64,000 nucleotides of DNA from a virus. The position numbers and the translations under genes are program-made. This document shows positions 1-64,000 of this stretch, in pieces. The DNA is taken from positions 1 through 64,000 of IMG/VR virus record IMGVR_UViG_3300021420_000001; one strand, given 5' to 3'. The notes beneath the pieces were generated by a model. That model made no database searches. It had not been told where the DNA came from and worked only from the letters and a program-made list of their open reading frames with translations. The stretch's first letter is position 1; each line of letters starts with the position of its first letter.

Positions 1-54
1 CTCGATCCCGAAGCCCATGACATGGTCGAAACTTTCCAGAATTACTTCTCCTAA
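1..54 (+). CDS. 3' end of an upstream gene (partial)
   Basis: Frame 1 is open from the window edge to a TAA at 52-54 and reads LDPEAHDMVETFQNYFS. It ends 19 bases before the ATG chosen for the QueD-like gene, which fits the tight packing of this block. Too little is present to name the product; in this operon a QueE-type gene would be expected nearby, but this tail does not look like a QueE C-terminus. It could also be chance. Confidence 0.35.
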   Translation, partial: LDPEAHDMVETFQNYFS

Positions 55-73
55 AGTCACGTATGTCCTAGTT

Positions 74-547
74 ATGCCTTTCCCTACCCGTGACGATATC
101 ATCTACCAATCCACCAAGACCTACGTCCATGCGCAGGGCCTTTCCTGCGCATTCCGACAATGGCGGGCTGATTCACACTGTAGCTTCATCCACGGCTACT
201 CGCTTGAGGTCAAACTCACCTTCTCTGCTGGTATCTTAGACGAGCGGAACTGGGTCGTCGACTTCGGGGGACTCAAGCCTCTCAAAGGGTGGTTGGAAGA
301 AACCTTCGACCACACAACGCTCGTTGCAATTGATGATCCTGATCTTAAATGGTTCAATTCCTTACAAAGGGAACGGATAATTCAATTACGTATTGTCCCA
401 TCGACGGGATGTGAATCTTTTGCACGTATGATATTTGAGTACGCGGAGCAGTGGTTGATCGATGCCGGGTTCTCTCCGCGTTGTCAACTCGAGTCGGTCG
501 AAGTCCGGGAGCATCCAACCAATTCGGCAATCTGTAGGAGAAAGTGA
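74..547 (+). CDS. queD: QueD-like 6-carboxy-tetrahydropterin synthase
   Basis: Likely converts 7,8-dihydroneopterin triphosphate to 6-carboxy-5,6,7,8-tetrahydropterin, the second step to preQ0. About 157 residues, the usual QueD length. Visible family features are the SHCSFIHGYS stretch with the catalytic-type Cys, a WVVDFGGLK segment, FDHTTL, and a C-terminal VEVREHPTNSA segment. Compared with classical QueD, the first zinc-ligand region (normally AAH) reads CAF and the HGH motif reads HGY, so metal binding may use other residues. The frame is open further left to an ATG at 17, but position 74 follows the stop of the preceding frame and begins where QueD proteins normally start. The stop overlaps the queC start. 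First gene of the deazaguanine operon in this window. Confidence 0.75.
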   Translation: MPFPTRDDIIYQSTKTYVHAQGLSCAFRQWRADSHCSFIHGYSLEVKLTFSAGILDERNWVVDFGGLKPLKGWLEETFDHTTLVAIDDPDLKWFNSLQRERIIQLRIVPSTGCESFARMIFEYAEQWLIDAGFSPRCQLESVEVREHPTNSAICRRK

Positions 548-1260
548 TGAAGAACGCCAAAGCTTTTGTTTTGCTTTCCGGAGGCGTAGACAGCACAACC
601 TGTCTTTATCTGGCTCGGCAGCAATTCGATGGGAATGTTGAGGGAATTAGTATCCATTATGGACAACGCCACGCCAAGGAAATTGAATACGCCAAAAAAT
701 CCTGTCGGCGGCTTACCATCAAACACACAACCCTCGACATTTCCGGCGTCATTCCCAAAACCATGCTAACCGACAAGACTGCCGAGGTTCCGAACATTTC
801 TTACGCCGAGATCAAAGGGGTCTCACCAACGTACGTTCCGTTCAGGAATGGGTTGCTGTTATCCGCGATTACATCCCATGTTGCCGGTCGATATCAAGCC
901 GAAGTTGATCCTGATACGGGGAAGCCTGAGTGGGGTATCTATTTCGGCGCCCACGCAGAAGACGCTCAAAATTGGGCATACCCGGACTGCGCTCCTGAGT
1001 GGATTGGTGCGATGGCAAATGCCATTTTCATCGGGACGTACCAGACCATCCGCCTGCATACACCCCTCGAGTGGCTCAAAAAAGAAGAGATTGTTTACCT
1101 AGGCCAAAGCTTGGGTGTGGACTGGTCCCTTACGTGGTCATGTTATAAAGGGGAGGAGCTTCACTGTGGAAGTTGCCCCACCTGCCGCGCTCGACGTGAT
1201 GGCTTCCGAAAAGCCATGGTAACCGACCCGACCAAATACGCTAAAGCTATCGCCGCTTGA
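547..1260 (+). CDS. queC: QueC 7-cyano-7-deazaguanine synthase
   Basis: ATP-dependent conversion of 7-carboxy-7-deazaguanine to preQ0 (7-cyano-7-deazaguanine). About 237 residues. The N-terminus carries the PP-loop ATP-binding motif SGGVDS. The C-terminal part has the four-cysteine zinc site (SCYKGEELHCGSCPTC, then RARRDGF). The ATG at 547 overlaps the queD stop as TGATG and has AGGAG six bases upstream; a GTG at 544 is a weaker alternative. No fused glutamine amidotransferase domain is present, so the expected product is preQ0 rather than a G+ precursor. QueE, which makes the substrate, is not in the window and must lie upstream or come from the host. Confidence 0.93.
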   Translation: MKNAKAFVLLSGGVDSTTCLYLARQQFDGNVEGISIHYGQRHAKEIEYAKKSCRRLTIKHTTLDISGVIPKTMLTDKTAEVPNISYAEIKGVSPTYVPFRNGLLLSAITSHVAGRYQAEVDPDTGKPEWGIYFGAHAEDAQNWAYPDCAPEWIGAMANAIFIGTYQTIRLHTPLEWLKKEEIVYLGQSLGVDWSLTWSCYKGEELHCGSCPTCRARRDGFRKAMVTDPTKYAKAIAA

Positions 1261-1299
1261 TTATCAACGAGAGGACCCCCACAAGGGGAGGAGAGAAGT

Positions 1300-1992
1300 A
1301 TGTCAAAGTCTGATACAGCAGAAGCCGAAACGACTATCGAAGAGATACTTTCCGCTGCGACCGAGATTACGCAGGAGAAGGGTGAAGATCGTCAAGCCTA
1401 TCTGACCCGGCTCCATGACGCCGCGACCGAGCTCGACGAAAGCGGTTGGGATGATCTCGGCGAACCCGCCCAACTCTGGGTCAATAAGGCGACCAAGGCC
1501 GAACAGGCCAACAAGGAGATTCCTGAATTCCCCGACGTCGAGCCTACCGACGACGACGAGGAGGAAGAAGTTGAAGAGGAAGCCGCCGAGGAAGAGGCCG
1601 ATACTGAAAGTGATTCCGAAGAAAGCAACGAGGAGGACGATGTGACCGATACTGATACCGAGACCGAGAAGCCCCCGAAGAAGAAGCCTGCGCCCAAGGC
1701 GGCCAAGCCCGCCGCCAAGAAGGCCGCTGCACCCAAGGCTGCGGCCAAAGAGAAACCCGCCAAGAAGGCCGTCAAGGCCGATGGCGGTTCCAAGGCGACC
1801 AGCGCCCGCCGCCTGCTCAAGCAGTTCGTCGTCAAGAAGCCTTCGATCACGGTCGACGATCTGATGGAACGCGCCAAGAAGGCGGGCCACAAGCTCTCTG
1901 ATATCTATATTTCTTCCCTTCGTTCGGACACGCGTGACACTCTCAAGGTGGCGAAAGAGTGTGGTGTCGTTCTGGAAGATTTGGATCTCTAA
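1300..1992 (+). CDS. Acidic/basic low-complexity protein with a C-terminal helical domain
   Basis: Unrecognised 230-residue protein inside the deazaguanine operon. Residues about 1-75 look like an alpha-helical domain, about 75-125 are almost all Asp/Glu, about 125-165 are Lys/Ala/Pro repeats like histone tails, and about 165-230 form a helix-rich domain (RRLLKQF, ITVDDLMERAKKAGHKL) resembling a winged-helix fold. A strong GGGGAGGAG ribosome site precedes the ATG. Its stop overlaps the folE ATG. The charge pattern suggests a DNA- or DNA-protein-binding role. A link to DNA modification is only suggested by position. Confidence 0.75.
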   Translation: MSKSDTAEAETTIEEILSAATEITQEKGEDRQAYLTRLHDAATELDESGWDDLGEPAQLWVNKATKAEQANKEIPEFPDVEPTDDDEEEEVEEEAAEEEADTESDSEESNEEDDVTDTDTETEKPPKKKPAPKAAKPAAKKAAAPKAAAKEKPAKKAVKADGGSKATSARRLLKQFVVKKPSITVDDLMERAKKAGHKLSDIYISSLRSDTRDTLKVAKECGVVLEDLDL

Positions 1993-2591
1993 TGGGTGGG
2001 AGAATTCTCCCCTTCGTTTCCGACGAAGAACTGATCCAGGAACTTCTCCACCGACTCGGTGAAGATGTCGACCGCGAAGGTCTGCGAGAGACGCCGAAAC
2101 GCGTCATCGCAGCCTGGCGGTTCTGGACGTCGGGAAATAGCATGGACCCGGCCTCTGTCCTTAAGTGTTTTGAGGATGGTTCCGAAGGTTATGATGAGCT
2201 CGTATTTCAAGCGGGATTGCCTCTGCACTCCGTTTGTGAGCATCACATGGCGCCAATATCTGGTATGTGCCATGTGGCCTACGTTCCTAATGGCCGTATT
2301 GTTGGTCTCTCGAAACTGAGTCGGCTCGTCGATATTTTTGCACGTCGATTGACAGTGCAAGAGCGTATGTGTAATCAGATTGCAGACGCCCTCATGGAAC
2401 ATCTTACACCCAAAGGGGTCGGTGTTGTTATCCAGGCTCGACACCAATGCATGGAAAGTAGGGGTATCCAGAAAGTCGGGACTGTAACCGTAACTTCAGC
2501 GTTACGCGGCTGCGTCAAGAATGAGCCTGAGTGCCGCGCTGAATTTATGTCCCTCGTAACCACAAGTATGCAAGGTGTTCGGACGTTATGA
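1992..2591 (+). CDS. folE: GTP cyclohydrolase I
   Basis: Makes 7,8-dihydroneopterin triphosphate from GTP, the entry step for preQ0 and folate. About 199 residues. Family marks in order: GLRETPKRV near the N-terminus, the zinc site CEHH, the GLSK and RRLTVQER segments, and QCMESRGIQK with the third zinc Cys. All three zinc ligands (Cys, His, Cys) are kept. The start at 1992 overlaps the previous TAA; an upstream in-frame ATG at 1959 would lie inside the preceding gene. In this operon it probably feeds preQ0 rather than folate synthesis. Confidence 0.95.
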   Translation: MGGRILPFVSDEELIQELLHRLGEDVDREGLRETPKRVIAAWRFWTSGNSMDPASVLKCFEDGSEGYDELVFQAGLPLHSVCEHHMAPISGMCHVAYVPNGRIVGLSKLSRLVDIFARRLTVQERMCNQIADALMEHLTPKGVGVVIQARHQCMESRGIQKVGTVTVTSALRGCVKNEPECRAEFMSLVTTSMQGVRTL

Positions 2592-3712
2592 TCATCGCCG
2601 ATCCCATGCCAACCTCGTTAATGTGCGACAGCGGCGCTTTTTCGGCGTGGAGGCAAAACAATCCTATCGACCTGAAGGAATATATCAAATACATCAAGCG
2701 TAATGAAAAGTTCCTGACCAGCTACGTTGCGCTTGATACAATTCCAGGCAAATCGGGTAAGATCGACAAGTCGGCCGAAGCCCTCGAGTTCTCGGCACGA
2801 GAATCCTTCAAGAACCTCCAGATCATGCGGGACAAGGGTCTGTCCCCCATCCCTGTCTTCCACCAAGGGGAGCAATTCAAATGGCTGGAGAAGCTCCTGG
2901 ACGCGGGAGAACCCTATATCGGCATCTCGCCCTACCTGCGGGCCCATCGCAATGATATCCGGCGCTGGCTGGACGATTGCTTCTCGCTTGTGACAGATTC
3001 AAAAGGCAGGCCCCTGGTCAAGACACATGGGTTCGGTGTGACATCAACCCTGCTCTGTACTCAATTCCCGTGGTTTTCTACAGATTCTACTTCATGGGCT
3101 ACTGCTGCCGGTTACGGTAATTTTGACGTGCCTTCTTACAGCAATGGAAAATTTGACTACACGACCCAACCCATCAACTTCCACATTACCAACCGGGACG
3201 AACTCGGACTTGGGGGACCAAAATCCTTTGACGCCCTACAGGAACAAGAGCGTGAAGCTGTCCTCCGTTTCTTTGATCTAGTCGGCGTCACTGTCACCGA
3301 GGTCCGCAACAGCCCGACCCACCGTTGGCATGTACGTATTCGTTACTACCAAGAGTTGGAAAAGCATTGCACCTGCTGGACGTTCCAACGTCGGAGTAAT
3401 AAATTTCTGCTCAACACGCTTTCCCAGCGTCAATCCGAATTGAAGCCTTGGAAGACCATGACGTTGATCTTTTCATCGACAGCGCGTTCGATGCAACATC
3501 AACGCATCCTCAATCTGTTCAAGGTCAAGAATAGGCTTTTGTCGTATTACCAGCTCAAAGATTTACCTGATGAGACCGTCGAATACTATTCCAAGACCGG
3601 TCTGTTGCATAAGGACGAAGGACGTCCCGACCGCTCCAACTGGTCAGAAACTTACGCCATACGTCGGCGTCTTGCGCTTGCCAATCGTTATCCCGATACG
3701 AAAGCATCCTAA
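2588..3712 (+). CDS. dpdA: TGT-like DNA deazaguanine transglycosylase (DpdA type)
   Basis: Predicted to exchange guanine in DNA for a 7-deazaguanine base (preQ0 or derivative), which protects phage DNA from host restriction. It belongs to the tRNA-guanine transglycosylase TIM-barrel superfamily: the N-terminal CDSGAFSAW matches the TGT substrate-binding DSGGF region, YVALDTIPG and FHQGEQFKWLEKLL follow, and FSTDSTSW holds the Asp expected to act as nucleophile, a motif typical of phage DpdA proteins. About 374 residues, close to TGT in length, but the classical TGT zinc motif is not evident. Start ATG overlaps the folE stop (ATGA). Co-location with queC, queD and folE is the strongest support. 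Confidence 0.85.
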   Translation: MIIADPMPTSLMCDSGAFSAWRQNNPIDLKEYIKYIKRNEKFLTSYVALDTIPGKSGKIDKSAEALEFSARESFKNLQIMRDKGLSPIPVFHQGEQFKWLEKLLDAGEPYIGISPYLRAHRNDIRRWLDDCFSLVTDSKGRPLVKTHGFGVTSTLLCTQFPWFSTDSTSWATAAGYGNFDVPSYSNGKFDYTTQPINFHITNRDELGLGGPKSFDALQEQEREAVLRFFDLVGVTVTEVRNSPTHRWHVRIRYYQELEKHCTCWTFQRRSNKFLLNTLSQRQSELKPWKTMTLIFSSTARSMQHQRILNLFKVKNRLLSYYQLKDLPDETVEYYSKTGLLHKDEGRPDRSNWSETYAIRRRLALANRYPDTKAS

Positions 3713-3889
3713 ATGCGCCACTCGGAAATTGATAAGCGCGCCAAGCGCTACGCGCCAAAGCAATGTCTGTCTGATTACGGACATAATGTACATAAAGACG
3801 CCCCGACTAAAGAGGAAAAGGAAGCCAAGCGTGAAAAGGACCGACTTGCTATCGCGACTAGGCGTGGTCGCACCCGCCCTCGCGGATAA
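3713..3889 (+). CDS. Small basic protein, unknown
   Basis: 58 codons, starting directly after the dpdA stop (TAA then ATG). Rich in Lys, Arg and Glu, with a likely helix (TKEEKEAKREKDRLA) and an Arg-rich end. It overlaps the GTG start of the sliding clamp gene by 59 bases, so the two may be translationally coupled. No family recognised. Confidence 0.5.
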   Translation: MRHSEIDKRAKRYAPKQCLSDYGHNVHKDAPTKEEKEAKREKDRLAIATRRGRTRPRG

Positions 3890-4874
3890 TTCACTCATCC
3901 CCGCACTACAACACTTCTGGTTCCTGGGTGACCAGATCATGGCATTCAATGATCGCATTGCGATCAGTACGCCCCTGAAGACTGAATTCAAGGGCGCTGT
4001 TCCAGGCAAGACCCTGATCGATCTCCTCAAGGCCAGTCAGGCCAAGGAGGTCGAACTCATTGCCGAGAACAACAACCTCCTGATCAAGGCGGCTTCCTCC
4101 AAGTTCCGGTTGGGCATCCTGCCTACGGACTCGTTCCTATTCGAAATGCCGGAACTGGCGAAAGACCATCAGACCTTCCCGGAAGATTTCTACGCCGCAA
4201 TCGACAGTTGTATGCGATCGGTCAGTGCCGATACTTCCATTCCCGATCAATTGGGTATTACGCTGATCCCGGAAGATACAACCCTTCATCTTTTCTCGAC
4301 CAACAATTCGACGATCTCGACCGCCAAGATCAAACTCAAGGCGGCACCCAAATTCAAGCGCGTCATCCTGTCCGAACCTTTCTGTAAGCAGCTACTGAAT
4401 CTGAACGAGAAAGGCGGCCGACTCGAGATCAACTCCGAGTACGCTTTATTTGTCCAGGGAGAGACGTCGCTGTTCGGACGTCTGATCGAGAGCGGTAATC
4501 CCCTTGACTTCCTGGACATCTTCAAGCACCACACGCCGCCCGACTACAAGAAGCGGTTGATTGCCATTCCCACCAAGCTCCAACTCATTCTGGAACGCGC
4601 AATCATCATTACGGATACGACGGCGGCCGATCGCAAACCTACCTTGATCTCGGTCAAGGAACGGGGCCGTATGTCTTTTGGATCGAAATCAGACCGAGGG
4701 GAAGTTTTCGATTTTATGGGCATTGAGGAACAACACCCCGAGGTTCAGGTCCGCATCGAACCCAAGCTGATCAAGCTTGGTTATGGCGCCTTTGACAAAA
4801 TGCTAGTGACCAAGTCGGGTCTGATGATGGTCAAAGACAACAAAATATATCTCGTAGGGACGACAGGGGCATAG
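3831..4874 (+). CDS. DNA polymerase sliding clamp (beta-like)
   Basis: Processivity ring for the phage polymerase. About 347 residues, near the usual beta-clamp length of 360. It opens with a helix (TDLLSRLGVVAPAL), then the beta-type FNDRIAISTPL strand and a GKTLIDLLKA helix, with repeated clamp-like alternation of strands and short helices; it ends LVTKSGLMMVKDNKIYLVGT. The GTG start at 3831 has AGGA eight bases upstream; a longer frame to 3570 would lie inside dpdA and encodes unlikely sequence. It stands next to the polymerase, clamp loader and SSB genes. Assignment is from overall pattern, not a single signature motif. Confidence 0.75.
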   Translation: MKRTDLLSRLGVVAPALADNSLIPALQHFWFLGDQIMAFNDRIAISTPLKTEFKGAVPGKTLIDLLKASQAKEVELIAENNNLLIKAASSKFRLGILPTDSFLFEMPELAKDHQTFPEDFYAAIDSCMRSVSADTSIPDQLGITLIPEDTTLHLFSTNNSTISTAKIKLKAAPKFKRVILSEPFCKQLLNLNEKGGRLEINSEYALFVQGETSLFGRLIESGNPLDFLDIFKHHTPPDYKKRLIAIPTKLQLILERAIIITDTTAADRKPTLISVKERGRMSFGSKSDRGEVFDFMGIEEQHPEVQVRIEPKLIKLGYGAFDKMLVTKSGLMMVKDNKIYLVGTTGA

Positions 4875-4876
4875 CC

Positions 4877-5155
4877 ATGCACACGCCTGGACCATGGACG
4901 ACAAGCGTTGCGCACCTTTCGGACGGCAGCATCAACTACATGCACGTCCTTGGCCCGCAAGGGCAGGGACTTGCACAAGTCGGTGTCTTTCCATCGGAGG
5001 CGGAGACGCTCGCCAATCTGAATCTGTTCGCCGCCGCGCCTGATCTGCTGGTGGCGCTGAGGGAGATTGAGCTATTTCCTTACGTCGGAACGCAAGCCAG
5101 TACCCGTATTCAACAGATAGCCCGCGCCGCGATCTTCAAAGCTACTGGAGGATAA
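4877..5155 (+). CDS. Conserved small phage protein (HTPGPW / AAPDLL family)
   Basis: 92 residues. Has the two hallmarks of a widespread phage family of unknown function: an N-terminal HTPGPW and a central LNLFAAAPDLLVALREIE (the common form is ARLIAAAPELLEAL). Follows the clamp gene by two bases. Function unknown. Confidence 0.75.
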   Translation: MHTPGPWTTSVAHLSDGSINYMHVLGPQGQGLAQVGVFPSEAETLANLNLFAAAPDLLVALREIELFPYVGTQASTRIQQIARAAIFKATGG

Positions 5156-5194
5156 GGAGTGGGTTTTTTTATATACAAAACAAGACCACGAAAC

Positions 5195-5212
5195 AGGGGC
5201 CAGTAGGCCCCT
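5195..5212 (+). promoter_or_regulatory. Leader hairpin upstream of polymerase gene
   Basis: Perfect 7-bp stem AGGGGCC/GGCCCCT with loop AGTA in the 131-base gap before the polymerase gene. No T-run follows, so it is a poor terminator. A second hairpin with the same AGTA loop lies at 5299-5314 inside the polymerase start region. Possibly a translational operator; the polymerase ATG has no visible Shine-Dalgarno site. The rest of the gap (5156-5286) holds a T-rich run at 5164-5170 and no convincing gene. Confidence 0.45.
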
Positions 5213-5286
5213 CAATTGAGTTCCTACACAAACATCAATGCCAAGTATGCCCTCTCCATAACCAACCCGGACTCAAACACCCTGAC

Positions 5287-7698
5287 ATGAAACCAACGGG
5301 GGCTAGTAAGCCCCTAATTTATTGTACAGGTGAGGCGCCGGGTGCTGACGAGGATTTGAAAGGCATTCAATTTGTCGGAAAGGCGGGCCGCGTTTTACGC
5401 TTCCGAATTCCCGAAAGGTTCAATTCCTTAATTCGTTGGAACAATGTTGTACGCACAAGGCCGCCAGGTAACCGTAATCCCACTGAAGTTGAATTGGAAG
5501 CCTGCCGTCCAAGCGTAGTACGTGATATCGAAGAAACCCAACCTCGCGCCATATTCGGTTTCGGGAATTTTCCTCTGCTCTGGGCCCTGAACCAAACCGG
5601 TATCACGCGATGGACCGGACGCAAAATACCCATCCAAGTCGGTGATCATAGCGCTTGGTTCTTCCCTTTCCTGCATCCATCTTATGTTCTACGGTCTCGT
5701 AAATTCCAACCCTCTGATACAACCCAATACGGATCAGACGAAGAATTTGTCTTTGCCTGTGATCTAGCGCGAGCCTTTGATCAAGTCGAGAACCTCCCCG
5801 AACCCGTCGTTCACTCGCGTGATGATGCCTACGCAGATGTAGAATGGGTCACAGGCCATAATGGTTCCGAAGACATCAATCAGATTAGGCGAACTCTGGA
5901 ACAGGCCAACGAATGTAAGATTGTCGGATTGGACTACGAGACCCCTTGTCTCAGACCCTACGCCGAAAATGCCAAGATATTGACGACCGCGGTTTCAACC
6001 AAGTTTGGGACGCTCGCCTTCCCACTTGATCACCCTAAAGCAGGATGGTCAGACAAGGAACGGAGCGTCGTCCATGAGTTATTCCAGACCTTTCTCTATC
6101 AATGCCCGGCCCGCAAACTCGTGCACGGCCTTGCCTTCGAGATGGAATGGTCCGCCTTCTTTTACGGGTCGGAAGTCCTACGAGCCGGCCTCTGGGGTGA
6201 CAGTCAATCCCAGGCTTATTTTCTCGACACCCGTCCCGGATGTCATAGTCTCGACTTCATTACACTCCAACACTTTGGACTTCACCTCAAAGAGTTAAGC
6301 AACATCGATCGGACCAAGACCGAGCAATATCCGCTCGAAGAAATTCTTCCCTACAACGGATTGGATAGTAAATATCATAGACTGAACTATATCGAGCAGG
6401 CCAAACGTATCCGAGATGAGGGACTATCGGAAGTCTACGAACATCAATTACGGCGCATCCCGACGCTTGTCCTGACGCAGCTCAAAGGCGTCCCTGTCGA
6501 CCAGAACGCCGTCGAAGGCTTTTTCAAGAAGTATACGAAAAAGCTTGGCACCATCGAAGAAAAAATCTTTGCCCTCAAATGCGTCGCCACATTCAAGAAA
6601 CAAAAAGGAAAGGCGTTCCGTCCCGGTTCCAATCCTGACGTCCTGCATATGATCACCCGTATTCTTGGGCATAAGGCCAAAAATGTCGATGAAGAAGCCC
6701 TCTCGAAGATTGATCATCCCTTCTGTAAGTTGATCCTGGATTTCCGCACCACGGCCAAGATGATCTCGACGTATATCAAGCCTTACCAGGTCGGATCGCC
6801 TGATCTATGGCCTGATGGTCTGATTCATCCAATCATTAGCACGACAAAAGTAAGGACATGGCGCACCGCAAGCCAAGCCCCAAATGCGCAAAACCAGCCT
6901 AAACATGGCAAAGAGAAGGAGCTTCGTGCACAGGTCTCGGGAGGCAGCGATATCAAGGTCGTATCATTTGATTTTGCCGGTATCCAGGCCCGAAACGTTG
7001 CCATGGAATCCAAGGACAAGGCCTTGGTCAAAGCCTTTTGGAACCGGTATGATATTCACAAGGATTGGGCAGAGCGCCTGATCCGTATCTACCCACAATG
7101 GGTAACTGAGGGTGTAAAGGCACTCAAGGACAAAGACATATTCAAGGCTTACCGACAACGCGCCAAGAACGAATTTGTCTTTGCCTCATTCTTTGGGGCA
7201 CAACCCCCGAAACTATCGCGAGCATTACGCGTACCGGAACCTATCGCGTTGAAACTCTCGAAGCAGTTCTGGGATGAGTTTCCTGATATCAAGGGCTGGC
7301 ATGAATTTCAACGCGATTTCTACTACGAGAATGGATACATAACTGGGTTATCGGGGTTCCGTCGTTATGCTCCCGTATCGCCAACCGAAATGATAAATAG
7401 TCCTATACAAGCGGATGAATCAATTATTGTCCTTGACGCAATGGAACGTCTGTCTGAATTAGAGGACGATAGGTTCCAAGCCAACTTGGAAGTGCATGAC
7501 GATTTGACGTTTCTGTGGCCCAAAAAAGAGATCGAACGTAATTCAGAGGTAGTCCTCCGCGAAATGCTCCGGGTCACCTTCGATTGGGTAATAGTTCCCC
7601 TTGAGGTGGAAATGTCTGTAGGAGATAACTGGAGTGATATGCACGAAATCGGTAAGTTTGAATCAATCAAATCAGGCGGGTTCCGGGAGATCAAATAA
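5287..7698 (+). CDS. Uracil-DNA glycosylase / 3'-5' exonuclease / family A DNA polymerase fusion
   Basis: Replicative polymerase of 803 residues. Residues about 8-150 are a family 4-type uracil-DNA glycosylase domain (GEAPGADEDLKGIQFVGKAG, TRPPGNRNP, HPSYVLR) lacking the usual iron-sulfur cysteines. Residues about 210-370 form a DnaQ-type exonuclease (LDYE, VHGLAFEMEW, YNGLDSKYHRLNY), with Glu where the second Asp is normal. Residues about 470-790 are the polymerase: motif A DFAGIQARNVA (Gln in place of the usual Glu), motif B RQRAKNEFVFASFFGA, motif C EVHDDLTF (HDD instead of HDE). The ATG at 5287 lacks a clear ribosome site and sits just before a hairpin. Followed by an overlapping small gene. 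Confidence 0.9.
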   Translation: MKPTGASKPLIYCTGEAPGADEDLKGIQFVGKAGRVLRFRIPERFNSLIRWNNVVRTRPPGNRNPTEVELEACRPSVVRDIEETQPRAIFGFGNFPLLWALNQTGITRWTGRKIPIQVGDHSAWFFPFLHPSYVLRSRKFQPSDTTQYGSDEEFVFACDLARAFDQVENLPEPVVHSRDDAYADVEWVTGHNGSEDINQIRRTLEQANECKIVGLDYETPCLRPYAENAKILTTAVSTKFGTLAFPLDHPKAGWSDKERSVVHELFQTFLYQCPARKLVHGLAFEMEWSAFFYGSEVLRAGLWGDSQSQAYFLDTRPGCHSLDFITLQHFGLHLKELSNIDRTKTEQYPLEEILPYNGLDSKYHRLNYIEQAKRIRDEGLSEVYEHQLRRIPTLVLTQLKGVPVDQNAVEGFFKKYTKKLGTIEEKIFALKCVATFKKQKGKAFRPGSNPDVLHMITRILGHKAKNVDEEALSKIDHPFCKLILDFRTTAKMISTYIKPYQVGSPDLWPDGLIHPIISTTKVRTWRTASQAPNAQNQPKHGKEKELRAQVSGGSDIKVVSFDFAGIQARNVAMESKDKALVKAFWNRYDIHKDWAERLIRIYPQWVTEGVKALKDKDIFKAYRQRAKNEFVFASFFGAQPPKLSRALRVPEPIALKLSKQFWDEFPDIKGWHEFQRDFYYENGYITGLSGFRRYAPVSPTEMINSPIQADESIIVLDAMERLSELEDDRFQANLEVHDDLTFLWPKKEIERNSEVVLREMLRVTFDWVIVPLEVEMSVGDNWSDMHEIGKFESIKSGGFREIK

Positions 7699-7967
7699 TG
7701 GAACAGTATCTGCGATTGTTTCGCGAACAGGGTTGGCGTGTTGCTATTCACAACGACTACATGCAAACTGTCCGAGATAGCGAAGAGAATCATCGTGGGG
7801 GTGTAGTCCTTATGACCTTTTGGTTATTCACACATTCTATTCGATTTATCTACGCCAAAGGGGAAGGGAAAACCGACATAATAGCCCTGCAAGAATGTCT
7901 AAAAAATGCAATGACAGTTGATAGTAAATTGAAAAAAGCGGCTCAGTTACTAGGACTCATTAAATGA
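7698..7967 (+). CDS. Hypothetical protein
   Basis: 89 residues, start overlapping the polymerase stop (TAATG). N-terminal half is mixed (EQYLRLFREQGWRVAIHNDY), followed by a hydrophobic patch (VVLMTFWLFTHSIRFIYA) that is short for a membrane span, and a helical end. Ends in an ATGA overlap with the next gene. No family recognised. Confidence 0.65.
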   Translation: MEQYLRLFREQGWRVAIHNDYMQTVRDSEENHRGGVVLMTFWLFTHSIRFIYAKGEGKTDIIALQECLKNAMTVDSKLKKAAQLLGLIK

Positions 7968-8317
7968 TAGTCCTTGTCTGCGGAGGGCGGGATTTTACGG
8001 ATTACAATTGGCTTGCCAATACGCTTGAAGCCGCAATTGTCTATGGTAAGATGGATATCACTCAAATCATCCATGGAAATGCCCGTGGTGCTGATCGTCT
8101 AGCGGATCGTTGGGCCAGCAAAATGGGTATCCCCTGTCGACGTTTCGACGCTGACTGGAAAACACATAGACGGAAAGCCGGACCTATCCGCAACCAGCAG
8201 ATGATTGACGAGGGTAAACCCGATCTCGTCATTGCCTTTCCAGGTCCACCTGGAACAGCCGATATGACCGCCCGCGCAAAACGTCATGGCATTCCCGTTA
8301 CAGAGGTTGTAGATTAA
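7964..8317 (+). CDS. SLOG-family nucleotide-binding protein (DUF2493 / YspA type)
   Basis: 117 residues. Family pattern is clear: GGRDFTDYNWL at the start, HGNARGADRLADRWA in the middle, DADWKTHRRKAGPIRNQQM, then LVIAFPGPPGTADM and a final GIPVTEV. SLOG domains bind nucleotides or nucleotide-derived ligands; the exact ligand of phage copies is unknown. Lies between the polymerase and clamp loader genes with 4-base overlap on the left and direct abutment (TAA, ATG) on the right. Confidence 0.88.
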   Translation: MIVLVCGGRDFTDYNWLANTLEAAIVYGKMDITQIIHGNARGADRLADRWASKMGIPCRRFDADWKTHRRKAGPIRNQQMIDEGKPDLVIAFPGPPGTADMTARAKRHGIPVTEVVD

Positions 8318-9253
8318 ATGACAGAGGCTTTGCACACCCTGTATCGCCCGCAAACATTCGATCAAGTCGTCGGACAGACTGCGGTTATTACTTCTCTCAA
8401 AAATGTGATCAAACGAAGAGGCGCACAGGCTTACTTATTCTGCGGACCAGCAGGTACGGGCAAAACTACGCTAGCGCGGATCGTTGCATCAGAACTCGGC
8501 TGCGCACAAAATTCCATCATGGAGATCGATGCCGCTACATTCACTGGCATCGATGCAATGCGTCAGGTACAGGAGACGGTCCAGTACAAACCTTTTGGCA
8601 AGTCTGAGCACCGCGCTGTTCTAATCGACGAAATCCACAGGCTTAGCCGAAACGCATTTGACAGCTTGCTCAAGATAGTCGAGGAACCTCCTGCTCATGT
8701 AACATGGCTGTTTGCTACCACAGAAGTCAACAAAGTTCCAAAAACCATCCAGACCCGGTGCGCCGCCTTTACTCTCAAACCCGTTAACGACAAAGACCTG
8801 TTGGGTCTGATCGAAGAGGTCTCGGTCAGCGAGAAGATCAAGCTCAGTGATGGGATGGCGGATATTATCGTCCGCGAATCTGGGGGTTCGCCGCGCCAGG
8901 CGCTTGTCAATCTGGCACTCTGCCGTGATCTGAAGACCCGGCAGGAGGCAGCGCAGGTTCTACGTTCGGCCCTCTCATCCGACCCCGTCCACGAACTCTG
9001 TCAGTATGTATGTAATGGCGGTAGCTGGCAAAAGGCGATGGCAATCATAGCTAAGCTCGAAGATGAAAATCCTGAAGGTGTTCGCTTGGTGATTGTCAAT
9101 TATGTGGGCAAGGCTTTGCAAAGTGCGAAATCGGATGACGCCGCCTGTCGGTTCCTGAGTATACTCGAGGCCTTCTCAGCACCGTATAACAACTCGGAGA
9201 ACCTTTCTCCGTTGCTCTTGTCCTTGGGTCGCGTTCTGTTTGCACAATCGTAA
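8318..9253 (+). CDS. Clamp-loader AAA+ ATPase (DnaX / gp44-like)
   Basis: Loads the sliding clamp on primed DNA. 311 residues. Walker A GPAGTGKTT near residue 45, Walker B VLIDEIH near 105, sensor 1 FATTE, an arginine-finger TRC near 148, and a helical lid domain; the C-terminal collar is short. Begins LYRPQTFDQVVGQ as in DnaX. No separate gp62-like small subunit is recognised nearby, so the loader may be a homo-oligomer or use the small unknown neighbours. Confidence 0.92.
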   Translation: MTEALHTLYRPQTFDQVVGQTAVITSLKNVIKRRGAQAYLFCGPAGTGKTTLARIVASELGCAQNSIMEIDAATFTGIDAMRQVQETVQYKPFGKSEHRAVLIDEIHRLSRNAFDSLLKIVEEPPAHVTWLFATTEVNKVPKTIQTRCAAFTLKPVNDKDLLGLIEEVSVSEKIKLSDGMADIIVRESGGSPRQALVNLALCRDLKTRQEAAQVLRSALSSDPVHELCQYVCNGGSWQKAMAIIAKLEDENPEGVRLVIVNYVGKALQSAKSDDAACRFLSILEAFSAPYNNSENLSPLLLSLGRVLFAQS

Positions 9254-9480
9254 TGGCAATTTTCCAGCTTACGGAACTCATTCAAATGAAGACCCCACTT
9301 GGGGATGGGTGGGCAATCGTACTCGAAACGACAGCGCATGACTACTTTTGGACCATAGCATTAGAGAGTGGTGCACTTGTTACCTTCACGCAGGATCGTA
9401 TTCGCATAGCCGAAAGTTATACGCTTCATCGCGGACTCAATGATGCCCGAATGCGGGACATCATCAAACCCAAGGTATGA
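9253..9480 (+). CDS. Hypothetical protein
   Basis: 75 residues starting at a TAATG overlap with the clamp-loader gene. Predicted to be mostly beta strands (FQLTELIQMK, GWAIVLETTAHDYFWTIALE) with a helical tail. Position suggests a replication accessory protein. No family recognised. Confidence 0.65.
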   Translation: MAIFQLTELIQMKTPLGDGWAIVLETTAHDYFWTIALESGALVTFTQDRIRIAESYTLHRGLNDARMRDIIKPKV

Positions 9481-9486
9481 TTGAAC

Positions 9487-10020
9487 ATGGCCCAGAAAAT
9501 TAAACGCGTAGTACCGCAAGCGAATGCTGACGAGCCTCCTTTCCAAGAGTTGGAGGCCGGTTTGATTATCGATGAGCATGCGCTCGATGAAGCATTGCTG
9601 ACTCAAGCGGACTCCTTCTACAGAGTAGCCCAGCGATTGGCTACGCTCATTTCAGAACGGGATGGCGCCAAGCAACATTTGGAAGAAGTCGAGGCCCGCG
9701 TCGATGCCAAGGTCCGGCACGATGCCGAGGTTGCTGGTGAGAAGATTACCGAGCGTGAAGTCGCCAGTCAGAAAAGCCTTCATCATGACGTCCAGAAAGC
9801 AAACAAGGATTTGCTCGATCTGAGTTACGAAGTCGGGCTTGCGTCGGCGTTGAAGGAGGCCTTCCAACAACGCAGCTACGCGCTTGGAAAACTCACTGAT
9901 TTGTATATCGCAGGATATTTTGGGAGCGATGTTCGTAGTTCGGGGGCAACTCAAATGAAAAACAGTACCGGGGCTCAGGCTAAACAAGCACTTGATCACG
10001 CCCGTCGGAGTCAAACCTGA
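9487..10020 (+). CDS. Coiled-coil protein, possible recombination mediator (UvsY-type annotation)
   Basis: 177 residues, largely helical. Matches a conserved phage pattern: an EHALDEALLTQADSFYRVA region, an ISERDGAKQHLEEVEA coiled coil, and the final KEAFQQRSYALGKLTDLYIA. Such proteins often sit beside SSB and RecA genes and are sometimes annotated UvsY-like; this is a guess from context. ATG at 9487 is preferred to the in-frame TTG at 9481. Confidence 0.7.
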   Translation: MAQKIKRVVPQANADEPPFQELEAGLIIDEHALDEALLTQADSFYRVAQRLATLISERDGAKQHLEEVEARVDAKVRHDAEVAGEKITEREVASQKSLHHDVQKANKDLLDLSYEVGLASALKEAFQQRSYALGKLTDLYIAGYFGSDVRSSGATQMKNSTGAQAKQALDHARRSQT

Positions 10021-10025
10021 GAGCA

Positions 10026-10196
10026 ATGGACATTTTCATTCTCCTCTTGCTAATCGCCATCCTTCTCATTCCCTATGGGTATGTTCTTGTTCGAGGCATG
10101 AGCCGCGCTTACTTCAAGACCAAATGGGAACACCACCAACGTATTATGAAAGACCTTGATCCCAACCCCGAACAGGAGCCCCGTGATGGCGTTTAA
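10026..10196 (+). CDS. Small single-span membrane protein
   Basis: 56 residues. One N-terminal membrane helix (DIFILLLLIAILLIPYGYVLV) followed by a charged cytoplasmic-type tail. The end overlaps the SSB ATG at 10186. Function unknown. Confidence 0.55.
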   Translation: MDIFILLLLIAILLIPYGYVLVRGMSRAYFKTKWEHHQRIMKDLDPNPEQEPRDGV

Positions 10197-11400
10197 GCCT
10201 GCAGCCCGTACCAGTTCATCAAAACCCGTTGCCAAGAAGCCTTCCGGTTTTGTCTATCATCCGCGATCCGCCGAGGCGATCAAGGCGCGCGCTGAACGGA
10301 CCGGCGGACGTTTCGATTCTCCGTTCAAGGATAATACCGATACGTTCCGCCCCAAGGTCGGGGACAACCTCATTCGTATTCTGCCGCCGACCTGGGAACC
10401 CCACGACCATTATGGTTTCCAGATTTGGGTGCATCGGCGCATCGGCCCCGACTCGTCGACCTACCTCTGCCCGCGCGAGATGTTGAACAAGAAATGTCCC
10501 GTCTGTGAGGCGGAAAAGGAATCGCGTGACGCCGGCGAGACCGATGAGGCCAAGGCCTTGGCGCCGGCCGAACAGTTCGTCTGCTGGATTGTCGATCGCG
10601 ATGACGACAACCCAATCGCCAAGATTTATCCTCTGTCATGGACCCAGGACCGCGATCTCGCAGCCCTTTGCCACAACCCACGTAAGGGCCAGGTCCTTCT
10701 GATCGACCACCCCGACAAGGGCTATGACATCATCATCAAGCGTCATGGCCAGGGACTCAATACCAAGTATCAATTCGCCGTCGATCGCGAAAAGACGCCA
10801 ATCTCGGATGACGGCAAGGTCCAGCAGGAGATCCTGGACTTCATTACCGAGAATCCGGTTCCGACCATGCTCAAGTATTACTCTTACGAGTATCTTGAGA
10901 ACGTCCTGTCGGGTGGTGCGGAAGAGGCTGATCCCGAGCTTGACGAGACCGACACAGAAGCCGCCGAAGAGGCTGAAGCCGAATCCGACAACGAAGAGGA
11001 GGAAGCCCAGACCGCCGCCCGTGGACGTAAGCGACCGCGCGCCGAGCCCGAGGAAGAAGAGGTCGAAGAGGAAGTTGCGGAGGACGAAGAGGGGGTAGTT
11101 GAGGCGGAGGAGGAGGAGGAAGTTGAAGAGGAACCCACTCCGCGCCGGGTTGCCGCGAAACGTCCGGTTGCCACTGCCAAACGCCCTGCGCGCCGTCCTG
11201 AACCCGAGCCGGAAGAAGAGGAAGAGGAAACCGTCGAAGAAACCGACGAGGAAGAATATGATCCTGAGACGGGTGAGATCATAGAGGAGGAAGAGGTTGC
11301 TCCGCGTCGGCCCGTTCGACCTGCTGCCCGGCCCGTGGTCAGAACGGGAAAACCCGCAGCCCGCCCCGGCGTGACCCGGGTTGTCCGGCACCCTCGGTAG
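10186..11400 (+). CDS. Single-stranded DNA-binding protein, gp32-like, with a very long charged tail
   Basis: 404 residues. Residues about 55-240 resemble T4 gp32-type SSBs: VGDNLIRILPP, then a zinc-ribbon CPREMLNKKCPVCE, then DDDNPIAKIYPLSW and a C-terminal core helix. Residues about 245-404 are low-complexity, mainly Glu/Asp with interspersed Arg/Lys/Pro blocks, ending Arg-rich (RVVRHPR). The usual gp32 acidic tail is short and ends acidic, so the length and basic end are unusual. The internal ATG at 10186, overlapping the previous gene, fits better than the frame's first ATG at 10156. Confidence 0.85.
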   Translation: MAFKPAARTSSSKPVAKKPSGFVYHPRSAEAIKARAERTGGRFDSPFKDNTDTFRPKVGDNLIRILPPTWEPHDHYGFQIWVHRRIGPDSSTYLCPREMLNKKCPVCEAEKESRDAGETDEAKALAPAEQFVCWIVDRDDDNPIAKIYPLSWTQDRDLAALCHNPRKGQVLLIDHPDKGYDIIIKRHGQGLNTKYQFAVDREKTPISDDGKVQQEILDFITENPVPTMLKYYSYEYLENVLSGGAEEADPELDETDTEAAEEAEAESDNEEEEAQTAARGRKRPRAEPEEEEVEEEVAEDEEGVVEAEEEEEVEEEPTPRRVAAKRPVATAKRPARRPEPEPEEEEEETVEETDEEEYDPETGEIIEEEEVAPRRPVRPAARPVVRTGKPAARPGVTRVVRHPR

Positions 11401-11401
11401 A

Positions 11402-11488
11402 ATCGGCCAGAAACCGATGTGGACGCGCGCAATGGGGCAGGGCCCTATCTGGGTAGCCCTAATTTGGAACCCCCTCCTGCGCGCGTCC
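11402..11488. repeat. Structured intergenic element, copy 1
   Basis: The 146-base gap between SSB and RecA genes holds no gene. It carries a hairpin ATCGG-CCAGAAA-CCGAT (11402-11418), then GTGGACGCG, and a perfect 10-bp inverted repeat GGACGCGCGC (11421-11430) / GCGCGCGTCC (11479-11488). A related element lies at 37114-37205 with a changed but still paired stem. No T-run follows, so a plain terminator is unlikely. Confidence 0.6.
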
Positions 11489-11546
11489 TATTGGGTTTCG
11501 GACCCTATTTCCATTGCTTATGGGCCATTAATGTTGGTTATTGCCT

Positions 11547-12551
11547 ATGGTTGAGCGGATTGGGAAGCCCAAGGTAGCCAAGCCTGGAGGCAATTACTTC
11601 AGTCGAGCCAAAACTGACATCCAATTCTGTAAGTCTGGATGTCAGACCCTTGACTTGGCTCTTGGTGGTGGATGGGCAGAACGCCGCATCGCAAATATTG
11701 TCGGCGATTCTAGTAGTGGAAAAACTTTACTTGCGATCGAAGCTGCCGCCAACTTTGCAATCAAGCACAAAAAGGGTCGGATTCGTTACCGTGAAGCCGA
11801 ATACGCCTTCCAACCCAGTTACGCCGAAGCCCTGGGTATGCCTCTCGACCGCGTTGATTTTGGCGACCAACCTTTAGAGACCGTCGAGGATTTATTCGAG
11901 GACTTAGATCAAGTCACAGCCAAGGCAACCCAACCCGAACTCTATATCTGCGATTCTCTGGACGCCCTGACGGATCGCGCCGAGGTCGAACGCGATATGA
12001 ATGCAGGTACCTACGGTGCCGAAAAAGCGAAAAAGATGTCTCAACTGTTCCGCCGGTTGGTCGGACGTCTCAGTACCTCCAACGTAACATTGATCATCAT
12101 ATCCCAGGTTCGGAGTAAGATTGGAATCACTTTTGGACGTAAGACAACCCGGACAGGTGGACGTGCTCTGGACTTTTACGCTTCGCAGGTGTTATATTTA
12201 GCGCAGGCCGGGAAGGTCGTTCAGACCACGCACAATGTTAGACGTGCTACCGGCGTCATCGTGAAGGCCAAATGTGATAAGAACAAAGTAGCGCTTCCCT
12301 ATCGTGACGCGACCTTTGAAATCTCTTTTGGTTATGGCGTCAACGATATTTGGGCCTGTCTGAGTTGGTTGAAGGTCACGGGCTTTCTTGGTGATTTGGG
12401 ATTGACCCCTAAGACCATGAAGGATTACGCCCACGAATTAATGACCAATCCCGATCCGGGCAAGACCGCAGAAATCCACGAAGTCGTGGAGCGTCGTTGG
12501 TATGAACTGGAAACCAAATTCCTGAGTCCTCACCGTAAATACGGGACGTAA
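11547..12551 (+). CDS. RecA/UvsX-like recombinase
   Basis: ATP-dependent strand-exchange protein, 334 residues. Walker A GDSSSGKTLLA near residue 55, Walker B-type ELYICDSLDAL near 133, then the RecA L1/L2 region IIISQVRSKIGITFG and RTGGRALDFYASQVLYL. The C-terminal domain is short. The usual RecA Glu after the P-loop region is present as REAEYAF. ATG at 11547 chosen over TTG at 11541; no strong ribosome site is seen. Works with SSB and the gp46/gp47 pair in recombination-dependent replication. Confidence 0.93.
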   Translation: MVERIGKPKVAKPGGNYFSRAKTDIQFCKSGCQTLDLALGGGWAERRIANIVGDSSSGKTLLAIEAAANFAIKHKKGRIRYREAEYAFQPSYAEALGMPLDRVDFGDQPLETVEDLFEDLDQVTAKATQPELYICDSLDALTDRAEVERDMNAGTYGAEKAKKMSQLFRRLVGRLSTSNVTLIIISQVRSKIGITFGRKTTRTGGRALDFYASQVLYLAQAGKVVQTTHNVRRATGVIVKAKCDKNKVALPYRDATFEISFGYGVNDIWACLSWLKVTGFLGDLGLTPKTMKDYAHELMTNPDPGKTAEIHEVVERRWYELETKFLSPHRKYGT

Positions 12552-12600
12552 TAATTTTCCACGTATGATTGGTTATCGCAATTGTCTTAGGAAGCAAATC

Positions 12601-12957
12601 ATGAGCGAGAAATTTGACGTCCGTATTCACGTCCTGACGGCCGCAAAGTTGGCGACCATCATGCCGGTCCTGGATGGAGAAGCCAAACTGGTCAGCGTCG
12701 AACAGATCGAGGACAAGACCAAGCGTAAGGCTCGTATTGTCCGTCGTCATGTCAATGGAGAAACGGGCGCCGATATTGTCATGGCGCTGGCGAAGGGCGG
12801 CCACGAGATCACCGTCGAGCAGGTCGCAAAGGTCTTTCACGAGAAGGGGCTCAGTAAGAGTTCAGCGGCCCCACGCCTGAGCGAATGCGTCCAAACCAAG
12901 GACCTCGCCCTGGTCCGGAAGGGCGTCTACAAAATTCTTCCCAAGACCCGCGGTTGA
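12601..12957 (+). CDS. Hypothetical winged-helix-like protein
   Basis: 118 residues from an ATG with TAGGAAG upstream. The second half (GGHEITVEQVAKVFHEKGLSK, then LVRKGVYKIL) looks like a winged-helix DNA-binding fold and resembles the C-terminal domain of the protein at 1300-1992 in layout. Function unknown. Confidence 0.65.
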   Translation: MSEKFDVRIHVLTAAKLATIMPVLDGEAKLVSVEQIEDKTKRKARIVRRHVNGETGADIVMALAKGGHEITVEQVAKVFHEKGLSKSSAAPRLSECVQTKDLALVRKGVYKILPKTRG

Positions 12958-12960
12958 TCC

Positions 12961-13515
12961 ATGCGCGTTGGCGGCGGCAAAGGGAAGGGGAGTTCGTTCG
13001 AACGTAAAGTTTGTGAACTCCTCTCTCTGTGGATTACTCACAACGAACGTAAAGATTGCTTCTGGCGTTCGGCAATGTCGGGCGGTCGAGCCACTGTTAT
13101 TCACAAGCGTGGAGGCCAGAACCGACAAGCCGGTGATATCTGTTCAGTGGCTCCCGAGGGGCATGTTCTGACAGACAAATTCTACTTCGAGTGCAAGCAT
13201 TACAGGAATATCGGATTAGAAACCTTTATCTTACGAGGGAAGGGACCTATCGCGGGTTGGTGGCGGGAAGCCTGTAAGCGGGCCAAGCAGCAACGTAAAG
13301 AGCCTGTACTTATCGCCAAAGGCAATAACATGCCTACGATAGTAATCACCAAACCAAACAGTATGTTCGATCAGAAGCCGGTCGCACGTCTGGGTTGGTC
13401 ATGTAATATCGGACTCTTGGATCGTATTCTAAAGACAAGGTTCGAAGGCGTAACGCCTAAGAAGAGAAAGACGATACTTGTATTTCCAGGTGATCCAGAT
13501 TTGGAGCTGAAATGA
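12961..13515 (+). CDS. PD-(D/E)XK nuclease, Holliday-junction-resolvase-like
   Basis: 184 residues. The N-terminus KGSSFERKVCELLSLW matches the start of Hjc-type resolvases, followed by SGGRAT, the metal-binding Asp in AGDICSV and the FECKHY (E-x-K) motif. These are the three catalytic elements of the fold. Standing just after RecA, it probably resolves recombination or replication junctions. The C-terminal 70 residues are not assigned. Confidence 0.75.
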   Translation: MRVGGGKGKGSSFERKVCELLSLWITHNERKDCFWRSAMSGGRATVIHKRGGQNRQAGDICSVAPEGHVLTDKFYFECKHYRNIGLETFILRGKGPIAGWWREACKRAKQQRKEPVLIAKGNNMPTIVITKPNSMFDQKPVARLGWSCNIGLLDRILKTRFEGVTPKKRKTILVFPGDPDLELK

Positions 13516-13988
13516 CTAAAGATTGCTCTTGCCCGAAGTGTGTTCAACTCTGTCGCCACGCTCCTGGCTGGATGTCACCCGATGATGCGCGTAAGGCTAT
13601 CGGGGCCGGACACGCCCCTAAACTCATGGTGGATTACCTTCTAAAGTCGGAAGGCAATATCTATGTCTTGGGGCCGGCTACGCGCGGACAAGAAGGATAT
13701 CGCGCCAAGAATACCGACGAGTTATTCGGTGGCGGATCAATTTTTGATATGTTCATACGCTCTCCTCCTCCTAAAGGAGTTTGTACATTCTTCAATAAAG
13801 ACCGCTGCACACTTCACACAACTGACTTCAAACCACGTCAGTGTCGTGAGACTTATGGCTGTTCTAAGGAAGGCCCCAACAACTACGCCATGGCCGAGGA
13901 CTGGAACAATCCAGAAGCCCAAGCACTCGTTCGTGAATGGATGAAGCTTGTTGGTCTGGAAGAGGACGTTCTGGAGGAGTGTACGTGA
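13512..13988 (+). CDS. Cysteine-rich conserved phage protein
   Basis: 158 residues with ATGA overlap to the nuclease gene. Cysteine pairs near the start (CSCPKCVQLC), a CRHAPGWMSPDDA motif, and CTFFNKDRCTLHTTDFKPRQCR further on. This pattern resembles iron- or zinc-chelating (YkgJ-type) proteins and recurs in phages, with no known role there. Confidence 0.7.
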   Translation: MTKDCSCPKCVQLCRHAPGWMSPDDARKAIGAGHAPKLMVDYLLKSEGNIYVLGPATRGQEGYRAKNTDELFGGGSIFDMFIRSPPPKGVCTFFNKDRCTLHTTDFKPRQCRETYGCSKEGPNNYAMAEDWNNPEAQALVREWMKLVGLEEDVLEECT

Positions 13989-14230
13989 CCGAAACCACAG
14001 AAGCGGTTTTACGTGAACGTGCTCGGTGTGAGGCAATTTGTGCTGACCTTGAAGCTCGCTGGCGTGCGTCGGCTCGGAGGCTCCGGTACGAAGGAACCTG
14101 GAACACAGGTTGGCCTTTCTATAAGAAGTTTGTAGCTCCAAAATGGGAGCAAGCTGCCAAGGATACCGAGGCAGCGGCTGACGGACTTGCTGCAGTACGT
14201 AAGATCATCGCCAGTGGAAAGTCGCTCTGA
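13985..14230 (+). CDS. Hypothetical helical protein
   Basis: 81 residues from a GTG that overlaps the previous stop (GTGA). Mostly helical, with ERARCEAICADLEARW and AAKDTEAAADGLAAVRKII. The longer frame from 13937 lies inside the upstream gene and is not favoured. Function unknown. Confidence 0.65.
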   Translation: MTETTEAVLRERARCEAICADLEARWRASARRLRYEGTWNTGWPFYKKFVAPKWEQAAKDTEAAADGLAAVRKIIASGKSL

Positions 14231-14451
14231 TGCCAGAAATCGAACTCAAACCTGTCAAAAGTAGTAATATCGAAGCTGTCGGCTACGACGAGGAGACGGA
14301 GGAATTGCGCATCGAGTTCAAAGGCGGTGGAATTTACGCCTACGATTCCGTGCCGCAATTCGAGTACCGGGACCTGCTCGACGCCAAGAGCATCGGCGGG
14401 CATTTCCACAAGAAGATCAAGGACAAGTTTCCGACGAGGAAATTGAAGTGA
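14230..14451 (+). CDS. KTSC-domain protein
   Basis: 73 residues matching the KTSC domain: VKSSNIEAVGYD, then LRIEFKGGGIYAYDSVP and a final helix with SIGGHFHKKIKDKF. KTSC domains are small and occur alone or fused to lysyl-tRNA synthetases; function in phages is unknown. Starts at the preceding stop codon. Confidence 0.85.
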   Translation: MPEIELKPVKSSNIEAVGYDEETEELRIEFKGGGIYAYDSVPQFEYRDLLDAKSIGGHFHKKIKDKFPTRKLK

Positions 14452-14591
14452 TAAAATTCCTGGAACGGTGTGAAGCCATGAACGCACCTTTATTTGTAGC
14501 TGGAATTTCATTTATGCTCAATGAGTGGAGCTTTACTGGCTTTTGTTTAGTTGCAGCTTCGTTTCCTTTATCAGCAAGAGAATGGAAATGA
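14448..14591 (+). CDS. Tiny membrane protein
   Basis: 47 codons from a GTG overlapping the KTSC stop (GTGA). It contains two weak hydrophobic stretches (APLFVAGISFML and WSFTGFCLVAASFPL), and its stop overlaps the next ATG. The two coupled overlaps support it as a gene; function unknown. Confidence 0.45.
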   Translation: MIKFLERCEAMNAPLFVAGISFMLNEWSFTGFCLVAASFPLSAREWK

Positions 14592-14935
14592 AAGTCTACG
14601 CAGTCAGACAGAAGTCTACGGGTCTCTTCATTCCACGCCTGGAAACGGGTAAGCGTCGCGGGGGCTCTCACCTGGAGCCTTCCAACGAGCGTGAGCCAAG
14701 GGTATTCCACAATCGGCTCGCGGCCCGCACGTTCTTGAGTAACTGGTTGAAGGGTATTTATAGACATGAAGTTTATATGACTATGGACGGTCCAGAGGAT
14801 GATGGAAATACAATCGTTCCGCAGCCACACCGCAAGAAAGAGGACATGGAGATCGTAGAGTTTACTTGTTTTGAAATTGCTCCAAACGGTCCAAATATAT
14901 CCCAAGTTATTGATGAAATCGGTGGTTCCAAATGA
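14588..14935 (+). CDS. Hypothetical protein
   Basis: 115 residues from an ATG overlapping the previous stop. Opens KVYAVRQKSTGLFIP, as in several phage proteins of unknown role, with a middle helix AARTFLSNWLKGIY. An in-frame ATG at 14582 is an alternative start. Ends in an ATGA overlap with the phosphoesterase gene. Confidence 0.65.
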   Translation: MKVYAVRQKSTGLFIPRLETGKRRGGSHLEPSNEREPRVFHNRLAARTFLSNWLKGIYRHEVYMTMDGPEDDGNTIVPQPHRKKEDMEIVEFTCFEIAPNGPNISQVIDEIGGSK

Positions 14936-15972
14936 TTCTTTGCACCGCAGATCTACACCTCAGCGACTTGCCAAGAGACCAGTACCGCCACGACTGGATG
15001 CGGAATATATTACCGTCCTTGCTGCGAAAACACCAAGCAGAACTGCTGATAGTTGCTGGTGATTTCAGTGACGATAAGGACCACTTAAGTTCTTGGCTCG
15101 TAAATCAAACGGTTGATCATTTTTCGGAACTTACTAAAATCTGCCCAACGATTTTGTTACGCGGAAATCATGATTACGTCGAGGCGGACAATCCGTTCTA
15201 TGAATTCCTCGACAAAATTCCAGGCCTGACCTGGATCAATACTCCTACTTCTGCGTCGCTAATTCCGTCCGCAGAAATCCTTGGTGACGCACTCTTTCTA
15301 CCTCACACCAATTTCTACAAACAAGAATGGGGCCTTCATACAGGTTGGGAACACGACCTTTACCTGACCCACCAAACCTACGCAGGAGCTTCCATTGGCC
15401 CTCGCAAATTGGACGGAATTCTCCCAAGCATCTTTCCAAAAGGTGCTCTTGTCATCTCTGGAGACATCCACGTTCCACAGGAATTCAACCAAGTTGTTTA
15501 TACGGGATCTCCGTATACCTGCGACTTCGGAGATGCGTTCGACCCAAGAGTCCTTCTCCTGGACCCCAAGACCCTCAAGTACAAATCCATCCCCAGTCCC
15601 GGACCACAAAAACGTCTGCTGGAGTTCACTTACCCAAGTAGTCCTACTGGACTTGCCCTCGCTAACGCCCCCACAAAGGCTGCTGCTGGAAAAGCAAATC
15701 CTGGAGATATTGTCAAAATACGAATTGACATTGAGCCTGCCCAAACCCCCCAGTGGCAATCCATCAAAGACGAAGTCCGCAAGTGGGCTGAGAATCACGA
15801 ATATAACGTCTACTTGATCCAGCCCAAGGTCAATTCTGCAGGCACGAAGAGTATGTCTAAACGTAGGGTCGGAAGCAAGAGCGATACGGAACTGCTGGAA
15901 ACCTACGCAGGTGCTCGCGCTGTCAGTGAAGCGACGTTGGCGACCGGCAAACGCTTAATGGAAAAGGCATGA
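14932..15972 (+). CDS. Recombination endonuclease subunit (gp47 / SbcD / Mre11-like)
   Basis: Metallophosphoesterase of 346 residues, the nuclease partner of the gp46-like ATPase at 16645. Metal-binding motifs in order: TADLHLSD near residue 5, VAGDFSDD near 40, LRGNHDY near 77, LTHQTY, and SGDIHVPQ. A capping domain follows from about residue 200. In T4 the gp46/gp47 pair resects DNA ends for recombination-dependent replication, and RecA and SSB genes are close by. Confidence 0.92.
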   Translation: MILCTADLHLSDLPRDQYRHDWMRNILPSLLRKHQAELLIVAGDFSDDKDHLSSWLVNQTVDHFSELTKICPTILLRGNHDYVEADNPFYEFLDKIPGLTWINTPTSASLIPSAEILGDALFLPHTNFYKQEWGLHTGWEHDLYLTHQTYAGASIGPRKLDGILPSIFPKGALVISGDIHVPQEFNQVVYTGSPYTCDFGDAFDPRVLLLDPKTLKYKSIPSPGPQKRLLEFTYPSSPTGLALANAPTKAAAGKANPGDIVKIRIDIEPAQTPQWQSIKDEVRKWAENHEYNVYLIQPKVNSAGTKSMSKRRVGSKSDTELLETYAGARAVSEATLATGKRLMEKA

Positions 15973-16157
15973 AGCGTCTAGAACTCAGAGCCTACTTCTG
16001 CGAGACCCTTATCGGTTGGGCGATGCAAGTTTGTCCGAAAGGTTACGTACCTTCGTATATTCAGTCGTGTTTGGATTTCTATGACAGGGGTCGTATCGAG
16101 GGAAAGAAGGGGGAAAATGTCGGGGGGAAGTTGGGGGATGTCAAGCATGCTCCGTGA
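15969..16157 (+). CDS. Hypothetical protein
   Basis: 62 residues, ATGA overlap with gp47. Contains a helix with two Cys (YFCETLIGWAMQVCPKG) and a Gly/Lys-rich end encoded by a G-rich tract (about 16100-16137). Function unknown. Confidence 0.55.
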   Translation: MKRLELRAYFCETLIGWAMQVCPKGYVPSYIQSCLDFYDRGRIEGKKGENVGGKLGDVKHAP

Positions 16158-16350
16158 AGAGATCAAACGGCTGGCAAAGAGCATCGCGGACGAACTTTGG
16201 GAAGATGCTCTAGCTGGCAAACTGCCCAAGATCGGGATTGACGAGGTCCGTGTCTTCATCGTGCGGATCGTACCCAAGAAGCTGAACCACGAAGCGGCGG
16301 AACTGTTGGAAGAGCAGACGCTGCATTACTTGATAGAGAAGGTCGGATGA
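16138..16350 (+). CDS. Hypothetical protein
   Basis: 70 residues from an ATG preceded by a GGGGAAG/GGGGG tract that may act as ribosome site. Helix-rich (REEIKRLAKSIADELWEDALAG). An earlier in-frame ATG at 16081 would lie fully inside the preceding gene. Function unknown. Confidence 0.55.
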   Translation: MSSMLREEIKRLAKSIADELWEDALAGKLPKIGIDEVRVFIVRIVPKKLNHEAAELLEEQTLHYLIEKVG

Positions 16351-16644
16351 ATGCCACTCGTTTGTATCGTACGGGGATACGTTACGCCTAAATCTGACAA
16401 CGCTACTGTTAATAAATTAGGAGGGACTGTCTGGCTCTCTGTTGAAGAAGGCTACGAACAGTGGACCGATAATTTTGATTGGGCTGAGCCCTATCCCTCC
16501 AAACAAGAAGCCCAAGAAGCGGTAAAATCCTGCCCCGGCCCTTGGTACAATATTCCAGACCCGGACTCAATCACTTATTTGGAAGCGGCTTATACCCCGC
16601 CCAAAAAGGCACAGTTAGCGCTGACTGGCAAAGTCTGGATTTAG
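16351..16644 (+). CDS. Hypothetical protein
   Basis: 97 residues placed directly between two genes without gap. Beta-rich start (LVCIVRGYVTP) and a Pro-rich end. No family recognised. Confidence 0.6.
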   Translation: MPLVCIVRGYVTPKSDNATVNKLGGTVWLSVEEGYEQWTDNFDWAEPYPSKQEAQEAVKSCPGPWYNIPDPDSITYLEAAYTPPKKAQLALTGKVWI

Positions 16645-18483
16645 ATGATCCTCGATTTTGCCAAACTCGTCATCGTCAATTTTGGTTCGTTTCTAAACGA
16701 GCACGAACTTGACCTCGCCTCATTTGGTCCAGGTCTGCATTTCGTCAAGGGGCAGAACAAGGAGGAACCCAGACTCGGTTCTAACGGAGCGGGCAAGAGT
16801 TCCCTTTGGGGGGGCCTCTGCTGGTGTCTCTACGGCAAGACCCCTGACGGACGACGCAACCCCGATATCCAGCCCAGGTTCGGGGATAAGGCAACGACGG
16901 TCGAATTATCTCTCCTGATTGACACCAAGCCCAGAACCGTAACCCGAACCACCCATCCCAATAGTCTCCTACTGGACAGTAAGGAAGTCGGTCAAGAGCA
17001 GATTGATCAACTGATCGGCCTGACCTTTGATGTATTCGTCAACACGATCCTACTCGGACAGGGTCGCCCCCTCTTCTTTGATCTCGCTCCAAAAGCAAAA
17101 ATGGATTTATTCGTCTCGGTCCTCAATCTGGACCGATGGGATGAGCGCGCTGCCTACGCGTCAGAGGCTGTCTCCAGCCTGCAGGGAAGGGAATCCATGC
17201 TGGTTGGGGAGTTGCGGGGGATGGATACCCAACGGACCCAATTGGACGCGCTCCTGACCCAGGCAACCCGTCGGCGGACCGAATGGAATCAGGAACAGGA
17301 ACAACTCCTGAAGACGGCCCAGGAACAACTCAAGGATTTGAAGTCGAAACGGGAAACCGTCGAAAAGGAAAAAGCGGGATACGATCTCGCTTATGATTCG
17401 GCTTCTACGGAATTGAAGGCGGCGCAGGTTACGTCCCGACAATTGGCGGACGAAGGTGAGAAACTCGTCGCCGATCGGAGCCCGTGGACGACCCAGGTTG
17501 CATTGCACAAAGAAAAAGCCCGCCAGTTGACTGACGAGCTTCAAACCCTGGGTGAAGCTGATGAATGCCCGACTTGTGGACAGTCCCTAAAGGGGACCAA
17601 TCTCAGTAAGCACAAAGCGGAATTGAAGAAGCAACTGGTAGAAGCAACCAAGGCTTTGCGTAAGGCCGAAGGCGAAGTCCTGACTATCACCAGTAAAATA
17701 CTTCTGGCCAAGCCCAAATTGGAACGTTCCCGGCTAGCTGAACAGCGTTTTCAGTCCAAAGCAAATACCGCCCGCAACTCTTTGGTAGGAATGGCTCCCG
17801 TACTCGCAGACCTTAACGCCCAAATCAATCAACTCGAGGCCGGAACCAAGAAGGTCGAGACCAATCCCTATACCGAACAGGTCATGGACCTGAAGCGTAA
17901 GATCACCAAACTGGGTACCGACTACGATGAATTGGATTTACGCATCAAGAAGCTTTCGGCCCAGATCGAGCGTACCAAGTTCTGGGTCAAGGGCTTCAAG
18001 GAGGTCCGGCTCTACGTCATCGAGGAGGTTCTCCAGGAGCTAGAGCTTACGACCAATGCAGCCCTGGAGGAAGTCGGACTTGTGGATTGGCAGGTCCAGT
18101 ATTCCATCGAGAAGGAACTCAAGTCTGGTAATGTCCAACGTGGACTGAACGTCATGATCCAATCCCCCAAGGACAAGAGCCCTGTCAAATTTGAGTGCTG
18201 GTCTGGTGGTGAGGGTCAACGCCTACGGCTCGTGGGGGCTCTGGCCCTCTCGGAAGTGCTTTTGGCGCGGGCTGGCGTGGAACCTAAGATGGAGATACTC
18301 GACGAACCTTCGAGGGGCCTTAGCGATGTTGGGATTATCGACTTGTCAGAATTCCTTGCTGAACGTGCGAGTATGCTTAGGAAGACTACCTTCTATGTAG
18401 ATCATCGTGTCGTAGAGAGTTCAAGGTTCGCATCGGTGCTGACTGTAGTTAAGACCAAGAAGGGTTCGGAGTTGGTGGTGTGA
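16645..18483 (+). CDS. Recombination endonuclease ATPase (gp46 / SbcC / Rad50-like)
   Basis: 612 residues. Walker A GSNGAGKSS near residue 50, two long coiled-coil arms (about 180-300 and 330-460) separated by a zinc hook CPTC near residue 310, then the ABC signature WSGGEGQRLRL near 520 and Walker B KMEILDEPSRGL near 550, with a final H-loop VDHR. Partner of the gp47-like nuclease. Four small unknown genes lie between the two, which in T4-like phages are usually adjacent. Confidence 0.93.
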   Translation: MILDFAKLVIVNFGSFLNEHELDLASFGPGLHFVKGQNKEEPRLGSNGAGKSSLWGGLCWCLYGKTPDGRRNPDIQPRFGDKATTVELSLLIDTKPRTVTRTTHPNSLLLDSKEVGQEQIDQLIGLTFDVFVNTILLGQGRPLFFDLAPKAKMDLFVSVLNLDRWDERAAYASEAVSSLQGRESMLVGELRGMDTQRTQLDALLTQATRRRTEWNQEQEQLLKTAQEQLKDLKSKRETVEKEKAGYDLAYDSASTELKAAQVTSRQLADEGEKLVADRSPWTTQVALHKEKARQLTDELQTLGEADECPTCGQSLKGTNLSKHKAELKKQLVEATKALRKAEGEVLTITSKILLAKPKLERSRLAEQRFQSKANTARNSLVGMAPVLADLNAQINQLEAGTKKVETNPYTEQVMDLKRKITKLGTDYDELDLRIKKLSAQIERTKFWVKGFKEVRLYVIEEVLQELELTTNAALEEVGLVDWQVQYSIEKELKSGNVQRGLNVMIQSPKDKSPVKFECWSGGEGQRLRLVGALALSEVLLARAGVEPKMEILDEPSRGLSDVGIIDLSEFLAERASMLRKTTFYVDHRVVESSRFASVLTVVKTKKGSELVV

Positions 18484-18689
18484 AAAAGGAACCGTGCAGA
18501 CATCGGAGTTCTTGGATCGTCGCTGGCGGTAACGGCGAATGGTGTTACGTCTGCGGAGCTTACAGAGGGTTAACGCCAATGCAATTTGGATGTTGGCCGC
18601 GAACTGCGTGGATTAGACCGACAGGAAACCGCGACGACAATCCAGCAGAAAAGCTCAAATTTGCGGTTAGAAAGCGCAAACTAAAATGA
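18480..18689 (+). CDS. Small zinc-binding protein
   Basis: 69 residues from a GTG overlapping the gp46 stop (GTGA). Two cysteine pairs are visible (EPCRHRSSW and WCYVCGAYRG), as in a common class of small phage zinc proteins. Function unknown. Confidence 0.65.
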   Translation: MKKEPCRHRSSWIVAGGNGEWCYVCGAYRGLTPMQFGCWPRTAWIRPTGNRDDNPAEKLKFAVRKRKLK

Positions 18690-19099
18690 CCGAAACCGTT
18701 TCAAAGCAGAGTTACGACCTATCCGAACTGGAGAACTCCAACCTCCGTAAGCACCTTGCTTGGACCGGGCAATATCTCACAACCGATCAGTGTAAGGAAC
18801 TTGCTCGGAGAATCCGAGGTCCGCTTGAAGCAGGCGGCGTCGTAGAGGACAGCGACGAAGAAAATTGGGAGTATGTTCGTGAGATCAAGCGGCTCTGCGT
18901 AAAAGCGGCTGAGTTACTCCGAGAAGTTGATTTATGTAGGAGTAGACACGAACCCTTGTCCACCGAATTGAGTGATTTAAATTGGTTTGCTCGCGCTGAA
19001 GACCTTGCCAATAAGCTAATAGAGTTTGATCCTCCCTCGGTCGAGGCTGGTTTGGCTGTGATCAGGAATACCGATGAAGTAGAGAAGAAATTCAAATGA
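18686..19099 (+). CDS. Hypothetical helical protein
   Basis: 137 residues with ATGA overlaps at both ends. Predicted all-helical, acidic, with no known motif. Confidence 0.65.
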   Translation: MTETVSKQSYDLSELENSNLRKHLAWTGQYLTTDQCKELARRIRGPLEAGGVVEDSDEENWEYVREIKRLCVKAAELLREVDLCRSRHEPLSTELSDLNWFARAEDLANKLIEFDPPSVEAGLAVIRNTDEVEKKFK

Positions 19100-19446
19100 A
19101 GCCACTCAATCCAGGTGAAACTTTGATCGAAAGAGTTGAAGCTCTCGAAGCGGAGTGTTCTAGGCTACAAGCACAACTTCCTTCTGAAATGCAAGATTGT
19201 ACAATCCTATTCGTAGAGTGTGAAAAAGGTCATGGGCGTCTAACTGCCAAAAATTGGGTTGGACGCGACTGTCATTGGTGTGCAATCGAGAAACTAAAAG
19301 AAGCACTCAAACCGTTCGCCGCAATCCCGCTCTGGCGCGATACCTATCCAGACGCCCGACTCGACAGTCTGGCCGCATACCAGATGATGGGTTACGTCAA
19401 GGTCGCGGACGTTCGCGCTGCTCGTGAAGCAATTATTAAGAAGTAG
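19096..19446 (+). CDS. Hypothetical protein
   Basis: 116 residues. N-terminal coiled-coil (IERVEALEAECSRLQAQL), then a possible zinc site with CEKGHGR and CHWCAIEKLKEAL, and a C-terminal helix. Common layout among phage proteins of unknown function. Confidence 0.65.
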   Translation: MKPLNPGETLIERVEALEAECSRLQAQLPSEMQDCTILFVECEKGHGRLTAKNWVGRDCHWCAIEKLKEALKPFAAIPLWRDTYPDARLDSLAAYQMMGYVKVADVRAAREAIIKK

Positions 19447-19638
19447 ATGCTCAGCCTGTCCGTAGCTCTGCTTCTATTCGGCTGGCTGATCGTCGATAAG
19501 GTCAAGCGCAACTACGGCGCGTACAAGCTACGGCAGTTCACCTGCAAGATGTGTGGGCATGTCGTCGTGGTCAACCCGAACCTGCCGGATGCGTACCGGC
19601 CTAATATCTGCGTACAATGTTGGGAGAGTAAGCGATGA
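19447..19638 (+). CDS. Membrane-anchored zinc-ribbon protein
   Basis: 63 residues: an N-terminal membrane helix (LSVALLLFGWLIV), a short linker, then a zinc ribbon FTCKMCGHVVV ... ICVQCWESK. Starts directly after the preceding stop. Function unknown. Confidence 0.6.
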   Translation: MLSLSVALLLFGWLIVDKVKRNYGAYKLRQFTCKMCGHVVVVNPNLPDAYRPNICVQCWESKR

Positions 19639-19886
19639 ATACTAAGCCACCTGACGAAGAAGGACTTGATCATCTCGCCGATACAATCCTTCGTGAACTC
19701 AAATCCGCTCTTGCTAGAGAAACAACGCTTGAGACGGGCGCGTACTTAGCCGCAGCTGCAATGCATATTGCAATTGTAGAAGCTCTATGTAACCGCTACC
19801 AAGTTTCTGTAGCAGAGGCCAATCAGAAAATTGGGGAACACTTTAGCCAAATTGTGGCGCGTTCAAAGGCAATGACCAGCAGCTAG
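19635..19886 (+). CDS. Hypothetical helical protein, last gene of the plus block
   Basis: 83 residues, ATGA overlap on the left. Helices with AAAAMHIAIVEALCNRY. Last plus-strand gene before the convergent junction. Function unknown. Confidence 0.6.
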   Translation: MNTKPPDEEGLDHLADTILRELKSALARETTLETGAYLAAAAMHIAIVEALCNRYQVSVAEANQKIGEHFSQIVARSKAMTSS

Positions 19887-20023
19887 AAATGAAAAGACCC
19901 ACCGTGGATCACTCCAGGTGGGCCAAGTCGAGGGAGGACGAATCCCCCTTACGGGGGCGTAACCACGGTCCCGAAGGACCGCTTCTCGTGCGCTAGGTTT
20001 TACTAGCGAAGTTCTCATTCGTA
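19887..20023. terminator. Convergent junction with four hairpins
   Basis: Gap between the converging blocks. Hairpins: CCCACC/GGTGGG (19898-19922, 13-base loop), CCCCC/GGGGG with loop TTAC (19944-19957), CGGTCC/GGACCG with loop CGAA (19966-19981), and CGCTAG/CTAGCG with loop GTTTTA (19991-20008). None has a clear T-run on either strand, so intrinsic termination is not certain, but position argues for a two-way terminator or RNA-stabilising region. Confidence 0.6.
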
Positions 20024-20302
20024 TCAATGGGTCGTTTGACGCGATTCACGCATTTGGTTGAGTACGTATTCGGCAAGACCAGTCTCGGTCGTGCTATGAA
20101 TCATTGTCCACGGCATTTCGATTGTAATGATTTTATCATCCATGACGATGGCGATCTTGAAACTTTCCTTGTCACGCGCAGCATTGATCTTTTCTGCGAA
20201 CCGTACATCGATATTTTCACCACGCTCGGCCGCCTTAAGGGTCGCCGCTATCTTGTCGGCCTGTGCCTTGAGTGCGGAGAGCGGGGAATGCTTGGTAGTC
20301 AT
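20024..20302 (-). CDS. Hypothetical protein
   Basis: 92 residues, last gene of the minus block. Helical N-terminal half (LSALKAQADKIAATLKAAERG) then a short beta unit (KIAIVMDDKIITIEMPW). Function unknown. Its start overlaps the next gene's stop. Confidence 0.6.
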   Translation of the reverse strand: MTTKHSPLSALKAQADKIAATLKAAERGENIDVRFAEKINAARDKESFKIAIVMDDKIITIEMPWTMIHSTTETGLAEYVLNQMRESRQTTH

Positions 20303-20715
20303 GCCCCAACCCGAGTGCCGTCATCCCAGATGAATTCCCCGTCTTCTCCAACTGGAAAATGTTTACCACACCCTACGCAGAACGTACCACTATAGAAGAA
20401 CGGATCACGTGCGTACGTCTCTGCGATTGAGAACGACATCGTCGTCTGGACCCCGCAACCGTTGCCGCCAAGTTTTTCTTCCGTAGCCGGAGGAGGGCCC
20501 ACATGAACATAAAATCGCCGCACCGGGCGAACAAAACCTCTACGGCGCTCCTCATCACTCAGGATAACATAACCCTTCTGCTGGCCATTCGGTTTCAGTT
20601 CCCGATGATCCTCTGTAATAGGACTACCATCAGTGAGCGTACGCTTTGTCCTATCGACCGCAGGAACTGCACCCGACGAATGGGCCAGATCATCTATCGT
20701 TTTGCGAAAGTTCAT
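20299..20715 (-). CDS. Conserved phage protein with cysteine pair
   Basis: 138 residues. Recurring phage pattern: GYVILSDEERRRGFVRPVRR, then YVHVG, a GCGVQTTMSFSIAETYARDP segment and TFCVGCGKHFPVGEDGEFIW. The cysteines may bind zinc. Function unknown; lies downstream of the lysis genes. Confidence 0.75.
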   Translation of the reverse strand: MNFRKTIDDLAHSSGAVPAVDRTKRTLTDGSPITEDHRELKPNGQQKGYVILSDEERRRGFVRPVRRFYVHVGPPPATEEKLGGNGCGVQTTMSFSIAETYARDPFFYSGTFCVGCGKHFPVGEDGEFIWDDGTRVGA

Positions 20716-20721
20716 ATCAAA

Positions 20722-21183
20722 TCATACTCCACCGGGGGTCACGTAGCAATACACAGGATACTCCCCTCGCTGCGTCACAGCGCCAAGGAAGATGATTCCA
20801 TGACCAGTTGGGTTTCCCTTATCCCATTTCATCTTCTTGTTCGGAACAGGTATACGTGAACCGGTCGCCAGGACGCCACGTCCATCGGTAATGATGGCGA
20901 CGTAGTGATCCCCCTCGATCTCGAATGTGTCGGCTTCGAAGGCGTCAGCTTCACCGCAACAGGATTGCCAAGGCGTATCGGGCTGTTTCAGGTTCTGGAA
21001 CCACTGGCGGATGATCTCAGGATTCCCGGTCCACTGGCCGTTGTCCCGGCCGTGGGCTGCTACTAGTGGTAGAAAGAGCATGAGAGCCAGAACGAGAAGG
21101 AGGAGCCAGACCCCGGTACCAAGGATGGTGACGAACGTAAGAAAGAGTTCATTAGCGTAACGTGGGGTCAGGGTTTTCTTCAT
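20722..21183 (-). CDS. Membrane-anchored protein
   Basis: 153 residues from an ATG with GAGGT upstream; a longer frame to 21342 would overlap the M15 peptidase gene. One long membrane helix near residues 10-40 (FLTFVTILGTGVWLLLLVLAL), then an outside-type domain with paired Cys (WQSCCGEADAFEADTFEIE). Might help in lysis by position, but no family is recognised. Confidence 0.65.
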   Translation of the reverse strand: MKKTLTPRYANELFLTFVTILGTGVWLLLLVLALMLFLPLVAAHGRDNGQWTGNPEIIRQWFQNLKQPDTPWQSCCGEADAFEADTFEIEGDHYVAIITDGRGVLATGSRIPVPNKKMKWDKGNPTGHGIIFLGAVTQRGEYPVYCYVTPGGV

Positions 21184-21190
21184 TGCTACC

Positions 21191-22210
21191 TCAAGGATAC
21201 GCATTTTCTGGAAGTCTGTCGGCCGTCGAGATCGGATGAACGTCGTCCATGACGTGATCCTTAATTCCTGAAGCCAACCACATCGCGTGAAGGTCTTTCG
21301 GTTGGTTTGCTGTAATCGTTCCACGCAGGCGGATTGCCGCAACCTTGTTTGGAATCAGTTGCGTGTGGTTGTATTCCGTTTGGTTGCTGGGTCCGTAAGG
21401 CAGATAAAGACCAACAGCATCAACAACGCGCTTCCAAATATGAGAAGCACTAGAACCCACGGTTCCGATTCCGGCGATATCAGCAGCCAACCCATAAGAA
21501 TGCAGAGAATTATACTTGTCACTAAAACCGCCCACCCCAAAGGCGGGGGGTCTGTATGCGGAGAAGATGCCGGCATGTTCCAATCCCTTCTCCCGCGCAA
21601 GCCTGATAGCCTCAGCCAATTTGACTCGGAAGTCTGGATGCAATCGTCCAATTGCGACTTCAGGGGTCTGCAAGGACATTGTCAGGCCAACCGTAGCCGT
21701 TTTGATCAAGTAAAGCGTCGCCAAACGAACCCGATCGTAGGCCTCGGCCTCCAAACGGGTCAGGACGGGCAAGGACAAGGGTTCCGGGGTGGGGGCCAGC
21801 GATGCTAGGGAGGGTAAATTTAACGCGCCAGCGACCTTCTCAGCGGGTTTCACCGTGCCCCAGACCCCGAATTGGAGGAAAGATGGCCCCAGAACGACCC
21901 TTTCCGGGGTCGGACGGCCGACTTCGGCCCGAACTGCCTCGAGTTCCTTACGGAGAGCTAGGATATCGGATTGGAGTTTGAGGATTTGAGAGGGAGGCGG
22001 AGCCCCGGTTCCACCACTCAGCCGGGGATGGTGGCGATGGAACCGGCTCTTTTGCTGAGGAACTAAATTTGCGTTCGCTGCGCTCGTCCTCACCGTCCTT
22101 TCAGTCTGTTGACCCCAAGCCGGGGGATAAGTCATATCCGGGGCCTTTGCATAAGCAGCTAGGCCCAACGAAGAAAGCATACTGGCGGCGATGGTAGCTT
22201 GAATGAACAT
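21191..22210 (-). CDS. M15-type peptidase (VanY-like), exported
   Basis: Likely cuts peptidoglycan cross-links. 339 residues. The first 22 residues look like a signal peptide (SMLSSLGLAAYAKA). A coiled-coil segment lies near 75-95. The catalytic domain is C-terminal: SAYRPPAFGVGG, then the zinc motif SLHSYGLAADI (S-x-H-x6-D) near residue 235, and EYNHTQL with the last zinc His. A second ORF with two membrane helices is embedded in another frame (21355-21576). A 22-base stretch at 21823-21844 is repeated exactly at 37184. Confidence 0.8.
   Translation of the reverse strand: MFIQATIAASMLSSLGLAAYAKAPDMTYPPAWGQQTERTVRTSAANANLVPQQKSRFHRHHPRLSGGTGAPPPSQILKLQSDILALRKELEAVRAEVGRPTPERVVLGPSFLQFGVWGTVKPAEKVAGALNLPSLASLAPTPEPLSLPVLTRLEAEAYDRVRLATLYLIKTATVGLTMSLQTPEVAIGRLHPDFRVKLAEAIRLAREKGLEHAGIFSAYRPPAFGVGGFSDKYNSLHSYGLAADIAGIGTVGSSASHIWKRVVDAVGLYLPYGPSNQTEYNHTQLIPNKVAAIRLRGTITANQPKDLHAMWLASGIKDHVMDDVHPISTADRLPENAYP
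21355..21576 (-). CDS. Possible overprinted two-span membrane protein
   Basis: 73 residues in a different frame inside the M15 gene, same strand. GAGAAGGG lies eight bases before the ATG. Two membrane helices are separated by a short acidic turn (LGWAVLVTSIILCILMGWLL and WVLVLLIFGSALLMLLVFI), followed by a Lys/Arg/Thr tail. The layout fits a small holin. It may be a chance ORF. Confidence 0.35.
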   Translation of the reverse strand: MPASSPHTDPPPLGWAVLVTSIILCILMGWLLISPESEPWVLVLLIFGSALLMLLVFICLTDPATKRNTTTRN

Positions 22211-22268
22211 TCCCAGACCCCTCTGGTTGATTTAACTTGCCCCGAAACCATACTGAAAATGCTGCTCC

Positions 22269-22709
22269 TTATTTCTTCTTGGCAGTTGTCTGTAGCTGGG
22301 CACTCAAAGTCGCAATCTGGTCATCAATACCTTTAATCGTATCATCGATGGATTTCTGTTGTCCCTGAATAATCTGTAACGCAACAGGGTCTTTTGTCGT
22401 ATGCGTCTGCAAATCGAGACGACCCTTGGCATCTACTTGTAACTGACGACTTCCCTTCAAGGTTTCGAGCCGACCGCTCAGGATGGATAGCCCCTGCTCA
22501 TCCTGCTTAGCCGCGATGGGCGCGACCGCCTTTGTGATGTGGTCATCTACGTAGGTTATACCTGCGGGTTGCCAAAAGCCCAACCCAGTCCAAGCTATGT
22601 AACCCCCATAAAGTCCTACCAACATTCCTCCCGCTATTGTTGCAATCTTCCAGATGCCGGAATACACGATCTGAGCCGGATTTATTTTCCGGCCATCCGG
22701 TATGTCCAT
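22269..22709 (-). CDS. Membrane protein with coiled-coil tail
   Basis: 146 residues from an ATG with AAGGA eight bases upstream. One membrane helix near 20-45 (IATIAGGMLVGLYGGYIAW), then a helical, coiled-coil region (QQKSIDDTIKGIDDQIATLSAQL). Sits among lysis genes. Could act as a spanin- or holin-associated protein; no family is recognised. Confidence 0.6.
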   Translation of the reverse strand: MDIPDGRKINPAQIVYSGIWKIATIAGGMLVGLYGGYIAWTGLGFWQPAGITYVDDHITKAVAPIAAKQDEQGLSILSGRLETLKGSRQLQVDAKGRLDLQTHTTKDPVALQIIQGQQKSIDDTIKGIDDQIATLSAQLQTTAKKK

Positions 22710-22764
22710 TGCTTTTTTCCTTTTTTGGGTTGTATTCCTCTTCTGTACCATCAGAACAAACCTT

Positions 22765-22908
22765 TTAAGGATAGATCTGCTCAAATACCCGAGCGACGTA
22801 GATTCCGATACCGATAATGGCTACGACGAAGAGGGACCACATAGCCCCTCTCAATCGAGTTGATTGATTCACTTGCCACGGGAGTTTACGTTTGAAAGCA
22901 GGCTTCAT
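22765..22908 (-). CDS. Tiny membrane protein
   Basis: 47 residues with GGAG nine bases upstream. Basic N-terminus (KPAFKRKLPWQ) then one membrane helix (MWSLFVVAIIGIGIYVARVF). One of several small membrane proteins in the lysis region; holin candidates. Confidence 0.55.
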   Translation of the reverse strand: MKPAFKRKLPWQVNQSTRLRGAMWSLFVVAIIGIGIYVARVFEQIYP

Positions 22909-22992
22909 CTGAGACAACTCCAACCCAGCCGAGAACGCTGCCAGGAAACAAGAAAGGAAAGGACCCAAGTTGGGTCCAGTTCCTCCAGCATT

Positions 22993-23178
22993 TTATGCAT
23001 CGTCGATGGGCCGACCGAAAACCTTCCAGCCCAACAACAGAAACAGGATGAACTCGAACAACGAACCACCGATACCGCTGAAGTGGGTGATCTGCGAACC
23101 ACCCACGCCAGTGTATACAATGATGCCGAAGACGAGCCAGATAAGCATCAGCACGTAAAATATCAGGCGCATTGACAT
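22993..23178 (-). CDS. Small two-span membrane protein
   Basis: 61 residues, strong ribosome site GAAGGAG. Two helices (LIFYVLMLIWLVFGIIVYTG and LFEFILFLLLGWKVF) joined by a Gly/Ser loop. Holin-like in size and layout, but unproven. Confidence 0.65.
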   Translation of the reverse strand: MSMRLIFYVLMLIWLVFGIIVYTGVGGSQITHFSGIGGSLFEFILFLLLGWKVFGRPIDDA

Positions 23179-23214
23179 GATAGTACTCCTTCGTTACCCT
23201 GCAAACCCTCTAAA

Positions 23215-23403
23215 TCAATAGTCGCGCTCGTCCAATGGAATAAGATCACCCTCAGTCGCTGTAATTGTCAAGGCGTGGTTGTCGAGCCGGACGCGCCAGG
23301 TCCCTTCACGTAATCCCTTCTCGGTAATCGTGCCGGGCAGGTTCGTTATTTTACTGGCATGGAAGTGCCGATAGAAGACCCGCTGGTTCGGCTTGAAGTC
23401 CAT
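23215..23403 (-). CDS. Small beta-rich protein
   Basis: 62 residues. Looks like a small SH3-like barrel (NQRVFYRHFHASKITNLPGTI, GTWRVRLDNHALTIT). Conserved small phage type, function unknown. Confidence 0.55.
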   Translation of the reverse strand: MDFKPNQRVFYRHFHASKITNLPGTITEKGLREGTWRVRLDNHALTITATEGDLIPLDERDY

Positions 23404-23423
23404 AGAGCCCCACCCCCATGAAA

Positions 23424-24236
23424 CTAAACGCCATGATTTATAAAGAGAGCAACTGCGGCGATTGCTACGGAAATTGCCAGAAAAACCAATCCAGCAAACG
23501 TAAGGGTCTGGCTAGTATCCGCGCGAGTATCCTCTTTCTGCGTACGTTGAGAAGCGACCCCGACCTCTCCCCGATCAACGCGACTACTCAATGCCGAAAT
23601 CTTATCGTTGAGGGAGTTAGTGGTAGTCGTCAGTAACGCTTTCAATCCATCTATCTCTTTGACGAATCCTACTTCGCTCTTGGCAAGAGCAGCGGCGTTG
23701 GAAATATTCTGAGCGTTGACCAGCTCCTTTTGTGCCAGCAGGGCGGCGTCAACGGCGATCTTCGTGGCGCTTGCGGCCTGCTCTGTCCGCACATCACGTT
23801 CGGTAAATTGCTTGGCAATACTGGAGAATTTTTCCTCGTTCAAAGCCAGCAGATTGGAGGCCGTCTCGGCGAGCTTTTCGTTGACTCGTTTCTCGGCTTC
23901 AGTAAGGGCCTGCTGCACTTCGCTCTTGGCCGCCGCCAACGAGACCTGCAGGGTGTTCTCGGCTTTATTCAAGGCTGTGGTAGTCGTAGCCTCGGCGGAC
24001 GATAGAGCTTCCTTCCTGGTTTCTTCTGCTCTATCAATTTCTCTTGTGAGAAGACCGTGATGTTCATCGACCCGCTTTTCGAGCTTATCGCAGATTTGTT
24101 CTATGCTTTGGAGCTTTACTTCAACCAGTTCACCAAGCTTACCGACTTCCCGCTGCATTTCTTCGCGTAACCGCTCGGACTGAGCGGTCGTAAGTGCTGT
24201 CGGGTCTTGCCAATTAGGATCACCAGGCTTAGGCAT
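23424..24236 (-). CDS. Long coiled-coil protein with C-terminal membrane anchor
   Basis: 270 residues. Almost all coiled coil from about 15 to 235 with heptad Ala/Glu/Lys patterns, then one C-terminal membrane helix (FAGLVFLAISVAIAAVALFI). Upstream GAGG and the ATG at 24236 are chosen over TTG at 24245. A tail-anchored coiled coil in the lysis region could span the periplasm, but no spanin signature (lipobox) is visible. Confidence 0.65.
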   Translation of the reverse strand: MPKPGDPNWQDPTALTTAQSERLREEMQREVGKLGELVEVKLQSIEQICDKLEKRVDEHHGLLTREIDRAEETRKEALSSAEATTTTALNKAENTLQVSLAAAKSEVQQALTEAEKRVNEKLAETASNLLALNEEKFSSIAKQFTERDVRTEQAASATKIAVDAALLAQKELVNAQNISNAAALAKSEVGFVKEIDGLKALLTTTTNSLNDKISALSSRVDRGEVGVASQRTQKEDTRADTSQTLTFAGLVFLAISVAIAAVALFINHGV

Positions 24237-24293
24237 TTTCTCCAAACCTCATTTTGAGGGACTAGCGTTGAACTCGCTAAGTCCCCAAATTAT

Positions 24294-24929
24294 TTAAGGG
24301 GCAAGGGGTGGGTTATTTACCACTGTTGGATCCTGGAACTCGGCCACTGCCGCAGATGTAGAAACCGGGGTGGGCTTTGTACCAGGAGCCGCCGCGACCG
24401 GCTTAGCTGCAGCGCCAGCATAGTGCGCTGTAATAGCATCACTTGCCGCCTGTTGGATGATAGGCGTCAACGCGGCAGTAAGTTGGCTCAGGTCCGTTGC
24501 CGGTGGAGCCGTACCGGGTTTGCCGGAAATGCGAGAGGCGATGAAGTCGATATTGGCATCCGTGATATTCCCAGTCACGTTGGCCGGCAGCTTGGAAATC
24601 ACAAGGTTGACGATATTTTTCTCGTCCATCCCCATGGACTTGACCGCACCCGGGACCATGTCCAGCACGTATTTAGCCGCCATAGCGGTCACACCCGAGG
24701 CGACTGGAACCGACATGGAACCATCCTTGGAGGCAGCATCGATCCGATTAATGGCATGATTGACGCCATTCTCGGCCGCACTCAGGATAGCGTTGCGCGT
24801 ATTCTCGTCCTTGACATGACCTTGCAGCCAGTAGGCCAGGATACTGAGGACGGCCAGGAATACGGCCTGCATCGCCGCCTGGATAAGCGGCGCAAAGTCG
24901 AGTACTGTACTACCGGAGGTACCGATCAT
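24294..24929 (-). CDS. Holin-like protein
   Basis: 211 residues. One N-terminal membrane helix (MQAVFLAVLSILAYWLQGHV) followed by a helix with AILSAAENGVNHAI, which resembles LL-H-type holins, then a Pro/Ala-rich tail. Directly downstream of and overlapping the lysin gene (ATGA), the expected place for a holin. Twice the usual length for LL-H holins because of the C-terminal half, so the call is tentative. Confidence 0.5.
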   Translation of the reverse strand: MIGTSGSTVLDFAPLIQAAMQAVFLAVLSILAYWLQGHVKDENTRNAILSAAENGVNHAINRIDAASKDGSMSVPVASGVTAMAAKYVLDMVPGAVKSMGMDEKNIVNLVISKLPANVTGNITDANIDFIASRISGKPGTAPPATDLSQLTAALTPIIQQAASDAITAHYAGAAAKPVAAAPGTKPTPVSTSAAVAEFQDPTVVNNPPLAP

Positions 24930-25777
24930 AACGCTGTAGCTCCTGTTTTGGGGAGAGCGGCTTCGAGGGCGGCTACTGTCTCAGGTCCAGCAATACCATC
25001 GATCGTGATGTTGGCACGATCCTGAAAGGCGGCGACCGCGTTTCTGGTCATGCGGCCGTAGGATCCATCAACAATCAAAGGCGGATGCGCGAGCTGAAGC
25101 GTATTGAGAGACTGCTGGAGCCAGATGGTCGATTTGTCTGAAGCGTGCTGACCACCAATGCCAATCAAGGTCGGAGTCGGTACATCCTCTGGAGCCGGAG
25201 CCGTTCCTGTACGAGGAAGTGATAGCGTAGAATCAAGTTGGACCATCTGCCAAGCTACCGGATAGCATCCGAGTTGACTATCCCAAGCAGTCGGGTCCCA
25301 GACACCGTCACTGACGTACTTTCCGCCATCATAGATGTTGGTGCCGGCCCAGTCATAGCCGGACTGCTTGCCGTGACTGAGTGGCCCGAAGCCGTTGTAC
25401 AGGAGCCACTCGTAGATCGCGCGCTCCCAAGACCAGTCGTTGACCTGATTGAGACGGTCCAGGGTCAGGGCATCGATAGCGCCGGAAGCCCAGTCCCGGA
25501 AAGGCCCACGTCCACGTGGGACGTGGACTGAAGGACGGTTGAGAGGATCCCCATTGCCGAGATAGGTTGAGAAGTCGGCATCACTCTCACGCTCGTGAAT
25601 GGCGGCGATGACAATGATGGGAATGCCCGTACCAACCGAAACGTGGGCGTACTGATCCTTGAAGGTGAGTAGGTGTCGTGCAACGACTTCAACTCTTGCC
25701 TGACGGGCAGGCAGAATGACAGCCTTGTTCAATTGAGCTGCAATGATAGGTTCAAGTTCGGTGAAGGGGTGTTGCAT
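24926..25777 (-). CDS. Endolysin with peptidoglycan-binding domain
   Basis: 283 residues. N-terminal lysozyme-like region with IIVIAAIHERESDADFSTYL, where the Glu in HERES is the candidate catalytic residue, and GYDWAGTNIYDGGKYVSDG further on. C-terminal residues about 210-275 are a PG_binding_1 domain (STIWLQQSLNTL, VDGSYGRMTRNAVAAFQ, IDGIAGPETVAAL). Lyses the host cell wall at the end of infection. Confidence 0.85.
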   Translation of the reverse strand: MQHPFTELEPIIAAQLNKAVILPARQARVEVVARHLLTFKDQYAHVSVGTGIPIIVIAAIHERESDADFSTYLGNGDPLNRPSVHVPRGRGPFRDWASGAIDALTLDRLNQVNDWSWERAIYEWLLYNGFGPLSHGKQSGYDWAGTNIYDGGKYVSDGVWDPTAWDSQLGCYPVAWQMVQLDSTLSLPRTGTAPAPEDVPTPTLIGIGGQHASDKSTIWLQQSLNTLQLAHPPLIVDGSYGRMTRNAVAAFQDRANITIDGIAGPETVAALEAALPKTGATAL

Positions 25778-25795
25778 GTTATCGCGCTCTCCCTT

Positions 25796-26671
25796 TCAAC
25801 CCCGTTGAATGCGGCTACCGCCGACGATGCCCACGGTGCTGGCACTACCGTGGATGGTGCATGTCCTAGATGACCCGAAGCAATTGGTCGCGCCGATGAA
25901 GCAATTCGGATCGTTGTTGTAGATGTCAGGCCCAACCTCGCAGTTGGATAGCAGGAGTGCCATCGCTGATGTCATGACGACGCTGCCGCCGAGGACACCA
26001 TCGCTAACCGTGATGATGGATTTATGGATCCCCAAATCGTCGATCATGATTGCGGCGATGCGCCACGCGCCAGTGAAGTCGCAGCCGCCCGTGAAGTGAT
26101 TTTCGGACAGGACGTCGCCGCCCCAACTCTGCGATTGGAAGAACGAATAGGCCGGGGCGATGCTGCCAGAGACATCCGAGATGACGTTGTGGTAACGATT
26201 CGATCCGACCGAAACGATATTGGCGTTCAAGGGAGTCGAGACCGTGCTGTCAGAGAGGATACCATCGACGCCGCCGTTGTAGATCGCGTTATATCCGCCG
26301 AAAATGTTGCAGCGATGGATCGCATACTTGACGTTGTTCTCGATGTGGATCGTGTTTCCGCTGACTGTCCCGCCGTATACGCTAAGGTCACGTAGTCCGG
26401 CCTGGTTGCACGTCGCGTCGAGGTAAATTGCCCTGGATGGGTTGGCAGTACCGACTTGCAACAAGGTTGAAGTCTGCGTCGATCCTTCGAGAACGACGCC
26501 GCCTTTGAGTACTATGCCACCAGGGATGCCAAAGCGGGTCGCGTCCATCTGCACACGCCCGCCGGAATGATTCGCGTAGAGGAAGTCAATTGCGGCTTGG
26601 ATTTTCGTGGTGTCGTCGCTGCCGTCGCCAGCGCAGCCGAAGTCCGTGATCGCATTTACCGAGAAGGTCAC
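25796..26671 (-). CDS. Pectin-lyase-fold tail spike protein
   Basis: 291 residues. Starts with the typical pectate-lyase-3 pattern VNAITDFGCAGDGSDDTTKIQAAIDF, then parallel beta-helix repeats with Asn/Gly/Val turns (SGNTIHIENNVKYAIHRCNI). Likely binds or degrades surface polysaccharide. Follows a fiber gene by three bases. Confidence 0.85.
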   Translation of the reverse strand: MTFSVNAITDFGCAGDGSDDTTKIQAAIDFLYANHSGGRVQMDATRFGIPGGIVLKGGVVLEGSTQTSTLLQVGTANPSRAIYLDATCNQAGLRDLSVYGGTVSGNTIHIENNVKYAIHRCNIFGGYNAIYNGGVDGILSDSTVSTPLNANIVSVGSNRYHNVISDVSGSIAPAYSFFQSQSWGGDVLSENHFTGGCDFTGAWRIAAIMIDDLGIHKSIITVSDGVLGGSVVMTSAMALLLSNCEVGPDIYNNDPNCFIGATNCFGSSRTCTIHGSASTVGIVGGSRIQRG

Positions 26672-26674
26672 TGC

Positions 26675-28021
26675 TTAATTGATCCGGAATGCTGATAACA
26701 CGCTGGCCTTGGCATTACTATCAAGGGTAGATAGTATATTACCCGTCGTCGCGTTAATCTCACGACAGCTGATCGTAATATTGCTCGCTGGAGATGCCAA
26801 GTACCCTGATAGGGAGATTGAAACACCAATACCAGTTGTTGATTGTTGGCCTGTACCAATTGAAATTACAGTCGTTCCATCCCAAAGCTTGCAAAAATAC
26901 TGCGCTGTCGCGGTGCTGGCATCATAGACAGTCACGGTTCCGCTCGCATACCACGTTCCCGTACCGCCCTGGGCAACAGTAGGTCCAGTGAAGTAGTTGT
27001 TGTTGTTGTTGAGTGCGACATTGGAACCGAGCGCATTAGTGAATTCAGAGAGTGATACTGCGCAAGTCGCGGTAACGCAAGATACCCCATTGCCTGCCGT
27101 AATGGCCCCGGTCAGGGTACCAAAGGATGAAACACCAGAGGAAGTCCCAATTCCAGCGACAGTGGTTTTCTTTATGGCTGTTCCCGCAATATCCCAGATA
27201 ATGACCTCGTCGGTCGAAGCGGGAGAAGCCTTAAGGGTTAGTCCGTCAATTGTGAAGTCGGTACGAGCCGCCGAACCTGTTGTCACATTGCCAACGAGGG
27301 TGCTTGCATTGGCATTGTTGAGCATCGGGAGCGTAACAATTCCCGGACCTGTGGCGAACTGGCCGGCGGCAATAGTCCCACTTAAGCCAGAGAAGGGCAC
27401 CACAGTGTAGGTCAAAGACCCAGCGGCATTCAGCCCTGTTGCGAATTGGTTTGATCCCCCCGTACTGGGGACCACCGTAATAGAGACCATCCCAGCATCG
27501 TTCTTAGCCGAAAAGACCTTCTGGGTACTATCAACGTAGAGCGCAGTCGAACCCAAGACTGGCGTTGAAGGGGATACTACATTTGCTAATGTGAATGGAT
27601 TGTTCAATGCGTAGGTTGTCACCCCTGATGGGAACGTAACTGCTAGTGGGGATATTGCGGCAAAGCTGGCAGAAGTAGCACCACCTAGAGGCCCTATTGT
27701 AGTGCCGTTAATCTGCACATAAAGACCCGCCGAAGTCGTCCACGTATCCCCGTTATTGGGTGAAGATGGAGCCGTTCCAGGAGGCAGATTGACTCCGGCA
27801 GCGGAAGCAATAGAGGGCGTCGTAATGAGCGGACCACTCATGACGCCGCCCGCTGCATTCAATGGGACATATCCAAGACTATTCTGCTTGGCCGTAAAAC
27901 AAGAGTTCCACTGGCCCGCAGTTAGCACTGCGCCATTGATAATGTATGGGCAAGTGGATTGCGCCCGTGCTCCAACAACGGAGAGGGTTAGGAGTACGAA
28001 GCTGAAAAGAAGCTTTTTCAT
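26675..28021 (-). CDS. Tail fiber-like protein with apparent signal peptide
   Basis: 448 residues. Begins with a clear signal-peptide shape (KKLLFSFVLLTLSVVGARAQ), rare for a virion protein. Then ITNGA-type start, GYVPLNAAGGVMSGPL, NNGDTWTTSAGLYVQINGTT and many beta-strand/Gly-Ser repeats as in fibers. The C-terminal part (ATAQYFCKLWDGTTVISIGTG) resembles a fiber tip domain. It may be acquired from a bacterial gene; whether the leader is cleaved is unknown. Confidence 0.75.
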   Translation of the reverse strand: MKKLLFSFVLLTLSVVGARAQSTCPYIINGAVLTAGQWNSCFTAKQNSLGYVPLNAAGGVMSGPLITTPSIASAAGVNLPPGTAPSSPNNGDTWTTSAGLYVQINGTTIGPLGGATSASFAAISPLAVTFPSGVTTYALNNPFTLANVVSPSTPVLGSTALYVDSTQKVFSAKNDAGMVSITVVPSTGGSNQFATGLNAAGSLTYTVVPFSGLSGTIAAGQFATGPGIVTLPMLNNANASTLVGNVTTGSAARTDFTIDGLTLKASPASTDEVIIWDIAGTAIKKTTVAGIGTSSGVSSFGTLTGAITAGNGVSCVTATCAVSLSEFTNALGSNVALNNNNNYFTGPTVAQGGTGTWYASGTVTVYDASTATAQYFCKLWDGTTVISIGTGQQSTTGIGVSISLSGYLASPASNITISCREINATTGNILSTLDSNAKASVLSAFRIN

Positions 28022-28030
28022 ACTCTATCC

Positions 28031-29173
28031 TCAGTCGTAGAATTCGTCGATGATAATGATACCAGAACCGCCCGTACCTCCGTTCGTCCCCCCAGAGGCT
28101 CCGGCCCCAGCCGATCCACCTGCAGCCACAGTGTAGACATAAGACGCTGACAGACTGGTGAGTAGTATCTCCACGTATTCACCAGCGGCACCGCCACCAC
28201 CGGTCCCAATGGCGCCATTGCCGGAGGTACTCCCACCGCTCGCACCGGCTCCGCTATTTGGTATACCGGACACCCCAGCGCCCGAATATGAAGGGAGTTG
28301 GCCCGCACCGCCAAAAGGACCAGAGGTACCAGAACCACCAGTAGACAACCCTGCGCCATTAGCGGGACCGCCAAACTGACCGGAGTTGCCTGGGATACGG
28401 ACCTGAGCAACACCACTACCACTACCACTACCAGTCCCGCCACCGCCACCGCTACCACTGACAGAAGCACTACCGCCCCCACCACCATTGGCTACGACAG
28501 CGCCGAACCCACTGGCTTGTCCGGCTCCACCGCCAGTAGCCGCAGCGTTAGAGGACGAACCACCACCGCCACCGCCGCCCCCAATCATTCGAATATTCAA
28601 TCTTTTCGCATTAGCTGGGACGGTGTAAGTTGAAGTCCCAGTTCCTGTAAGCACTGTACGCGTCGGAAATGCTCCGCTAGCAGCAGTTGTGACGCGCCCC
28701 GTAGCGTCTACCGTCATCTTTGGTCGGGTATACGTCCCGGCTGCAACGCCGTTAGCTAGAATGAGATATGTAAACCCAGTCCAGTTGGCGCCCCCAGTGT
28801 CGGGGTCGCTCATATTGTTGTCTACAGTCGAGAGCCACCAGTTCCCAAACGTGGCGGACGCGATGACAGCGCCATTAGGATAGCCGCCAATCGCCGATTG
28901 AAAGGTAGCATCATAGCCAACCGGACCACCGGCTTGCTGCCATTGGTTCCACTGCGTGATCTGCTTCAGCAAGCCATTGAAATCCTGCCCAAAAGGGCCA
29001 ACACCGCCCGCTGAAGGTACCAGGAATGTATTCGGGGGAAAGCCATCAGTTAACGAGGCCGCTCCATTCTGGATACTGATCTGCGAAGCCTGCGGGATCG
29101 TACGAATATACGGCGACCCCGCCGAATTGGCGAAGGGAATGGGGAACTTAGCGGGTAGTTGAGAATCTTGCAT
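28031..29173 (-). CDS. Tail fiber protein with glycine-rich adhesin region
   Basis: 380 residues. N-terminal part (FPIPFANSAGSPYIRTIP, GPFGQDFNGLLKQITQWNQWQQAG) is the baseplate-attached domain found in many phage fibers; residues about 150-200 lead to a STYTVPANAKRLNIRMIGGGGG start of a glycine-rich domain of about 170 residues with polyglycine runs. Ends SGIIIIDEFYD. ATG at 29173 follows the previous stop directly; the frame's earlier ATG lies in the upstream gene. Likely receptor binding. Confidence 0.85.
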   Translation of the reverse strand: MQDSQLPAKFPIPFANSAGSPYIRTIPQASQISIQNGAASLTDGFPPNTFLVPSAGGVGPFGQDFNGLLKQITQWNQWQQAGGPVGYDATFQSAIGGYPNGAVIASATFGNWWLSTVDNNMSDPDTGGANWTGFTYLILANGVAAGTYTRPKMTVDATGRVTTAASGAFPTRTVLTGTGTSTYTVPANAKRLNIRMIGGGGGGGGSSSNAAATGGGAGQASGFGAVVANGGGGGSASVSGSGGGGGTGSGSGSGVAQVRIPGNSGQFGGPANGAGLSTGGSGTSGPFGGAGQLPSYSGAGVSGIPNSGAGASGGSTSGNGAIGTGGGGAAGEYVEILLTSLSASYVYTVAAGGSAGAGASGGTNGGTGGSGIIIIDEFYD

Positions 29174-29174
29174 G

Positions 29175-29849
29175 TTAAGCGCTGACCACCACAGTTGCAG
29201 AAACGCCTGTTGGCTTGGGAAGAACTCCGGACTGCTGTACGATAACAAGCTCGACTGGAGAAAGTGCAAATTTGAACATGTACTGCATCGTCATGTTCTC
29301 ACCGTCCACTACGTAGCAGTTACCGCGTCCGGGGAATAAGTTGAGCAAGAGTTGATTGATGCTTTTGATCGAACCGTCTGAGATATTGGCGAGCGCCTTG
29401 GCAAATATAAGCACCCGAAAGGCGCTATCAGACAAATTGAAGACGTTCGTCGTCTGTGCCCCAGAGTAAAAAGGTTGTTGATTAAATCCAGTAAAGGCGC
29501 CGGCTCCGGCTTCGTTGAAGCCAAAGTAGTTCAAGGTTCCCGTAACAGTAACTTGCCGCACAACTCCAACAATACGTCCCCAGACATCCAGGCCGTAACC
29601 CTGGGCAGAGTCCACATTCCATATGAAGTCATAGAAAGCATCCAAGTTGGCCGTCTGGTCTATGTATTGGAAGAAGTTCGTGATCAGCTGCGTCAGAATA
29701 GGAGCATTGGCGTATTGACTGATGACGGTCTGCCAAATATCAAAAGAAGGAATCGTCCCAATTGGGCTTTGCCCAATGATGAAACTTCCGATGGCGTTTC
29801 CACCGGGAGAAGATCCAGGAGCAAAACGTGGATATGGAGGGCCCGACAC
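29175..29849 (-). CDS. Baseplate protein (DUF2612, gpI-like)
   Basis: 224 residues. FDIWQTVISQYANAPILTQLI and GYGLDVWGRIVGVVR are the DUF2612 marks. Acts at the baseplate edge and links wedges to tail fibers. Lies between the baseplate J and fiber genes, as expected. Confidence 0.88.
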   Translation of the reverse strand: MSGPPYPRFAPGSSPGGNAIGSFIIGQSPIGTIPSFDIWQTVISQYANAPILTQLITNFFQYIDQTANLDAFYDFIWNVDSAQGYGLDVWGRIVGVVRQVTVTGTLNYFGFNEAGAGAFTGFNQQPFYSGAQTTNVFNLSDSAFRVLIFAKALANISDGSIKSINQLLLNLFPGRGNCYVVDGENMTMQYMFKFALSPVELVIVQQSGVLPKPTGVSATVVVSA

Positions 29850-29851
29850 AG

Positions 29852-31474
29852 CTACGTCACCGTTACTGTCACATTAGCTGGATTGAACACAGGCTCTTGG
29901 TTAATATTGACGGAAACGATTGAGAGGGTTGCCACTGCCGAAGTGAACTGCTGCCCAATAGTTATAGCCCCACTCACAGTCGTAGCCTGACTTGTGACGT
30001 AGACTCCCGTTCCCCCCGCAGAGCCACTCGTTTGGCTCACAATTGTCGTACCTATAGGAATACCAGACCCAGCAATGATGTTCCCTACCTGGATGATGCC
30101 TGTTAGAGTAGTAACCGTGAGAACTGTCCCGGTACCAGTCGCGACACCCGTACCGCCAACTGTCAGGGGGTTACTGACTGTATACGTTCCGGTCCCACCA
30201 GCGCCCGTCCCAAGAGACGAAATCTGGGTACCTACGGATATATAACCGGAACCATCCGAAAGCGTCTGACCAACTCCAAGAGCACCTGAAGTCAAGGTCG
30301 TGACGGCAAGTGTCGTACCGGAAATACGCCCAATAGCAATTGCGGAGGCGCTGTTATTGGAACCGATTTGCAAGGAACGAATCTGCGCCCAGGAGCCCAG
30401 TGCCTGGATTCCAGGCATGTAGCGCGAAGCCAGAAGCGTAGATCCAATCCGGGCTCTTGTGCCACCATCAGCGCCTGTAAAAGCGGCTGATATTGCTCCT
30501 TGTATCAAGGTAGCTGCATTAGCTGGTACGAGCGGACCGCTGACAATATTGACAGCCCATAGAATTGCCAGATTACTTGGTATCTGGAATGATACCGCGT
30601 AGGAGGGAAGGGGTGGACTGTACCCCGAATTGGTATCGAAGACCGTTACAGTGGTGTTGCCATTATAACCACAGCCCGGAGCTTTCTTGGACCAGATGGC
30701 CTGGGCGACAGTCGCAGCCGAACCACCAACAGTAGCCACATAGAGCGAATTAGGGAGAAGAACAACCCCGCCAACCGTCAACGTGCCGTTGGTCGTGTTC
30801 TCAGTGACATAAGCATCAAGTACGTTAGGAACGTTGAGGACCGCGCCTAGGACAGAAGGAAGTGAGCCAATCGAATTGAGTGCGACAGATTGCTGTCGTC
30901 TTGCCTCAAACTGAGGGCGGGTCTCGGTATTGCGCCCGACAACACCCGAGACCACCGAGACCGAATTCCAACCTGGGATAGCCTGATAGATCGAAACCGC
31001 ATTGGTTGCTGGTACGGACGTAGGTCCAGGAATTGTACAGGCAAACGAGAGAACCGCTGTTCCTGTAATTGGAGAGATCGACCCGGAGCCCGTGCAGGAG
31101 TAAATATTACCGCCTTGATCCTGAATCAAGGCTCCAATGGGAATTGGAACTGCCGCGCCAGAACACTGAATCTGCAAGGTGGTGGGTTGGGAAGGTAGAC
31201 GCTCGATGAAGTAGATGCGTCCAATAGCATCTTGCATTCGCCCAGCTGCGAAAGCCGGATCGACTTGTTGCGTGTAGTACTGGAAGAGCTGATCGACATT
31301 CCCAATGATCGAGGCGAAGCTCGTCGCCATCTGTCCTTGGGGCGTATTGAGCGCAGGGTTGAGGTTACCCCCAAATGCTGCATTCAGATCGGCCTGGACG
31401 CCAGCGAAGATAGCAGCCGACGATGGAATAGTAAATCCAGTCGGGCCGAAGGTCGGCGAGGGCACATTTGTCAT
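29852..31474 (-). CDS. Baseplate J-like protein
   Basis: 540 residues. Baseplate J features: FAGVQADLNAAFGG, QLFQYYTQQVDPAFAAGRMQDAIGRIYFIER, ETRPQFEARRQQSVALNSIGS. Near residues 380-505 it carries two copies of a Thr/Gly/Ser-rich beta module (GTGAGGTGTYTVS and GSAGGTGVYV), a type also seen in the sheath and neck proteins. Wedge component of the contractile tail. Confidence 0.9.
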   Translation of the reverse strand: MTNVPSPTFGPTGFTIPSSAAIFAGVQADLNAAFGGNLNPALNTPQGQMATSFASIIGNVDQLFQYYTQQVDPAFAAGRMQDAIGRIYFIERLPSQPTTLQIQCSGAAVPIPIGALIQDQGGNIYSCTGSGSISPITGTAVLSFACTIPGPTSVPATNAVSIYQAIPGWNSVSVVSGVVGRNTETRPQFEARRQQSVALNSIGSLPSVLGAVLNVPNVLDAYVTENTTNGTLTVGGVVLLPNSLYVATVGGSAATVAQAIWSKKAPGCGYNGNTTVTVFDTNSGYSPPLPSYAVSFQIPSNLAILWAVNIVSGPLVPANAATLIQGAISAAFTGADGGTRARIGSTLLASRYMPGIQALGSWAQIRSLQIGSNNSASAIAIGRISGTTLAVTTLTSGALGVGQTLSDGSGYISVGTQISSLGTGAGGTGTYTVSNPLTVGGTGVATGTGTVLTVTTLTGIIQVGNIIAGSGIPIGTTIVSQTSGSAGGTGVYVTSQATTVSGAITIGQQFTSAVATLSIVSVNINQEPVFNPANVTVTVT

Positions 31475-31487
31475 TCATAGCGCCCTT

Positions 31488-31865
31488 TTACCCAGAACCT
31501 TGCGGATTGATGACCGTAAACGTAGCGGTTGATGTCTGTCCAGCTACAGATGTGACTTCAACCTGACCCGTCAAAAGGCGGTTCGTGATCGAGGCAATTG
31601 TCGTACTCGCTGTAGCAACGTCAGGGACGGTCTCGGCTGCAGCATTAAAGAGTGTCTGCAGGAGCGTAACAGGTGCGCTCTTGCCCAAAACATCCGCAAA
31701 GTAGGGCACACCAAGCGTTTTGTCAAAATAGCATTCGCCTAGAAAGGTCTTGATCGCGGAAGCAGCATCTTGCGCTAGTGAGTAAGGCCCCGATGCGATC
31801 GCGATGTTATTGTTGACATCGAGTACGAGGTCATTCGCAGTGACATCCGTAAGGATTGTTTGCAT
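31488..31865 (-). CDS. Baseplate wedge protein (gp25-like)
   Basis: 125 residues. LVLDVNNNIAIASGPYSLAQDAASAIKTFLGE and GVPYFADVLG match gp25/DUF2634-type baseplate proteins. Just upstream of baseplate J in the operon. Confidence 0.82.
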   Translation of the reverse strand: MQTILTDVTANDLVLDVNNNIAIASGPYSLAQDAASAIKTFLGECYFDKTLGVPYFADVLGKSAPVTLLQTLFNAAAETVPDVATASTTIASITNRLLTGQVEVTSVAGQTSTATFTVINPQGSG

Positions 31866-32489
31866 TTACGGCACAGTCACTGGCGTACCATTGACCTGGA
31901 GTGCCCCAGTCACAAAATTGACGGCTCCAGGTAGGGTGATCATTTGATTCCCATTGACATCCGTAAAGGTGATACCAGTCACACTTGTGGTAATTTTATT
32001 GCCGGATGCGTCCACAATCGAGATTCCCGTAGAAGTGATTTGGACGTAAGTCGTCGGAGCCTGATTGAGAATGCCGCCAATATAGATACCGTCAGCGAGA
32101 TCATTGCGGCGGAACGAGCCGGGCGTGACAGGCGTGCTCTGGCCATTTTTGATATTGGTAATGTCTCGGTCTGAACAAACGAGGTAACCTATATCACCAA
32201 CGACTGGATCACAGATAATTGCATTAGCTCCACCCTGTAGCCGAAAGTACTGAACCCCCGAAATAGTGCCATGGGGCTGGGCGTTACCGTTGCCATCGAT
32301 CTGGCTTACAAGAGGCTGGACATCTACTGTCCCAGCTACGGAAACTCCGCCTGTATTGTGGACCGCCGTGACTAACACCACCTTCATGGTGTTCATGCGG
32401 GCCAGCATTTGTCGAATGATAAAAGTGATCTCTCCTAATGGATCCGTTAGATCATAGGGAGACTGTTGGCCGTACCCAAAGTTGCCCAT
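31866..32489 (-). CDS. Baseplate spike protein (Gp138-N type)
   Basis: 207 residues from an ATG overlapping the previous stop. The pattern GTVDVQPLVSQIDGNGN ... GVQYFRLQGGANAI ... DPVVGDIGYLVCSDRDI is the Gp138 N-terminal (OB-fold) domain; the C-terminal repeats likely form the beta-helical needle (NKITTSVTGITFTDVNGN). Pierces the outer membrane. A 66-base longer frame lies inside the upstream gene. Confidence 0.87.
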   Translation of the reverse strand: MGNFGYGQQSPYDLTDPLGEITFIIRQMLARMNTMKVVLVTAVHNTGGVSVAGTVDVQPLVSQIDGNGNAQPHGTISGVQYFRLQGGANAIICDPVVGDIGYLVCSDRDITNIKNGQSTPVTPGSFRRNDLADGIYIGGILNQAPTTYVQITSTGISIVDASGNKITTSVTGITFTDVNGNQMITLPGAVNFVTGALQVNGTPVTVP

Positions 32490-33433
32490 CAGATTGTCGG
32501 GACGGCCGTCTTGCCGGCATAGTCTGGATTGAAGCAGGCTAGTGTCGATTCCCACAAGCCGTTGGGAACGAGTGAATCCAGAGCGTGGTCTACACGAAGC
32601 ACTACCCAGGTTCCGGTTGCTTTCGGAAGAGAGCTTTGGATCTGTATTTTCCCACCCAACGCAATCTCGGGATTGTAGATTGTCTTGACTGTAAGCCCAA
32701 CCTGCGAGTACGAAGGGTACCCGATCATTCCAGTGCTCGGAGAAACCAGAGGCACAGAAAGAGTGTTACGTGACCCCCCTCTAGGCCAAATTGCTAGAAC
32801 CTGCTTAGTGTTCACACCTGGAAAGACATCAGCTTCAATTTGCGCATCATCGCGCACCTTCTTCCACTGGTCAGCGTTAGTTCCGGGGAAGTAGGAAGGC
32901 GGTAGCTTGACATTCACGCCATTGTTCTCAAAGCCGTAGCCCATTTGCTGGGCCAGAACGCTCATCACATTGCCAACGTCTACCGGCCCGGTGGAACTGA
33001 ATGGCTTAGCCGGGATGACCTGATAATCAAGCCCGGCAATGCACTCAAACGTAAACGGCACGTCTGGCGCTCTATTGAAGTCTGCAGTCGCCGACCAGAT
33101 CGTGCCGATGAACACAACAGATAAACCGTTAACCGCGTCACCAGCTCGGATCGTAATTGAATTGTGCGCTATAAGACTGAAAACCAAACCAAGTGTGGAT
33201 AATTGATTCATAAGACTTGGGCTTAGACCATAGACTTGCACGGTAGCCGTTGACCCTTTTGGCTGACCCGCGTATTGAATTCGGGCAGAAGTCCGCGAAC
33301 CAGAGATCGTTATCGAGTTGGCATTCGGTTGGTTGGACACGTCGCTAGTAAAGAATGGCGCAGCATTGGTCAATGGTGACTGCGCGAGGGTAACGTCAAG
33401 TTCGATTAGCTTTTGTACAAACGAGTCAGCCAC
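32489..33433 (-). CDS. Baseplate hub-like protein
   Basis: 314 residues, largely beta-rich. Segments ATVQVYGLSPSLMNQL, ADVFPGVNTKQVLAIWPRGG and ATGTWVVLRVDHALDSL fit phage late-control (gpD/gp27-like) hub proteins. Placed between spike and plug genes. Confidence 0.72.
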   Translation of the reverse strand: MADSFVQKLIELDVTLAQSPLTNAAPFFTSDVSNQPNANSITISGSRTSARIQYAGQPKGSTATVQVYGLSPSLMNQLSTLGLVFSLIAHNSITIRAGDAVNGLSVVFIGTIWSATADFNRAPDVPFTFECIAGLDYQVIPAKPFSSTGPVDVGNVMSVLAQQMGYGFENNGVNVKLPPSYFPGTNADQWKKVRDDAQIEADVFPGVNTKQVLAIWPRGGSRNTLSVPLVSPSTGMIGYPSYSQVGLTVKTIYNPEIALGGKIQIQSSLPKATGTWVVLRVDHALDSLVPNGLWESTLACFNPDYAGKTAVPTI

Positions 33434-33439
33434 TAGGGA

Positions 33440-33754
33440 CTATCCCTGATTTGGAGCAAGATCGGATGCTTTCAAATAAACCAATTGATACCTTGATCCC
33501 AAGCCTTGATAGATTGGATCGTTGCTTCCCTGCAAATCATTGAATACCAAGTCGCCAACAAATCCCAAATACAGCGATCGCACAATTCGATTCAGGTTCT
33601 CACAAAGAACTCCACCGATGATCAAGGTTGAGCTGATATACAAATTGCAGAACAGCCCGAAGGCTGTTTGCGTCAGTTGAATTGTACAGGGCTGGTTCGC
33701 CAGCTGAACCTGCAGGCTCTGGTTCGCCAATGGCTGGATGGGAATGATCATCAT
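33440..33754 (-). CDS. Baseplate plug protein (Pam3 gp18-like)
   Basis: 104 residues: IIPIQPLANQSLQVQLANQPC, then YISSTLIIGGVLCENLNRI and LYLGFVGDLVFNDLQG, the pattern of small baseplate plug proteins of simple contractile tails such as cyanophage Pam3. ATG may be at 33754 or 33751. Confidence 0.8.
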   Translation of the reverse strand: MMIIPIQPLANQSLQVQLANQPCTIQLTQTAFGLFCNLYISSTLIIGGVLCENLNRIVRSLYLGFVGDLVFNDLQGSNDPIYQGLGSRYQLVYLKASDLAPNQG

Positions 33755-34404
33755 GTGAAAGGAAGACTCGTCGTCTGTCCGGAAGTCAGGAATGGAACGG
33801 GCTGAACATTGCCCAACCCTTGCTGCCCACTATCCGTAGGCGAAAGGGTGTTACTGAAAATGGACGTGGACGTCTCTCGGATTTCCAGGAACCAAATATC
33901 GACGATCAGGACCCCCAGTCCGTTGACGGCGGTACGTTTGAAATCAAAGTGACTAACGTTACAACTCAGAAAAACCTGCTCAGGCGTCACAATGTTAAAG
34001 AGCGATGTTGAGTTCGCAATGCCTTCGACAAGCGTCAGGAGCGAGACCCGATTGGATTCCGCACCGCCGGCCGCGACCCGTACCCGGACATCGAAGGGCA
34101 ACTGAACCTTGTCGTAGCTCTGGAAGCCGCCTTGCTCGACCGGGTAGTTACTGATGCTCCAATCTTGCTTGTATTCAAAATCGATGATGGAGAAATTGCC
34201 AATCGCTCCGCCCGTAAGAAAGGAGCTAAGGGGACTCAAAGCGCTGGCTATGATAGGTATCCCAAACTCGGAATAGATGCCCCAGAGTAGCGGCTGTAAG
34301 CCCTGACTCAGGCTAGAGACAAGACCGATGAGCAACCCTGCACTCGGGATGGGTAAGTAGCTGGAGAGCGAAGGAACGCCAGGAAGGTTGGGGACGTCAG
34401 GCAT
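33751..34404 (-). CDS. Baseplate protein, possibly tail-tip/tube-initiator
   Basis: 217 residues. Hydrophobic Pro/Ser-rich N-terminus, then FEYKQDWSISNYPVEQGGFQSYDKVQLPF, found in phage baseplate proteins linking the tube to the hub. Overlaps the tape measure stop by one base. Exact role not certain. Confidence 0.7.
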   Translation of the reverse strand: MPDVPNLPGVPSLSSYLPIPSAGLLIGLVSSLSQGLQPLLWGIYSEFGIPIIASALSPLSSFLTGGAIGNFSIIDFEYKQDWSISNYPVEQGGFQSYDKVQLPFDVRVRVAAGGAESNRVSLLTLVEGIANSTSLFNIVTPEQVFLSCNVSHFDFKRTAVNGLGVLIVDIWFLEIRETSTSIFSNTLSPTDSGQQGLGNVQPVPFLTSGQTTSLPFT

Positions 34405-35630
34405 CAGTAGGCACTATTGACGGAAGAACTACCGAAGGGCGAATTCAAGTAAGGAACCGCTCCAGGCAAACCTCTCGCAAATCCTCCAGCATCGGTCACC
34501 CCAGGCAGGTTCGCGTTGATAGTCCCGACATTGACTGTGCTTACGGTCGAGTTGCGTGTCGTGCGGTTATTGACGCTTGAAGCCGCAGCAGCACCTTTAG
34601 CCCCAGTCAAGGAGCCGCTGGCAATAACGACGCCACCTTCCTCGATACTGTAACCCGTAGCGCCTGATAGGATGCCTATTCCAGTGTCCCCACGAGGAAC
34701 TAACTTCTTTACTGGACCTTGCGGTTCCAACCCAAATACTCGTGACAACCAAGCCGGAGGGGTTCCAAATCGATCATGAACATGTTTTTCTAAGTCAGTC
34801 TCGATCTTCTTGGCTTCAGGGCTTCCAGAAGGGGCAAGCCATTTAGTTAAAAGGGTGGTGAGGCTATTTATGGCAGGAATAAAGTAATTTAACAGTACGC
34901 GAGCGACGTTATTTGCCGCTGTATCGAACAACGTCATGCTTGCGATGAATTCTTCCGAGAAGGTTCCCACTCCATCCCCCGCCGGAGTAACCTTCTCGGC
35001 TGCTGGTAATCGCTTATCAAGTTCCAGCAGCAAGTTGATCATGCGCTCGTTCATGCCTGGGAATTCACGCGCCACCGCGCCAAATTGTGCGCCCGATACT
35101 CCAGGGGTCCGACCATAGCGCGACAGGGCTTCAAGAGCCTTGATCGGCTTGTCATAGTCTTCTGGACGTAGTCCTATCTGCTTAAAGGCGGCCAACAACC
35201 CCGCTGGCGGATTACCTGGGTTACGTAGGAAATCTTGCCAGGTATCGGAAAGTCCACCAATAGCCGCATCAGCATCTTCGGCCGAACCGCCGATGGATTG
35301 CATAGCAATACGCCATTTGGCGATTTCTTGCGAAGAAGCATTGACAGTCCGGGCTAGTCGAGCGGCAGAGGCATCAAGGTGCGTCAGGTGTCCGACTATA
35401 TCCGCGATACCTCTGCCGCCATAGAAAGCTGCGACAAATCCGATAGCCTCGCGTTTAAGCCCAATAAAGAACTCAATGACCTTCTTGCCTTGGGACTCGA
35501 CTTCCTTTCCACCTTTGGTCGCTTCTTCCTCAAGCTTACGGATAGAAGCCATTGCAGACTTCTGCCCCGCAGTAAATTTCGCGGGATCGAGCGCTAACTC
35601 CAGAATGAGGCTGTCGATTACAGTGGGAAT
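34404..35630 (-). CDS. Tail tape measure protein, apparent ATT start
   Basis: 408 residues if started at the ATT at 35628-35630, which has GGAG seven bases upstream. The first in-frame ATG is 26 codons later (35552), but the intervening codons read PTVIDSLILELALDPAKF, a typical tape-measure N-terminus, and contain no ATG, GTG or TTG. Then a coiled coil (RKLEEEATKGGKEVESQGKKV), a hydrophobic region, and a loose C-terminus. Determines tail length; short for a myovirus, suggesting a short tail. Confidence 0.85.
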   Translation of the reverse strand: MPTVIDSLILELALDPAKFTAGQKSAMASIRKLEEEATKGGKEVESQGKKVIEFFIGLKREAIGFVAAFYGGRGIADIVGHLTHLDASAARLARTVNASSQEIAKWRIAMQSIGGSAEDADAAIGGLSDTWQDFLRNPGNPPAGLLAAFKQIGLRPEDYDKPIKALEALSRYGRTPGVSGAQFGAVAREFPGMNERMINLLLELDKRLPAAEKVTPAGDGVGTFSEEFIASMTLFDTAANNVARVLLNYFIPAINSLTTLLTKWLAPSGSPEAKKIETDLEKHVHDRFGTPPAWLSRVFGLEPQGPVKKLVPRGDTGIGILSGATGYSIEEGGVVIASGSLTGAKGAAAASSVNNRTTRNSTVSTVNVGTINANLPGVTDAGGFARGLPGAVPYLNSPFGSSSVNSAY

Positions 35631-35632
35631 TG

Positions 35633-36270
35633 TCAGTCTCCGTCGGGCTTGCGCTGACTCAGAATGCGTTGATTGTGGGCATCCACGTTCACGACCTCAA
35701 GAATGTCGTAGAGGTCCTCGATTGAGAGGATTGTCTTACATTCAGCCATTGTCGCTTTACCACCAGAGATCACCGCGCCGACTAACGGTGAAACGTTTAC
35801 GTACTCAAGGAGTTCATTGCTGTCGAAACTTCCGAGATCAACTTCGACAGGCTGTCGGCGAAAGAAAAACCAGTATGCAGCTCCAGCACTTCAGACCGTA
35901 ACCAACCCAACGTAGCAACCTCTTGAATCTCACCTGGGATCAAGGGGCGGGCCGAAGCCATATCTCTCTTGTCAGGAATGGCCTTGACACAGTCCAGCAT
36001 CTCGTCCAGAAGTGGCGAAAGCTCCTCGAACTTGACCGAGGCTCGGAGGAAGACATTCAAGGTCACAATGGCGACCCCGACCATGCCGAGACTCTGGATG
36101 TTGGTTGGAATCTGGGAGTCGGAACCCTTAAGCGCCAGGAAGGCCCGCATGGCCCACTTCTCGGCCTGGGCGGCGGGCATTTCTGTTATGAGAAAGCTCT
36201 TGTTGACGTCACGCCCCCAGGAAGGTTCATTCGGTACGGTTACGATTTTCTGCTTGAACAACGAATCCAC
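35633..36270 (-). CDS. Tail assembly chaperone with probable -1 frameshift
   Basis: Zero-frame product is 157 residues, ending at the TAA at 35797-35799. The -1 frame is open from before that stop to a TGA at 35633-35635 and reads as a plausible continuation (NELLEYVNVSPLVGAVISGG, then LSIEDLYDILEVVNVDAHNQR). A slip at the T-rich run GGTTTTTCTTTC (plus-strand 35860-35871) would make a protein of about 212 residues, like lambda gpG/gpGT. The arrangement (sheath, tube, chaperone pair, tape measure) is the usual one. Confidence 0.75.
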
Positions 36271-36279
36271 GGTTACTCC

Positions 36280-36468
36280 TTACGGTTTCAGCTTCGGGTA
36301 CTCTAACTCGGGTTCGTCCACCTTACCCTGTGGCGGGTAATCCATCGGGGTCAGGAACTCGACTCGCTTGATCGTAATCCCATCATCCTGAAATTCAAAG
36401 GCCTTGACAAACGGGCAGTATGTCTGATGTAGGTTACCACACCAACGGCAAGGTTGTGACAATGTCAT
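36280..36468 (-). CDS. Small conserved phage zinc-type protein
   Basis: 62 residues: CRWCGNLHQTYCPFVKAFEF and TIKRVEFLTP, a pattern found beside tail genes of other phages. The Cys/His set may bind zinc. Lies between tube and chaperone genes. Confidence 0.7.
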   Translation of the reverse strand: MTLSQPCRWCGNLHQTYCPFVKAFEFQDDGITIKRVEFLTPMDYPPQGKVDEPELEYPKLKP

Positions 36469-36692
36469 GGGAAGCTCTTGACTCGTGGGCTCGTTTCTTC
36501 CTAAGTCTGATAGGCGGAACGGCTGTAATGATGCTGGCTACAATTTTGCTAATAGCTACAAGGGCTCCATTTATCGGCCATTTAGCAATGACTTTTGGAT
36601 GGCTCGTTTGTTGTGGATTTGCCTGGGCAATTTTGAATTTATTCAAGCTACCTAAGCAGCCTGCGGGAACGAAGACTGCCACCGAATCATGA
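36462..36692 (+). CDS. Possible plus-strand membrane protein inside minus block
   Basis: 76 residues from an ATG with AAGG eight bases upstream; fills the gap between minus-strand genes at 36468 and 36652. Two membrane helices (LSLIGGTAVMMLATILLIA and LAMTFGWLVCCGFAWAILNLF). Overlaps the tube gene end by 41 bases. It would be the only plus-strand gene in the block, so it needs support from homologues. Confidence 0.4.
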   Translation: MSWEALDSWARFFLSLIGGTAVMMLATILLIATRAPFIGHLAMTFGWLVCCGFAWAILNLFKLPKQPAGTKTATES

Positions 36693-37083
36693 ACTTACGA
36701 GGCTTCAGCGTACGGCCCGCATTCGGCATGACCGGATATGTAATCAAGAATCCATTGGAGAGCGTCCACTTGGTTCCAATAGCGGGAAGTTTGACCTGAC
36801 CAGAAGCTGCGTATTTGGTCTTGTTGGCTTGTTCCTGCGTCCACCATGAATCGAACACCGCATTGGAAGCCGAATCAGCTTGGAGCGTGATACTCCAAGC
36901 CACCGGGACGAAGACGAAGCCTGCTGAAAGAATGCCGTCTACGCCCATGAGGGTCTCACCCGCCTCCAGCGGCTCGACATCAAAGATGTCGTCAGCCGCA
37001 AAGCCTTGGAGCTGGACCGGGGCTAGTAAGACGTTCGGAATTGTCAAAATGACTATGCTATTGGCGGCTGTTATGTTGCCCAT
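36652..37083 (-). CDS. Tail tube protein
   Basis: 143 residues. VLLAPVQLQGFAADDIFDVEP, GVDGILSAGFVFVPVAWSITLQADSASNAVFDSW fits tail tube proteins of DUF3383-sheath phages. Directly follows the sheath gene after a 125-base gap. Confidence 0.87.
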   Translation of the reverse strand: MGNITAANSIVILTIPNVLLAPVQLQGFAADDIFDVEPLEAGETLMGVDGILSAGFVFVPVAWSITLQADSASNAVFDSWWTQEQANKTKYAASGQVKLPAIGTKWTLSNGFLITYPVMPNAGRTLKPRKFMIRWQSSFPQAA

Positions 37084-37113
37084 AGGATTCGGGACCTCAA
37101 GTTAGAGGGTTTC

Positions 37114-37205
37114 GACGGCCAGAGACCGTCGTGGACGCGTTTTCGGGGGTTGGGGGCTAGGAAGGGGCGGTCTTCGCGAAAGGACGCGCCAGCGACCTTC
37201 TCAGC
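37114..37205. repeat. Structured intergenic element, copy 2, plus 22-bp repeat
   Basis: Gap between sheath and tube genes (37084-37208). Hairpin GACGG-CCAGAGA-CCGTC (37114-37130), then GTGGACGCG, a G-rich run (37145-37168), and GGACGCG at 37183. The related element at 11402 has ATCGG/CCGAT in the same stem. 37184-37205 is an exact 22-base repeat of 21823-21844. No gene is seen in the gap. Confidence 0.6.
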
Positions 37206-37208
37206 CCG

Positions 37209-38969
37209 TTACTGGACCTCGATAGAAGCCATGTTGATCTGCTGTACCGAGCCGCCGTCAGCATACCATAGAGAAATGGGGGGAGACCCCCTTGCAGCCC
37301 GGACGGCTGGTGATGCTGGGAGAACCTGTAGATACCAGCCCTGGTTGCTGACTGTGCCAGCAACGTTCGCACCAGCCGCCGTATTGATGGCGATGACCTC
37401 GGTCGAGGAAAGGATGACCCCGACCCGGATTGCACCAAAGTTGAGAGCCTGCTGAATTGGGGTGGCAAGCGCCTGTTCGATCAAGGCGTTTCCTGCGGCA
37501 TTGTACGGGATCGAGTTGATCGTGCCCAAGAGATTCATCAAGGCCAACTGGAACTGTGAGTTCATCCAGATCTGATTGACGTAGCTGTCCAACCACAGGA
37601 ACGGTCCCGAAATCGATCCAGGATAGGCGAAGACGAAACCAGCGTTGGCTGTCGCGTAGGCACCATAGAAGTTGTAGCCATTCGCGATCAGATTGGAGGC
37701 AATGGTCTGGTTCGTGACCGTTGCCGTCAGGCCACTGTAGGTGTCGAAGGCGATAGTCGCCCGACCATTGGTCTGGTTGAAATTGAGCTGTGCGATCGAA
37801 CCAGAGACCGCCGCGACCAGGAATTCATTGTTCGGGTCGTACCAGACCGAGGTTCCGGTATAGTTACTGCCGTTGACGCCGACCAGATAACCGAGAGAGG
37901 TCGTAGCCGGAACCGTCGAGGTCGGGCTTGCATCATTATCCCAGGCCAAGTAGGCGTAGCGATTATTCTGGCCGTTAGTCCAGGCCGCAAAGGCGAGTTT
38001 GTTGGTGTTACTACCCGTATTGATGGATCCGACAAGATCCGGATTGAAGGCCGTGAAGAACGTAGCCCAATTCGTCGTGACTTGTATGAGTCCGTTCATG
38101 AAGGCGGCGGGCGTCGTAGCTGCTGCGCCCTGAGACAAGACCGCCCCTGTGACCTGCGTCAATAGCAAGTTGGTAGCAAGAGCCCCAGAACCGAACGTGA
38201 TAGTTGACCCACTCCCGGACGTAGCCGAAACTATCGTAAAGGCTCCGGATACGGAGTCGTAGATGACCCCTGGCGCAAACGCGGTCATACTCGCAGAGAT
38301 TGCGAGCTGTGAGGCGCTAACCTGATAGGTTCCGGTACCGCCAGCTGAACCAGAAAGTTGTGAGATGATATAGGTACCGAGTGTGACGCCCGTACCCTGG
38401 ACAACGTCACCGACGCCGATCGTACCAGAGGAAAGGGATGAAATTGTAAGAGTTGTCCCTGGAGTAAATGCTCCGGTACCGCCGATCGAACCCGTAAAGG
38501 TTGCAGCCTGCGCTCCCTGGATCAGAAGTCCGTTGGCAATAATCTGCGCCGCATTGGAGAAGCTGGTCGCAGCGGCTAGGCTGATCGAAGCCGTCTTGAC
38601 TGATCCATCGATCGAAAGGCCAAGCGTGCCACTATAGCCTTGTAAGGTACCGAGCGTGATCGCCGAGATATTGCCGCCACGTAGATAAGCCGAAGCCGCA
38701 TTGAGAGGGCATTGTGCCATCAACAATGCCGCCGGAACCTGGGTGGCGTTTGCATTACCACTGAAGTAAGCGTTAGCAAGCGCGGTCTTAGCAGCATCTC
38801 CCGCCCCAAAGAAACTGATGACTGCCGCCGCTGACGGGAAGGACTGAACCGTGCCAATTGGAATGCGCGTGCTTTCGGTCAGCGCCAGCCCAATCAGGTT
38901 AAGGCCTGATCCGCCCGCACTGATGACGCTCGGAGTTACCGCAACAATAGCTGAGGCCGGGATTGTCAT
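37209..38969 (-). CDS. Tail sheath protein (DUF3383)
   Basis: Contractile sheath subunit of 586 residues. PSVISAGGSGLNLIGLAL, FFGAGDAAKTALANAYFSG, AYLRGGNISAITLG at the N-terminus and TWATFFT/AAWTNGQNNRYAYLAWD in the middle are typical of the family. Residues about 157-230 hold an inserted Thr/Gly/Ser module (GSAGGTGTYQVSAS) also found in the baseplate J and neck proteins. Most strongly recognised sign of a contractile tail here. Confidence 0.92.
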   Translation of the reverse strand: MTIPASAIVAVTPSVISAGGSGLNLIGLALTESTRIPIGTVQSFPSAAAVISFFGAGDAAKTALANAYFSGNANATQVPAALLMAQCPLNAASAYLRGGNISAITLGTLQGYSGTLGLSIDGSVKTASISLAAATSFSNAAQIIANGLLIQGAQAATFTGSIGGTGAFTPGTTLTISSLSSGTIGVGDVVQGTGVTLGTYIISQLSGSAGGTGTYQVSASQLAISASMTAFAPGVIYDSVSGAFTIVSATSGSGSTITFGSGALATNLLLTQVTGAVLSQGAAATTPAAFMNGLIQVTTNWATFFTAFNPDLVGSINTGSNTNKLAFAAWTNGQNNRYAYLAWDNDASPTSTVPATTSLGYLVGVNGSNYTGTSVWYDPNNEFLVAAVSGSIAQLNFNQTNGRATIAFDTYSGLTATVTNQTIASNLIANGYNFYGAYATANAGFVFAYPGSISGPFLWLDSYVNQIWMNSQFQLALMNLLGTINSIPYNAAGNALIEQALATPIQQALNFGAIRVGVILSSTEVIAINTAAGANVAGTVSNQGWYLQVLPASPAVRAARGSPPISLWYADGGSVQQINMASIEVQ

Positions 38970-38995
38970 TTTTGGCTATTCCTTGCGTCCGGAGG

Positions 38996-39703
38996 TCATA
39001 TAACCTCTACGAGATTCAGGGCGAGAATGGATGCGAATTGCTGGCTCACAGAAATGTACTGGTTGGCCTGGAGACAGGCCTCAACGATCCAGCGATCTTC
39101 CATCGCCTCTTGGTCATTTATGAAAACCATCTGTTTGGGATCGTCAGCATACAAAGGCGCAACATCAAAACCAGAACTGATGAACTGATTTACTCCGTAC
39201 TCGTCGCGTAGCGAAGTCGAGATGACTACTGAATTATCCGCCGATGAGGGGCCATGTACATCCAGCTGGATTTTCCACTCGGTAGGCTGAAGCAACGCCT
39301 TCAATCCAGCAGCCATCAATTGACTAGACACAGTCTGTGAATTCGAGATCGAATAAGTCCCTGGACCACCAGACCCAGAAATGAACGCTGTTATCGTCAA
39401 CGAGCCCGTAGCAAGCCCCGTACCGAAGACCTGAGCACCAATTGCGATGGTCCCAGAGGCGACCGAACTCACGGTCATTACAGTTCCGGCTATCGAAGCC
39501 GTAAAGACTGTATCAGTATAGGTATCGACATTGGTCTCAAGACGCGTCTGGCTCAGCGGGGTCATCATCACGAAATCAGAGCCGACAGGCTCAGGAACGC
39601 GATTGACCTGAGACTTATAGATCCCAACTCCTGGCGGGAGAACAGCGGTCAGAAAGTTACCCAGGGCCGCAAAGACGTTGGCCTGATTAGGAGTAGGTAT
39701 CAA
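38996..39703 (-). CDS. Neck/tail terminator protein (LIC_12616-like)
   Basis: 235 residues. FAALGNFLTAVLPPGVGIYKSQVNRVPEP and TEWKIQLDVHGPSSADNSVVISTSLRDEYG match phage neck terminator proteins. Residues about 67-131 are an inserted module (SGTIAIGAQVFGTG, GGPGTYSISNSQTVSS), as in the sheath. Confidence 0.82.
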   Translation of the reverse strand: MIPTPNQANVFAALGNFLTAVLPPGVGIYKSQVNRVPEPVGSDFVMMTPLSQTRLETNVDTYTDTVFTASIAGTVMTVSSVASGTIAIGAQVFGTGLATGSLTITAFISGSGGPGTYSISNSQTVSSQLMAAGLKALLQPTEWKIQLDVHGPSSADNSVVISTSLRDEYGVNQFISSGFDVAPLYADDPKQMVFINDQEAMEDRWIVEACLQANQYISVSQQFASILALNLVEVI

Positions 39704-39888
39704 GGTAACGCCAACGCGAAGTTAATCAAATCAGCGTCGGCTAGATTCGTGTAGACACCTTGCGGATTGGGAGCCAGCACATTACCGACACCGTCAACCT
39801 GGATTTCGCTGTCAGCAATAGCGTCGATGAGGTCAGCGTTAGTGGTTGACTTCGCAAGGATTTGCGCACGCGCGGTTGCGACGTTCAT
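39700..39888 (-). CDS. Small hypothetical protein
   Basis: 62 residues with ATGA overlap to the terminator gene. Helix (TARAQILAKSTTNADLIDAIADSE) and short strand region. Probably a minor neck component by position. Confidence 0.6.
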   Translation of the reverse strand: MNVATARAQILAKSTTNADLIDAIADSEIQVDGVGNVLAPNPQGVYTNLADADLINFALALP

Positions 39889-39912
39889 GGAGACCTCAAA
39901 GGCTTTGTAAAT

Positions 39913-40004
39913 TGGTGCTTCCGGAACGGATTCGAACCGCCCTACAACGCTTTATCCGGTTCTGTCACGGACCAAGGCGTCGATCATCCAATGAGTTCGG
40001 AAGC
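39913..40004 (-). other. tRNA-like element (atypical or degenerate)
   Basis: 92 bases fitting exactly into the gap between two genes. Minus strand begins GCTTCCG and ends CGGAAGCACCA: a perfect 7-bp acceptor stem with encoded CCA. GGTTCGAATCC lies where a T-arm loop belongs. No standard anticodon arm can be drawn and one base too many lies between T-stem and acceptor, so it is not a normal tRNA. Could be a decayed class II tRNA or a tRNA mimic. Confidence 0.45.
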
Positions 40005-40005
40005 G

Positions 40006-40422
40006 TTAGTAGGTCTGAGCCTGGAGCGCGGCTAGTAGCGCAGGAGATGAGCTATCGTTCTGTAAGACCAGAACCGCCTTTACCCAGTCAGGCCATTGTT
40101 CAGGGACAGCCGTGACGAGCCAGACCGTACCATCAGGGAGAACGATGACATCGCCGCCCTTGAGGGTGACTCGCTGGCCGGCGCTGATGACACCGTTGGT
40201 ATAAAGCGTACGGAGCGTGCCATTCAGATTGAGACCCTCGACCTGATGGAGGTCCTTGATCGAAAGCTCTTGCACCTGACCTTGAACTACGACCGGGGAA
40301 GCGTACTGCGGGGAACGGGAATAGTCAGCGTTGGTGATGCTTCCGGTACTAGAACGGACAATGATCGGGATTGGAGGGTTGACTGTTCCAACCATGCCCT
40401 GGACTAGTCCGTGCATGTTCAT
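40006..40422 (-). CDS. Virion-associated protein, unknown
   Basis: 138 residues from an ATG overlapping the previous stop. Beta-rich, with PIIVRSSTGSITNADYSRSP and TLKGGDVIVLPDGTVWLVTAVPEQW; looks like a small head-tail or tail completion protein. Placed in the neck gene group. Confidence 0.65.
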   Translation of the reverse strand: MNMHGLVQGMVGTVNPPIPIIVRSSTGSITNADYSRSPQYASPVVVQGQVQELSIKDLHQVEGLNLNGTLRTLYTNGVISAGQRVTLKGGDVIVLPDGTVWLVTAVPEQWPDWVKAVLVLQNDSSSPALLAALQAQTY

Positions 40423-40817
40423 TGGATAGCCGAAACGATCCCAAGCCTACGACATTCTTCCAAGGCTGCGTCAGCAGGGCCATTTATCCAAGATAGTTCT
40501 TGTTGCTCCTTAGTCATTCCTTCAGGTGGATTCATATGGGCAACAGCTTCACAGATAGGGCAATATTCTGTCCCATCCGGTTTCGCGCCCATAAGGTAGA
40601 GGCCTCCCATTTTCAATGCTTGACTAGTAATCATCCAATGACAAGACATTAATGGATCATAATCCGGAGTACCGCCTTTTAATTCAGTTACTGCATCAGT
40701 GATGGCTTCTTCACCACTCTTTGCCCCCAAATGGGATAGACCACGATTCTTAATTGCAGTCCGTAATTTATCCCAATGAGGTTGACATATACGCATTCGT
40801 CTATCTTTCTGATACAT
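40419..40817 (-). CDS. Conserved phage protein
   Basis: 132 residues. MRICQPHWDKLRTAIKNRGL, DYDPLMSCHWMITSQALKMG and CPICEAVAHMNPP recur in many phages; the paired Cys may bind zinc. Role unknown. The first eight residues could be dispensable (ATG at the eighth codon). Confidence 0.75.
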   Translation of the reverse strand: MYQKDRRMRICQPHWDKLRTAIKNRGLSHLGAKSGEEAITDAVTELKGGTPDYDPLMSCHWMITSQALKMGGLYLMGAKPDGTEYCPICEAVAHMNPPEGMTKEQQELSWINGPADAALEECRRLGIVSAIQ

Positions 40818-40995
40818 AACCCTCAGTACAGAACGCGACCGTTACCTTTGGTGTTCGGAACCCAGCATCGATCGGGGAGTCAGGCAGGATCGTACCAATG
40901 AAACTCTTGGCATCGGTCAGACAAGTCATCCGGTCAATACGGGGTTCCGCAACGATTGTCAGGTCCGAGTAGATCAGGACCAGGATGAAGGTCAT
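40801..40995 (-). CDS. Small hypothetical protein
   Basis: 64 residues, overlapping neighbours at both ends. Short hydrophobic start (FILVLIYSDLTIV) followed by a beta-type region. Function unknown. Confidence 0.5.
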   Translation of the reverse strand: MTFILVLIYSDLTIVAEPRIDRMTCLTDAKSFIGTILPDSPIDAGFRTPKVTVAFCTEGYVSER

Positions 40996-41234
40996 ACCAA
41001 CTCTGGGTTCAACATTTTCTCGAAGATCGTGATACTGGTCTTACGTTCGACAATTGGACGGAAGCGCCAATTCTGCCAAGCACGTCCAGACCCATCAATA
41101 TCAATACAACCAATTCCGTTTGTCAATGAATGCACCACGTAAATACGATTTTTGACCAGAGGATAGGTGCAATGCCATTTGTTCGCAGGCAGACTAGCAT
41201 CAACACAAACAACTTTCTGTCCAACATGGAACAT
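40992..41234 (-). CDS. Small conserved phage protein
   Basis: 80 residues. FHVGQKVVCVDASLP, LVKNRIYVVHSL and WRFRPIVERKTSI form an SH3-like pattern found in many phage small proteins. Function unknown. Last gene of the neck group before the island. Confidence 0.7.
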   Translation of the reverse strand: MFHVGQKVVCVDASLPANKWHCTYPLVKNRIYVVHSLTNGIGCIDIDGSGRAWQNWRFRPIVERKTSITIFEKMLNPELV

Positions 41235-41241
41235 GAGGCAA

Positions 41242-43674
41242 CTAAGCCGCTACCGGCTCCTCCAAAAGGTTTCGCTTGAGCCTAATGTTAGTCATTTGCT
41301 TGATCTGTTCTTCTGCTGCCGCACCGTAGCGATGACGAATCATACCTAGGTAGACGGGAGATGTGAAATACACCTGGAAAGCCATATCGCGGAAGGCAAG
41401 GACCTGTTTGGCCGTAAGACTCTGCGTACTCAACGGAAGACAATCTTCTGAATGTTGTGCGTAGCCGCTCCAATTCTTGGGCAGCTCAATCCCAGTCTTG
41501 ACGGCTTCCTCGTATAGCTTGGAGCCAGGATATGCCATTGCCGAGTAGAAGTTGGCGTACTCGGTGTTCAGTTCCATTGCCAGCCTCAACGTCGCCTGCA
41601 TAGAAGGATAGTCATCATCAGGAAGCCCGAAAATATAATTCCCAATGACATTAATACCGGCCCGTTGAATATTCCGTACAACATCCACAATGTCATCATT
41701 CTTGAGTGCCTTCTGGGCTCCATCGCGGACGTGCTTGGAACCGGACTCGATCCCGAGTGCTAGCCAGCGGAAGCCCGCCTGCCTAAGCATTTCCAATGTA
41801 TGGGGCTTGACGGTATCGATCCGCGCGTACGCCCACACATTGATCTCTTTGCCGAGTCCGGTCGCGATCAGCTGCTTGGCAATTGCCGTATAGTGACGTT
41901 CATTGAGCACGAACATCTCATCGACGATCTTGAAGGTCTTGACACCGTAACGGGCATTAAGCATGACCATCTCGTTGACGACTTCGGTCGAGTCGCGCAT
42001 CCGGTAAACGTTATTACCGAAAGGAGCCGATATGCAACAGAAACTACAATTTTTGACAAGAACGTTGTTCGCGTAAAACCATCCCGTAGCTGGAACCGTC
42101 AGACAGTAGACATCATGTACACCCTTCAGGGGCGTAACCGACACCACCCGATGATTGATCAGCTTCCCATCTTCCTGTTTATTTTTCCATGGATTGAAAT
42201 TACGGCGGCCTGCAAAATCCTTTGCATGCTTTGCCTCTACGCTTCGATAAGCCCGACCAGTCTCATGATCTGTCCACCAGCGACGTCTCACTTCTTCACG
42301 TTTTTTAGCTGCTATACGCAACTTCGCAATATAAGCAGGATCGGCTGCACGCTTCTGAGCAGCCTTACGATAATTTTCAATGGATTTTGCAGAACGTGTT
42401 AATCCTGTTAAGCCTTTTGTAATTTTAGCGCGCCATTCGGGGGTCATGTTTTTAGCGGGATTATTTGTTCGCATCCGTTCCCCAATTTCAGGATGCTGAG
42501 AAAAATGCTCTAAGGCTGATGCGTAATACTCAAGGTTATTGGGATGATCATTTGTAGAATCGTGATCTACGTGATGTACATGCTCTGTCTTTTTAAGTCG
42601 ACGTTTAATCAAATATTCCATGATCATCCGAGAACGGACCTGCCGCCCACGTCCACTCCAATTAACATATATACGTTCTACGTAAGAATTATACTCAAAT
42701 CGAAGGGCACGAACATGCGCACCCTCAACAAGATTTTGAGCTTCGCATGCCCATTGTTTTCCCTTAGCTTTTGTTTGCCCCCACTTGAACTGAAGGAACT
42801 TGTGATCAGGGGTACAATCAATATGGGTTCCATCATCAAAACGAACCCGAACGAGTTTCGACTTTCCATACTTTCGAATATGGATAGAGTCCGTAATGTA
42901 TGCTCGCTTTGATTCAGGATCAAAGGTGTATATAGGAACTCCCTTGTCACCAAAACGTTTTACGAGTTCTCGTATTGGAATATTCCCATAAATCGTATTT
43001 ACAGGAGTATCTCCTGCTAAACATTTAAAAGGGCAATTTAACGTGGTGTGAATAGAAGCGTACGGTTGGCGAGATGATCCGTCCAAAACCTGCCAATTGT
43101 GACTTCGGTACTTGTTCATTGGGAGCAAGTCCCAGGCGTTACCGTGCAAGTGCTTCATATCAATTAGAGGGGCGGACGGGTTGAGATAAACATTATCACC
43201 GTCACGCCAAACGAGGCCAGGGATGTCGTCTTGGTCTTGTCCCGTAAGCAAGCCTAAGATGGTAACCGGACCCTCACCAACACAGGCATAGTCAATCGAT
43301 TCCTCCTGCATCGTTCGCTGGGGAAGGGCTGAGACATGTCCGCCAACCATGATGATCGGAGATTCTACAGCTAGCCGTTTGATTGCTTTAGAAATAGCGC
43401 CAGCTCCTGGCATTTGTTGCGTAGAAGCTGATGGCTGATGCCCATAAGCTGCGATGCAAACTAGACGAGCCCGTGCCGCTAAGATGCAGGCTGCGACCTC
43501 TGAAGGAGAGAAACCTTCGGCTTCAGCGTCCAAAATCTTGACTTCAAACCCACGGTCACGAATATAGCCGGCGATCAGGCGTGCCCACATAGGGGGTTCA
43601 CAGGCGACGAGGTTCTGATCCAGGTCGCCGTAAGCAGTTGTGCTCGGCGGATTGACGATCAACAAATCAAGCAT
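41242..43674 (-). CDS. B12-binding-domain radical SAM enzyme containing an intein
   Basis: 810 residues before splicing, about 485 after. Residues 1-150 resemble a cobalamin-binding Rossmann domain (LLIVNPPSTTAYGDL, GFEVKILDAEAEGF). The radical SAM motif is split: CPFK at 214-217 lies before the intein and CSFC at 543-546 after it, so splicing restores CPFKCSFC (CX3CX2C). C-terminal SAM barrel follows (FRWLALGIESGSKHVRDGAQK, NVIGNYIFGLPDDDYPSM). Likely methylates or rearranges a sugar or lipid-like substrate; exact reaction unknown. Downstream end of the glycan island. Confidence 0.88.
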   Translation of the reverse strand: MLDLLIVNPPSTTAYGDLDQNLVACEPPMWARLIAGYIRDRGFEVKILDAEAEGFSPSEVAACILAARARLVCIAAYGHQPSASTQQMPGAGAISKAIKRLAVESPIIMVGGHVSALPQRTMQEESIDYACVGEGPVTILGLLTGQDQDDIPGLVWRDGDNVYLNPSAPLIDMKHLHGNAWDLLPMNKYRSHNWQVLDGSSRQPYASIHTTLNCPFKCLAGDTPVNTIYGNIPIRELVKRFGDKGVPIYTFDPESKRAYITDSIHIRKYGKSKLVRVRFDDGTHIDCTPDHKFLQFKWGQTKAKGKQWACEAQNLVEGAHVRALRFEYNSYVERIYVNWSGRGRQVRSRMIMEYLIKRRLKKTEHVHHVDHDSTNDHPNNLEYYASALEHFSQHPEIGERMRTNNPAKNMTPEWRAKITKGLTGLTRSAKSIENYRKAAQKRAADPAYIAKLRIAAKKREEVRRRWWTDHETGRAYRSVEAKHAKDFAGRRNFNPWKNKQEDGKLINHRVVSVTPLKGVHDVYCLTVPATGWFYANNVLVKNCSFCCISAPFGNNVYRMRDSTEVVNEMVMLNARYGVKTFKIVDEMFVLNERHYTAIAKQLIATGLGKEINVWAYARIDTVKPHTLEMLRQAGFRWLALGIESGSKHVRDGAQKALKNDDIVDVVRNIQRAGINVIGNYIFGLPDDDYPSMQATLRLAMELNTEYANFYSAMAYPGSKLYEEAVKTGIELPKNWSGYAQHSEDCLPLSTQSLTAKQVLAFRDMAFQVYFTSPVYLGMIRHRYGAAAEEQIKQMTNIRLKRNLLEEPVAA
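42049..43023 (-). other. Intein with HNH endonuclease, in the radical SAM gene
   Basis: Residues 218-542 of the host protein (325). Block A CLAGDTPVNT with Cys1, block B CTPDHKFLQF, and the C-terminal block ending YANNVLVKN before Cys+1; the usual penultimate His is Lys. The insert has an HNH-type segment (HVHHVDHDSTNDHPNNLEYY near 366-385) with NUMOD-like basic helices after it, so it can spread. Removal should be needed to assemble the iron-sulfur cluster. Confidence 0.88.
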
Positions 43675-43799
43675 TATACGTTTCCATACCTGGAATTTCT
43701 CAGCATTTTGTAGCCAAGGATCAGCTCTTTAATTCCGGCATCGAGCGAGTACTTAGGTCGCCATCCAGTGGCTTCAATCTTGGTATTGGAGACAATCAT
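43674..43799 (-). pseudogene. Detached 3' end of an epimerase gene (second copy)
   Basis: 41 codons from an ATG overlapping the HNH stop. It reads IVSNTKIEATGWRPKYSLDA and so on, closely matching the last 40 residues of the epimerase at 44272-45204 (VVSNAKIEATGWRPKWTLDK), with the same TAATG junction to the next gene. The DNA of the two copies has diverged. No catalytic part is present, so it is probably a leftover of the ancestral gene. Confidence 0.75.
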
Positions 43800-44272
43800 G
43801 GATGCTTTTCCGGGGGCCAACGATTGCCACTTTTAATTGAACAAATATGTGCGTAATGAACTCCAAATCGACGGCTGAGCGCCATCATACCTTCTTTACT
43901 TGCCCTAATATAATCAACAATTTCCCACGTCAGTTTGGCTCTAGCATTCTGCTCGCCCGGTTGCGACTTAGCAGCGCCGTTTGTACGACCCTTACGAGCA
44001 CAATCAGACATATTATCCAAGTGCGTTCCTAAAAATAAATGACTTGGTCGAACACAACTTGGATTGTCACAGGTATGACAAACTTCTAATCCTTTTGGGA
44101 TAGCGCCAAAGTGCAATTCCCAACAAAAGCGATGAGCTTTCTTTTGTACGCCAGCAATCTTTATCGCCCCATAATCACCGTTCTTAGACAGATCCCAAAA
44201 CCAACATTTACGGGTCTTAATAACATGCCGCCAAAACCGTTGAACGGGAGTTTCGTCTGGCCAACGAGACAT
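43796..44272 (-). CDS. HNH homing endonuclease
   Basis: 158 residues. HNH_3 pattern AHRFCWELHFGAIPKGLEVCHTCDN followed by PSCVRPSHLFLGTHLDNMSDCARKGR; the C-terminal helix part fits a NUMOD/helix-turn-helix recognition region (ALSRRFGVHYAHICSIKSG). ATG at 44272 overlaps the epimerase stop; a start at 44308 lies inside it. Sits between two copies of the epimerase 3' end, a typical mobile position. Confidence 0.88.
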   Translation of the reverse strand: MSRWPDETPVQRFWRHVIKTRKCWFWDLSKNGDYGAIKIAGVQKKAHRFCWELHFGAIPKGLEVCHTCDNPSCVRPSHLFLGTHLDNMSDCARKGRTNGAAKSQPGEQNARAKLTWEIVDYIRASKEGMMALSRRFGVHYAHICSIKSGNRWPPEKHP

Positions 44273-45204
44273 TAGATATTTCCGTGAACCGTATTGCGAA
44301 GCATACAATAACCCTTAATCAATTCCTCAATTCCTTTGTCCAAAGTCCATTTTGGCCTCCACCCAGTAGCTTCAATTTTAGCATTTGAAACTACATAATT
44401 CCTTTTATCCAGGTCTTCTCCAATAGGAGATTCAAGGAAGACGAAGTTGGGCACGTGAGTCTTAATTCTTTCGCATAATTCGCGCTTAGACAGGTTTGCG
44501 TCGGATAAACCCACATTGTAAATCTGACCCTTCATCTTACCGAAACGATAGAGCCCTTGCAGGAATGCAGCAGCGGCATCTCTAATGTGGATGTAGTTGC
44601 GTTTGAAATCCGCCTCGAAAAGTACTACCGTCCTATCGTGTACGGCACGATATACAAAATCGTTAACCAGCAAATCGATACGCATACGGGGAGACATACC
44701 GAAGACAGTCGCGAGTCGGAAACTGATACTGTTCTCGCGTTCCATCACAATCTTTTCGGCATCGACCTTGGTCTGACCGTAAAGACTGATGGGCTTGAGT
44801 GGACTCTCCTCGGTACATTCCTTACCCGGTTCCCCGATACCATAACCGCTATTCGAGATCGGAATCAAGACAATTTGTTCTTTGCTCATATGCGAGATTG
44901 CAGTCTGGACGGCACCGACATTGGTACTCGTAGCCGCCAATTGATCTCGATCACAGAGTGGCGCACCGACAAGAGCGGCTAGTGGAATGAAGACGTCGTT
45001 GACTTTTAGCTCTGACTCCAGAATGCGATAGTCTCTTGCATCCCCATTGATAACTTCAAAATGGGGGCTGGAACAAAGGGCGTTTAGCGGGGCTTGGCCA
45101 AACAGAAAGTTGTCAATGACGGTAACCCGATGCCCGTCAGCAAGAAGGGCTGGAACGAGGATACTTCCGAGATATCCCGCTCCCCCGGAAACCAGTACCC
45201 TCAT
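44272..45204 (-). CDS. NAD-dependent sugar epimerase/dehydratase
   Basis: 310 residues, extended SDR family. Glycine-rich NAD motif GGAGYLGSILVP near residue 10, LYGQTKVDAE (YxxxK) near 155, and the typical C-terminal NVGLSDANLSKRELCERI and WRPKWTLDKGIEELI. Acts on a nucleotide sugar, substrate unknown. Its 3' end is more AT-rich than the rest and may have been replaced when the HNH gene arrived. Confidence 0.88.
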   Translation of the reverse strand: MRVLVSGGAGYLGSILVPALLADGHRVTVIDNFLFGQAPLNALCSSPHFEVINGDARDYRILESELKVNDVFIPLAALVGAPLCDRDQLAATSTNVGAVQTAISHMSKEQIVLIPISNSGYGIGEPGKECTEESPLKPISLYGQTKVDAEKIVMERENSISFRLATVFGMSPRMRIDLLVNDFVYRAVHDRTVVLFEADFKRNYIHIRDAAAAFLQGLYRFGKMKGQIYNVGLSDANLSKRELCERIKTHVPNFVFLESPIGEDLDKRNYVVSNAKIEATGWRPKWTLDKGIEELIKGYCMLRNTVHGNI

Positions 45205-45479
45205 CCAGAAACTCCCAAGAACTCTTCCTTTATGATTGAAGGTTCACAATGTCGACGCCTAATATCAAATCCGCGGCGCTTTGTTACTGTGACGAGAAAT
45301 TCTCGTGAACCAATATCATCACTAAACAAAAGCTCGTAAGGAGTCTCTGGAATAAATTCTTTTGTCTTATCGACATCTCGTATATCTAAGGGAAGCCACG
45401 CAGCTTTCTCCGTCTCAAAAAGTAGACAAGCCCGGACCCCATTATCATCATAAGCAAAAATGCTGATGGTACGCTTCAT
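45201..45479 (-). CDS. Small hypothetical protein
   Basis: 92 residues from an ATG with GAGGG upstream; the track frame to 45629 lies in dcd. Beta-rich (TISIFAYDDNGVRACLLFETEKAAWLPLDI begins the protein), likely a small regulatory or binding protein. ATGA overlap with the epimerase start. Unknown. Confidence 0.55.
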   Translation of the reverse strand: MKRTISIFAYDDNGVRACLLFETEKAAWLPLDIRDVDKTKEFIPETPYELLFSDDIGSREFLVTVTKRRGFDIRRRHCEPSIIKEEFLGVSG

Positions 45480-45523
45480 GCTACAACCCTCTTTATGCCA
45501 GCCCCGCCACTCATCAGAATACG

Positions 45524-45982
45524 TTATCGGGCACGCTGCGGTCCTTGATTCTGATCTTGGTATTTTCCGTTGTATGGAATTTCCGTTGGCCGATCTAACT
45601 GATGAAAGATAACTTGGGCAATTGCCCATCCAGGCTCCATTTTCAGTAGCTCAAGATTATGATATGTAATTTCAAGCGTGAGGTATCCCCGCCAACCCGG
45701 CTCCAACACGGTATTTTGAACCAAAAGTCCACGACGCGCCAAAGAAGATTTATCATGCACTACACCAACAATGTTATCTGGCAAATTGAAACGTTCAAGA
45801 GCTGATGCTAAAACAAAACAACCATTATACAATGTAATTTGTTCCGCTAAAGTTATATCTACGCCACAAGCACTAAGTCCTATAGAATTACCAAAACCAT
45901 CTTTCGACGATTCGTTAAGCGGACTTACTAAACCATTCCCACTTACACTAAACTGTCTGATTGTTTGGGCGCTAAGAACCAA
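45524..45982 (-). CDS. dcd: dCTP deaminase
   Basis: Deaminates dCTP to dUTP for thymidylate supply. 152 residues, slightly short. Motifs: GVDITLAEQI, ASALERFNLPDNIVGVVHDKSSLARRGL (HDKSSLARRG is the catalytic stretch with the Ser-Arg), LEPGWRGYLTLEI, and QNQGPQRAR. Starts at TTG one base past the upstream stop. Raising dUTP next to a polymerase with a uracil glycosylase domain is noteworthy. Confidence 0.9.
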   Translation of the reverse strand: MVLSAQTIRQFSVSGNGLVSPLNESSKDGFGNSIGLSACGVDITLAEQITLYNGCFVLASALERFNLPDNIVGVVHDKSSLARRGLLVQNTVLEPGWRGYLTLEITYHNLELLKMEPGWAIAQVIFHQLDRPTEIPYNGKYQDQNQGPQRAR

Positions 45983-45983
45983 G

Positions 45984-47135
45984 TTACACCAATACCTTCT
46001 TCATGATCTCGACCGCCCGACCAATCTGCTCCTCTATTGGGTACGGGGCGCAGCCGATGAAAAGTCCACAATCGTGGATACGATCCGCATTCGGCGTTTC
46101 GGCCTGAGACCGCCAGGGAGCCCCATAGGCGTGCTTGAGGAACGAGCCCCCCGTCGGTAAGCGCGAGTCAATCCCCGCGTCAGCGAGCTCCGCAACGAGT
46201 CTGGACCGCATTTCCGACGAAGAAACGGTGAGGGGGAGCCCAAACGGGCTGGGATCCATGCTCCGGCTGACCGGTAGTTTGATCGGGAGGTCTTTCGTCA
46301 AGTCTCGGAACAGGGCTAGATTACGTTGGCGGGCGACGATGAAGCCCTTGAGCTTCTTCAACTGCTCCCGCGCGATAGCGGCATGCATTTCCAAGGGACG
46401 GAGGTTGTATCCGAAGTGGGTAAAGTTGTAGCTGTCCTCGAAGGTCTTCGGTGGATCGACGTCGCGGGTCCAACCATGGGCCCGGAGAATGCGACAGAGC
46501 CTAGCGCACTCAGCATCATTTGTAAGTACGAGACCTCCTTCTACAGCACTGATCTGATGCGAATGAAAGAAGGAGAACGAATTCATTAGGCCAAGGGTGC
46601 CACAGAGATCGTTGCCGTAGTAGGCACCCAGGCTTTCGCAGTTGTCTTCGATGAAGTAGCCACCGTGGGACTCGATTGCGACCTTCAGGAAGTTCAGTGG
46701 CGCGGGGTTGCCAAGAATTGAACAACCAACCACCAACTGAGAGCCAGTAACATCAGGTAGCCCAGAACACCAAGTATTATCGCAGTCCTCAATTTTGAGG
46801 CGAAGTCCCGCGTTAACAAGCGGAGCATACGTGGTACTCCAAGCTAGGGCCGGGACGATAACCTGATCCCCACGCTTGAGGGGGTGTTCCTTTTTGGCGA
46901 AGAGTGCCGCAACCATCAACAGATTGGCAGATGATCCGCTATTGCACATAATGCCGTACTTCATCTTGTGAAAGCCGGCGAACTCCTCTTCGAACTGCTC
47001 GACCTCTGGACCCATTGTAAAGCGGTCAGAGGCGATAACCCGATGAATCGCAGTCTTCTCGCGCTCGTCCCAGGACGAAAATGCGGTCGGATACCAAAAT
47101 CCCTTATTCCAAGGCTTGACTACGACGTCGTGCAC
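45984..47135 (-). CDS. PLP-dependent sugar 3-dehydratase of ColD/RfbH type
   Basis: 383 residues, DegT/DnrJ fold (EFAGFHKMKYGIMCNSGSSANLLM at about 52-75, FSFFHSHQISAVEGG near 190). At the place of the PLP Lys there is His (SHQIS), as in ColD and RfbH/E1 which remove a C3 hydroxyl from 4-keto-sugars instead of transferring an amino group. So the product is probably a 3,6-dideoxy-4-keto nucleotide sugar. GTG start with AGAGGA upstream. Flanked by dcd and the TPP enzyme pair. Confidence 0.82.
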   Translation of the reverse strand: MHDVVVKPWNKGFWYPTAFSSWDEREKTAIHRVIASDRFTMGPEVEQFEEEFAGFHKMKYGIMCNSGSSANLLMVAALFAKKEHPLKRGDQVIVPALAWSTTYAPLVNAGLRLKIEDCDNTWCSGLPDVTGSQLVVGCSILGNPAPLNFLKVAIESHGGYFIEDNCESLGAYYGNDLCGTLGLMNSFSFFHSHQISAVEGGLVLTNDAECARLCRILRAHGWTRDVDPPKTFEDSYNFTHFGYNLRPLEMHAAIAREQLKKLKGFIVARQRNLALFRDLTKDLPIKLPVSRSMDPSPFGLPLTVSSSEMRSRLVAELADAGIDSRLPTGGSFLKHAYGAPWRSQAETPNADRIHDCGLFIGCAPYPIEEQIGRAVEIMKKVLV

Positions 47136-47377
47136 GATGTCCTCTTACGTTTACGTTTACTATACGGTGCGGATTGACGCCGGGCTCTCTTTGGTCGAAT
47201 CAAAGCCTGAACCTTGGCTCGGGCTTCGTTCACACAAGGAATGCAAAAATAATGCGTAACCCGATTTTTGTCGCGTCGAACCCCGGCCATAGTCTTTTGG
47301 TGAATTGGACACCAGGGCACGATACGTCCTGAATTAAGTGGTGGGATTTCTGTAGGCTCCCACCCGGCCTTGGTCAT
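47120..47377 (-). CDS. Small basic cysteine-containing protein
   Basis: 85 residues. CPIHQKTM and HYFCIPCVNEAR give a possible zinc site, and the C-terminus is Lys/Arg-rich (PYSKRKRKRTS). Overlaps the dehydratase start by 16 bases. Unknown. The gap 47378-47517 upstream holds no clear gene. Confidence 0.5.
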   Translation of the reverse strand: MTKAGWEPTEIPPLNSGRIVPWCPIHQKTMAGVRRDKNRVTHYFCIPCVNEARAKVQALIRPKRARRQSAPYSKRKRKRTSCTTS

Positions 47378-47517
47378 CTCTAAATCCCCTTAGCTGGCAG
47401 GGTCGGCTATGACCATCACCTTAGCCGCCGTGAAGGGGTAGTCGGTATTAGGCCGTAAATCCGGGTTTCATTTCTAGGCTGGTGCCTCCTCTGGTTGAGG
47501 GTGGGAAGGTCTGCAAA

Positions 47518-48081
47518 TCAACCATACTGAGAAAGTTGCTCGATGCACAACGTAGAGCCCTCTCGATTTAACGCATCTCGATACAAAGGCATGACATCCT
47601 GCGCATGGTCGATATTGACGACCACTATGGTCTGTAACATAGCGCGGAATGCTGCAGAAAAGTCTCCCAAATGCTGGTGCCCAGGATCGAGAGGTCTGTC
47701 CGTTGCGATTGCGGTACGGATGATGACTTTGGGACGATAGGCTGAGTAGCGTGGGATGGCATCTAGGTGAAGTACAAGTTGACTCATTGCCAATAGCAAA
47801 AAGTTCACGCGCGGATAGATACAAATGGGCAGGTCACCATTCAGGGAGGCCCCAATTGCAGCACCAAGTTGCATATCCTCAGCGACGGGCCACTCGATTC
47901 GCCTATGCATTGGAACATTACGCAAAGCGTTGAACATCGCAGTACCCGGAAATTGTACCGCCTGACCCAGAAAGACAGAACGCGGATGCTGAGACAGCAT
48001 CTCCATTGCTTTACAGAGTTCAGAGAAGTATGCCGTCTCCGGCTGCTGCGTAGGGGCGACGCGGACGCTTGGCACTGACAA
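47518..48081 (-). CDS. TPP-enzyme subunit (E1 beta / pyrimidine-binding domain)
   Basis: 187 residues, only the pyrimidine-binding domain of transketolase or E1 beta. RIEWPVAEDMQLGAAIGAS contains the Glu that activates TPP; a Glu-His-Gly type active-site region lies around GHQHLGDF. The usual C-terminal domain is missing. TTG start with AGGA seven bases upstream. Pairs with the gene at 48091. Confidence 0.78.
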   Translation of the reverse strand: MSVPSVRVAPTQQPETAYFSELCKAMEMLSQHPRSVFLGQAVQFPGTAMFNALRNVPMHRRIEWPVAEDMQLGAAIGASLNGDLPICIYPRVNFLLLAMSQLVLHLDAIPRYSAYRPKVIIRTAIATDRPLDPGHQHLGDFSAAFRAMLQTIVVVNIDHAQDVMPLYRDALNREGSTLCIEQLSQYG

Positions 48082-48090
48082 GGGTTGATC

Positions 48091-48681
48091 CTAGAAGTTG
48101 ACGCGGACGCCAGCCCCACTATGGGGCCAAGGCAATTTGTAGTGGAACGCAAGCACACCAGGAGCGTCAGCCTTGAACGGGTCGCCCCAAGTTTCCTGGG
48201 TTGGGGTACACACCGACTTGCCATTGTCCTCGATCACAAAGTCAAGGGGTAAATTGTGTCCTTGCGAATAGACAACGCACTCAGTGAACATCCCAGTAGC
48301 GGAAGTCATGTCCCCAACGAAGCACCAGACCCGATTCTTGCCGCCCGCTCGTTTGATGGACCAGGCAATCCCAAGAGCAATCGGCAAAATGCCTCCGACA
48401 ATTGCGGAGGATATTATGCGACGTTCAGGATAACAAAGCGTAATAGACTTTCCCGCGAGGATGTCTCGCTTAAGTATTTCAGGCGGGACGCCGTGCAGTA
48501 AACATTTGTAGTGACTTCTCCAGGAGCAACAAACCCAATCGTCCGGGTAGACCTGTTTGAAGATTTTGATGAGTTGTTCTTCATTCCCCCCATCCAAATG
48601 TATTGGGGCTCTAATATGCCCCGCATTGAATTCGGCAGCGATGTCTTTTTCGAACGCGATGAGCTCTTCAGCGGAAAGCAT
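48091..48681 (-). CDS. TPP-enzyme subunit (E1 alpha / TPP-binding domain)
   Basis: 196 residues, short for E1 alpha. The TPP and Mg site reads GDMTSATGMFTECVVYSQGH ... DFVIEDNGKSV (GDx-to-N motif, about 120-153), and CYPERRIISSAIVGGILPIALGIAWSI is typical. Together with 47518 it should form a minimal TPP enzyme that could move a two-carbon unit onto a keto-sugar. Similar E1 pairs occur in sugar pathways such as avilamycin eurekanate. Function inferred. Confidence 0.8.
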   Translation of the reverse strand: MLSAEELIAFEKDIAAEFNAGHIRAPIHLDGGNEEQLIKIFKQVYPDDWVCCSWRSHYKCLLHGVPPEILKRDILAGKSITLCYPERRIISSAIVGGILPIALGIAWSIKRAGGKNRVWCFVGDMTSATGMFTECVVYSQGHNLPLDFVIEDNGKSVCTPTQETWGDPFKADAPGVLAFHYKLPWPHSGAGVRVNF

Positions 48682-48844
48682 AAACCACCAATCCAGTAAT
48701 AACCGACAAAACCAAACCCCAGATAAAACCCGTTCTAAGTCCCTCTATGTAACCCGATAGCCTAGCCGTAGAACGTAGATTACAAGGACAATGTTCCCAA
48801 TTTGGATAAGGGCAACGACCGCCAACAACGCATTCTTTCTGCAT
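48668..48844 (-). CDS. Small Cys-rich membrane protein
   Basis: 58 codons starting right after the upstream stop (TGA ATG) and overlapping the E1 alpha start by 14 bases. Cys-rich N-terminus (CVVGGRCPYPNWEHCPCN) then one membrane helix (FIWGLVLSVITGLVVYAF). Function unknown. Confidence 0.5.
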   Translation of the reverse strand: MQKECVVGGRCPYPNWEHCPCNLRSTARLSGYIEGLRTGFIWGLVLSVITGLVVYAFR

Positions 48845-49174
48845 TCAATTCAACTTATCGAATTTGACGACCGTCGGCTTCGGCTTATTCTCAGGATCAG
48901 ACTTGAAAAGCCAAGTCGTATAAGCATCCAGGTCTTCGCGGGTCAGAAAGAATTCCCATTGACCATCAAAACTTCCGTCCCCGTTAATCTCCGTAAGCAT
49001 ATCCGCAACGTCAAAAGCCATCAGTGCGGGCGGAAGGTTCTCAGCCTTGAGTTCGTCACTCCGATCGATCTTGATCAAAAGTATACCGGGTTCGAGGAAC
49101 TCTACGATCTCACCCCACTGGCTGTACTCGTTACCGCAATGAAAAACAAACTTGCCGACGAAGCTGTTGTTCAT
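48845..49174 (-). CDS. Hypothetical protein
   Basis: 109 residues with ATGA overlap to the gene upstream. Beta-rich start (FVGKFVFHCGNEYSQWGEIV) then helical LTREDLDAYTTWLF. Unknown. Confidence 0.6.
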   Translation of the reverse strand: MNNSFVGKFVFHCGNEYSQWGEIVEFLEPGILLIKIDRSDELKAENLPPALMAFDVADMLTEINGDGSFDGQWEFFLTREDLDAYTTWLFKSDPENKPKPTVVKFDKLN

Positions 49175-49749
49175 GAAAATACATTCCAATTGCCAAAGTC
49201 CTCGACAAGTTCTGCTGCAAAACAATCTACTTTGTAGTCTTTGCGCCCACCCGCTTCCTCGGCAAGGATATTCTTTGCCGAATTCCTGACGCCATTGATG
49301 CTATGCGTCAATTTGAGAAGCTTGTCCTGCTCGGGACCACCTTCCCGCGCGTGCGCCTCATTCTCCCAAATATATCGATTCGTAAGTTGTATTAATGTGA
49401 TCGCCATAATCGCACGGGCAGTCAACTTGTGGTCAAGCTCATTTAGGATGATGTCAATGTCATGAAGGATATCCGCGCGCTCTTGCAGATAGTGATCACG
49501 TTGTTTCGGGATGAACACCATTTTCTGTTGTGTGATCGTCAAGCGGTCGACCAAATCACTTAATGTCGGAAGATACCGGCGCTGCGGGATCTGATTTGGA
49601 ATAGAAACTACTGCAGCCGCTTGACGTGGTCGCTGGGATGGAAGGTCTCGTGTTTGGAATCCCGGAATTCCGGTCGTCACATCCTCAGGCACGTCGGCTC
49701 CAAATTCATCCACGATTGACCCCACTATGCAACTGCCTTCTGCTTCCAC
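49171..49749 (-). CDS. Conserved phage protein, helical
   Basis: 192 residues. LSDLVDRLTITQQKMVFIP, LHDIDIILNEL, IWENEAHARE and HSINGVRNSAKN form a conserved pattern seen in other phages without a known function. The first residues overlap the glycosyltransferase gene; a later start is possible. Confidence 0.65.
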   Translation of the reverse strand: MEAEGSCIVGSIVDEFGADVPEDVTTGIPGFQTRDLPSQRPRQAAAVVSIPNQIPQRRYLPTLSDLVDRLTITQQKMVFIPKQRDHYLQERADILHDIDIILNELDHKLTARAIMAITLIQLTNRYIWENEAHAREGGPEQDKLLKLTHSINGVRNSAKNILAEEAGGRKDYKVDCFAAELVEDFGNWNVFS

Positions 49750-50681
49750 GCCTCTATCGGTCTATTCATACCATCCAAAATACCGATCTGCTGGAGTGCC
49801 TTACCCACACAGTTTTCAGGAGAGAGCTTTTCCATGAACGCTTTCATCTGCGCAGCATGGACACCCTTCCAGGCCGTACGGGTAAGTATACACTGATCGT
49901 AAAAGCTTTCGATCGATGGCGCAAACCGTACGATCTCATCCCAAGGCTTACTGAGGAAGTGAGGTTCGGCGACAACTGGACGACCAAGACAAAGTGCGGT
50001 ATTGCAACGCGAAGAACTGACAAGCCCCATCTCCTCGAACTTCCTGATCTGTACGATGACCTTGGCCTGACGCATAATCCGATCGCGTTCGGTCTGATCC
50101 TTGAAGTCGGCGATGATACGTACACCCTTCTCGGAAAGATTAGCACGACGGGCGAGCATCTTCAATATCTTCAGGCGGCGCTTGGTCAACGACCCGTAGA
50201 AGCCGAAGTCATACGTCGGGGCGAAGTCTCCAGTACGCACGAGGGAAGGTGCGTAACCGAGTTCACAAGGTGCGGCAGGACAGAACTGACCATACCACTT
50301 GGTAACATGATCACCGGGAACGAGATGGATAATGCCCTCGGCATATTTGGCGGCTTCCGGGAAGGTCTTCTGGCGAAAGACCATCTCCTTTTGGGTACCT
50401 TGATTGAAACCCTTCTCGGAAGGTTCCTCAGTCGCCAGGATGATGAAGCGTGCGCCAGATTCATAGCCGTGCGCTAGAAGCTTTATGGCGTCGGGGGTGA
50501 AGCCTTCCACCACTATGTTCATGCCCTGACCTGCCAGGGTATTCAGGAACATGTGATTACGTTGATCCCAAACTATTTCGTGACCTAGAGCCCTGCAAGC
50601 ATGTCCGAAAATACCAACGACGTCTTCAAGTGATCGCTGCCCTAAATCACTGTGGTTGGCCATATTTACGAGGAAGTTCAA
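49725..50681 (-). CDS. Glycosyltransferase-like protein (GT-B)
   Basis: 318 residues. Rossmann-like GIFGHACRALGHEIVWD and a C-terminal part with FGFYGSLTKRRLKILKMLARR, then VSSSRCNTALCLGRPVVAEPHF, typical of GT-B sugar transfer domains. Donor unknown. First enzyme to its side of the small tail-morphogenesis group. Confidence 0.68.
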   Translation of the reverse strand: MNFLVNMANHSDLGQRSLEDVVGIFGHACRALGHEIVWDQRNHMFLNTLAGQGMNIVVEGFTPDAIKLLAHGYESGARFIILATEEPSEKGFNQGTQKEMVFRQKTFPEAAKYAEGIIHLVPGDHVTKWYGQFCPAAPCELGYAPSLVRTGDFAPTYDFGFYGSLTKRRLKILKMLARRANLSEKGVRIIADFKDQTERDRIMRQAKVIVQIRKFEEMGLVSSSRCNTALCLGRPVVAEPHFLSKPWDEIVRFAPSIESFYDQCILTRTAWKGVHAAQMKAFMEKLSPENCVGKALQQIGILDGMNRPIEAWKQKAVA

Positions 50682-50860
50682 GACAGAACTTCCTTCTTAA
50701 ATTCCTCCAAAGAAACTAATTCCCCCTCAGTCAACCTCTTCCTACCTTCCCGCACATCAGAAATACGTTCGCATTCAGAACAGTACGCAAAGTGATCAAA
50801 AATCGAATGCTTACGCATAAAACCGTAGCCATGGATCAGGCACCAATCATCGTCACACAT
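50678..50860 (-). CDS. Small cysteine-containing protein
   Basis: 60 residues. CDDDWCLIHGYGF and YCSECERISD give four Cys likely to bind zinc. ATGA overlap with the glycosyltransferase gene. Unknown. Confidence 0.55.
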   Translation of the reverse strand: MCDDDWCLIHGYGFMRKHSIFDHFAYCSECERISDVREGRKRLTEGELVSLEEFKKEVLS

Positions 50861-50862
50861 TT

Positions 50863-51354
50863 TTACTCTACGACCTCGTAGGCTACGGCCCGCATCATAT
50901 CACCGGTTCTAATCAGAGGTTTAGCGCCAAAAGTTTTTGGATTGCTTGGATCGTATTTCGTATTCCCTGCTACGCCTCTGGCTCTAAGGGTAGCTGGCTT
51001 CAGTGGTGGCGTATTTGTGTCTTTAATTGATTGCCGTAACTGCTCAGCAATAAGAACTCCGGCTTCTCCTAAAGCTAGGTTTGTATCATAATTATGCTTC
51101 TTCAAAAGCCCTGCAAGTCCCGCAGGCCACTCGGGACTCTTTGCCTTCACCATATTACTGAAGAAAGGTCGTGGAGGAATTCCTGCTCTCGGTGCACCAT
51201 AATTCTGGATAGCGGCGATAAGCGCCACAGAAGTCCCGTTCGGATAGCGCGCACCGGCCAGAAAACCAACATGAAGCGTAGCATACTTATCTAATTTGGC
51301 CGTAATCTCGACCAGGGCCCTCTGGAGTTTGTCGCCGCCACGGATTTCGGCCAA
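50863..51354 (-). CDS. Tail morphogenesis / connector protein (HK97 gp10-like)
   Basis: 163 residues. LVEITAKLDKYATLHVGFLAG, IQNYGAPRAGIPPRPFFSNMV and KPLIRTGDMMRAVAYEV match gp10-like head-tail connector proteins. A structural gene lying inside the glycan island. Confidence 0.8.
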   Translation of the reverse strand: MAEIRGGDKLQRALVEITAKLDKYATLHVGFLAGARYPNGTSVALIAAIQNYGAPRAGIPPRPFFSNMVKAKSPEWPAGLAGLLKKHNYDTNLALGEAGVLIAEQLRQSIKDTNTPPLKPATLRARGVAGNTKYDPSNPKTFGAKPLIRTGDMMRAVAYEVVE

Positions 51355-51360
51355 AGTCGA

Positions 51361-51681
51361 CTAGCCCCCAGAAGGGCCAGGGGCGGTCGCTGGGACGGGT
51401 TCCGCCGGAGGGGTGGGTGGGTGCCCATGAGCCCCGAGAGCCGCCTCCACGCCCGCTAGAACCCCGCTGGTATCGTTTACCTTGGCCTCTAGGGCTGTGA
51501 TCTGGGCTTCAAGGGCCGAAATCGTCCCTTTGAGGGCCGCAATATCGGCCCGATCGGCCGCACTCAGGTCGGAACTGAGGACGGGGCCGGCTGACGCTGG
51601 GTTGGATTCCAATGCGGCAAGGCGGGCTTCCACCTTGGGTTGCCACTGGCGGAAGGCGATTGCGTCTTCGTCAATACCCAT
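51361..51681 (-). CDS. Coiled-coil protein with Pro-rich tail
   Basis: 106 residues from the ATG after a short overlap. Heptads LAALESNPAS, ALKGTISALEAQITALEAKV, then PPTPPAEPVPATAPGPSGG. Possibly a small structural protein. Unknown. Confidence 0.55.
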   Translation of the reverse strand: MGIDEDAIAFRQWQPKVEARLAALESNPASAGPVLSSDLSAADRADIAALKGTISALEAQITALEAKVNDTSGVLAGVEAALGAHGHPPTPPAEPVPATAPGPSGG

Positions 51682-51925
51682 TGGGTTTCTCCATATCCGC
51701 AAACATTTGCGAAAACGTATTGTACATATACAGGTTAAAAGCCTGCTCTTGCAAATAAGCAGTTGCTTCCAATACAGCCCGTCTCTTATTTTCCCAAACC
51801 CAATAAGGTTTTGACTGCAATAAATGTGCGGGAATAGAAAACGCCTTAACTATCTCAGCCTGAATTTGATCGTAAATCTCCTTGGCTTCAGCCGAAGACC
51901 AAACAATTTCAACTACCGGTTCCAT
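51671..51925 (-). CDS. Hypothetical protein
   Basis: 84 residues from the second ATG of the frame. Helical with AKEIYDQIQAEIVKAFSIP and ATAYLQEQAFNLYMYNTF. Overlaps the coiled-coil gene by 11 bases. Unknown. Confidence 0.55.
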   Translation of the reverse strand: MEPVVEIVWSSAEAKEIYDQIQAEIVKAFSIPAHLLQSKPYWVWENKRRAVLEATAYLQEQAFNLYMYNTFSQMFADMEKPNGY

Positions 51926-51926
51926 T

Positions 51927-52667
51927 TCAGAACTCGATCTGGTGCCAAGCACCGTTACGCTTTTGCATCGCCCAGAGCCGGTCAGCGGTGGAAACCTGGC
52001 CGAAGACCTCCACTATAGCCTGGGTCACACCGGGATGATAGCTACGACCCGCGTCGTGGGCATCGGACTGGCCTTCGCTGATCATTTGCTGATGATGAGC
52101 ATGGTCTTGAAGTTCGTGGTACTGAAGCTGGAGATCATCCCCACAAAGGACGCCGCCATCACGAACTAAATGCGCAGCACCCACAATATCAAATTTAGCG
52201 GTTTGATAGCGATGATCGCCGTCAATAAAAACAATGTCAAAACTTTCATAGGTCAAATCCAACTTTATCAAAGCAGTAGCAGAAGCCTCTTTGATCACCT
52301 TCAGCCGCTTGTCGATCCCGAGTACCTTCATATTGTGCCAGAACAACTGCTCGATCTGGCCAGACCGCGCCGCCTCGTCCATGATCCTGTGGGTCTCGGA
52401 AACGTTGTTATTGAAGTAGGGAGCCCACTGGTCGATGGCGATGAAATTAGCTCCAGAATAGGCGGCTTGGTCCCAAGTGTGAAGGGACGCTCCGGCCCAA
52501 GAACCAACCTCAAGAACGGTTAATGAATTAGAATGAGGTGCAGATTGGTCCGCTATCTTGAGCAAACTACGGAAATGCGGCAGGTACTTTTCATATGGTC
52601 CCTGCTCCGAGATCAGGAACTCGCCGAAGTAGGGCTGGCCGCTTTGGAGGATTTCGTCGAGGGTCAT
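51927..52667 (-). CDS. SAM-dependent methyltransferase (Methyltransf_24 type)
   Basis: 246 residues. SAM motif I VLEVGSWAGAS near residue 52, an acidic AIDQW, and VFIDGDHRYQT near 147, a pattern shared by sugar O-methyltransferases. Substrate unknown; other methyltransferases and glycosyltransferases nearby favour a sugar. Confidence 0.8.
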   Translation of the reverse strand: MTLDEILQSGQPYFGEFLISEQGPYEKYLPHFRSLLKIADQSAPHSNSLTVLEVGSWAGASLHTWDQAAYSGANFIAIDQWAPYFNNNVSETHRIMDEAARSGQIEQLFWHNMKVLGIDKRLKVIKEASATALIKLDLTYESFDIVFIDGDHRYQTAKFDIVGAAHLVRDGGVLCGDDLQLQYHELQDHAHHQQMISEGQSDAHDAGRSYHPGVTQAIVEVFGQVSTADRLWAMQKRNGAWHQIEF

Positions 52668-52668
52668 A

Positions 52669-52776
52669 CTATCTGATTGCCCCTAACTTTATGCCGGTAT
52701 CGAGAATGATGTAGCCACAAATAAATAGTGCACAACTTGCAGCCATTATCCGAATGAAAAGTTCAAATGAACTCAT
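52669..52776 (-). CDS. Tiny membrane protein
   Basis: 35 residues, one membrane helix (IMAASCALFICGYIILDTG). ATG overlaps the preceding tiny gene's stop (ATGA). A 60-residue reading from GTG at 52851 covers both; the coupled pair is equally likely. Confidence 0.35.
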   Translation of the reverse strand: MSSFELFIRIMAASCALFICGYIILDTGIKLGAIR

Positions 52777-52853
52777 GTAATTGCCAATACAAGAACGCAA
52801 ATCAGAAAGGTCAGCGACCCAATTACGATCCAATCTGTGAACGTTAGACACAT
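52773..52853 (-). CDS. Tiny membrane protein
   Basis: 26 residues, mostly one helix (WIVIGSLTFLICVLVLAI). Starts just after the stop at 52855. Part of a chain of tiny overlapping ORFs. Weak evidence. Confidence 0.3.
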   Translation of the reverse strand: MCLTFTDWIVIGSLTFLICVLVLAIT

Positions 52854-52854
52854 T

Positions 52855-52956
52855 TTACTTCTTCGGGATCTGTTTCAGGACCTTGACCAGATCGTCCACG
52901 AGCTTGCCGACGAAGAACGTATCGGCTGGAACTGGAATTCGCCCGTCTTTGCTCAT
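52855..52956 (-). CDS. Tiny protein
   Basis: 33 codons, ATGA overlap with the previous gene. Reads SKDGRIPVPADTFFVGKLVD and a short helix. Looks like a real small phage protein by the overlap pattern only. Confidence 0.35.
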   Translation of the reverse strand: MSKDGRIPVPADTFFVGKLVDDLVKVLKQIPKK

Positions 52957-53123
52957 GACAACCTTGGCTTGATCTTTGGCCATACGAGAGCTAGCACATT
53001 ACGTGCTTGCAACTTAAGGAGCAACTCAGGATCAAGATCAGTGACGCTATTATTATGTCCCGCAGACGCCCGCTGGATAGCAGCCTTGATTTCCTCTTCC
53101 AATTGCTGTGCTTCTAAGTTCAC
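52953..53123 (-). CDS. Small helical protein
   Basis: 56 residues from a GTG overlapping the oxygenase stop (GTGA). Helical, with QQLEEEIKAAIQRASAG. Unknown. Confidence 0.4.
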   Translation of the reverse strand: MNLEAQQLEEEIKAAIQRASAGHNNSVTDLDPELLLKLQARNVLALVWPKIKPRLS

Positions 53124-53905
53124 GTACACACCAGATGAATTGCCTGTTGCAGAACTGGATCTTTCGGATAACGATCCCCGATCAGAGCCTTATCGACCGG
53201 GGAAAGCTTATCCCAACCATACGAGACGGGTGGATCACTAACTCCAAACCGTGCCCAGGCCAACATACGTGGTCTCCGGGGTCTCGGGGCCATGTGCATC
53301 CCACGTGGATCGGTCAGGAAGATCGTACCGGCCTTACCCGTCATAGCCGTAACGACGTTATCGGGTGGGGCCTCGTAATTGTAACCCAGGTTCTGATTGC
53401 TAGGATTCGGATAGAACTTCTGCGAACCGCGCTGATACAGATGAGCGCCGTCTTCCTTCATCTCGATGTCCGTCCCCATGAAGAACACGACCAACTGTTG
53501 CCGGTCGTCGCCATCGATATGCCACCAATGTGTATCCGCGTACTTGGGCACGTTAGGCGGGACGGGCTGGGTCCAGAACGCATTCATGGAGTAGAGGAGC
53601 GGTGGCTCACCATCAAAATATTGTTGGACAAGTGGGTAAAGGCCAAGAGCCGTTTCCAGGATGTGGGGCGCGGTCACAACGTCCTGCATCGAGTGGCAGA
53701 ACATCGGCCAAGCTTGATGCCCCAGATAAACGCTCTTGAACGTGTCTCTAGCCGTAGCCTTAGCCGCCACGTGGGCGTTATAGACTTCAGTTTTGTACAG
53801 ATGCTCAATAACATCCTGGACCGGAAACGTAGTCGGTATCTTCGCGATGCCGTCCCGACGCATATCACCGAGGACAAGGGCTTGCCACTGGAGAGCGATG
53901 TTCAC
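53120..53905 (-). CDS. 2-oxoglutarate/Fe(II) dioxygenase (PhyH-like)
   Basis: 261 residues. HWWHIDGDDRQQLVVFFM holds the HxD iron ligands near residue 125, and RGMHMAPRPRRPRML the distal His and Arg that bind 2-oxoglutarate. Family members hydroxylate small or sugar-like molecules. Substrate unknown; context suggests a sugar. Confidence 0.78.
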   Translation of the reverse strand: MNIALQWQALVLGDMRRDGIAKIPTTFPVQDVIEHLYKTEVYNAHVAAKATARDTFKSVYLGHQAWPMFCHSMQDVVTAPHILETALGLYPLVQQYFDGEPPLLYSMNAFWTQPVPPNVPKYADTHWWHIDGDDRQQLVVFFMGTDIEMKEDGAHLYQRGSQKFYPNPSNQNLGYNYEAPPDNVVTAMTGKAGTIFLTDPRGMHMAPRPRRPRMLAWARFGVSDPPVSYGWDKLSPVDKALIGDRYPKDPVLQQAIHLVCT

Positions 53906-54462
53906 AATGAAGGTTCCTTATAGCAGTAGGCAATGCCGAGAAGGGTGCCAATCGTAGTGAATTGCTTCCCTTTAGCCTTCAACTCCTCGACAAACTCGTA
54001 AGCAATAATTGTGGACTGATTACCCGCGTAAGGGATGACATCATGAAACGCAATAACACCACCTTCGCTCACTAGAGGCTCGTAATTGTAGTAATCAGCA
54101 CGAAGTCCGTCGTAGCTTTTGTCGCCATCGATAAATAGTAGATCGAAGGGAGACAAATAGACGCAGCGGCCTACAGTATAGCGAGCGTGACTGTCACCCC
54201 AAATAATCCCCTCTCCTTTGTAGGGAGAGCCGTCCTCAAGTTCGACCGTCCACGCATGCTTGAACAGATTAGCAAAGACAAACTGAGAAGCACCGGGGAC
54301 ACCAAGCCCAATCTGTAGGCAACGATCCCGCTTATTCAGCTTTGAGACAAACTCGGTAAACTCTTCCCGGACTTGTTGGATGGCAGACATTTCATTGCCA
54401 TCACCTAGCCAACCACTCCAAGGCAAGAAACGAGAGTCGTTTACGAGAGCGTCCAGGTCCAT
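53902..54462 (-). CDS. SAM-dependent methyltransferase-like protein
   Basis: 186 residues. CLQIGLGVPGASQF near 48, LLFIDGDKSYDGLRADYYNY near 107 and GVIAFHDV are typical of Methyltransf_24 proteins. Overlaps the oxygenase start. Confidence 0.75.
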   Translation of the reverse strand: MDLDALVNDSRFLPWSGWLGDGNEMSAIQQVREEFTEFVSKLNKRDRCLQIGLGVPGASQFVFANLFKHAWTVELEDGSPYKGEGIIWGDSHARYTVGRCVYLSPFDLLFIDGDKSYDGLRADYYNYEPLVSEGGVIAFHDVIPYAGNQSTIIAYEFVEELKAKGKQFTTIGTLLGIAYCYKEPSL

Positions 54463-55133
54463 TAGAGAGGAATTTCCTTATCTACGTTCCACTGACTCGT
54501 GTGCTCGATTACCACAGCGGGGTAGTCATGCCGCCACCGCTCCAGGAAGAGGGCCTCGTCGGCGGAGTTGGGGGCGGTACTAACATGGAAGTGTCCATGA
54601 AGCTCAATGACTGCATGAGGGTCAGTAGCCACAGCGCCACCGGCACGCCAGCAACGTAGGCTAAGGTCCACATCACCATAGTGAGCAACATATGACTCGT
54701 CAAAGAAACCACCAATCGCGTCAATTGTCTTACGGGAAAGCATACCCCAGCGCGCGTATTGTTTGCCTTTGATCGTACAGATCCTGTAATGACCCTCAGT
54801 CACGGGCGGATGGGTGCGGAACTCGGCAATGAAGGGCTCTACCTGGCGGTCAAGAAACCCAGCCATAATATCCAGAGCATGAGGCCAAGGAAAACATATG
54901 TCGGAAAGCCAGCAGATGTGCGTCGCCGTAGGATCAGTCTGGCCGTAAGCAAACCCAAGAACCCGGGCACTGCCCAGATGATCGTCCCTGACACACTTGG
55001 CTCCGGTTACGTCAAAATCAAAGTGCGGGGATGCGACGATGACTTCTTGCACCCGATCGTTCATCCACAACCGATCGACAACTTGTTGGGCTTGTTCCTG
55101 TAAGCGCGCGGCGGGGAGGATGACAGAGATCAC
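54462..55133 (-). CDS. Glycosyltransferase family 2
   Basis: 223 residues. MISVILPAARLQEQ start, HICWLSDICFPWPHALD with the DxD-like acidic site region, and GFFDESYVAHYGDVDLSLRCW, the GT2 acceptor part. Donor unknown. Confidence 0.82.
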   Translation of the reverse strand: MISVILPAARLQEQAQQVVDRLWMNDRVQEVIVASPHFDFDVTGAKCVRDDHLGSARVLGFAYGQTDPTATHICWLSDICFPWPHALDIMAGFLDRQVEPFIAEFRTHPPVTEGHYRICTIKGKQYARWGMLSRKTIDAIGGFFDESYVAHYGDVDLSLRCWRAGGAVATDPHAVIELHGHFHVSTAPNSADEALFLERWRHDYPAVVIEHTSQWNVDKEIPL

Positions 55134-55366
55134 GCGCTATTTCCATTCCTCGCGTAACCTTTAGCAACCAGAACTTGCGCAATATGCGCAAATTTCTGGC
55201 GCGTCACCGACATTGCATCCTTCCAAGCGTCGTCAAACATCTTCCCAGCCAGTTCCGGGGAATAAGCCATAACGCCTGACTCGCCAAAGTCCCAGATAAA
55301 ATCCGCTTCAGCTATATCTCGCGCGAGTTCAGCTATATCTCGCGCGAGTTTCTCTATATCAGACAT
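55130..55366 (-). CDS. Small hypothetical protein with a duplicated heptapeptide
   Basis: 78 residues. N-terminus repeats ELARDIA twice, encoded by a 21-base tandem repeat (55307-55327 and 55328-55348). Helical C-terminus. ATGA-type overlaps with neighbours. Unknown. Confidence 0.55.
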   Translation of the reverse strand: MSDIEKLARDIAELARDIAEADFIWDFGESGVMAYSPELAGKMFDDAWKDAMSVTRQKFAHIAQVLVAKGYARNGNSA

Positions 55367-56255
55367 GTAAGCCTGCCTTGGTCAGAACCTTGCCCCAAAA
55401 AACTTCAGGACTATGTTCTGTAACCATCTTCTTGTGGAACTTCTCGGCCACAGCCTTTATCGCAAAGTCTGGTACGTCTCGGTTCAGGTTCAAGATATCT
55501 TCAAGGGAATCATACTCGATGTAATCTTCGCCTGGACTGAACCATTTGTTGAGCGGCGAATTACGAACCTCTAGTACAGCAGAGCCAGCAAAACCTGCCT
55601 CGATCACGCGACCCTTGACGTGAAGATGAGCGCCCGTACCTGTCTCTGCGCAATTCAGCGTCAGCTTAGTCTGATCCATGATCTGAGCGAAGTCGTTATA
55701 GGAACGTCCAACTGGACCCTGACGGAAGTCGATTAAGCTGCGTGACTGAAGCTCCCGGATCAGTTTATCGCGATGCCCAGTACCGCCAATCATCCCAAGC
55801 TTGATAGTGCGTTGGTCCCAAGGCAGAGGATTGAACGAGCGCGGGTCTGTGGGCGTTAGGAGTGTGATGCCCTCAGCGAAAGAAGCAATCGGCGTTTCAA
55901 AGCTGCCGTCGATTGCCACCATCGTCGTAAAGCATTCTTTTGCATGATACTCCTCAAGGACCGGCCACCAGGGATAGTCCGCTGCGTCACCACAAATGAG
56001 AATAAGCGGCGCTACGGCTCGCAATCGTTGCAGGGTGGGAGGACTGGGAACCGGGCGTCCGTGGGAAGGCTCGTAAGCACCCACGTAAACCATGAAATCA
56101 GGCTTGGAAACTCTTGCAAGCTCGATGAGCTCGTCATGACGATCATGAGGGCGATCATCGTACTGAGCAACTTGAACTTCATGTCCTATAGCCTCTAGCG
56201 AACGCCAGAAGGGTTCGCAATTGCTGGTATGAGTGACGAATACAAGTACCCTCAT
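55359..56255 (-). CDS. Glycosyltransferase-like protein, copy A
   Basis: 298 residues. RVLVFVTHTSNCEPFWRSLE start, HVKGRVIEAGFAGSAVLEVR and EDYIEYDSLEDILNL match CgeB-type GT-B C-terminal domains. About half the residues match the protein at 57210-58109 (for example LIDFRQGPVGRSYNDF vs LIDFRQGPIGRTYDEM), so the two are paralogs. Confidence 0.78.
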   Translation of the reverse strand: MRVLVFVTHTSNCEPFWRSLEAIGHEVQVAQYDDRPHDRHDELIELARVSKPDFMVYVGAYEPSHGRPVPSPPTLQRLRAVAPLILICGDAADYPWWPVLEEYHAKECFTTMVAIDGSFETPIASFAEGITLLTPTDPRSFNPLPWDQRTIKLGMIGGTGHRDKLIRELQSRSLIDFRQGPVGRSYNDFAQIMDQTKLTLNCAETGTGAHLHVKGRVIEAGFAGSAVLEVRNSPLNKWFSPGEDYIEYDSLEDILNLNRDVPDFAIKAVAEKFHKKMVTEHSPEVFWGKVLTKAGLHV

Positions 56256-56524
56256 TGAGAATTTGCCGCCGTCCAGGCTTTCATATTCTCCATTCCTTGA
56301 GGGCTAATAAGCAGTTGACCCCGCGTTGATCCGTCCGGATAAGACGCTCGGGTAAGCCAACGAACCTCTTCCGTACCAACGATACCTAAGAACTTTTCCA
56401 TAGCGTCAGGTGTCATTCGGGGAAGGTCTCGGTAGACCCAACCGTCAGCCCGTAAAGTTTCGCCAGGGAACGGTTCACCTTCAGGTAGAGGCCAACTATC
56501 CATCCAATCTTTCAGTGCACTCAT
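56252..56524 (-). CDS. Hypothetical protein
   Basis: 90 residues with ATGA overlap on both sides. Short helices; TPDAMEKFLGIVGTEEVRWL. Unknown. Confidence 0.55.
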   Translation of the reverse strand: MSALKDWMDSWPLPEGEPFPGETLRADGWVYRDLPRMTPDAMEKFLGIVGTEEVRWLTRASYPDGSTRGQLLISPQGMENMKAWTAANSQ

Positions 56525-57102
56525 GCCGGGAACACAAAGCAGAAGCCACGCTTGGAACCACTCACCGCCTTAGCATACTCGATGCGGTAGGTCGGGCTCC
56601 ACTTGAGCAATTCAGGACGGATGAAGGCTTCGTTCATCTCGTGATAAACGCCATTCACGATCATGTGGTCCCAACCGAAGTCGTTCTCGTGGCCGGGGAC
56701 CTGGAAATCATGGAAGACGAGGATGCCTTTGCCAGGAGTAATTGCACGGATTTCATCCAGGGTCGGGCATTCACCGTCCCAGTGCGCATCGATGAAGAAG
56801 ATCGTATTACTTGGAAGATCGTACATAATGGAAGTAAGCACTTCCGGGGAATGCCCCGTCAAGAATTTGAAGTTGGGCATACCAGCCAAGGCTAGACGCT
56901 GATTGGCAACCTCGACGCACTTAGGGTCGTGATCAATCCCAATGTAGTTCGGCACCATCTTGGAAAATGCGAGAGAAGATTGACCATCGTTCAGGCCGGT
57001 TTCTACGACGGTGTCAATGGCATGCTCCGCAATGATCTCTGCCAAGCGATCCCGCAGGTTGAAATCGTCAAGTGCGTAATTCGGACCGGGCCAGTAACCC
57101 AT
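56521..57102 (-). CDS. SAM-dependent methyltransferase
   Basis: 193 residues. DTVVETGLNDGQSSLAFSKM (motif I), YIGIDHDPKCVEVANQRL, and FFIDAHWDGECPTLDEI are typical. Ends in a Pro-Ala. Third methyltransferase of the island. Confidence 0.8.
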   Translation of the reverse strand: MGYWPGPNYALDDFNLRDRLAEIIAEHAIDTVVETGLNDGQSSLAFSKMVPNYIGIDHDPKCVEVANQRLALAGMPNFKFLTGHSPEVLTSIMYDLPSNTIFFIDAHWDGECPTLDEIRAITPGKGILVFHDFQVPGHENDFGWDHMIVNGVYHEMNEAFIRPELLKWSPTYRIEYAKAVSGSKRGFCFVFPA

Positions 57103-57108
57103 AATAAT

Positions 57109-57210
57109 TTACCACTGATGTCCGCACTTGGCACAATATCCGTGGGCCTTTGTACCTGGAGCTCGGGCATGCCGAAAGTGAAATCTTCTATGAAACAACC
57201 AACACCACAT
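57109..57210 (-). CDS. Tiny zinc-ribbon-like protein
   Basis: 33 codons starting at a TAATG overlap with the glycosyltransferase stop. Basic, ends HGYCAKCGHQW. Real by overlap pattern, function unknown. Confidence 0.4.
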   Translation of the reverse strand: MWCWLFHRRFHFRHARAPGTKAHGYCAKCGHQW

Positions 57211-58109
57211 TACGATCGCCCCAAAGCCTTTGTCAGTACCCGCTGCCAGAATAAAAGCGGGTGGTGCCGCGTGAACACCTTACAATGGAACCTAGCCGCC
57301 ATCTGCCGTAAATGATCATCGTCCGTGATTTCGACAATCTGAGCAGCTTCCTCGGCGTTATCGAACTCCAAATAGTCAACGCCAGGCTCGAACCAGTTCT
57401 TGGTCGGGGAACCGCGCTTCTCCAAAAGGACTGAACCTGCAAAGCCGGTCTCCACAACCCGACCCTTGACATGCATACTCTGAGTCGAACCCGTGATCCC
57501 GTAATTGTACGTGATCTTGGTATTACACATGATCGCACCCATCTCATCGTAGGTACGACCAATAGGACCTTGCCGAAAGTCAATAAGACCCTTCTGTTGG
57601 AGAGCCTCGGTCGTGGCCTTACGCTCTGAGTGGCCTAAGCCACCAACCATACCGAGCTTGATTGTCTTCTGCTCCCAAGGGACGGGCTTGAAGGAGCGCC
57701 AATCAATCGGCGTCAGCTCCAGCATCCCATTCTCGAAGCGGTCAATGGGTGTTCCAGGAGCGCCATCGATACTTACCTGGACCGTGAAGCACTTTTCCTT
57801 TTCGTAGACTTCTAGCATCGGCCACCAAGGCGGGTCTCCGGCGTCGTCACACATGTGCACCATTGGTGCCACAGAGTTGAGGGCACGAAGAACGTCTGGC
57901 TGGGGCACGGGACGACCATGATATTGTTCGATGGCCCCGATAAATAGAATGAAATCCGGACGCCAAGATCTAGCGGTATCCACGAGTTCGTGGTGCTGTT
58001 CATGCGGGCGGTTGTCATATTGCTGCGTGAAGACTTCGTGTCCGATAGACTGAAGGGAACGGTATTTATTTTCGCAGTCCGTGTAAGTTATCAGGCACAA
58101 AACTCTCAT
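57210..58109 (-). CDS. Glycosyltransferase-like protein, copy B
   Basis: 299 residues. RVLCLITYTDCENKYRSLQ start, PWEQKTIKLGMVGGLGHSERK, MHVKGRVVETGFAGSVLLEKR, and DYLEFDNAEEAAQIV as in copy A at 55359. Probably a duplication that diverged for another acceptor or donor. Confidence 0.8.
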   Translation of the reverse strand: MRVLCLITYTDCENKYRSLQSIGHEVFTQQYDNRPHEQHHELVDTARSWRPDFILFIGAIEQYHGRPVPQPDVLRALNSVAPMVHMCDDAGDPPWWPMLEVYEKEKCFTVQVSIDGAPGTPIDRFENGMLELTPIDWRSFKPVPWEQKTIKLGMVGGLGHSERKATTEALQQKGLIDFRQGPIGRTYDEMGAIMCNTKITYNYGITGSTQSMHVKGRVVETGFAGSVLLEKRGSPTKNWFEPGVDYLEFDNAEEAAQIVEITDDDHLRQMAARFHCKVFTRHHPLLFWQRVLTKALGRS

Positions 58110-58297
58110 TTCTTTTCAACCGCAAACGCAAGATTCAAATACCCTTTTGCCAAAGACTCCTTGAGCTCATCAAAAAGTATAGCAGACTCGTATTTCGTTT
58201 TGCAACGTAATGTAATTCGCACAGATCCATCCGACATGAGATCTAATTCAAAGTTCTGGGCAGCAACCAATTCCGATTTAACGGCTACAACACCCAC
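58106..58297 (-). CDS. Small hypothetical protein
   Basis: 63 residues from a GTG with GGAAGG upstream. Alpha/beta, ends FAVEKK. Overlaps the next gene (ATGA). Unknown. Confidence 0.5.
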   Translation of the reverse strand: MGVVAVKSELVAAQNFELDLMSDGSVRITLRCKTKYESAILFDELKESLAKGYLNLAFAVEKK

Positions 58298-58483
58298 CTA
58301 TTCCTTCCTCTCAATGTACTTGGCCGGACCCTGCTTCAACCGTTCCGCCCTGGACATACGCACGCGCTTGGTATTCTTCAGAGCATTACGACGATAGCCC
58401 CGATAAGTGGAAGCAGCGCGAGGCGGTTTGCGCTTAGGCGGAGCCTGAACGACGACACGACCTGGAATGTAGCGTTCGATCAC
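58298..58483 (-). CDS. Small basic protein
   Basis: 61 residues from a GTG overlapping the preceding stop (GTGA) with GAAGGA nine bases upstream. Arg/Lys-rich (PPKRKPPRAASTYRGYRRNA). Could bind nucleic acid. The longer TTG start at 58507 is less likely. Confidence 0.5.
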   Translation of the reverse strand: MIERYIPGRVVVQAPPKRKPPRAASTYRGYRRNALKNTKRVRMSRAERLKQGPAKYIERKE

Positions 58484-58578
58484 GGCAACCAATCCTTCAA
58501 CATCCAAGCCAAACTAAATCCAACACCAAATGCCCCACAAGACATCAGCAGTGGCGCGTAACGATCACGATTCGACAT
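58480..58578 (-). CDS. Tiny membrane protein
   Basis: 32 residues, one helix (MSCGAFGVGFSLAWML). Preceded by GGGGG and followed by the GTGA overlap. Weak but coupled evidence. Confidence 0.35.
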   Translation of the reverse strand: MSNRDRYAPLLMSCGAFGVGFSLAWMLKDWLP

Positions 58579-58598
58579 TTGCCCCCAACGAGTACGAA

Positions 58599-59219
58599 TC
58601 AACTCAGTAACTCCCTTAGAGCACCTGAGTCACGCATACCACGAGCTAGGTCACCGTGCGAGAATCCAGGCACAACAGTTGGCTTGACGCCAATCCGCTC
58701 GATCATCTGCCGGTCCAGTCGCGTATCAGGGCCGTCACTGATGAACGCTTTCACAACTGGGATTGGACCGTCCTTGAAGTAGGGAAGAAGTTCCACGTCC
58801 GGGTTGGCGGGGTCCACGATGAAGGGATGGTCAACCGGGTCGAACCCATTAGGCTGGCGCGAGGTCAGAGCTGATATTGCAATGACTTCGTCCGCATGCC
58901 CCAATTGTCCGTATAGTAGTGCTGCATAAGCTCCAGAAGACACGCCGATAGTAATGACGTACTTGTCATAATGGTCCCAAAAATTGGCGATATAGTCTCC
59001 AACCTCCCCTTGGTCACCAATTCCCTGAACACCGTAATGATGATAGCGCTGGGTTGAGTCCCGCATCAGGACGTAAGAGCAATCCAATTGCTCCAGCGTC
59101 TTTCCGAATTGATAGACATTCTGTGGTCCGCCGGCAAAGGCGATGACCAATCGATCAGAAGGCTTCAGATGTTCTTCGTAATCCACCAAGCGCAACTCGA
59201 CCCGTTTACCATTGACCAT
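58599..59219 (-). CDS. Alpha/beta-hydrolase fold protein
   Basis: 206 residues. VIAFAGGPQN start, nucleophile elbow GVSSGAYAAL (GxSxG) near residue 98, and a late His in VVPGFSHGDLARGM. Likely esterase, for example removing or placing acyl groups on a glycan. First enzyme after the fiber gene. Confidence 0.7.
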   Translation of the reverse strand: MVNGKRVELRLVDYEEHLKPSDRLVIAFAGGPQNVYQFGKTLEQLDCSYVLMRDSTQRYHHYGVQGIGDQGEVGDYIANFWDHYDKYVITIGVSSGAYAALLYGQLGHADEVIAISALTSRQPNGFDPVDHPFIVDPANPDVELLPYFKDGPIPVVKAFISDGPDTRLDRQMIERIGVKPTVVPGFSHGDLARGMRDSGALRELLS

Positions 59220-59234
59220 GACCTAACCATACGC

Positions 59235-62171
59235 TCAGTTCAATTGCGCGCAAGGCAGGTGGGTAGCAAGGTTGAGTTCCTGATTGTCCGAAGTCAGAAC
59301 CGTACACTGCAACAGGTACGTCACGTTGGCCACGCAACCCGCGAACTGCTGCAGGACAGCCCGACCGAAGACCCCCGCAGGAACCCCAGGGAAGGCCGGA
59401 GGGACGGGTCCGATCTGGGAGGCCCCAAAGACTATCCCCTGTGGGTTAGGGTCCTGGGTGAGGCTTACACCCGCGTTGGCGACCGTTATCCCGACAATCG
59501 AGGCGATCGTGACGCCAGACCCGAGCCAAGGGTCGAAATTGAACGTGACAGTTACCTTCTCCACGGTGGGATCGATAACCGAGAGATCATTACCATAAGG
59601 CATGCCCATAACCCTTGGCGTTGTCACAAAGGTGCGGGCGGAGCCCTGTTTGGATGGCAGCGTAGAATTCGGCGCGTTCGGATTACAGACAAAGCGTGGG
59701 TCTGTAATGAGCAGCGCTGTCGGGAATAGGATTGCGCCATTGCGCCAGTAGAAGCCTTGCCACGCGGGAATGTCGGCCGGAACGCTACTACCGTAATTCC
59801 AATTCTGTATTGGCGGAGTTACGACCGTTGGCCGGTTCGTGACGTTGGCGTTGACTTGACCCAACCACTGCCAGAATGGTTCATCAAATGGACGGGTCTG
59901 GAATTTCCACAGTGGTGCAGAAGGCTGACCACCAGCTGTTACAATTGGCGTAAGTAGGGTATTACTCTTTGGCCCGAACTGCCAACCACTGGAATCATCT
60001 TGCCCAAACTTCCAAGGAATGTAGATGAAAGGTTCGTTGACGACAGGAACAAGGTTGATGTTCCTTGGCTTGGAACCTGACTGCCAACTAGAAGAGTCAT
60101 CGAAACCGTAACACCACGGCGAATACGTAAACGGCAGCGTTGGTACAAACGGAGTTAGATTTATGTTACGAGGTTTAGACCCAGACTGCCAATAGCTTGA
60201 ATCGTCCTGACCGAACTGCCACGGCGTATAAATGAAAGGCTCTACAACAACGACGGGAATAAGATTAACGTTCTTAGCCTTAGTCTTCAGTTGCCAAACG
60301 TCATCATCAAAAGGACGCGTTGAATAGAAAGCCGGACGTAGAACGGTCTTGGGTCCGGGAGGTAACGTTATCAGTGCAGCGGCTGTTCCCGTCCAATTCC
60401 AATTACTCGAATCATCAAAGCCGTAGCGCCAGGGGGAATAAGTGAAAGGTAAGGTCGTAACTGATGCAACCAGATTTATGTTCTTGGCGACAGGAAGCCT
60501 TTGCCAAACGGGCATGTCGTCTGGAGGACTATAATACCAAGTAGAAATTGATGGGAATTGAACACTCGCGGCTGCGTTCAGATTGTACGGGGCTTTGAAC
60601 TGCCAAGTGCTTGAATCGTCAACGCCAAATTTCCAAGGGGGGCTAACGGTGGGGGTATTCCCCGATGCAATTAAATTAGCATTACGCTCTATTGCCGGTT
60701 GCCAGATAAAATCATCTGAAGGACGTGAAGCGTAAAAGGGCGGACGTAGAACAGTTTTATTTGTAGGCGCATTCAACAGCGTGTAGAACGTCGCTGAACC
60801 TACCGCATTGGATTGCTGCCAATTAGGCTGATCATAATTGGCAAATGAATATGCCCAATTCTGCTTGAATGGATTCGTAGCCGCAACTGTAAGAAGGCTG
60901 CGGTTATTCGTAGAGGGCTGTCTCCACGCAGAAGAATCATCTAGGAGGTAATCCCAACGCTTTGTCAGAACTTGACCAGGAGCCCCAAAGAATTTAGTCC
61001 CGGTAAGGATCTCAAGAATGCCGGAATTGTAATTCTCGGGAGTGCCTTGCCAAGCAGATTCGGCGATATCGTAATCAAACTTCCACAACCAAGGGATGTT
61101 AACAAACGCCTCAGAGACTTGAAGCGGGCTACGGCCTTGTGAACTAAATTGCCACCCCGAAGAGTCATCGTAATTGTATAGCGGTCCCCACCTTTTAGTT
61201 GGAGGTTGTCCACCAACATCCAATAGCACAAGAGTATTTGCATTACGATTGTCGGCCGTCGGAGCCCAAATGAAATCGTCCGATGGTCGTGGCGCAAAGA
61301 AAGCTGGACGCAGGACCGTCTTAGGTAAAATACTTGCAGCTAAGCTACGGTTGTATGGTGCAGAAGCGAATGACCAAAGGGAAGAATCATCAATACCATT
61401 CAAGAAAGATCGAGCGGGTTTCTTGTTGACAAAAGCAGAGACATAATTGATGACGATAAGACCGTTAGCACCTACGCCCGCAGTACCTCCAGTAGTAGCC
61501 CCGCCACCGCCGGCGCCGTAATTACCGCCAGCACCGGCTGTGCCCGTTGTACAGCCACCGCCACCGCCACCAGACCCATGAGAAGCATCATACTCCGTGC
61601 CGGGATTTCCTGCAGTACCACTCGTTGTCCCACCGGCGCCGCCTGTGCCTCCTGAAGTACCGTCTCCCTGACCACCAATACCACCGTTACCCACAGTACC
61701 ATTGGCGCCAACATTGCCAGCTCCGTTAGGGCCACCTGCACCGCCACCGCCTCCAGCATCGGTCGAGACTGATCCGCCGTTACCGCCATTATTTGCAGAG
61801 GTACCTACGCTAGCAGCGGCAGTCCCACCGAGTCCGCCAGTTCCCCCACCTCCAGTGACAGCAGCAGCGCCCGCAGCTGCGCAACTGACTGTATTACCAT
61901 TCGCAACAGCATTAGCTAATGAAGTAGCATTAAACCAAGTGTCGTTACCCTTTTGTCCTGTTGCTCCACCAGCACCAATCCCAACGTTGAGAACGGCGCG
62001 TGGTGTAACAGTGAGAATACTCCGTGCCCAGGCGCCACCTCCGCCACCGCCACCTGCGCCGGCTCCGCCAGCACCACCAGAACCAGAGCCAAGGCAATCA
62101 ACAACAACCTGAACGCAATCGTCAGGAACCGTCCAGGTCGTCGTACCGTTCAGTAGGAAAATCTGAGGCAT
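59235..62171 (-). CDS. Large tail fiber/adhesin with glycine-rich head and tryptophan repeats
   Basis: 978 residues. Begins IFLLNGTTTWTVPDDCVQVV, then about 200 residues of polyglycine repeats, then about 16 repeats of roughly 40 residues in which W-x2-G-x-DDSS-x-W alternates with variant forms such as RPSDDFIW (about 260-840), and a final Ig-like domain ending HLPCAQL. Likely receptor binding; repeat number could vary between strains. Confidence 0.82.
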   Translation of the reverse strand: MPQIFLLNGTTTWTVPDDCVQVVVDCLGSGSGGAGGAGAGGGGGGGAWARSILTVTPRAVLNVGIGAGGATGQKGNDTWFNATSLANAVANGNTVSCAAAGAAAVTGGGGTGGLGGTAAASVGTSANNGGNGGSVSTDAGGGGGAGGPNGAGNVGANGTVGNGGIGGQGDGTSGGTGGAGGTTSGTAGNPGTEYDASHGSGGGGGGCTTGTAGAGGNYGAGGGGATTGGTAGVGANGLIVINYVSAFVNKKPARSFLNGIDDSSLWSFASAPYNRSLAASILPKTVLRPAFFAPRPSDDFIWAPTADNRNANTLVLLDVGGQPPTKRWGPLYNYDDSSGWQFSSQGRSPLQVSEAFVNIPWLWKFDYDIAESAWQGTPENYNSGILEILTGTKFFGAPGQVLTKRWDYLLDDSSAWRQPSTNNRSLLTVAATNPFKQNWAYSFANYDQPNWQQSNAVGSATFYTLLNAPTNKTVLRPPFYASRPSDDFIWQPAIERNANLIASGNTPTVSPPWKFGVDDSSTWQFKAPYNLNAAASVQFPSISTWYYSPPDDMPVWQRLPVAKNINLVASVTTLPFTYSPWRYGFDDSSNWNWTGTAAALITLPPGPKTVLRPAFYSTRPFDDDVWQLKTKAKNVNLIPVVVVEPFIYTPWQFGQDDSSYWQSGSKPRNINLTPFVPTLPFTYSPWCYGFDDSSSWQSGSKPRNINLVPVVNEPFIYIPWKFGQDDSSGWQFGPKSNTLLTPIVTAGGQPSAPLWKFQTRPFDEPFWQWLGQVNANVTNRPTVVTPPIQNWNYGSSVPADIPAWQGFYWRNGAILFPTALLITDPRFVCNPNAPNSTLPSKQGSARTFVTTPRVMGMPYGNDLSVIDPTVEKVTVTFNFDPWLGSGVTIASIVGITVANAGVSLTQDPNPQGIVFGASQIGPVPPAFPGVPAGVFGRAVLQQFAGCVANVTYLLQCTVLTSDNQELNLATHLPCAQLN

Positions 62172-62197
62172 AGATGCTCACGCCCCTAAATTTTCCA

Positions 62198-62440
62198 TTA
62201 ACGAAGAAGCATGTTCGGGAAACCAAGCGAGGTCTTTGGTGGAACTTCACCTACGACTTCTTCAGGAGGTACTGCCGACCCCACAACGCCTCGATAGCAA
62301 CCATCACAAATAGGTGGGTCGAACGGAGTCGTCATTGGTATCTGTAGGATACGGCGAAGTGCCTCGACCTCTGCAAGCGATCGACGTTCTCGCTCGAAAG
62401 GTTCGAGGCACCAACCACAAAGCAGTGTCTGCTTAGCCAT
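62198..62440 (-). CDS. Small zinc-finger-like protein
   Basis: 80 residues. LCGWCLEPFERERRS and PICDGCYRGVVG form two Cys pairs. Unknown; between virion genes. Confidence 0.6.
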   Translation of the reverse strand: MAKQTLLCGWCLEPFERERRSLAEVEALRRILQIPMTTPFDPPICDGCYRGVVGSAVPPEEVVGEVPPKTSLGFPNMLLR

Positions 62441-62467
62441 TTGTACGTCCCAGAAAAGTATACTACG

Positions 62468-62977
62468 TCAGAGCGACTCGTACACCATATGACTTCCGAC
62501 CAATCCGGGAGTACCGCCTGTGAAGGCCGAGAGTGAGACCTCCCCAAGCGAGGCCGTATTGCCCAAGACGCTGAAGCACTCCTCTAGGCGGTTGGCGCGC
62601 CAGAAGTAGACGCCACCAAAAGCATTGAGCGAGCAGTTCGCCAAGTGCAATGTAGACGATCGCTGAGGTGGTGTCGCATTGATATTACCCGTCAGGGCCG
62701 GAGCGGCAAGCGCGGCAGTGGCCGGATCAATCGCGGCGTCGGTCACACCCGTACCGTTCGAGTTGGTAACACCGACCGTGGAGTCCCTGGAGAGTAGCAT
62801 GATCGTCGGGGACGAGGACGAAGGGGCCTGGCCCGCAATCGAGATTTCCCATACCTTGTTCAGCTGGGTAGCCGTACCACCCTGTAGGATGAACGGATAG
62901 GTGCCACTCGTCATACCAGTCGTGTCGGCAAAGGCAGTCGGGGTCAGGGTCGTATTGGAAACAATGCGTCTAGCCAT
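62468..62977 (-). CDS. Virion decoration-like protein
   Basis: 169 residues. RRIVSNTTLTPTAFADTTGM, then a beta-rich region with PTIMLLSRDSTVGVTN and GGVYFWRANRLEECF. Typical of small structural proteins at capsid or fiber ends. Exact role unknown. Confidence 0.65.
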   Translation of the reverse strand: MARRIVSNTTLTPTAFADTTGMTSGTYPFILQGGTATQLNKVWEISIAGQAPSSSSPTIMLLSRDSTVGVTNSNGTGVTDAAIDPATAALAAPALTGNINATPPQRSSTLHLANCSLNAFGGVYFWRANRLEECFSVLGNTASLGEVSLSAFTGGTPGLVGSHMVYESL

Positions 62978-63044
62978 AGTTCACTCCTCTTGGCTTTTCT
63001 GCCGGCCGTCATGGCTAGGGCAGGTTGAATTCCGGGGTTTGACG

Positions 63045-63401
63045 TTATCGAAGAAGACGCGGGGGGATAGAAGGGGGTTGCCCCTTGGCAACAGCATCCA
63101 CAAATTCATCGATGACCTGCTTCATGGGCTTGAGCTCTACGCCAAGCTTGCGCAGCAAATCGCAATTGTCGCAGATGTATCGGTCCAACTTACGACAATA
63201 AGCTCGCTCACGCTCCCGTAGTGGATTGCGTACAATAAGACTCTCACAATACGGACAATTATACGTCGCTGCCTGAAGACGCTTACCGGCTTCGACTGGA
63301 ATTGTGCCATGACCGACCTTAGCCGCAAGCTCTGGGGAAACGCCAGGGCTCTCGCGGTGGTCGATCTCAAGGTAACCTTCGAGCTCGCGTTTGGAGAACA
63401 T
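63045..63401 (-). CDS. Conserved phage zinc protein
   Basis: 118 residues. YNCPYCESLIVRNPLRERERAYC then LDRYICDNCDLLRKL give a zinc-ribbon layout; N-terminus includes a HRESPGVSPEL segment seen in other phages. Unknown role. The gap 62978-63044 before the next gene has no ORF. Confidence 0.7.
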   Translation of the reverse strand: MFSKRELEGYLEIDHRESPGVSPELAAKVGHGTIPVEAGKRLQAATYNCPYCESLIVRNPLRERERAYCRKLDRYICDNCDLLRKLGVELKPMKQVIDEFVDAVAKGQPPSIPPRLLR

Positions 63402-63404
63402 TGC

Positions 63405-64000
63405 CTACATCATGATCATGGGTTGAGCACCAAAAAGGGTGTCCGGAGAGATTCCTGAGCTCGTAACCCCTGAGAAAAAACTCTGTTGTGAAATAGGAGG
63501 ATACCAAAAAGACCAAGGATCGGATGCTGCTTGTATTAATTCTGGGAGTAGGTTAAATCTACCAACAGAAAACATTGCAGCACTATTATTACCGATTCCT
63601 ACAAGGGTGTCTCTATTGCCGAATACGTAAGTACCGTTACTAGGGGAGGCAACGCTTGCCTGCGTTCCGGTAGCGGTTTGGATTTGCCCGGTCGCCAGAT
63701 TTCTGACCGCCGCGTTCCACGTAGTAGTACCCTGGTGAAACGAAATGGCAAAGAAGTAAGGTAATCCAACAGTGGGAACTATTCCGGTCGTTACCGATGT
63801 ATCTCCACCAAGTGTGAGGGCAAATGCCGTTACACCGCTAGTAAACAGTCCTGGTCCGATGCCGGTACCGCTTCCAGAAGAATTACAAGCGTAGAAAGCC
63901 GTACCTGAAACAGTAGATGGGCGAACAATTGCGGCCACTGTATAAATCGTCTCAGTTGTTGCCGGCCGCGAAGACCACGTAAAAGCGTCCGTCGACGCAG
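63405..64000 (-). CDS. LamG-like virion protein (5' end outside window)
   Basis: The frame continues past the window edge (TWSSRPATTETIYTVAAI precedes the first GTG), so the gene is partial. A jelly-roll, concanavalin-like pattern is visible (AFYACNSSGSGTGIG, PYFFAISFHQGTTTWNAAV). Ends DTLFGAQPMIMM. Likely structural or carbohydrate-binding. Confidence 0.7.
   Translation of the reverse strand, partial: ASTDAFTWSSRPATTETIYTVAAIVRPSTVSGTAFYACNSSGSGTGIGPGLFTSGVTAFALTLGGDTSVTTGIVPTVGLPYFFAISFHQGTTTWNAAVRNLATGQIQTATGTQASVASPSNGTYVFGNRDTLVGIGNNSAAMFSVGRFNLLPELIQAASDPWSFWYPPISQQSFFSGVTSSGISPDTLFGAQPMIMM

Follow-up and report, generated by a model that had tools for sequence, protein, structure and literature searches.

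A putative circularly permuted DpdA transglycosylase in a viral deazaguanine operon, and a charged protein that accompanies the replication genes

We analyzed positions 1–64000 (the window) of a 111,480-base virus record and find that its deazaguanine operon encodes a DpdA-type transglycosylase which, by sequence comparison, is a circular permutation: the N-terminal beta-alpha-beta-alpha unit of canonical DpdA is absent and its homologue lies at the C-terminus. This rearranged enzyme is the most unusual feature of the locus and was missed by a preliminary description of the same DNA. The locus as a whole is very probably best explained by a dPreQ1-type pathway, a permuted DpdA barrel and a charged protein that belongs separately to the replication module. 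A search of full-text literature, mostly open-access, for DpdA or tRNA-guanine transglycosylase (TGT) with a circular permutation gave no relevant paper, and the titles and abstract openings of DpdA papers gave no sign of a permuted arrangement; it appears undescribed, which falls short of proof of novelty.

The operon comprises queD, queC, a gene for a charged protein, folE and dpdA, in the order and at the positions reported in the preliminary description (Table 1), and the gene families support its reading as a deazaguanine DNA-modification pathway with a DpdA transglycosylase. Overlapping starts, noted there, are seen at the queD/queC (TGATG), charged gene/folE (TAATG) and folE/dpdA (ATGA) junctions; queC and the charged gene are separated by a 39-base gap. 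QueC is the plain short form with no glutamine amidotransferase domain. A more upstream start for DpdA is ruled out, as just 15 in-frame codons precede it up to a stop, all within folE. Both record ends carry an identical 127-base terminal repeat, so that the genome is probably complete at about 111.35 kb and the sequence to the left of position 1 is found at the right record end. Elsewhere in the window, an N-terminal domain of the uracil-DNA-glycosylase superfamily shares the reading frame of DNA polymerase A (PF03167, 1.2e-15), an intein splicing domain (41242–43674; PF14890, 3.8e-12) splits a B12-binding radical SAM gene, and the minus strand at 44272–59219 holds what by eye is a sugar-nucleotide and glycosyltransferase-like cluster (epimerase-like, DegT aminotransferase-like).

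Table 1. Features of the operon, the adjoining replication genes and pathway genes outside the window. Positions are those of the window unless marked as record positions.
Feature	Position	Strand	Evidence or remark
queD (6-carboxytetrahydropterin synthase homologue)	74..547	+	Pfam PTPS 2.2e-20; phrog_2389 3.2e-44
queC	547..1260	+	Pfam QueC 2.7e-55; TIGR00364 156 bits, above its cut-off; 237 aa
Charged protein	1300..1992	+	Replication-module gene, phrog_38529-related; no Pfam/PHROG family of note
folE (GTP cyclohydrolase I)	1992..2591	+	Pfam 1e-66; NF006825 226 bits
dpdA, 9g/phrog_887 kind, putatively circularly permuted	2588..3712	+	phrog_887 1.2e-42 (residues 9-252); alignments; AlphaFold2
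Moved beta-alpha-beta-alpha unit of DpdA, residues about 288-340	3449..3607	+	hhalign 96.2%, E=2.6e-9; secondary structure match
Basic C-terminal helix behind moved unit, about residues 350-367	3635..3688	+	Present in permuted relatives too
Sliding clamp (DNA polymerase processivity factor)	3840..4874, start codon unsettled	+	phrog_947 6e-30
DNA polymerase A	5287..7698	+	Pfam and PHROG matches
Clamp loader (gamma/tau-like), end of conserved replication block	8318..9253	+	Profile similarity to related clamp loaders
queF (QueF-II homologue)	record 90514-91014	minus	TIGR03139 136.7 bits, curated cut-off 86.9
Second DpdA, canonical order	record 99417-100166		PF23859 2e-37

The window DpdA has 13 residues ahead of its DSG motif compared with 62-63 in five 9g-type relatives, and it extends long beyond the second aspartate motif, about 103 residues past which the 9g-type proteins stop. 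The C-terminal extension is common to diverse relatives, and its core (xxIxFAT...RLLSYYxL) resembles canonical N-termini (MKIYLAG...RLLSYYHI). Profile comparison with hhalign of 21 canonical N-termini and 26 tails, the latter chosen by motif pattern, gave 96.2% with E=2.6e-9 and a score of 43.3, against a maximum of 13.7 in 100 column shuffles and 10.2 for the reversed profile. When whole permuted proteins were tiled into ten blocks, only two extension blocks scored (42.9 and 27.7), with the next best at 15.1. The tail had no match to an N-terminal profile of only the five 9g-type DpdAs, and a shallow profile–profile comparison of 5 against 3 sequences likewise left tail and N-terminus unmatched, so that deeper profiles are required for the match. 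Of 102 DpdA relatives, 33 carry the unit at the C-terminus, 25 carry it at the N-terminus and none has it at both ends. The permuted class requires 3 changes on a 90-row tree compared with a mean of 22 for shuffled labels, and its deepest forks have moderate support (82/78). An origin of the tail by sequencing frameshift is ruled out by an arrangement common to 33 proteins from many contigs. The linear order of canonical 9g-type DpdA is not found in the window protein, which, since its unit lies near the C-terminus, we class as a variant of the 9g type. Searches with the window DpdA in Pfam and in PDB sequences gave no match, as did a single-protein pattern search of viral contigs, for which alignments were required.

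The predicted catalytic residues of DpdA are retained. The aspartates of the DSG and PW.S.DS motifs are kept, as is the conserved histidine of KxHGFG, with D14, D166 and H147 invariant across 35 rows; we take Asp14 (2627..2629, + strand) to be, by motif, the equivalent of the TGT general acid/base, and Asp166 (3083..3085, + strand) is presumably that of the TGT nucleophile. This invariance across the permuted class bears on an unlikely alternative, in which tRNA is the substrate of the permuted DpdA, or this enzyme is inactive, and only the second, canonical-order DpdA modifies DNA. One genome with two divergent DpdAs is in keeping with such a division of labor, as is the distribution of the second type, which among 20 related records gave one weak match and was otherwise not found. 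Against it, besides the invariant residues, some relatives have the permuted form only within an operon that is otherwise complete, and the permuted dpdA is coupled to folE. The second DpdA is 51% identical to its counterpart in Sinorhizobium phage phiLM21 and falls with the PF23859 DpdAs of Mycobacterium and Sinorhizobium phages, unlike the window protein.

Structure prediction suggests how a permuted DpdA could complete its fold. The AlphaFold2 model of the window DpdA (pLDDT 91, pTM 0.87; residues 281-340 at 92-97) has six barrel-type strands in the core, as far as residue 167. Two more lie in the extension (292-296 and 315-319), each followed by helices, which brings the barrel-type strands to eight. 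In the AlphaFold2 model of a canonical relative, L100, the chain opens with strand 2-6 and a helix, followed by strand 22-25 and two helices ahead of the DSG strand, and this E-H-E-H-H series recurs in the same order in the C-terminal extension of the window protein. The chain of the window DpdA would thus begin just ahead of the catalytic DSG loop, and its TGT-like barrel would be closed by the C-terminal beta-alpha-beta-alpha unit, a closure we infer from the model. Foldseek matched the window model to phage queuine-transferase-like models in BFVD with E down to 2e-14; against the PDB neither the window nor the L100 model found anything under E=0.001, and TGT (4lbu) came only at rank 24 for the permuted model.

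Free-standing homologues of the same unit are frequent near dpdA. Of the 44 DpdAs outside the C-fused and N-fused groups, 23 have the beta-alpha-beta-alpha segment in a small ORF of its own no more than 2.5 kb away, and this ORF often overlaps the dpdA end. A scan of 23,819 frames returned 123 unit matches on the dpdA strand, fused DpdA frames included, with none on the opposite strand and none in shuffled proteins. Free-standing homologues of 50-70 residues are found at L107:6193-6348, L116:6444-6635, L114:5272-5610 and other places, up to five ORFs per locus match the unit, and eight such small ORFs scanned against Pfam had no match above cut-off. Tandem DpdA-type genes, two or three in number, occur at L060:8920-12215 and L070:7922-10032, the middle one at L060 without a DSG motif. 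Two proteins inside the permuted tree branch, L055 and L072, are unfused: in the former, an ORF that overlaps dpdA downstream encodes the unit, and the downstream match of the latter is weak. Their position fits an origin of the permuted form by fusion of a downstream ORF, or later breakage in the unfused cases.

These small proteins also lend something to a second, quite improbable reading, which takes the C-terminal unit for an accessory addition, a small protein of the free-standing family joined to DpdA, and leaves the barrel incomplete or closed otherwise. Separate copies adjoin 9 dpdA genes whose N-terminal unit is retained and may therefore have functions of their own, and barrel closure in the window protein is inferred only. 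An accessory domain sits poorly, however, with a unit that is found at one end or the other and never at both, with the one-to-one correspondence of its elements to the canonical order, and with the high model confidence of the tail.

Pathway genes outside the window change the predicted base. The preliminary description had placed queE, if present, just left of position 1, and a candidate is indeed found at the right record end (95591-96397), with QueE models as its best NCBIfam matches (4.5e-21), though under NCBI cut-offs. QueE, QueF and the second DpdA are all encoded outside the window, toward the right record end. QueF scores above its curated cut-off, has its catalytic motif SSLCPVTSQPD and NADPH motif ESKSLKLY both intact, and matches a solved QueF (4f8b) at 2.4e-30. 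Of 20 related records, 7 give genuine QueF matches (E<1e-28); the lesser hits of that search, as in the studied genome, are read as FolE, which shares the fold of QueF. A SpoT-type HD_4 domain and an RlaP-type nucleotidyltransferase are encoded beside queF (record 90956-92706; L003:6956-8706). The earlier prediction of plain dPreQ0 rested on the absence of QueF from the window only, and it fails. In an experimental survey, a minimal deazaguanine gene set led to dPreQ0 in phage DNA, and Streptococcus phage Dp-1, with an added QueF-type gene, was measured to carry dPreQ1 (PMC6884629). The studied genome encodes the full dPreQ1-type set (folE, queD, queE, queC and dpdA with QueF), and its gene content favors dPreQ1, perhaps accompanied by some dPreQ0, over dPreQ0 alone; QueF could also serve a different purpose. 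In the proposed pathway, FolE, QueD, QueE and QueC would convert GTP to preQ0, QueF would probably reduce the pathway's product further by converting preQ0 to preQ1, and one or both of the two different DpdA enzymes would exchange the base into the phage's own DNA, which would then be protected from restriction. Both the base made and catalysis by DpdA are predicted here from sequence.

Parts of the locus resemble known arrangements. The Queuovirinae-type module of Escherichia phages VogelGryff, CAjan and 9g and Vibrio phage VpKK5 likewise has queE, queC, queD, folE and dpdA close upstream of a sliding clamp and DNA polymerase A, and its DpdA belongs to the same family as the window protein at 27-35% identity. 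In contrast to that module, the studied genome has queE, queF and a second dpdA elsewhere, a charged gene interrupts the set, and the DpdA appears permuted. Edwardsiella phage vB_EpM_ZHS shares primase, a sigma-like gene, charged protein, queC, folE, dpdA, clamp and polA in identical order and has the DpdA closest to that of the window in the phage collection (35%), but its DpdA frame continues at the N-terminus (start L005:5890) and is without the C-terminal unit. The Mardecavirus block of Vibrio phages MAR10 and SSP002 shares primase, sigma-like gene (phrog_35491), charged protein (phrog_38529), clamp, polA and clamp loader; it differs in that QueC and DpdA were not found and in that the linker of the charged protein consists of repeated small domains rather than a K/A/P tail.

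The charged protein has the build first described for it, with an acidic block, a K/A/P-rich basic block and a helical end. Across 45 collected members, twelve further loci having been drawn from viral contigs, a conserved N-terminal domain and a conserved C-terminal helical domain flank an acidic and K/A/P-rich linker that varies freely. Searches with the whole protein against annotated phages gave no match, and neither did a single-protein pattern search of viral contigs, where alignments were again required; its C-terminal domain gave chance-level matches only in phages. A match in Pseudoalteromonas KB12-38 was dropped because it adjoins a tail gene. No histone or HU family matched in Pfam or PHROG, the likeness being one of composition only. 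No direct match of the window protein to phrog_38529 was reported, and the link runs through ZHS_68, the protein of like build beside queC in the Edwardsiella phage, which groups with that Mardecavirus family. The genome encodes a second protein of charged-tail build, a gp32-like single-strand-binding protein (10156–11400; PF08804, 1.3e-7) whose very long tail is alternately acidic and basic. Each of L006, L007, L008 and L010 encodes, upstream of queE, two or three small proteins that end in a common helical domain of about 45 residues (RPKAGTKTGRVWEIAD...TQYGRWRKYHGL); some have K/A/P-rich or acidic tails and are possibly a counterpart of the charged protein.

Judged by its surroundings, the charged gene goes with the replication block rather than with the pathway. 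Primase, sigma-like gene, charged gene, clamp and polymerase keep this order with or without surrounding deazaguanine genes. In a set of 49 loci that hold primase and clamp, 36 of the 37 that have the sigma-like gene also have the charged gene, compared with 1 of the 12 that do not. We assign the name sigma-like by reading of the sequence, Pfam support being weak. Many related phages bear out the expected association with dpdA. The charged gene occurs just as well where searches found neither DpdA nor QueC, which makes a role in the pathway unlikely. It is very unlikely that the operon is of the usual dPreQ0 type and the charged protein one more member of its pathway. In favor of that reading, the gene does lie between queC and folE, and dpdA is present at 31 of the 37 loci holding charged gene, primase and clamp. 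Against it, QueF is encoded, the charged gene stands at the equivalent place in Mardecaviruses MAR10 and VP06 and in metagenome records L020, L021 and L030 (possibly fragments), in all of which QueC and DpdA were not found, and most dpdA loci without the sigma-like gene are also without the charged gene. From its build and position, our best guess at the role of the charged protein is an accessory that binds nucleic acid and serves the primase, clamp and polymerase set.

The locus illustrates that an operon window alone can mispredict the modified base, here with QueF lying about 20 kb away across the record ends, and that profiles of fixed order can miss a permuted DpdA, as Pfam did. More tentatively, the first two beta-alpha units of DpdA may be an exchangeable module that is fused at the front, fused at the rear or made as one or several separate 50-70-residue proteins; DpdA would then often be a split enzyme, and interchangeable small subunits could set its choice of substrate or sequence. 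The canonical, split-looking and permuted forms, found in comparable operons, offer a ready series for testing natural enzyme rearrangement.
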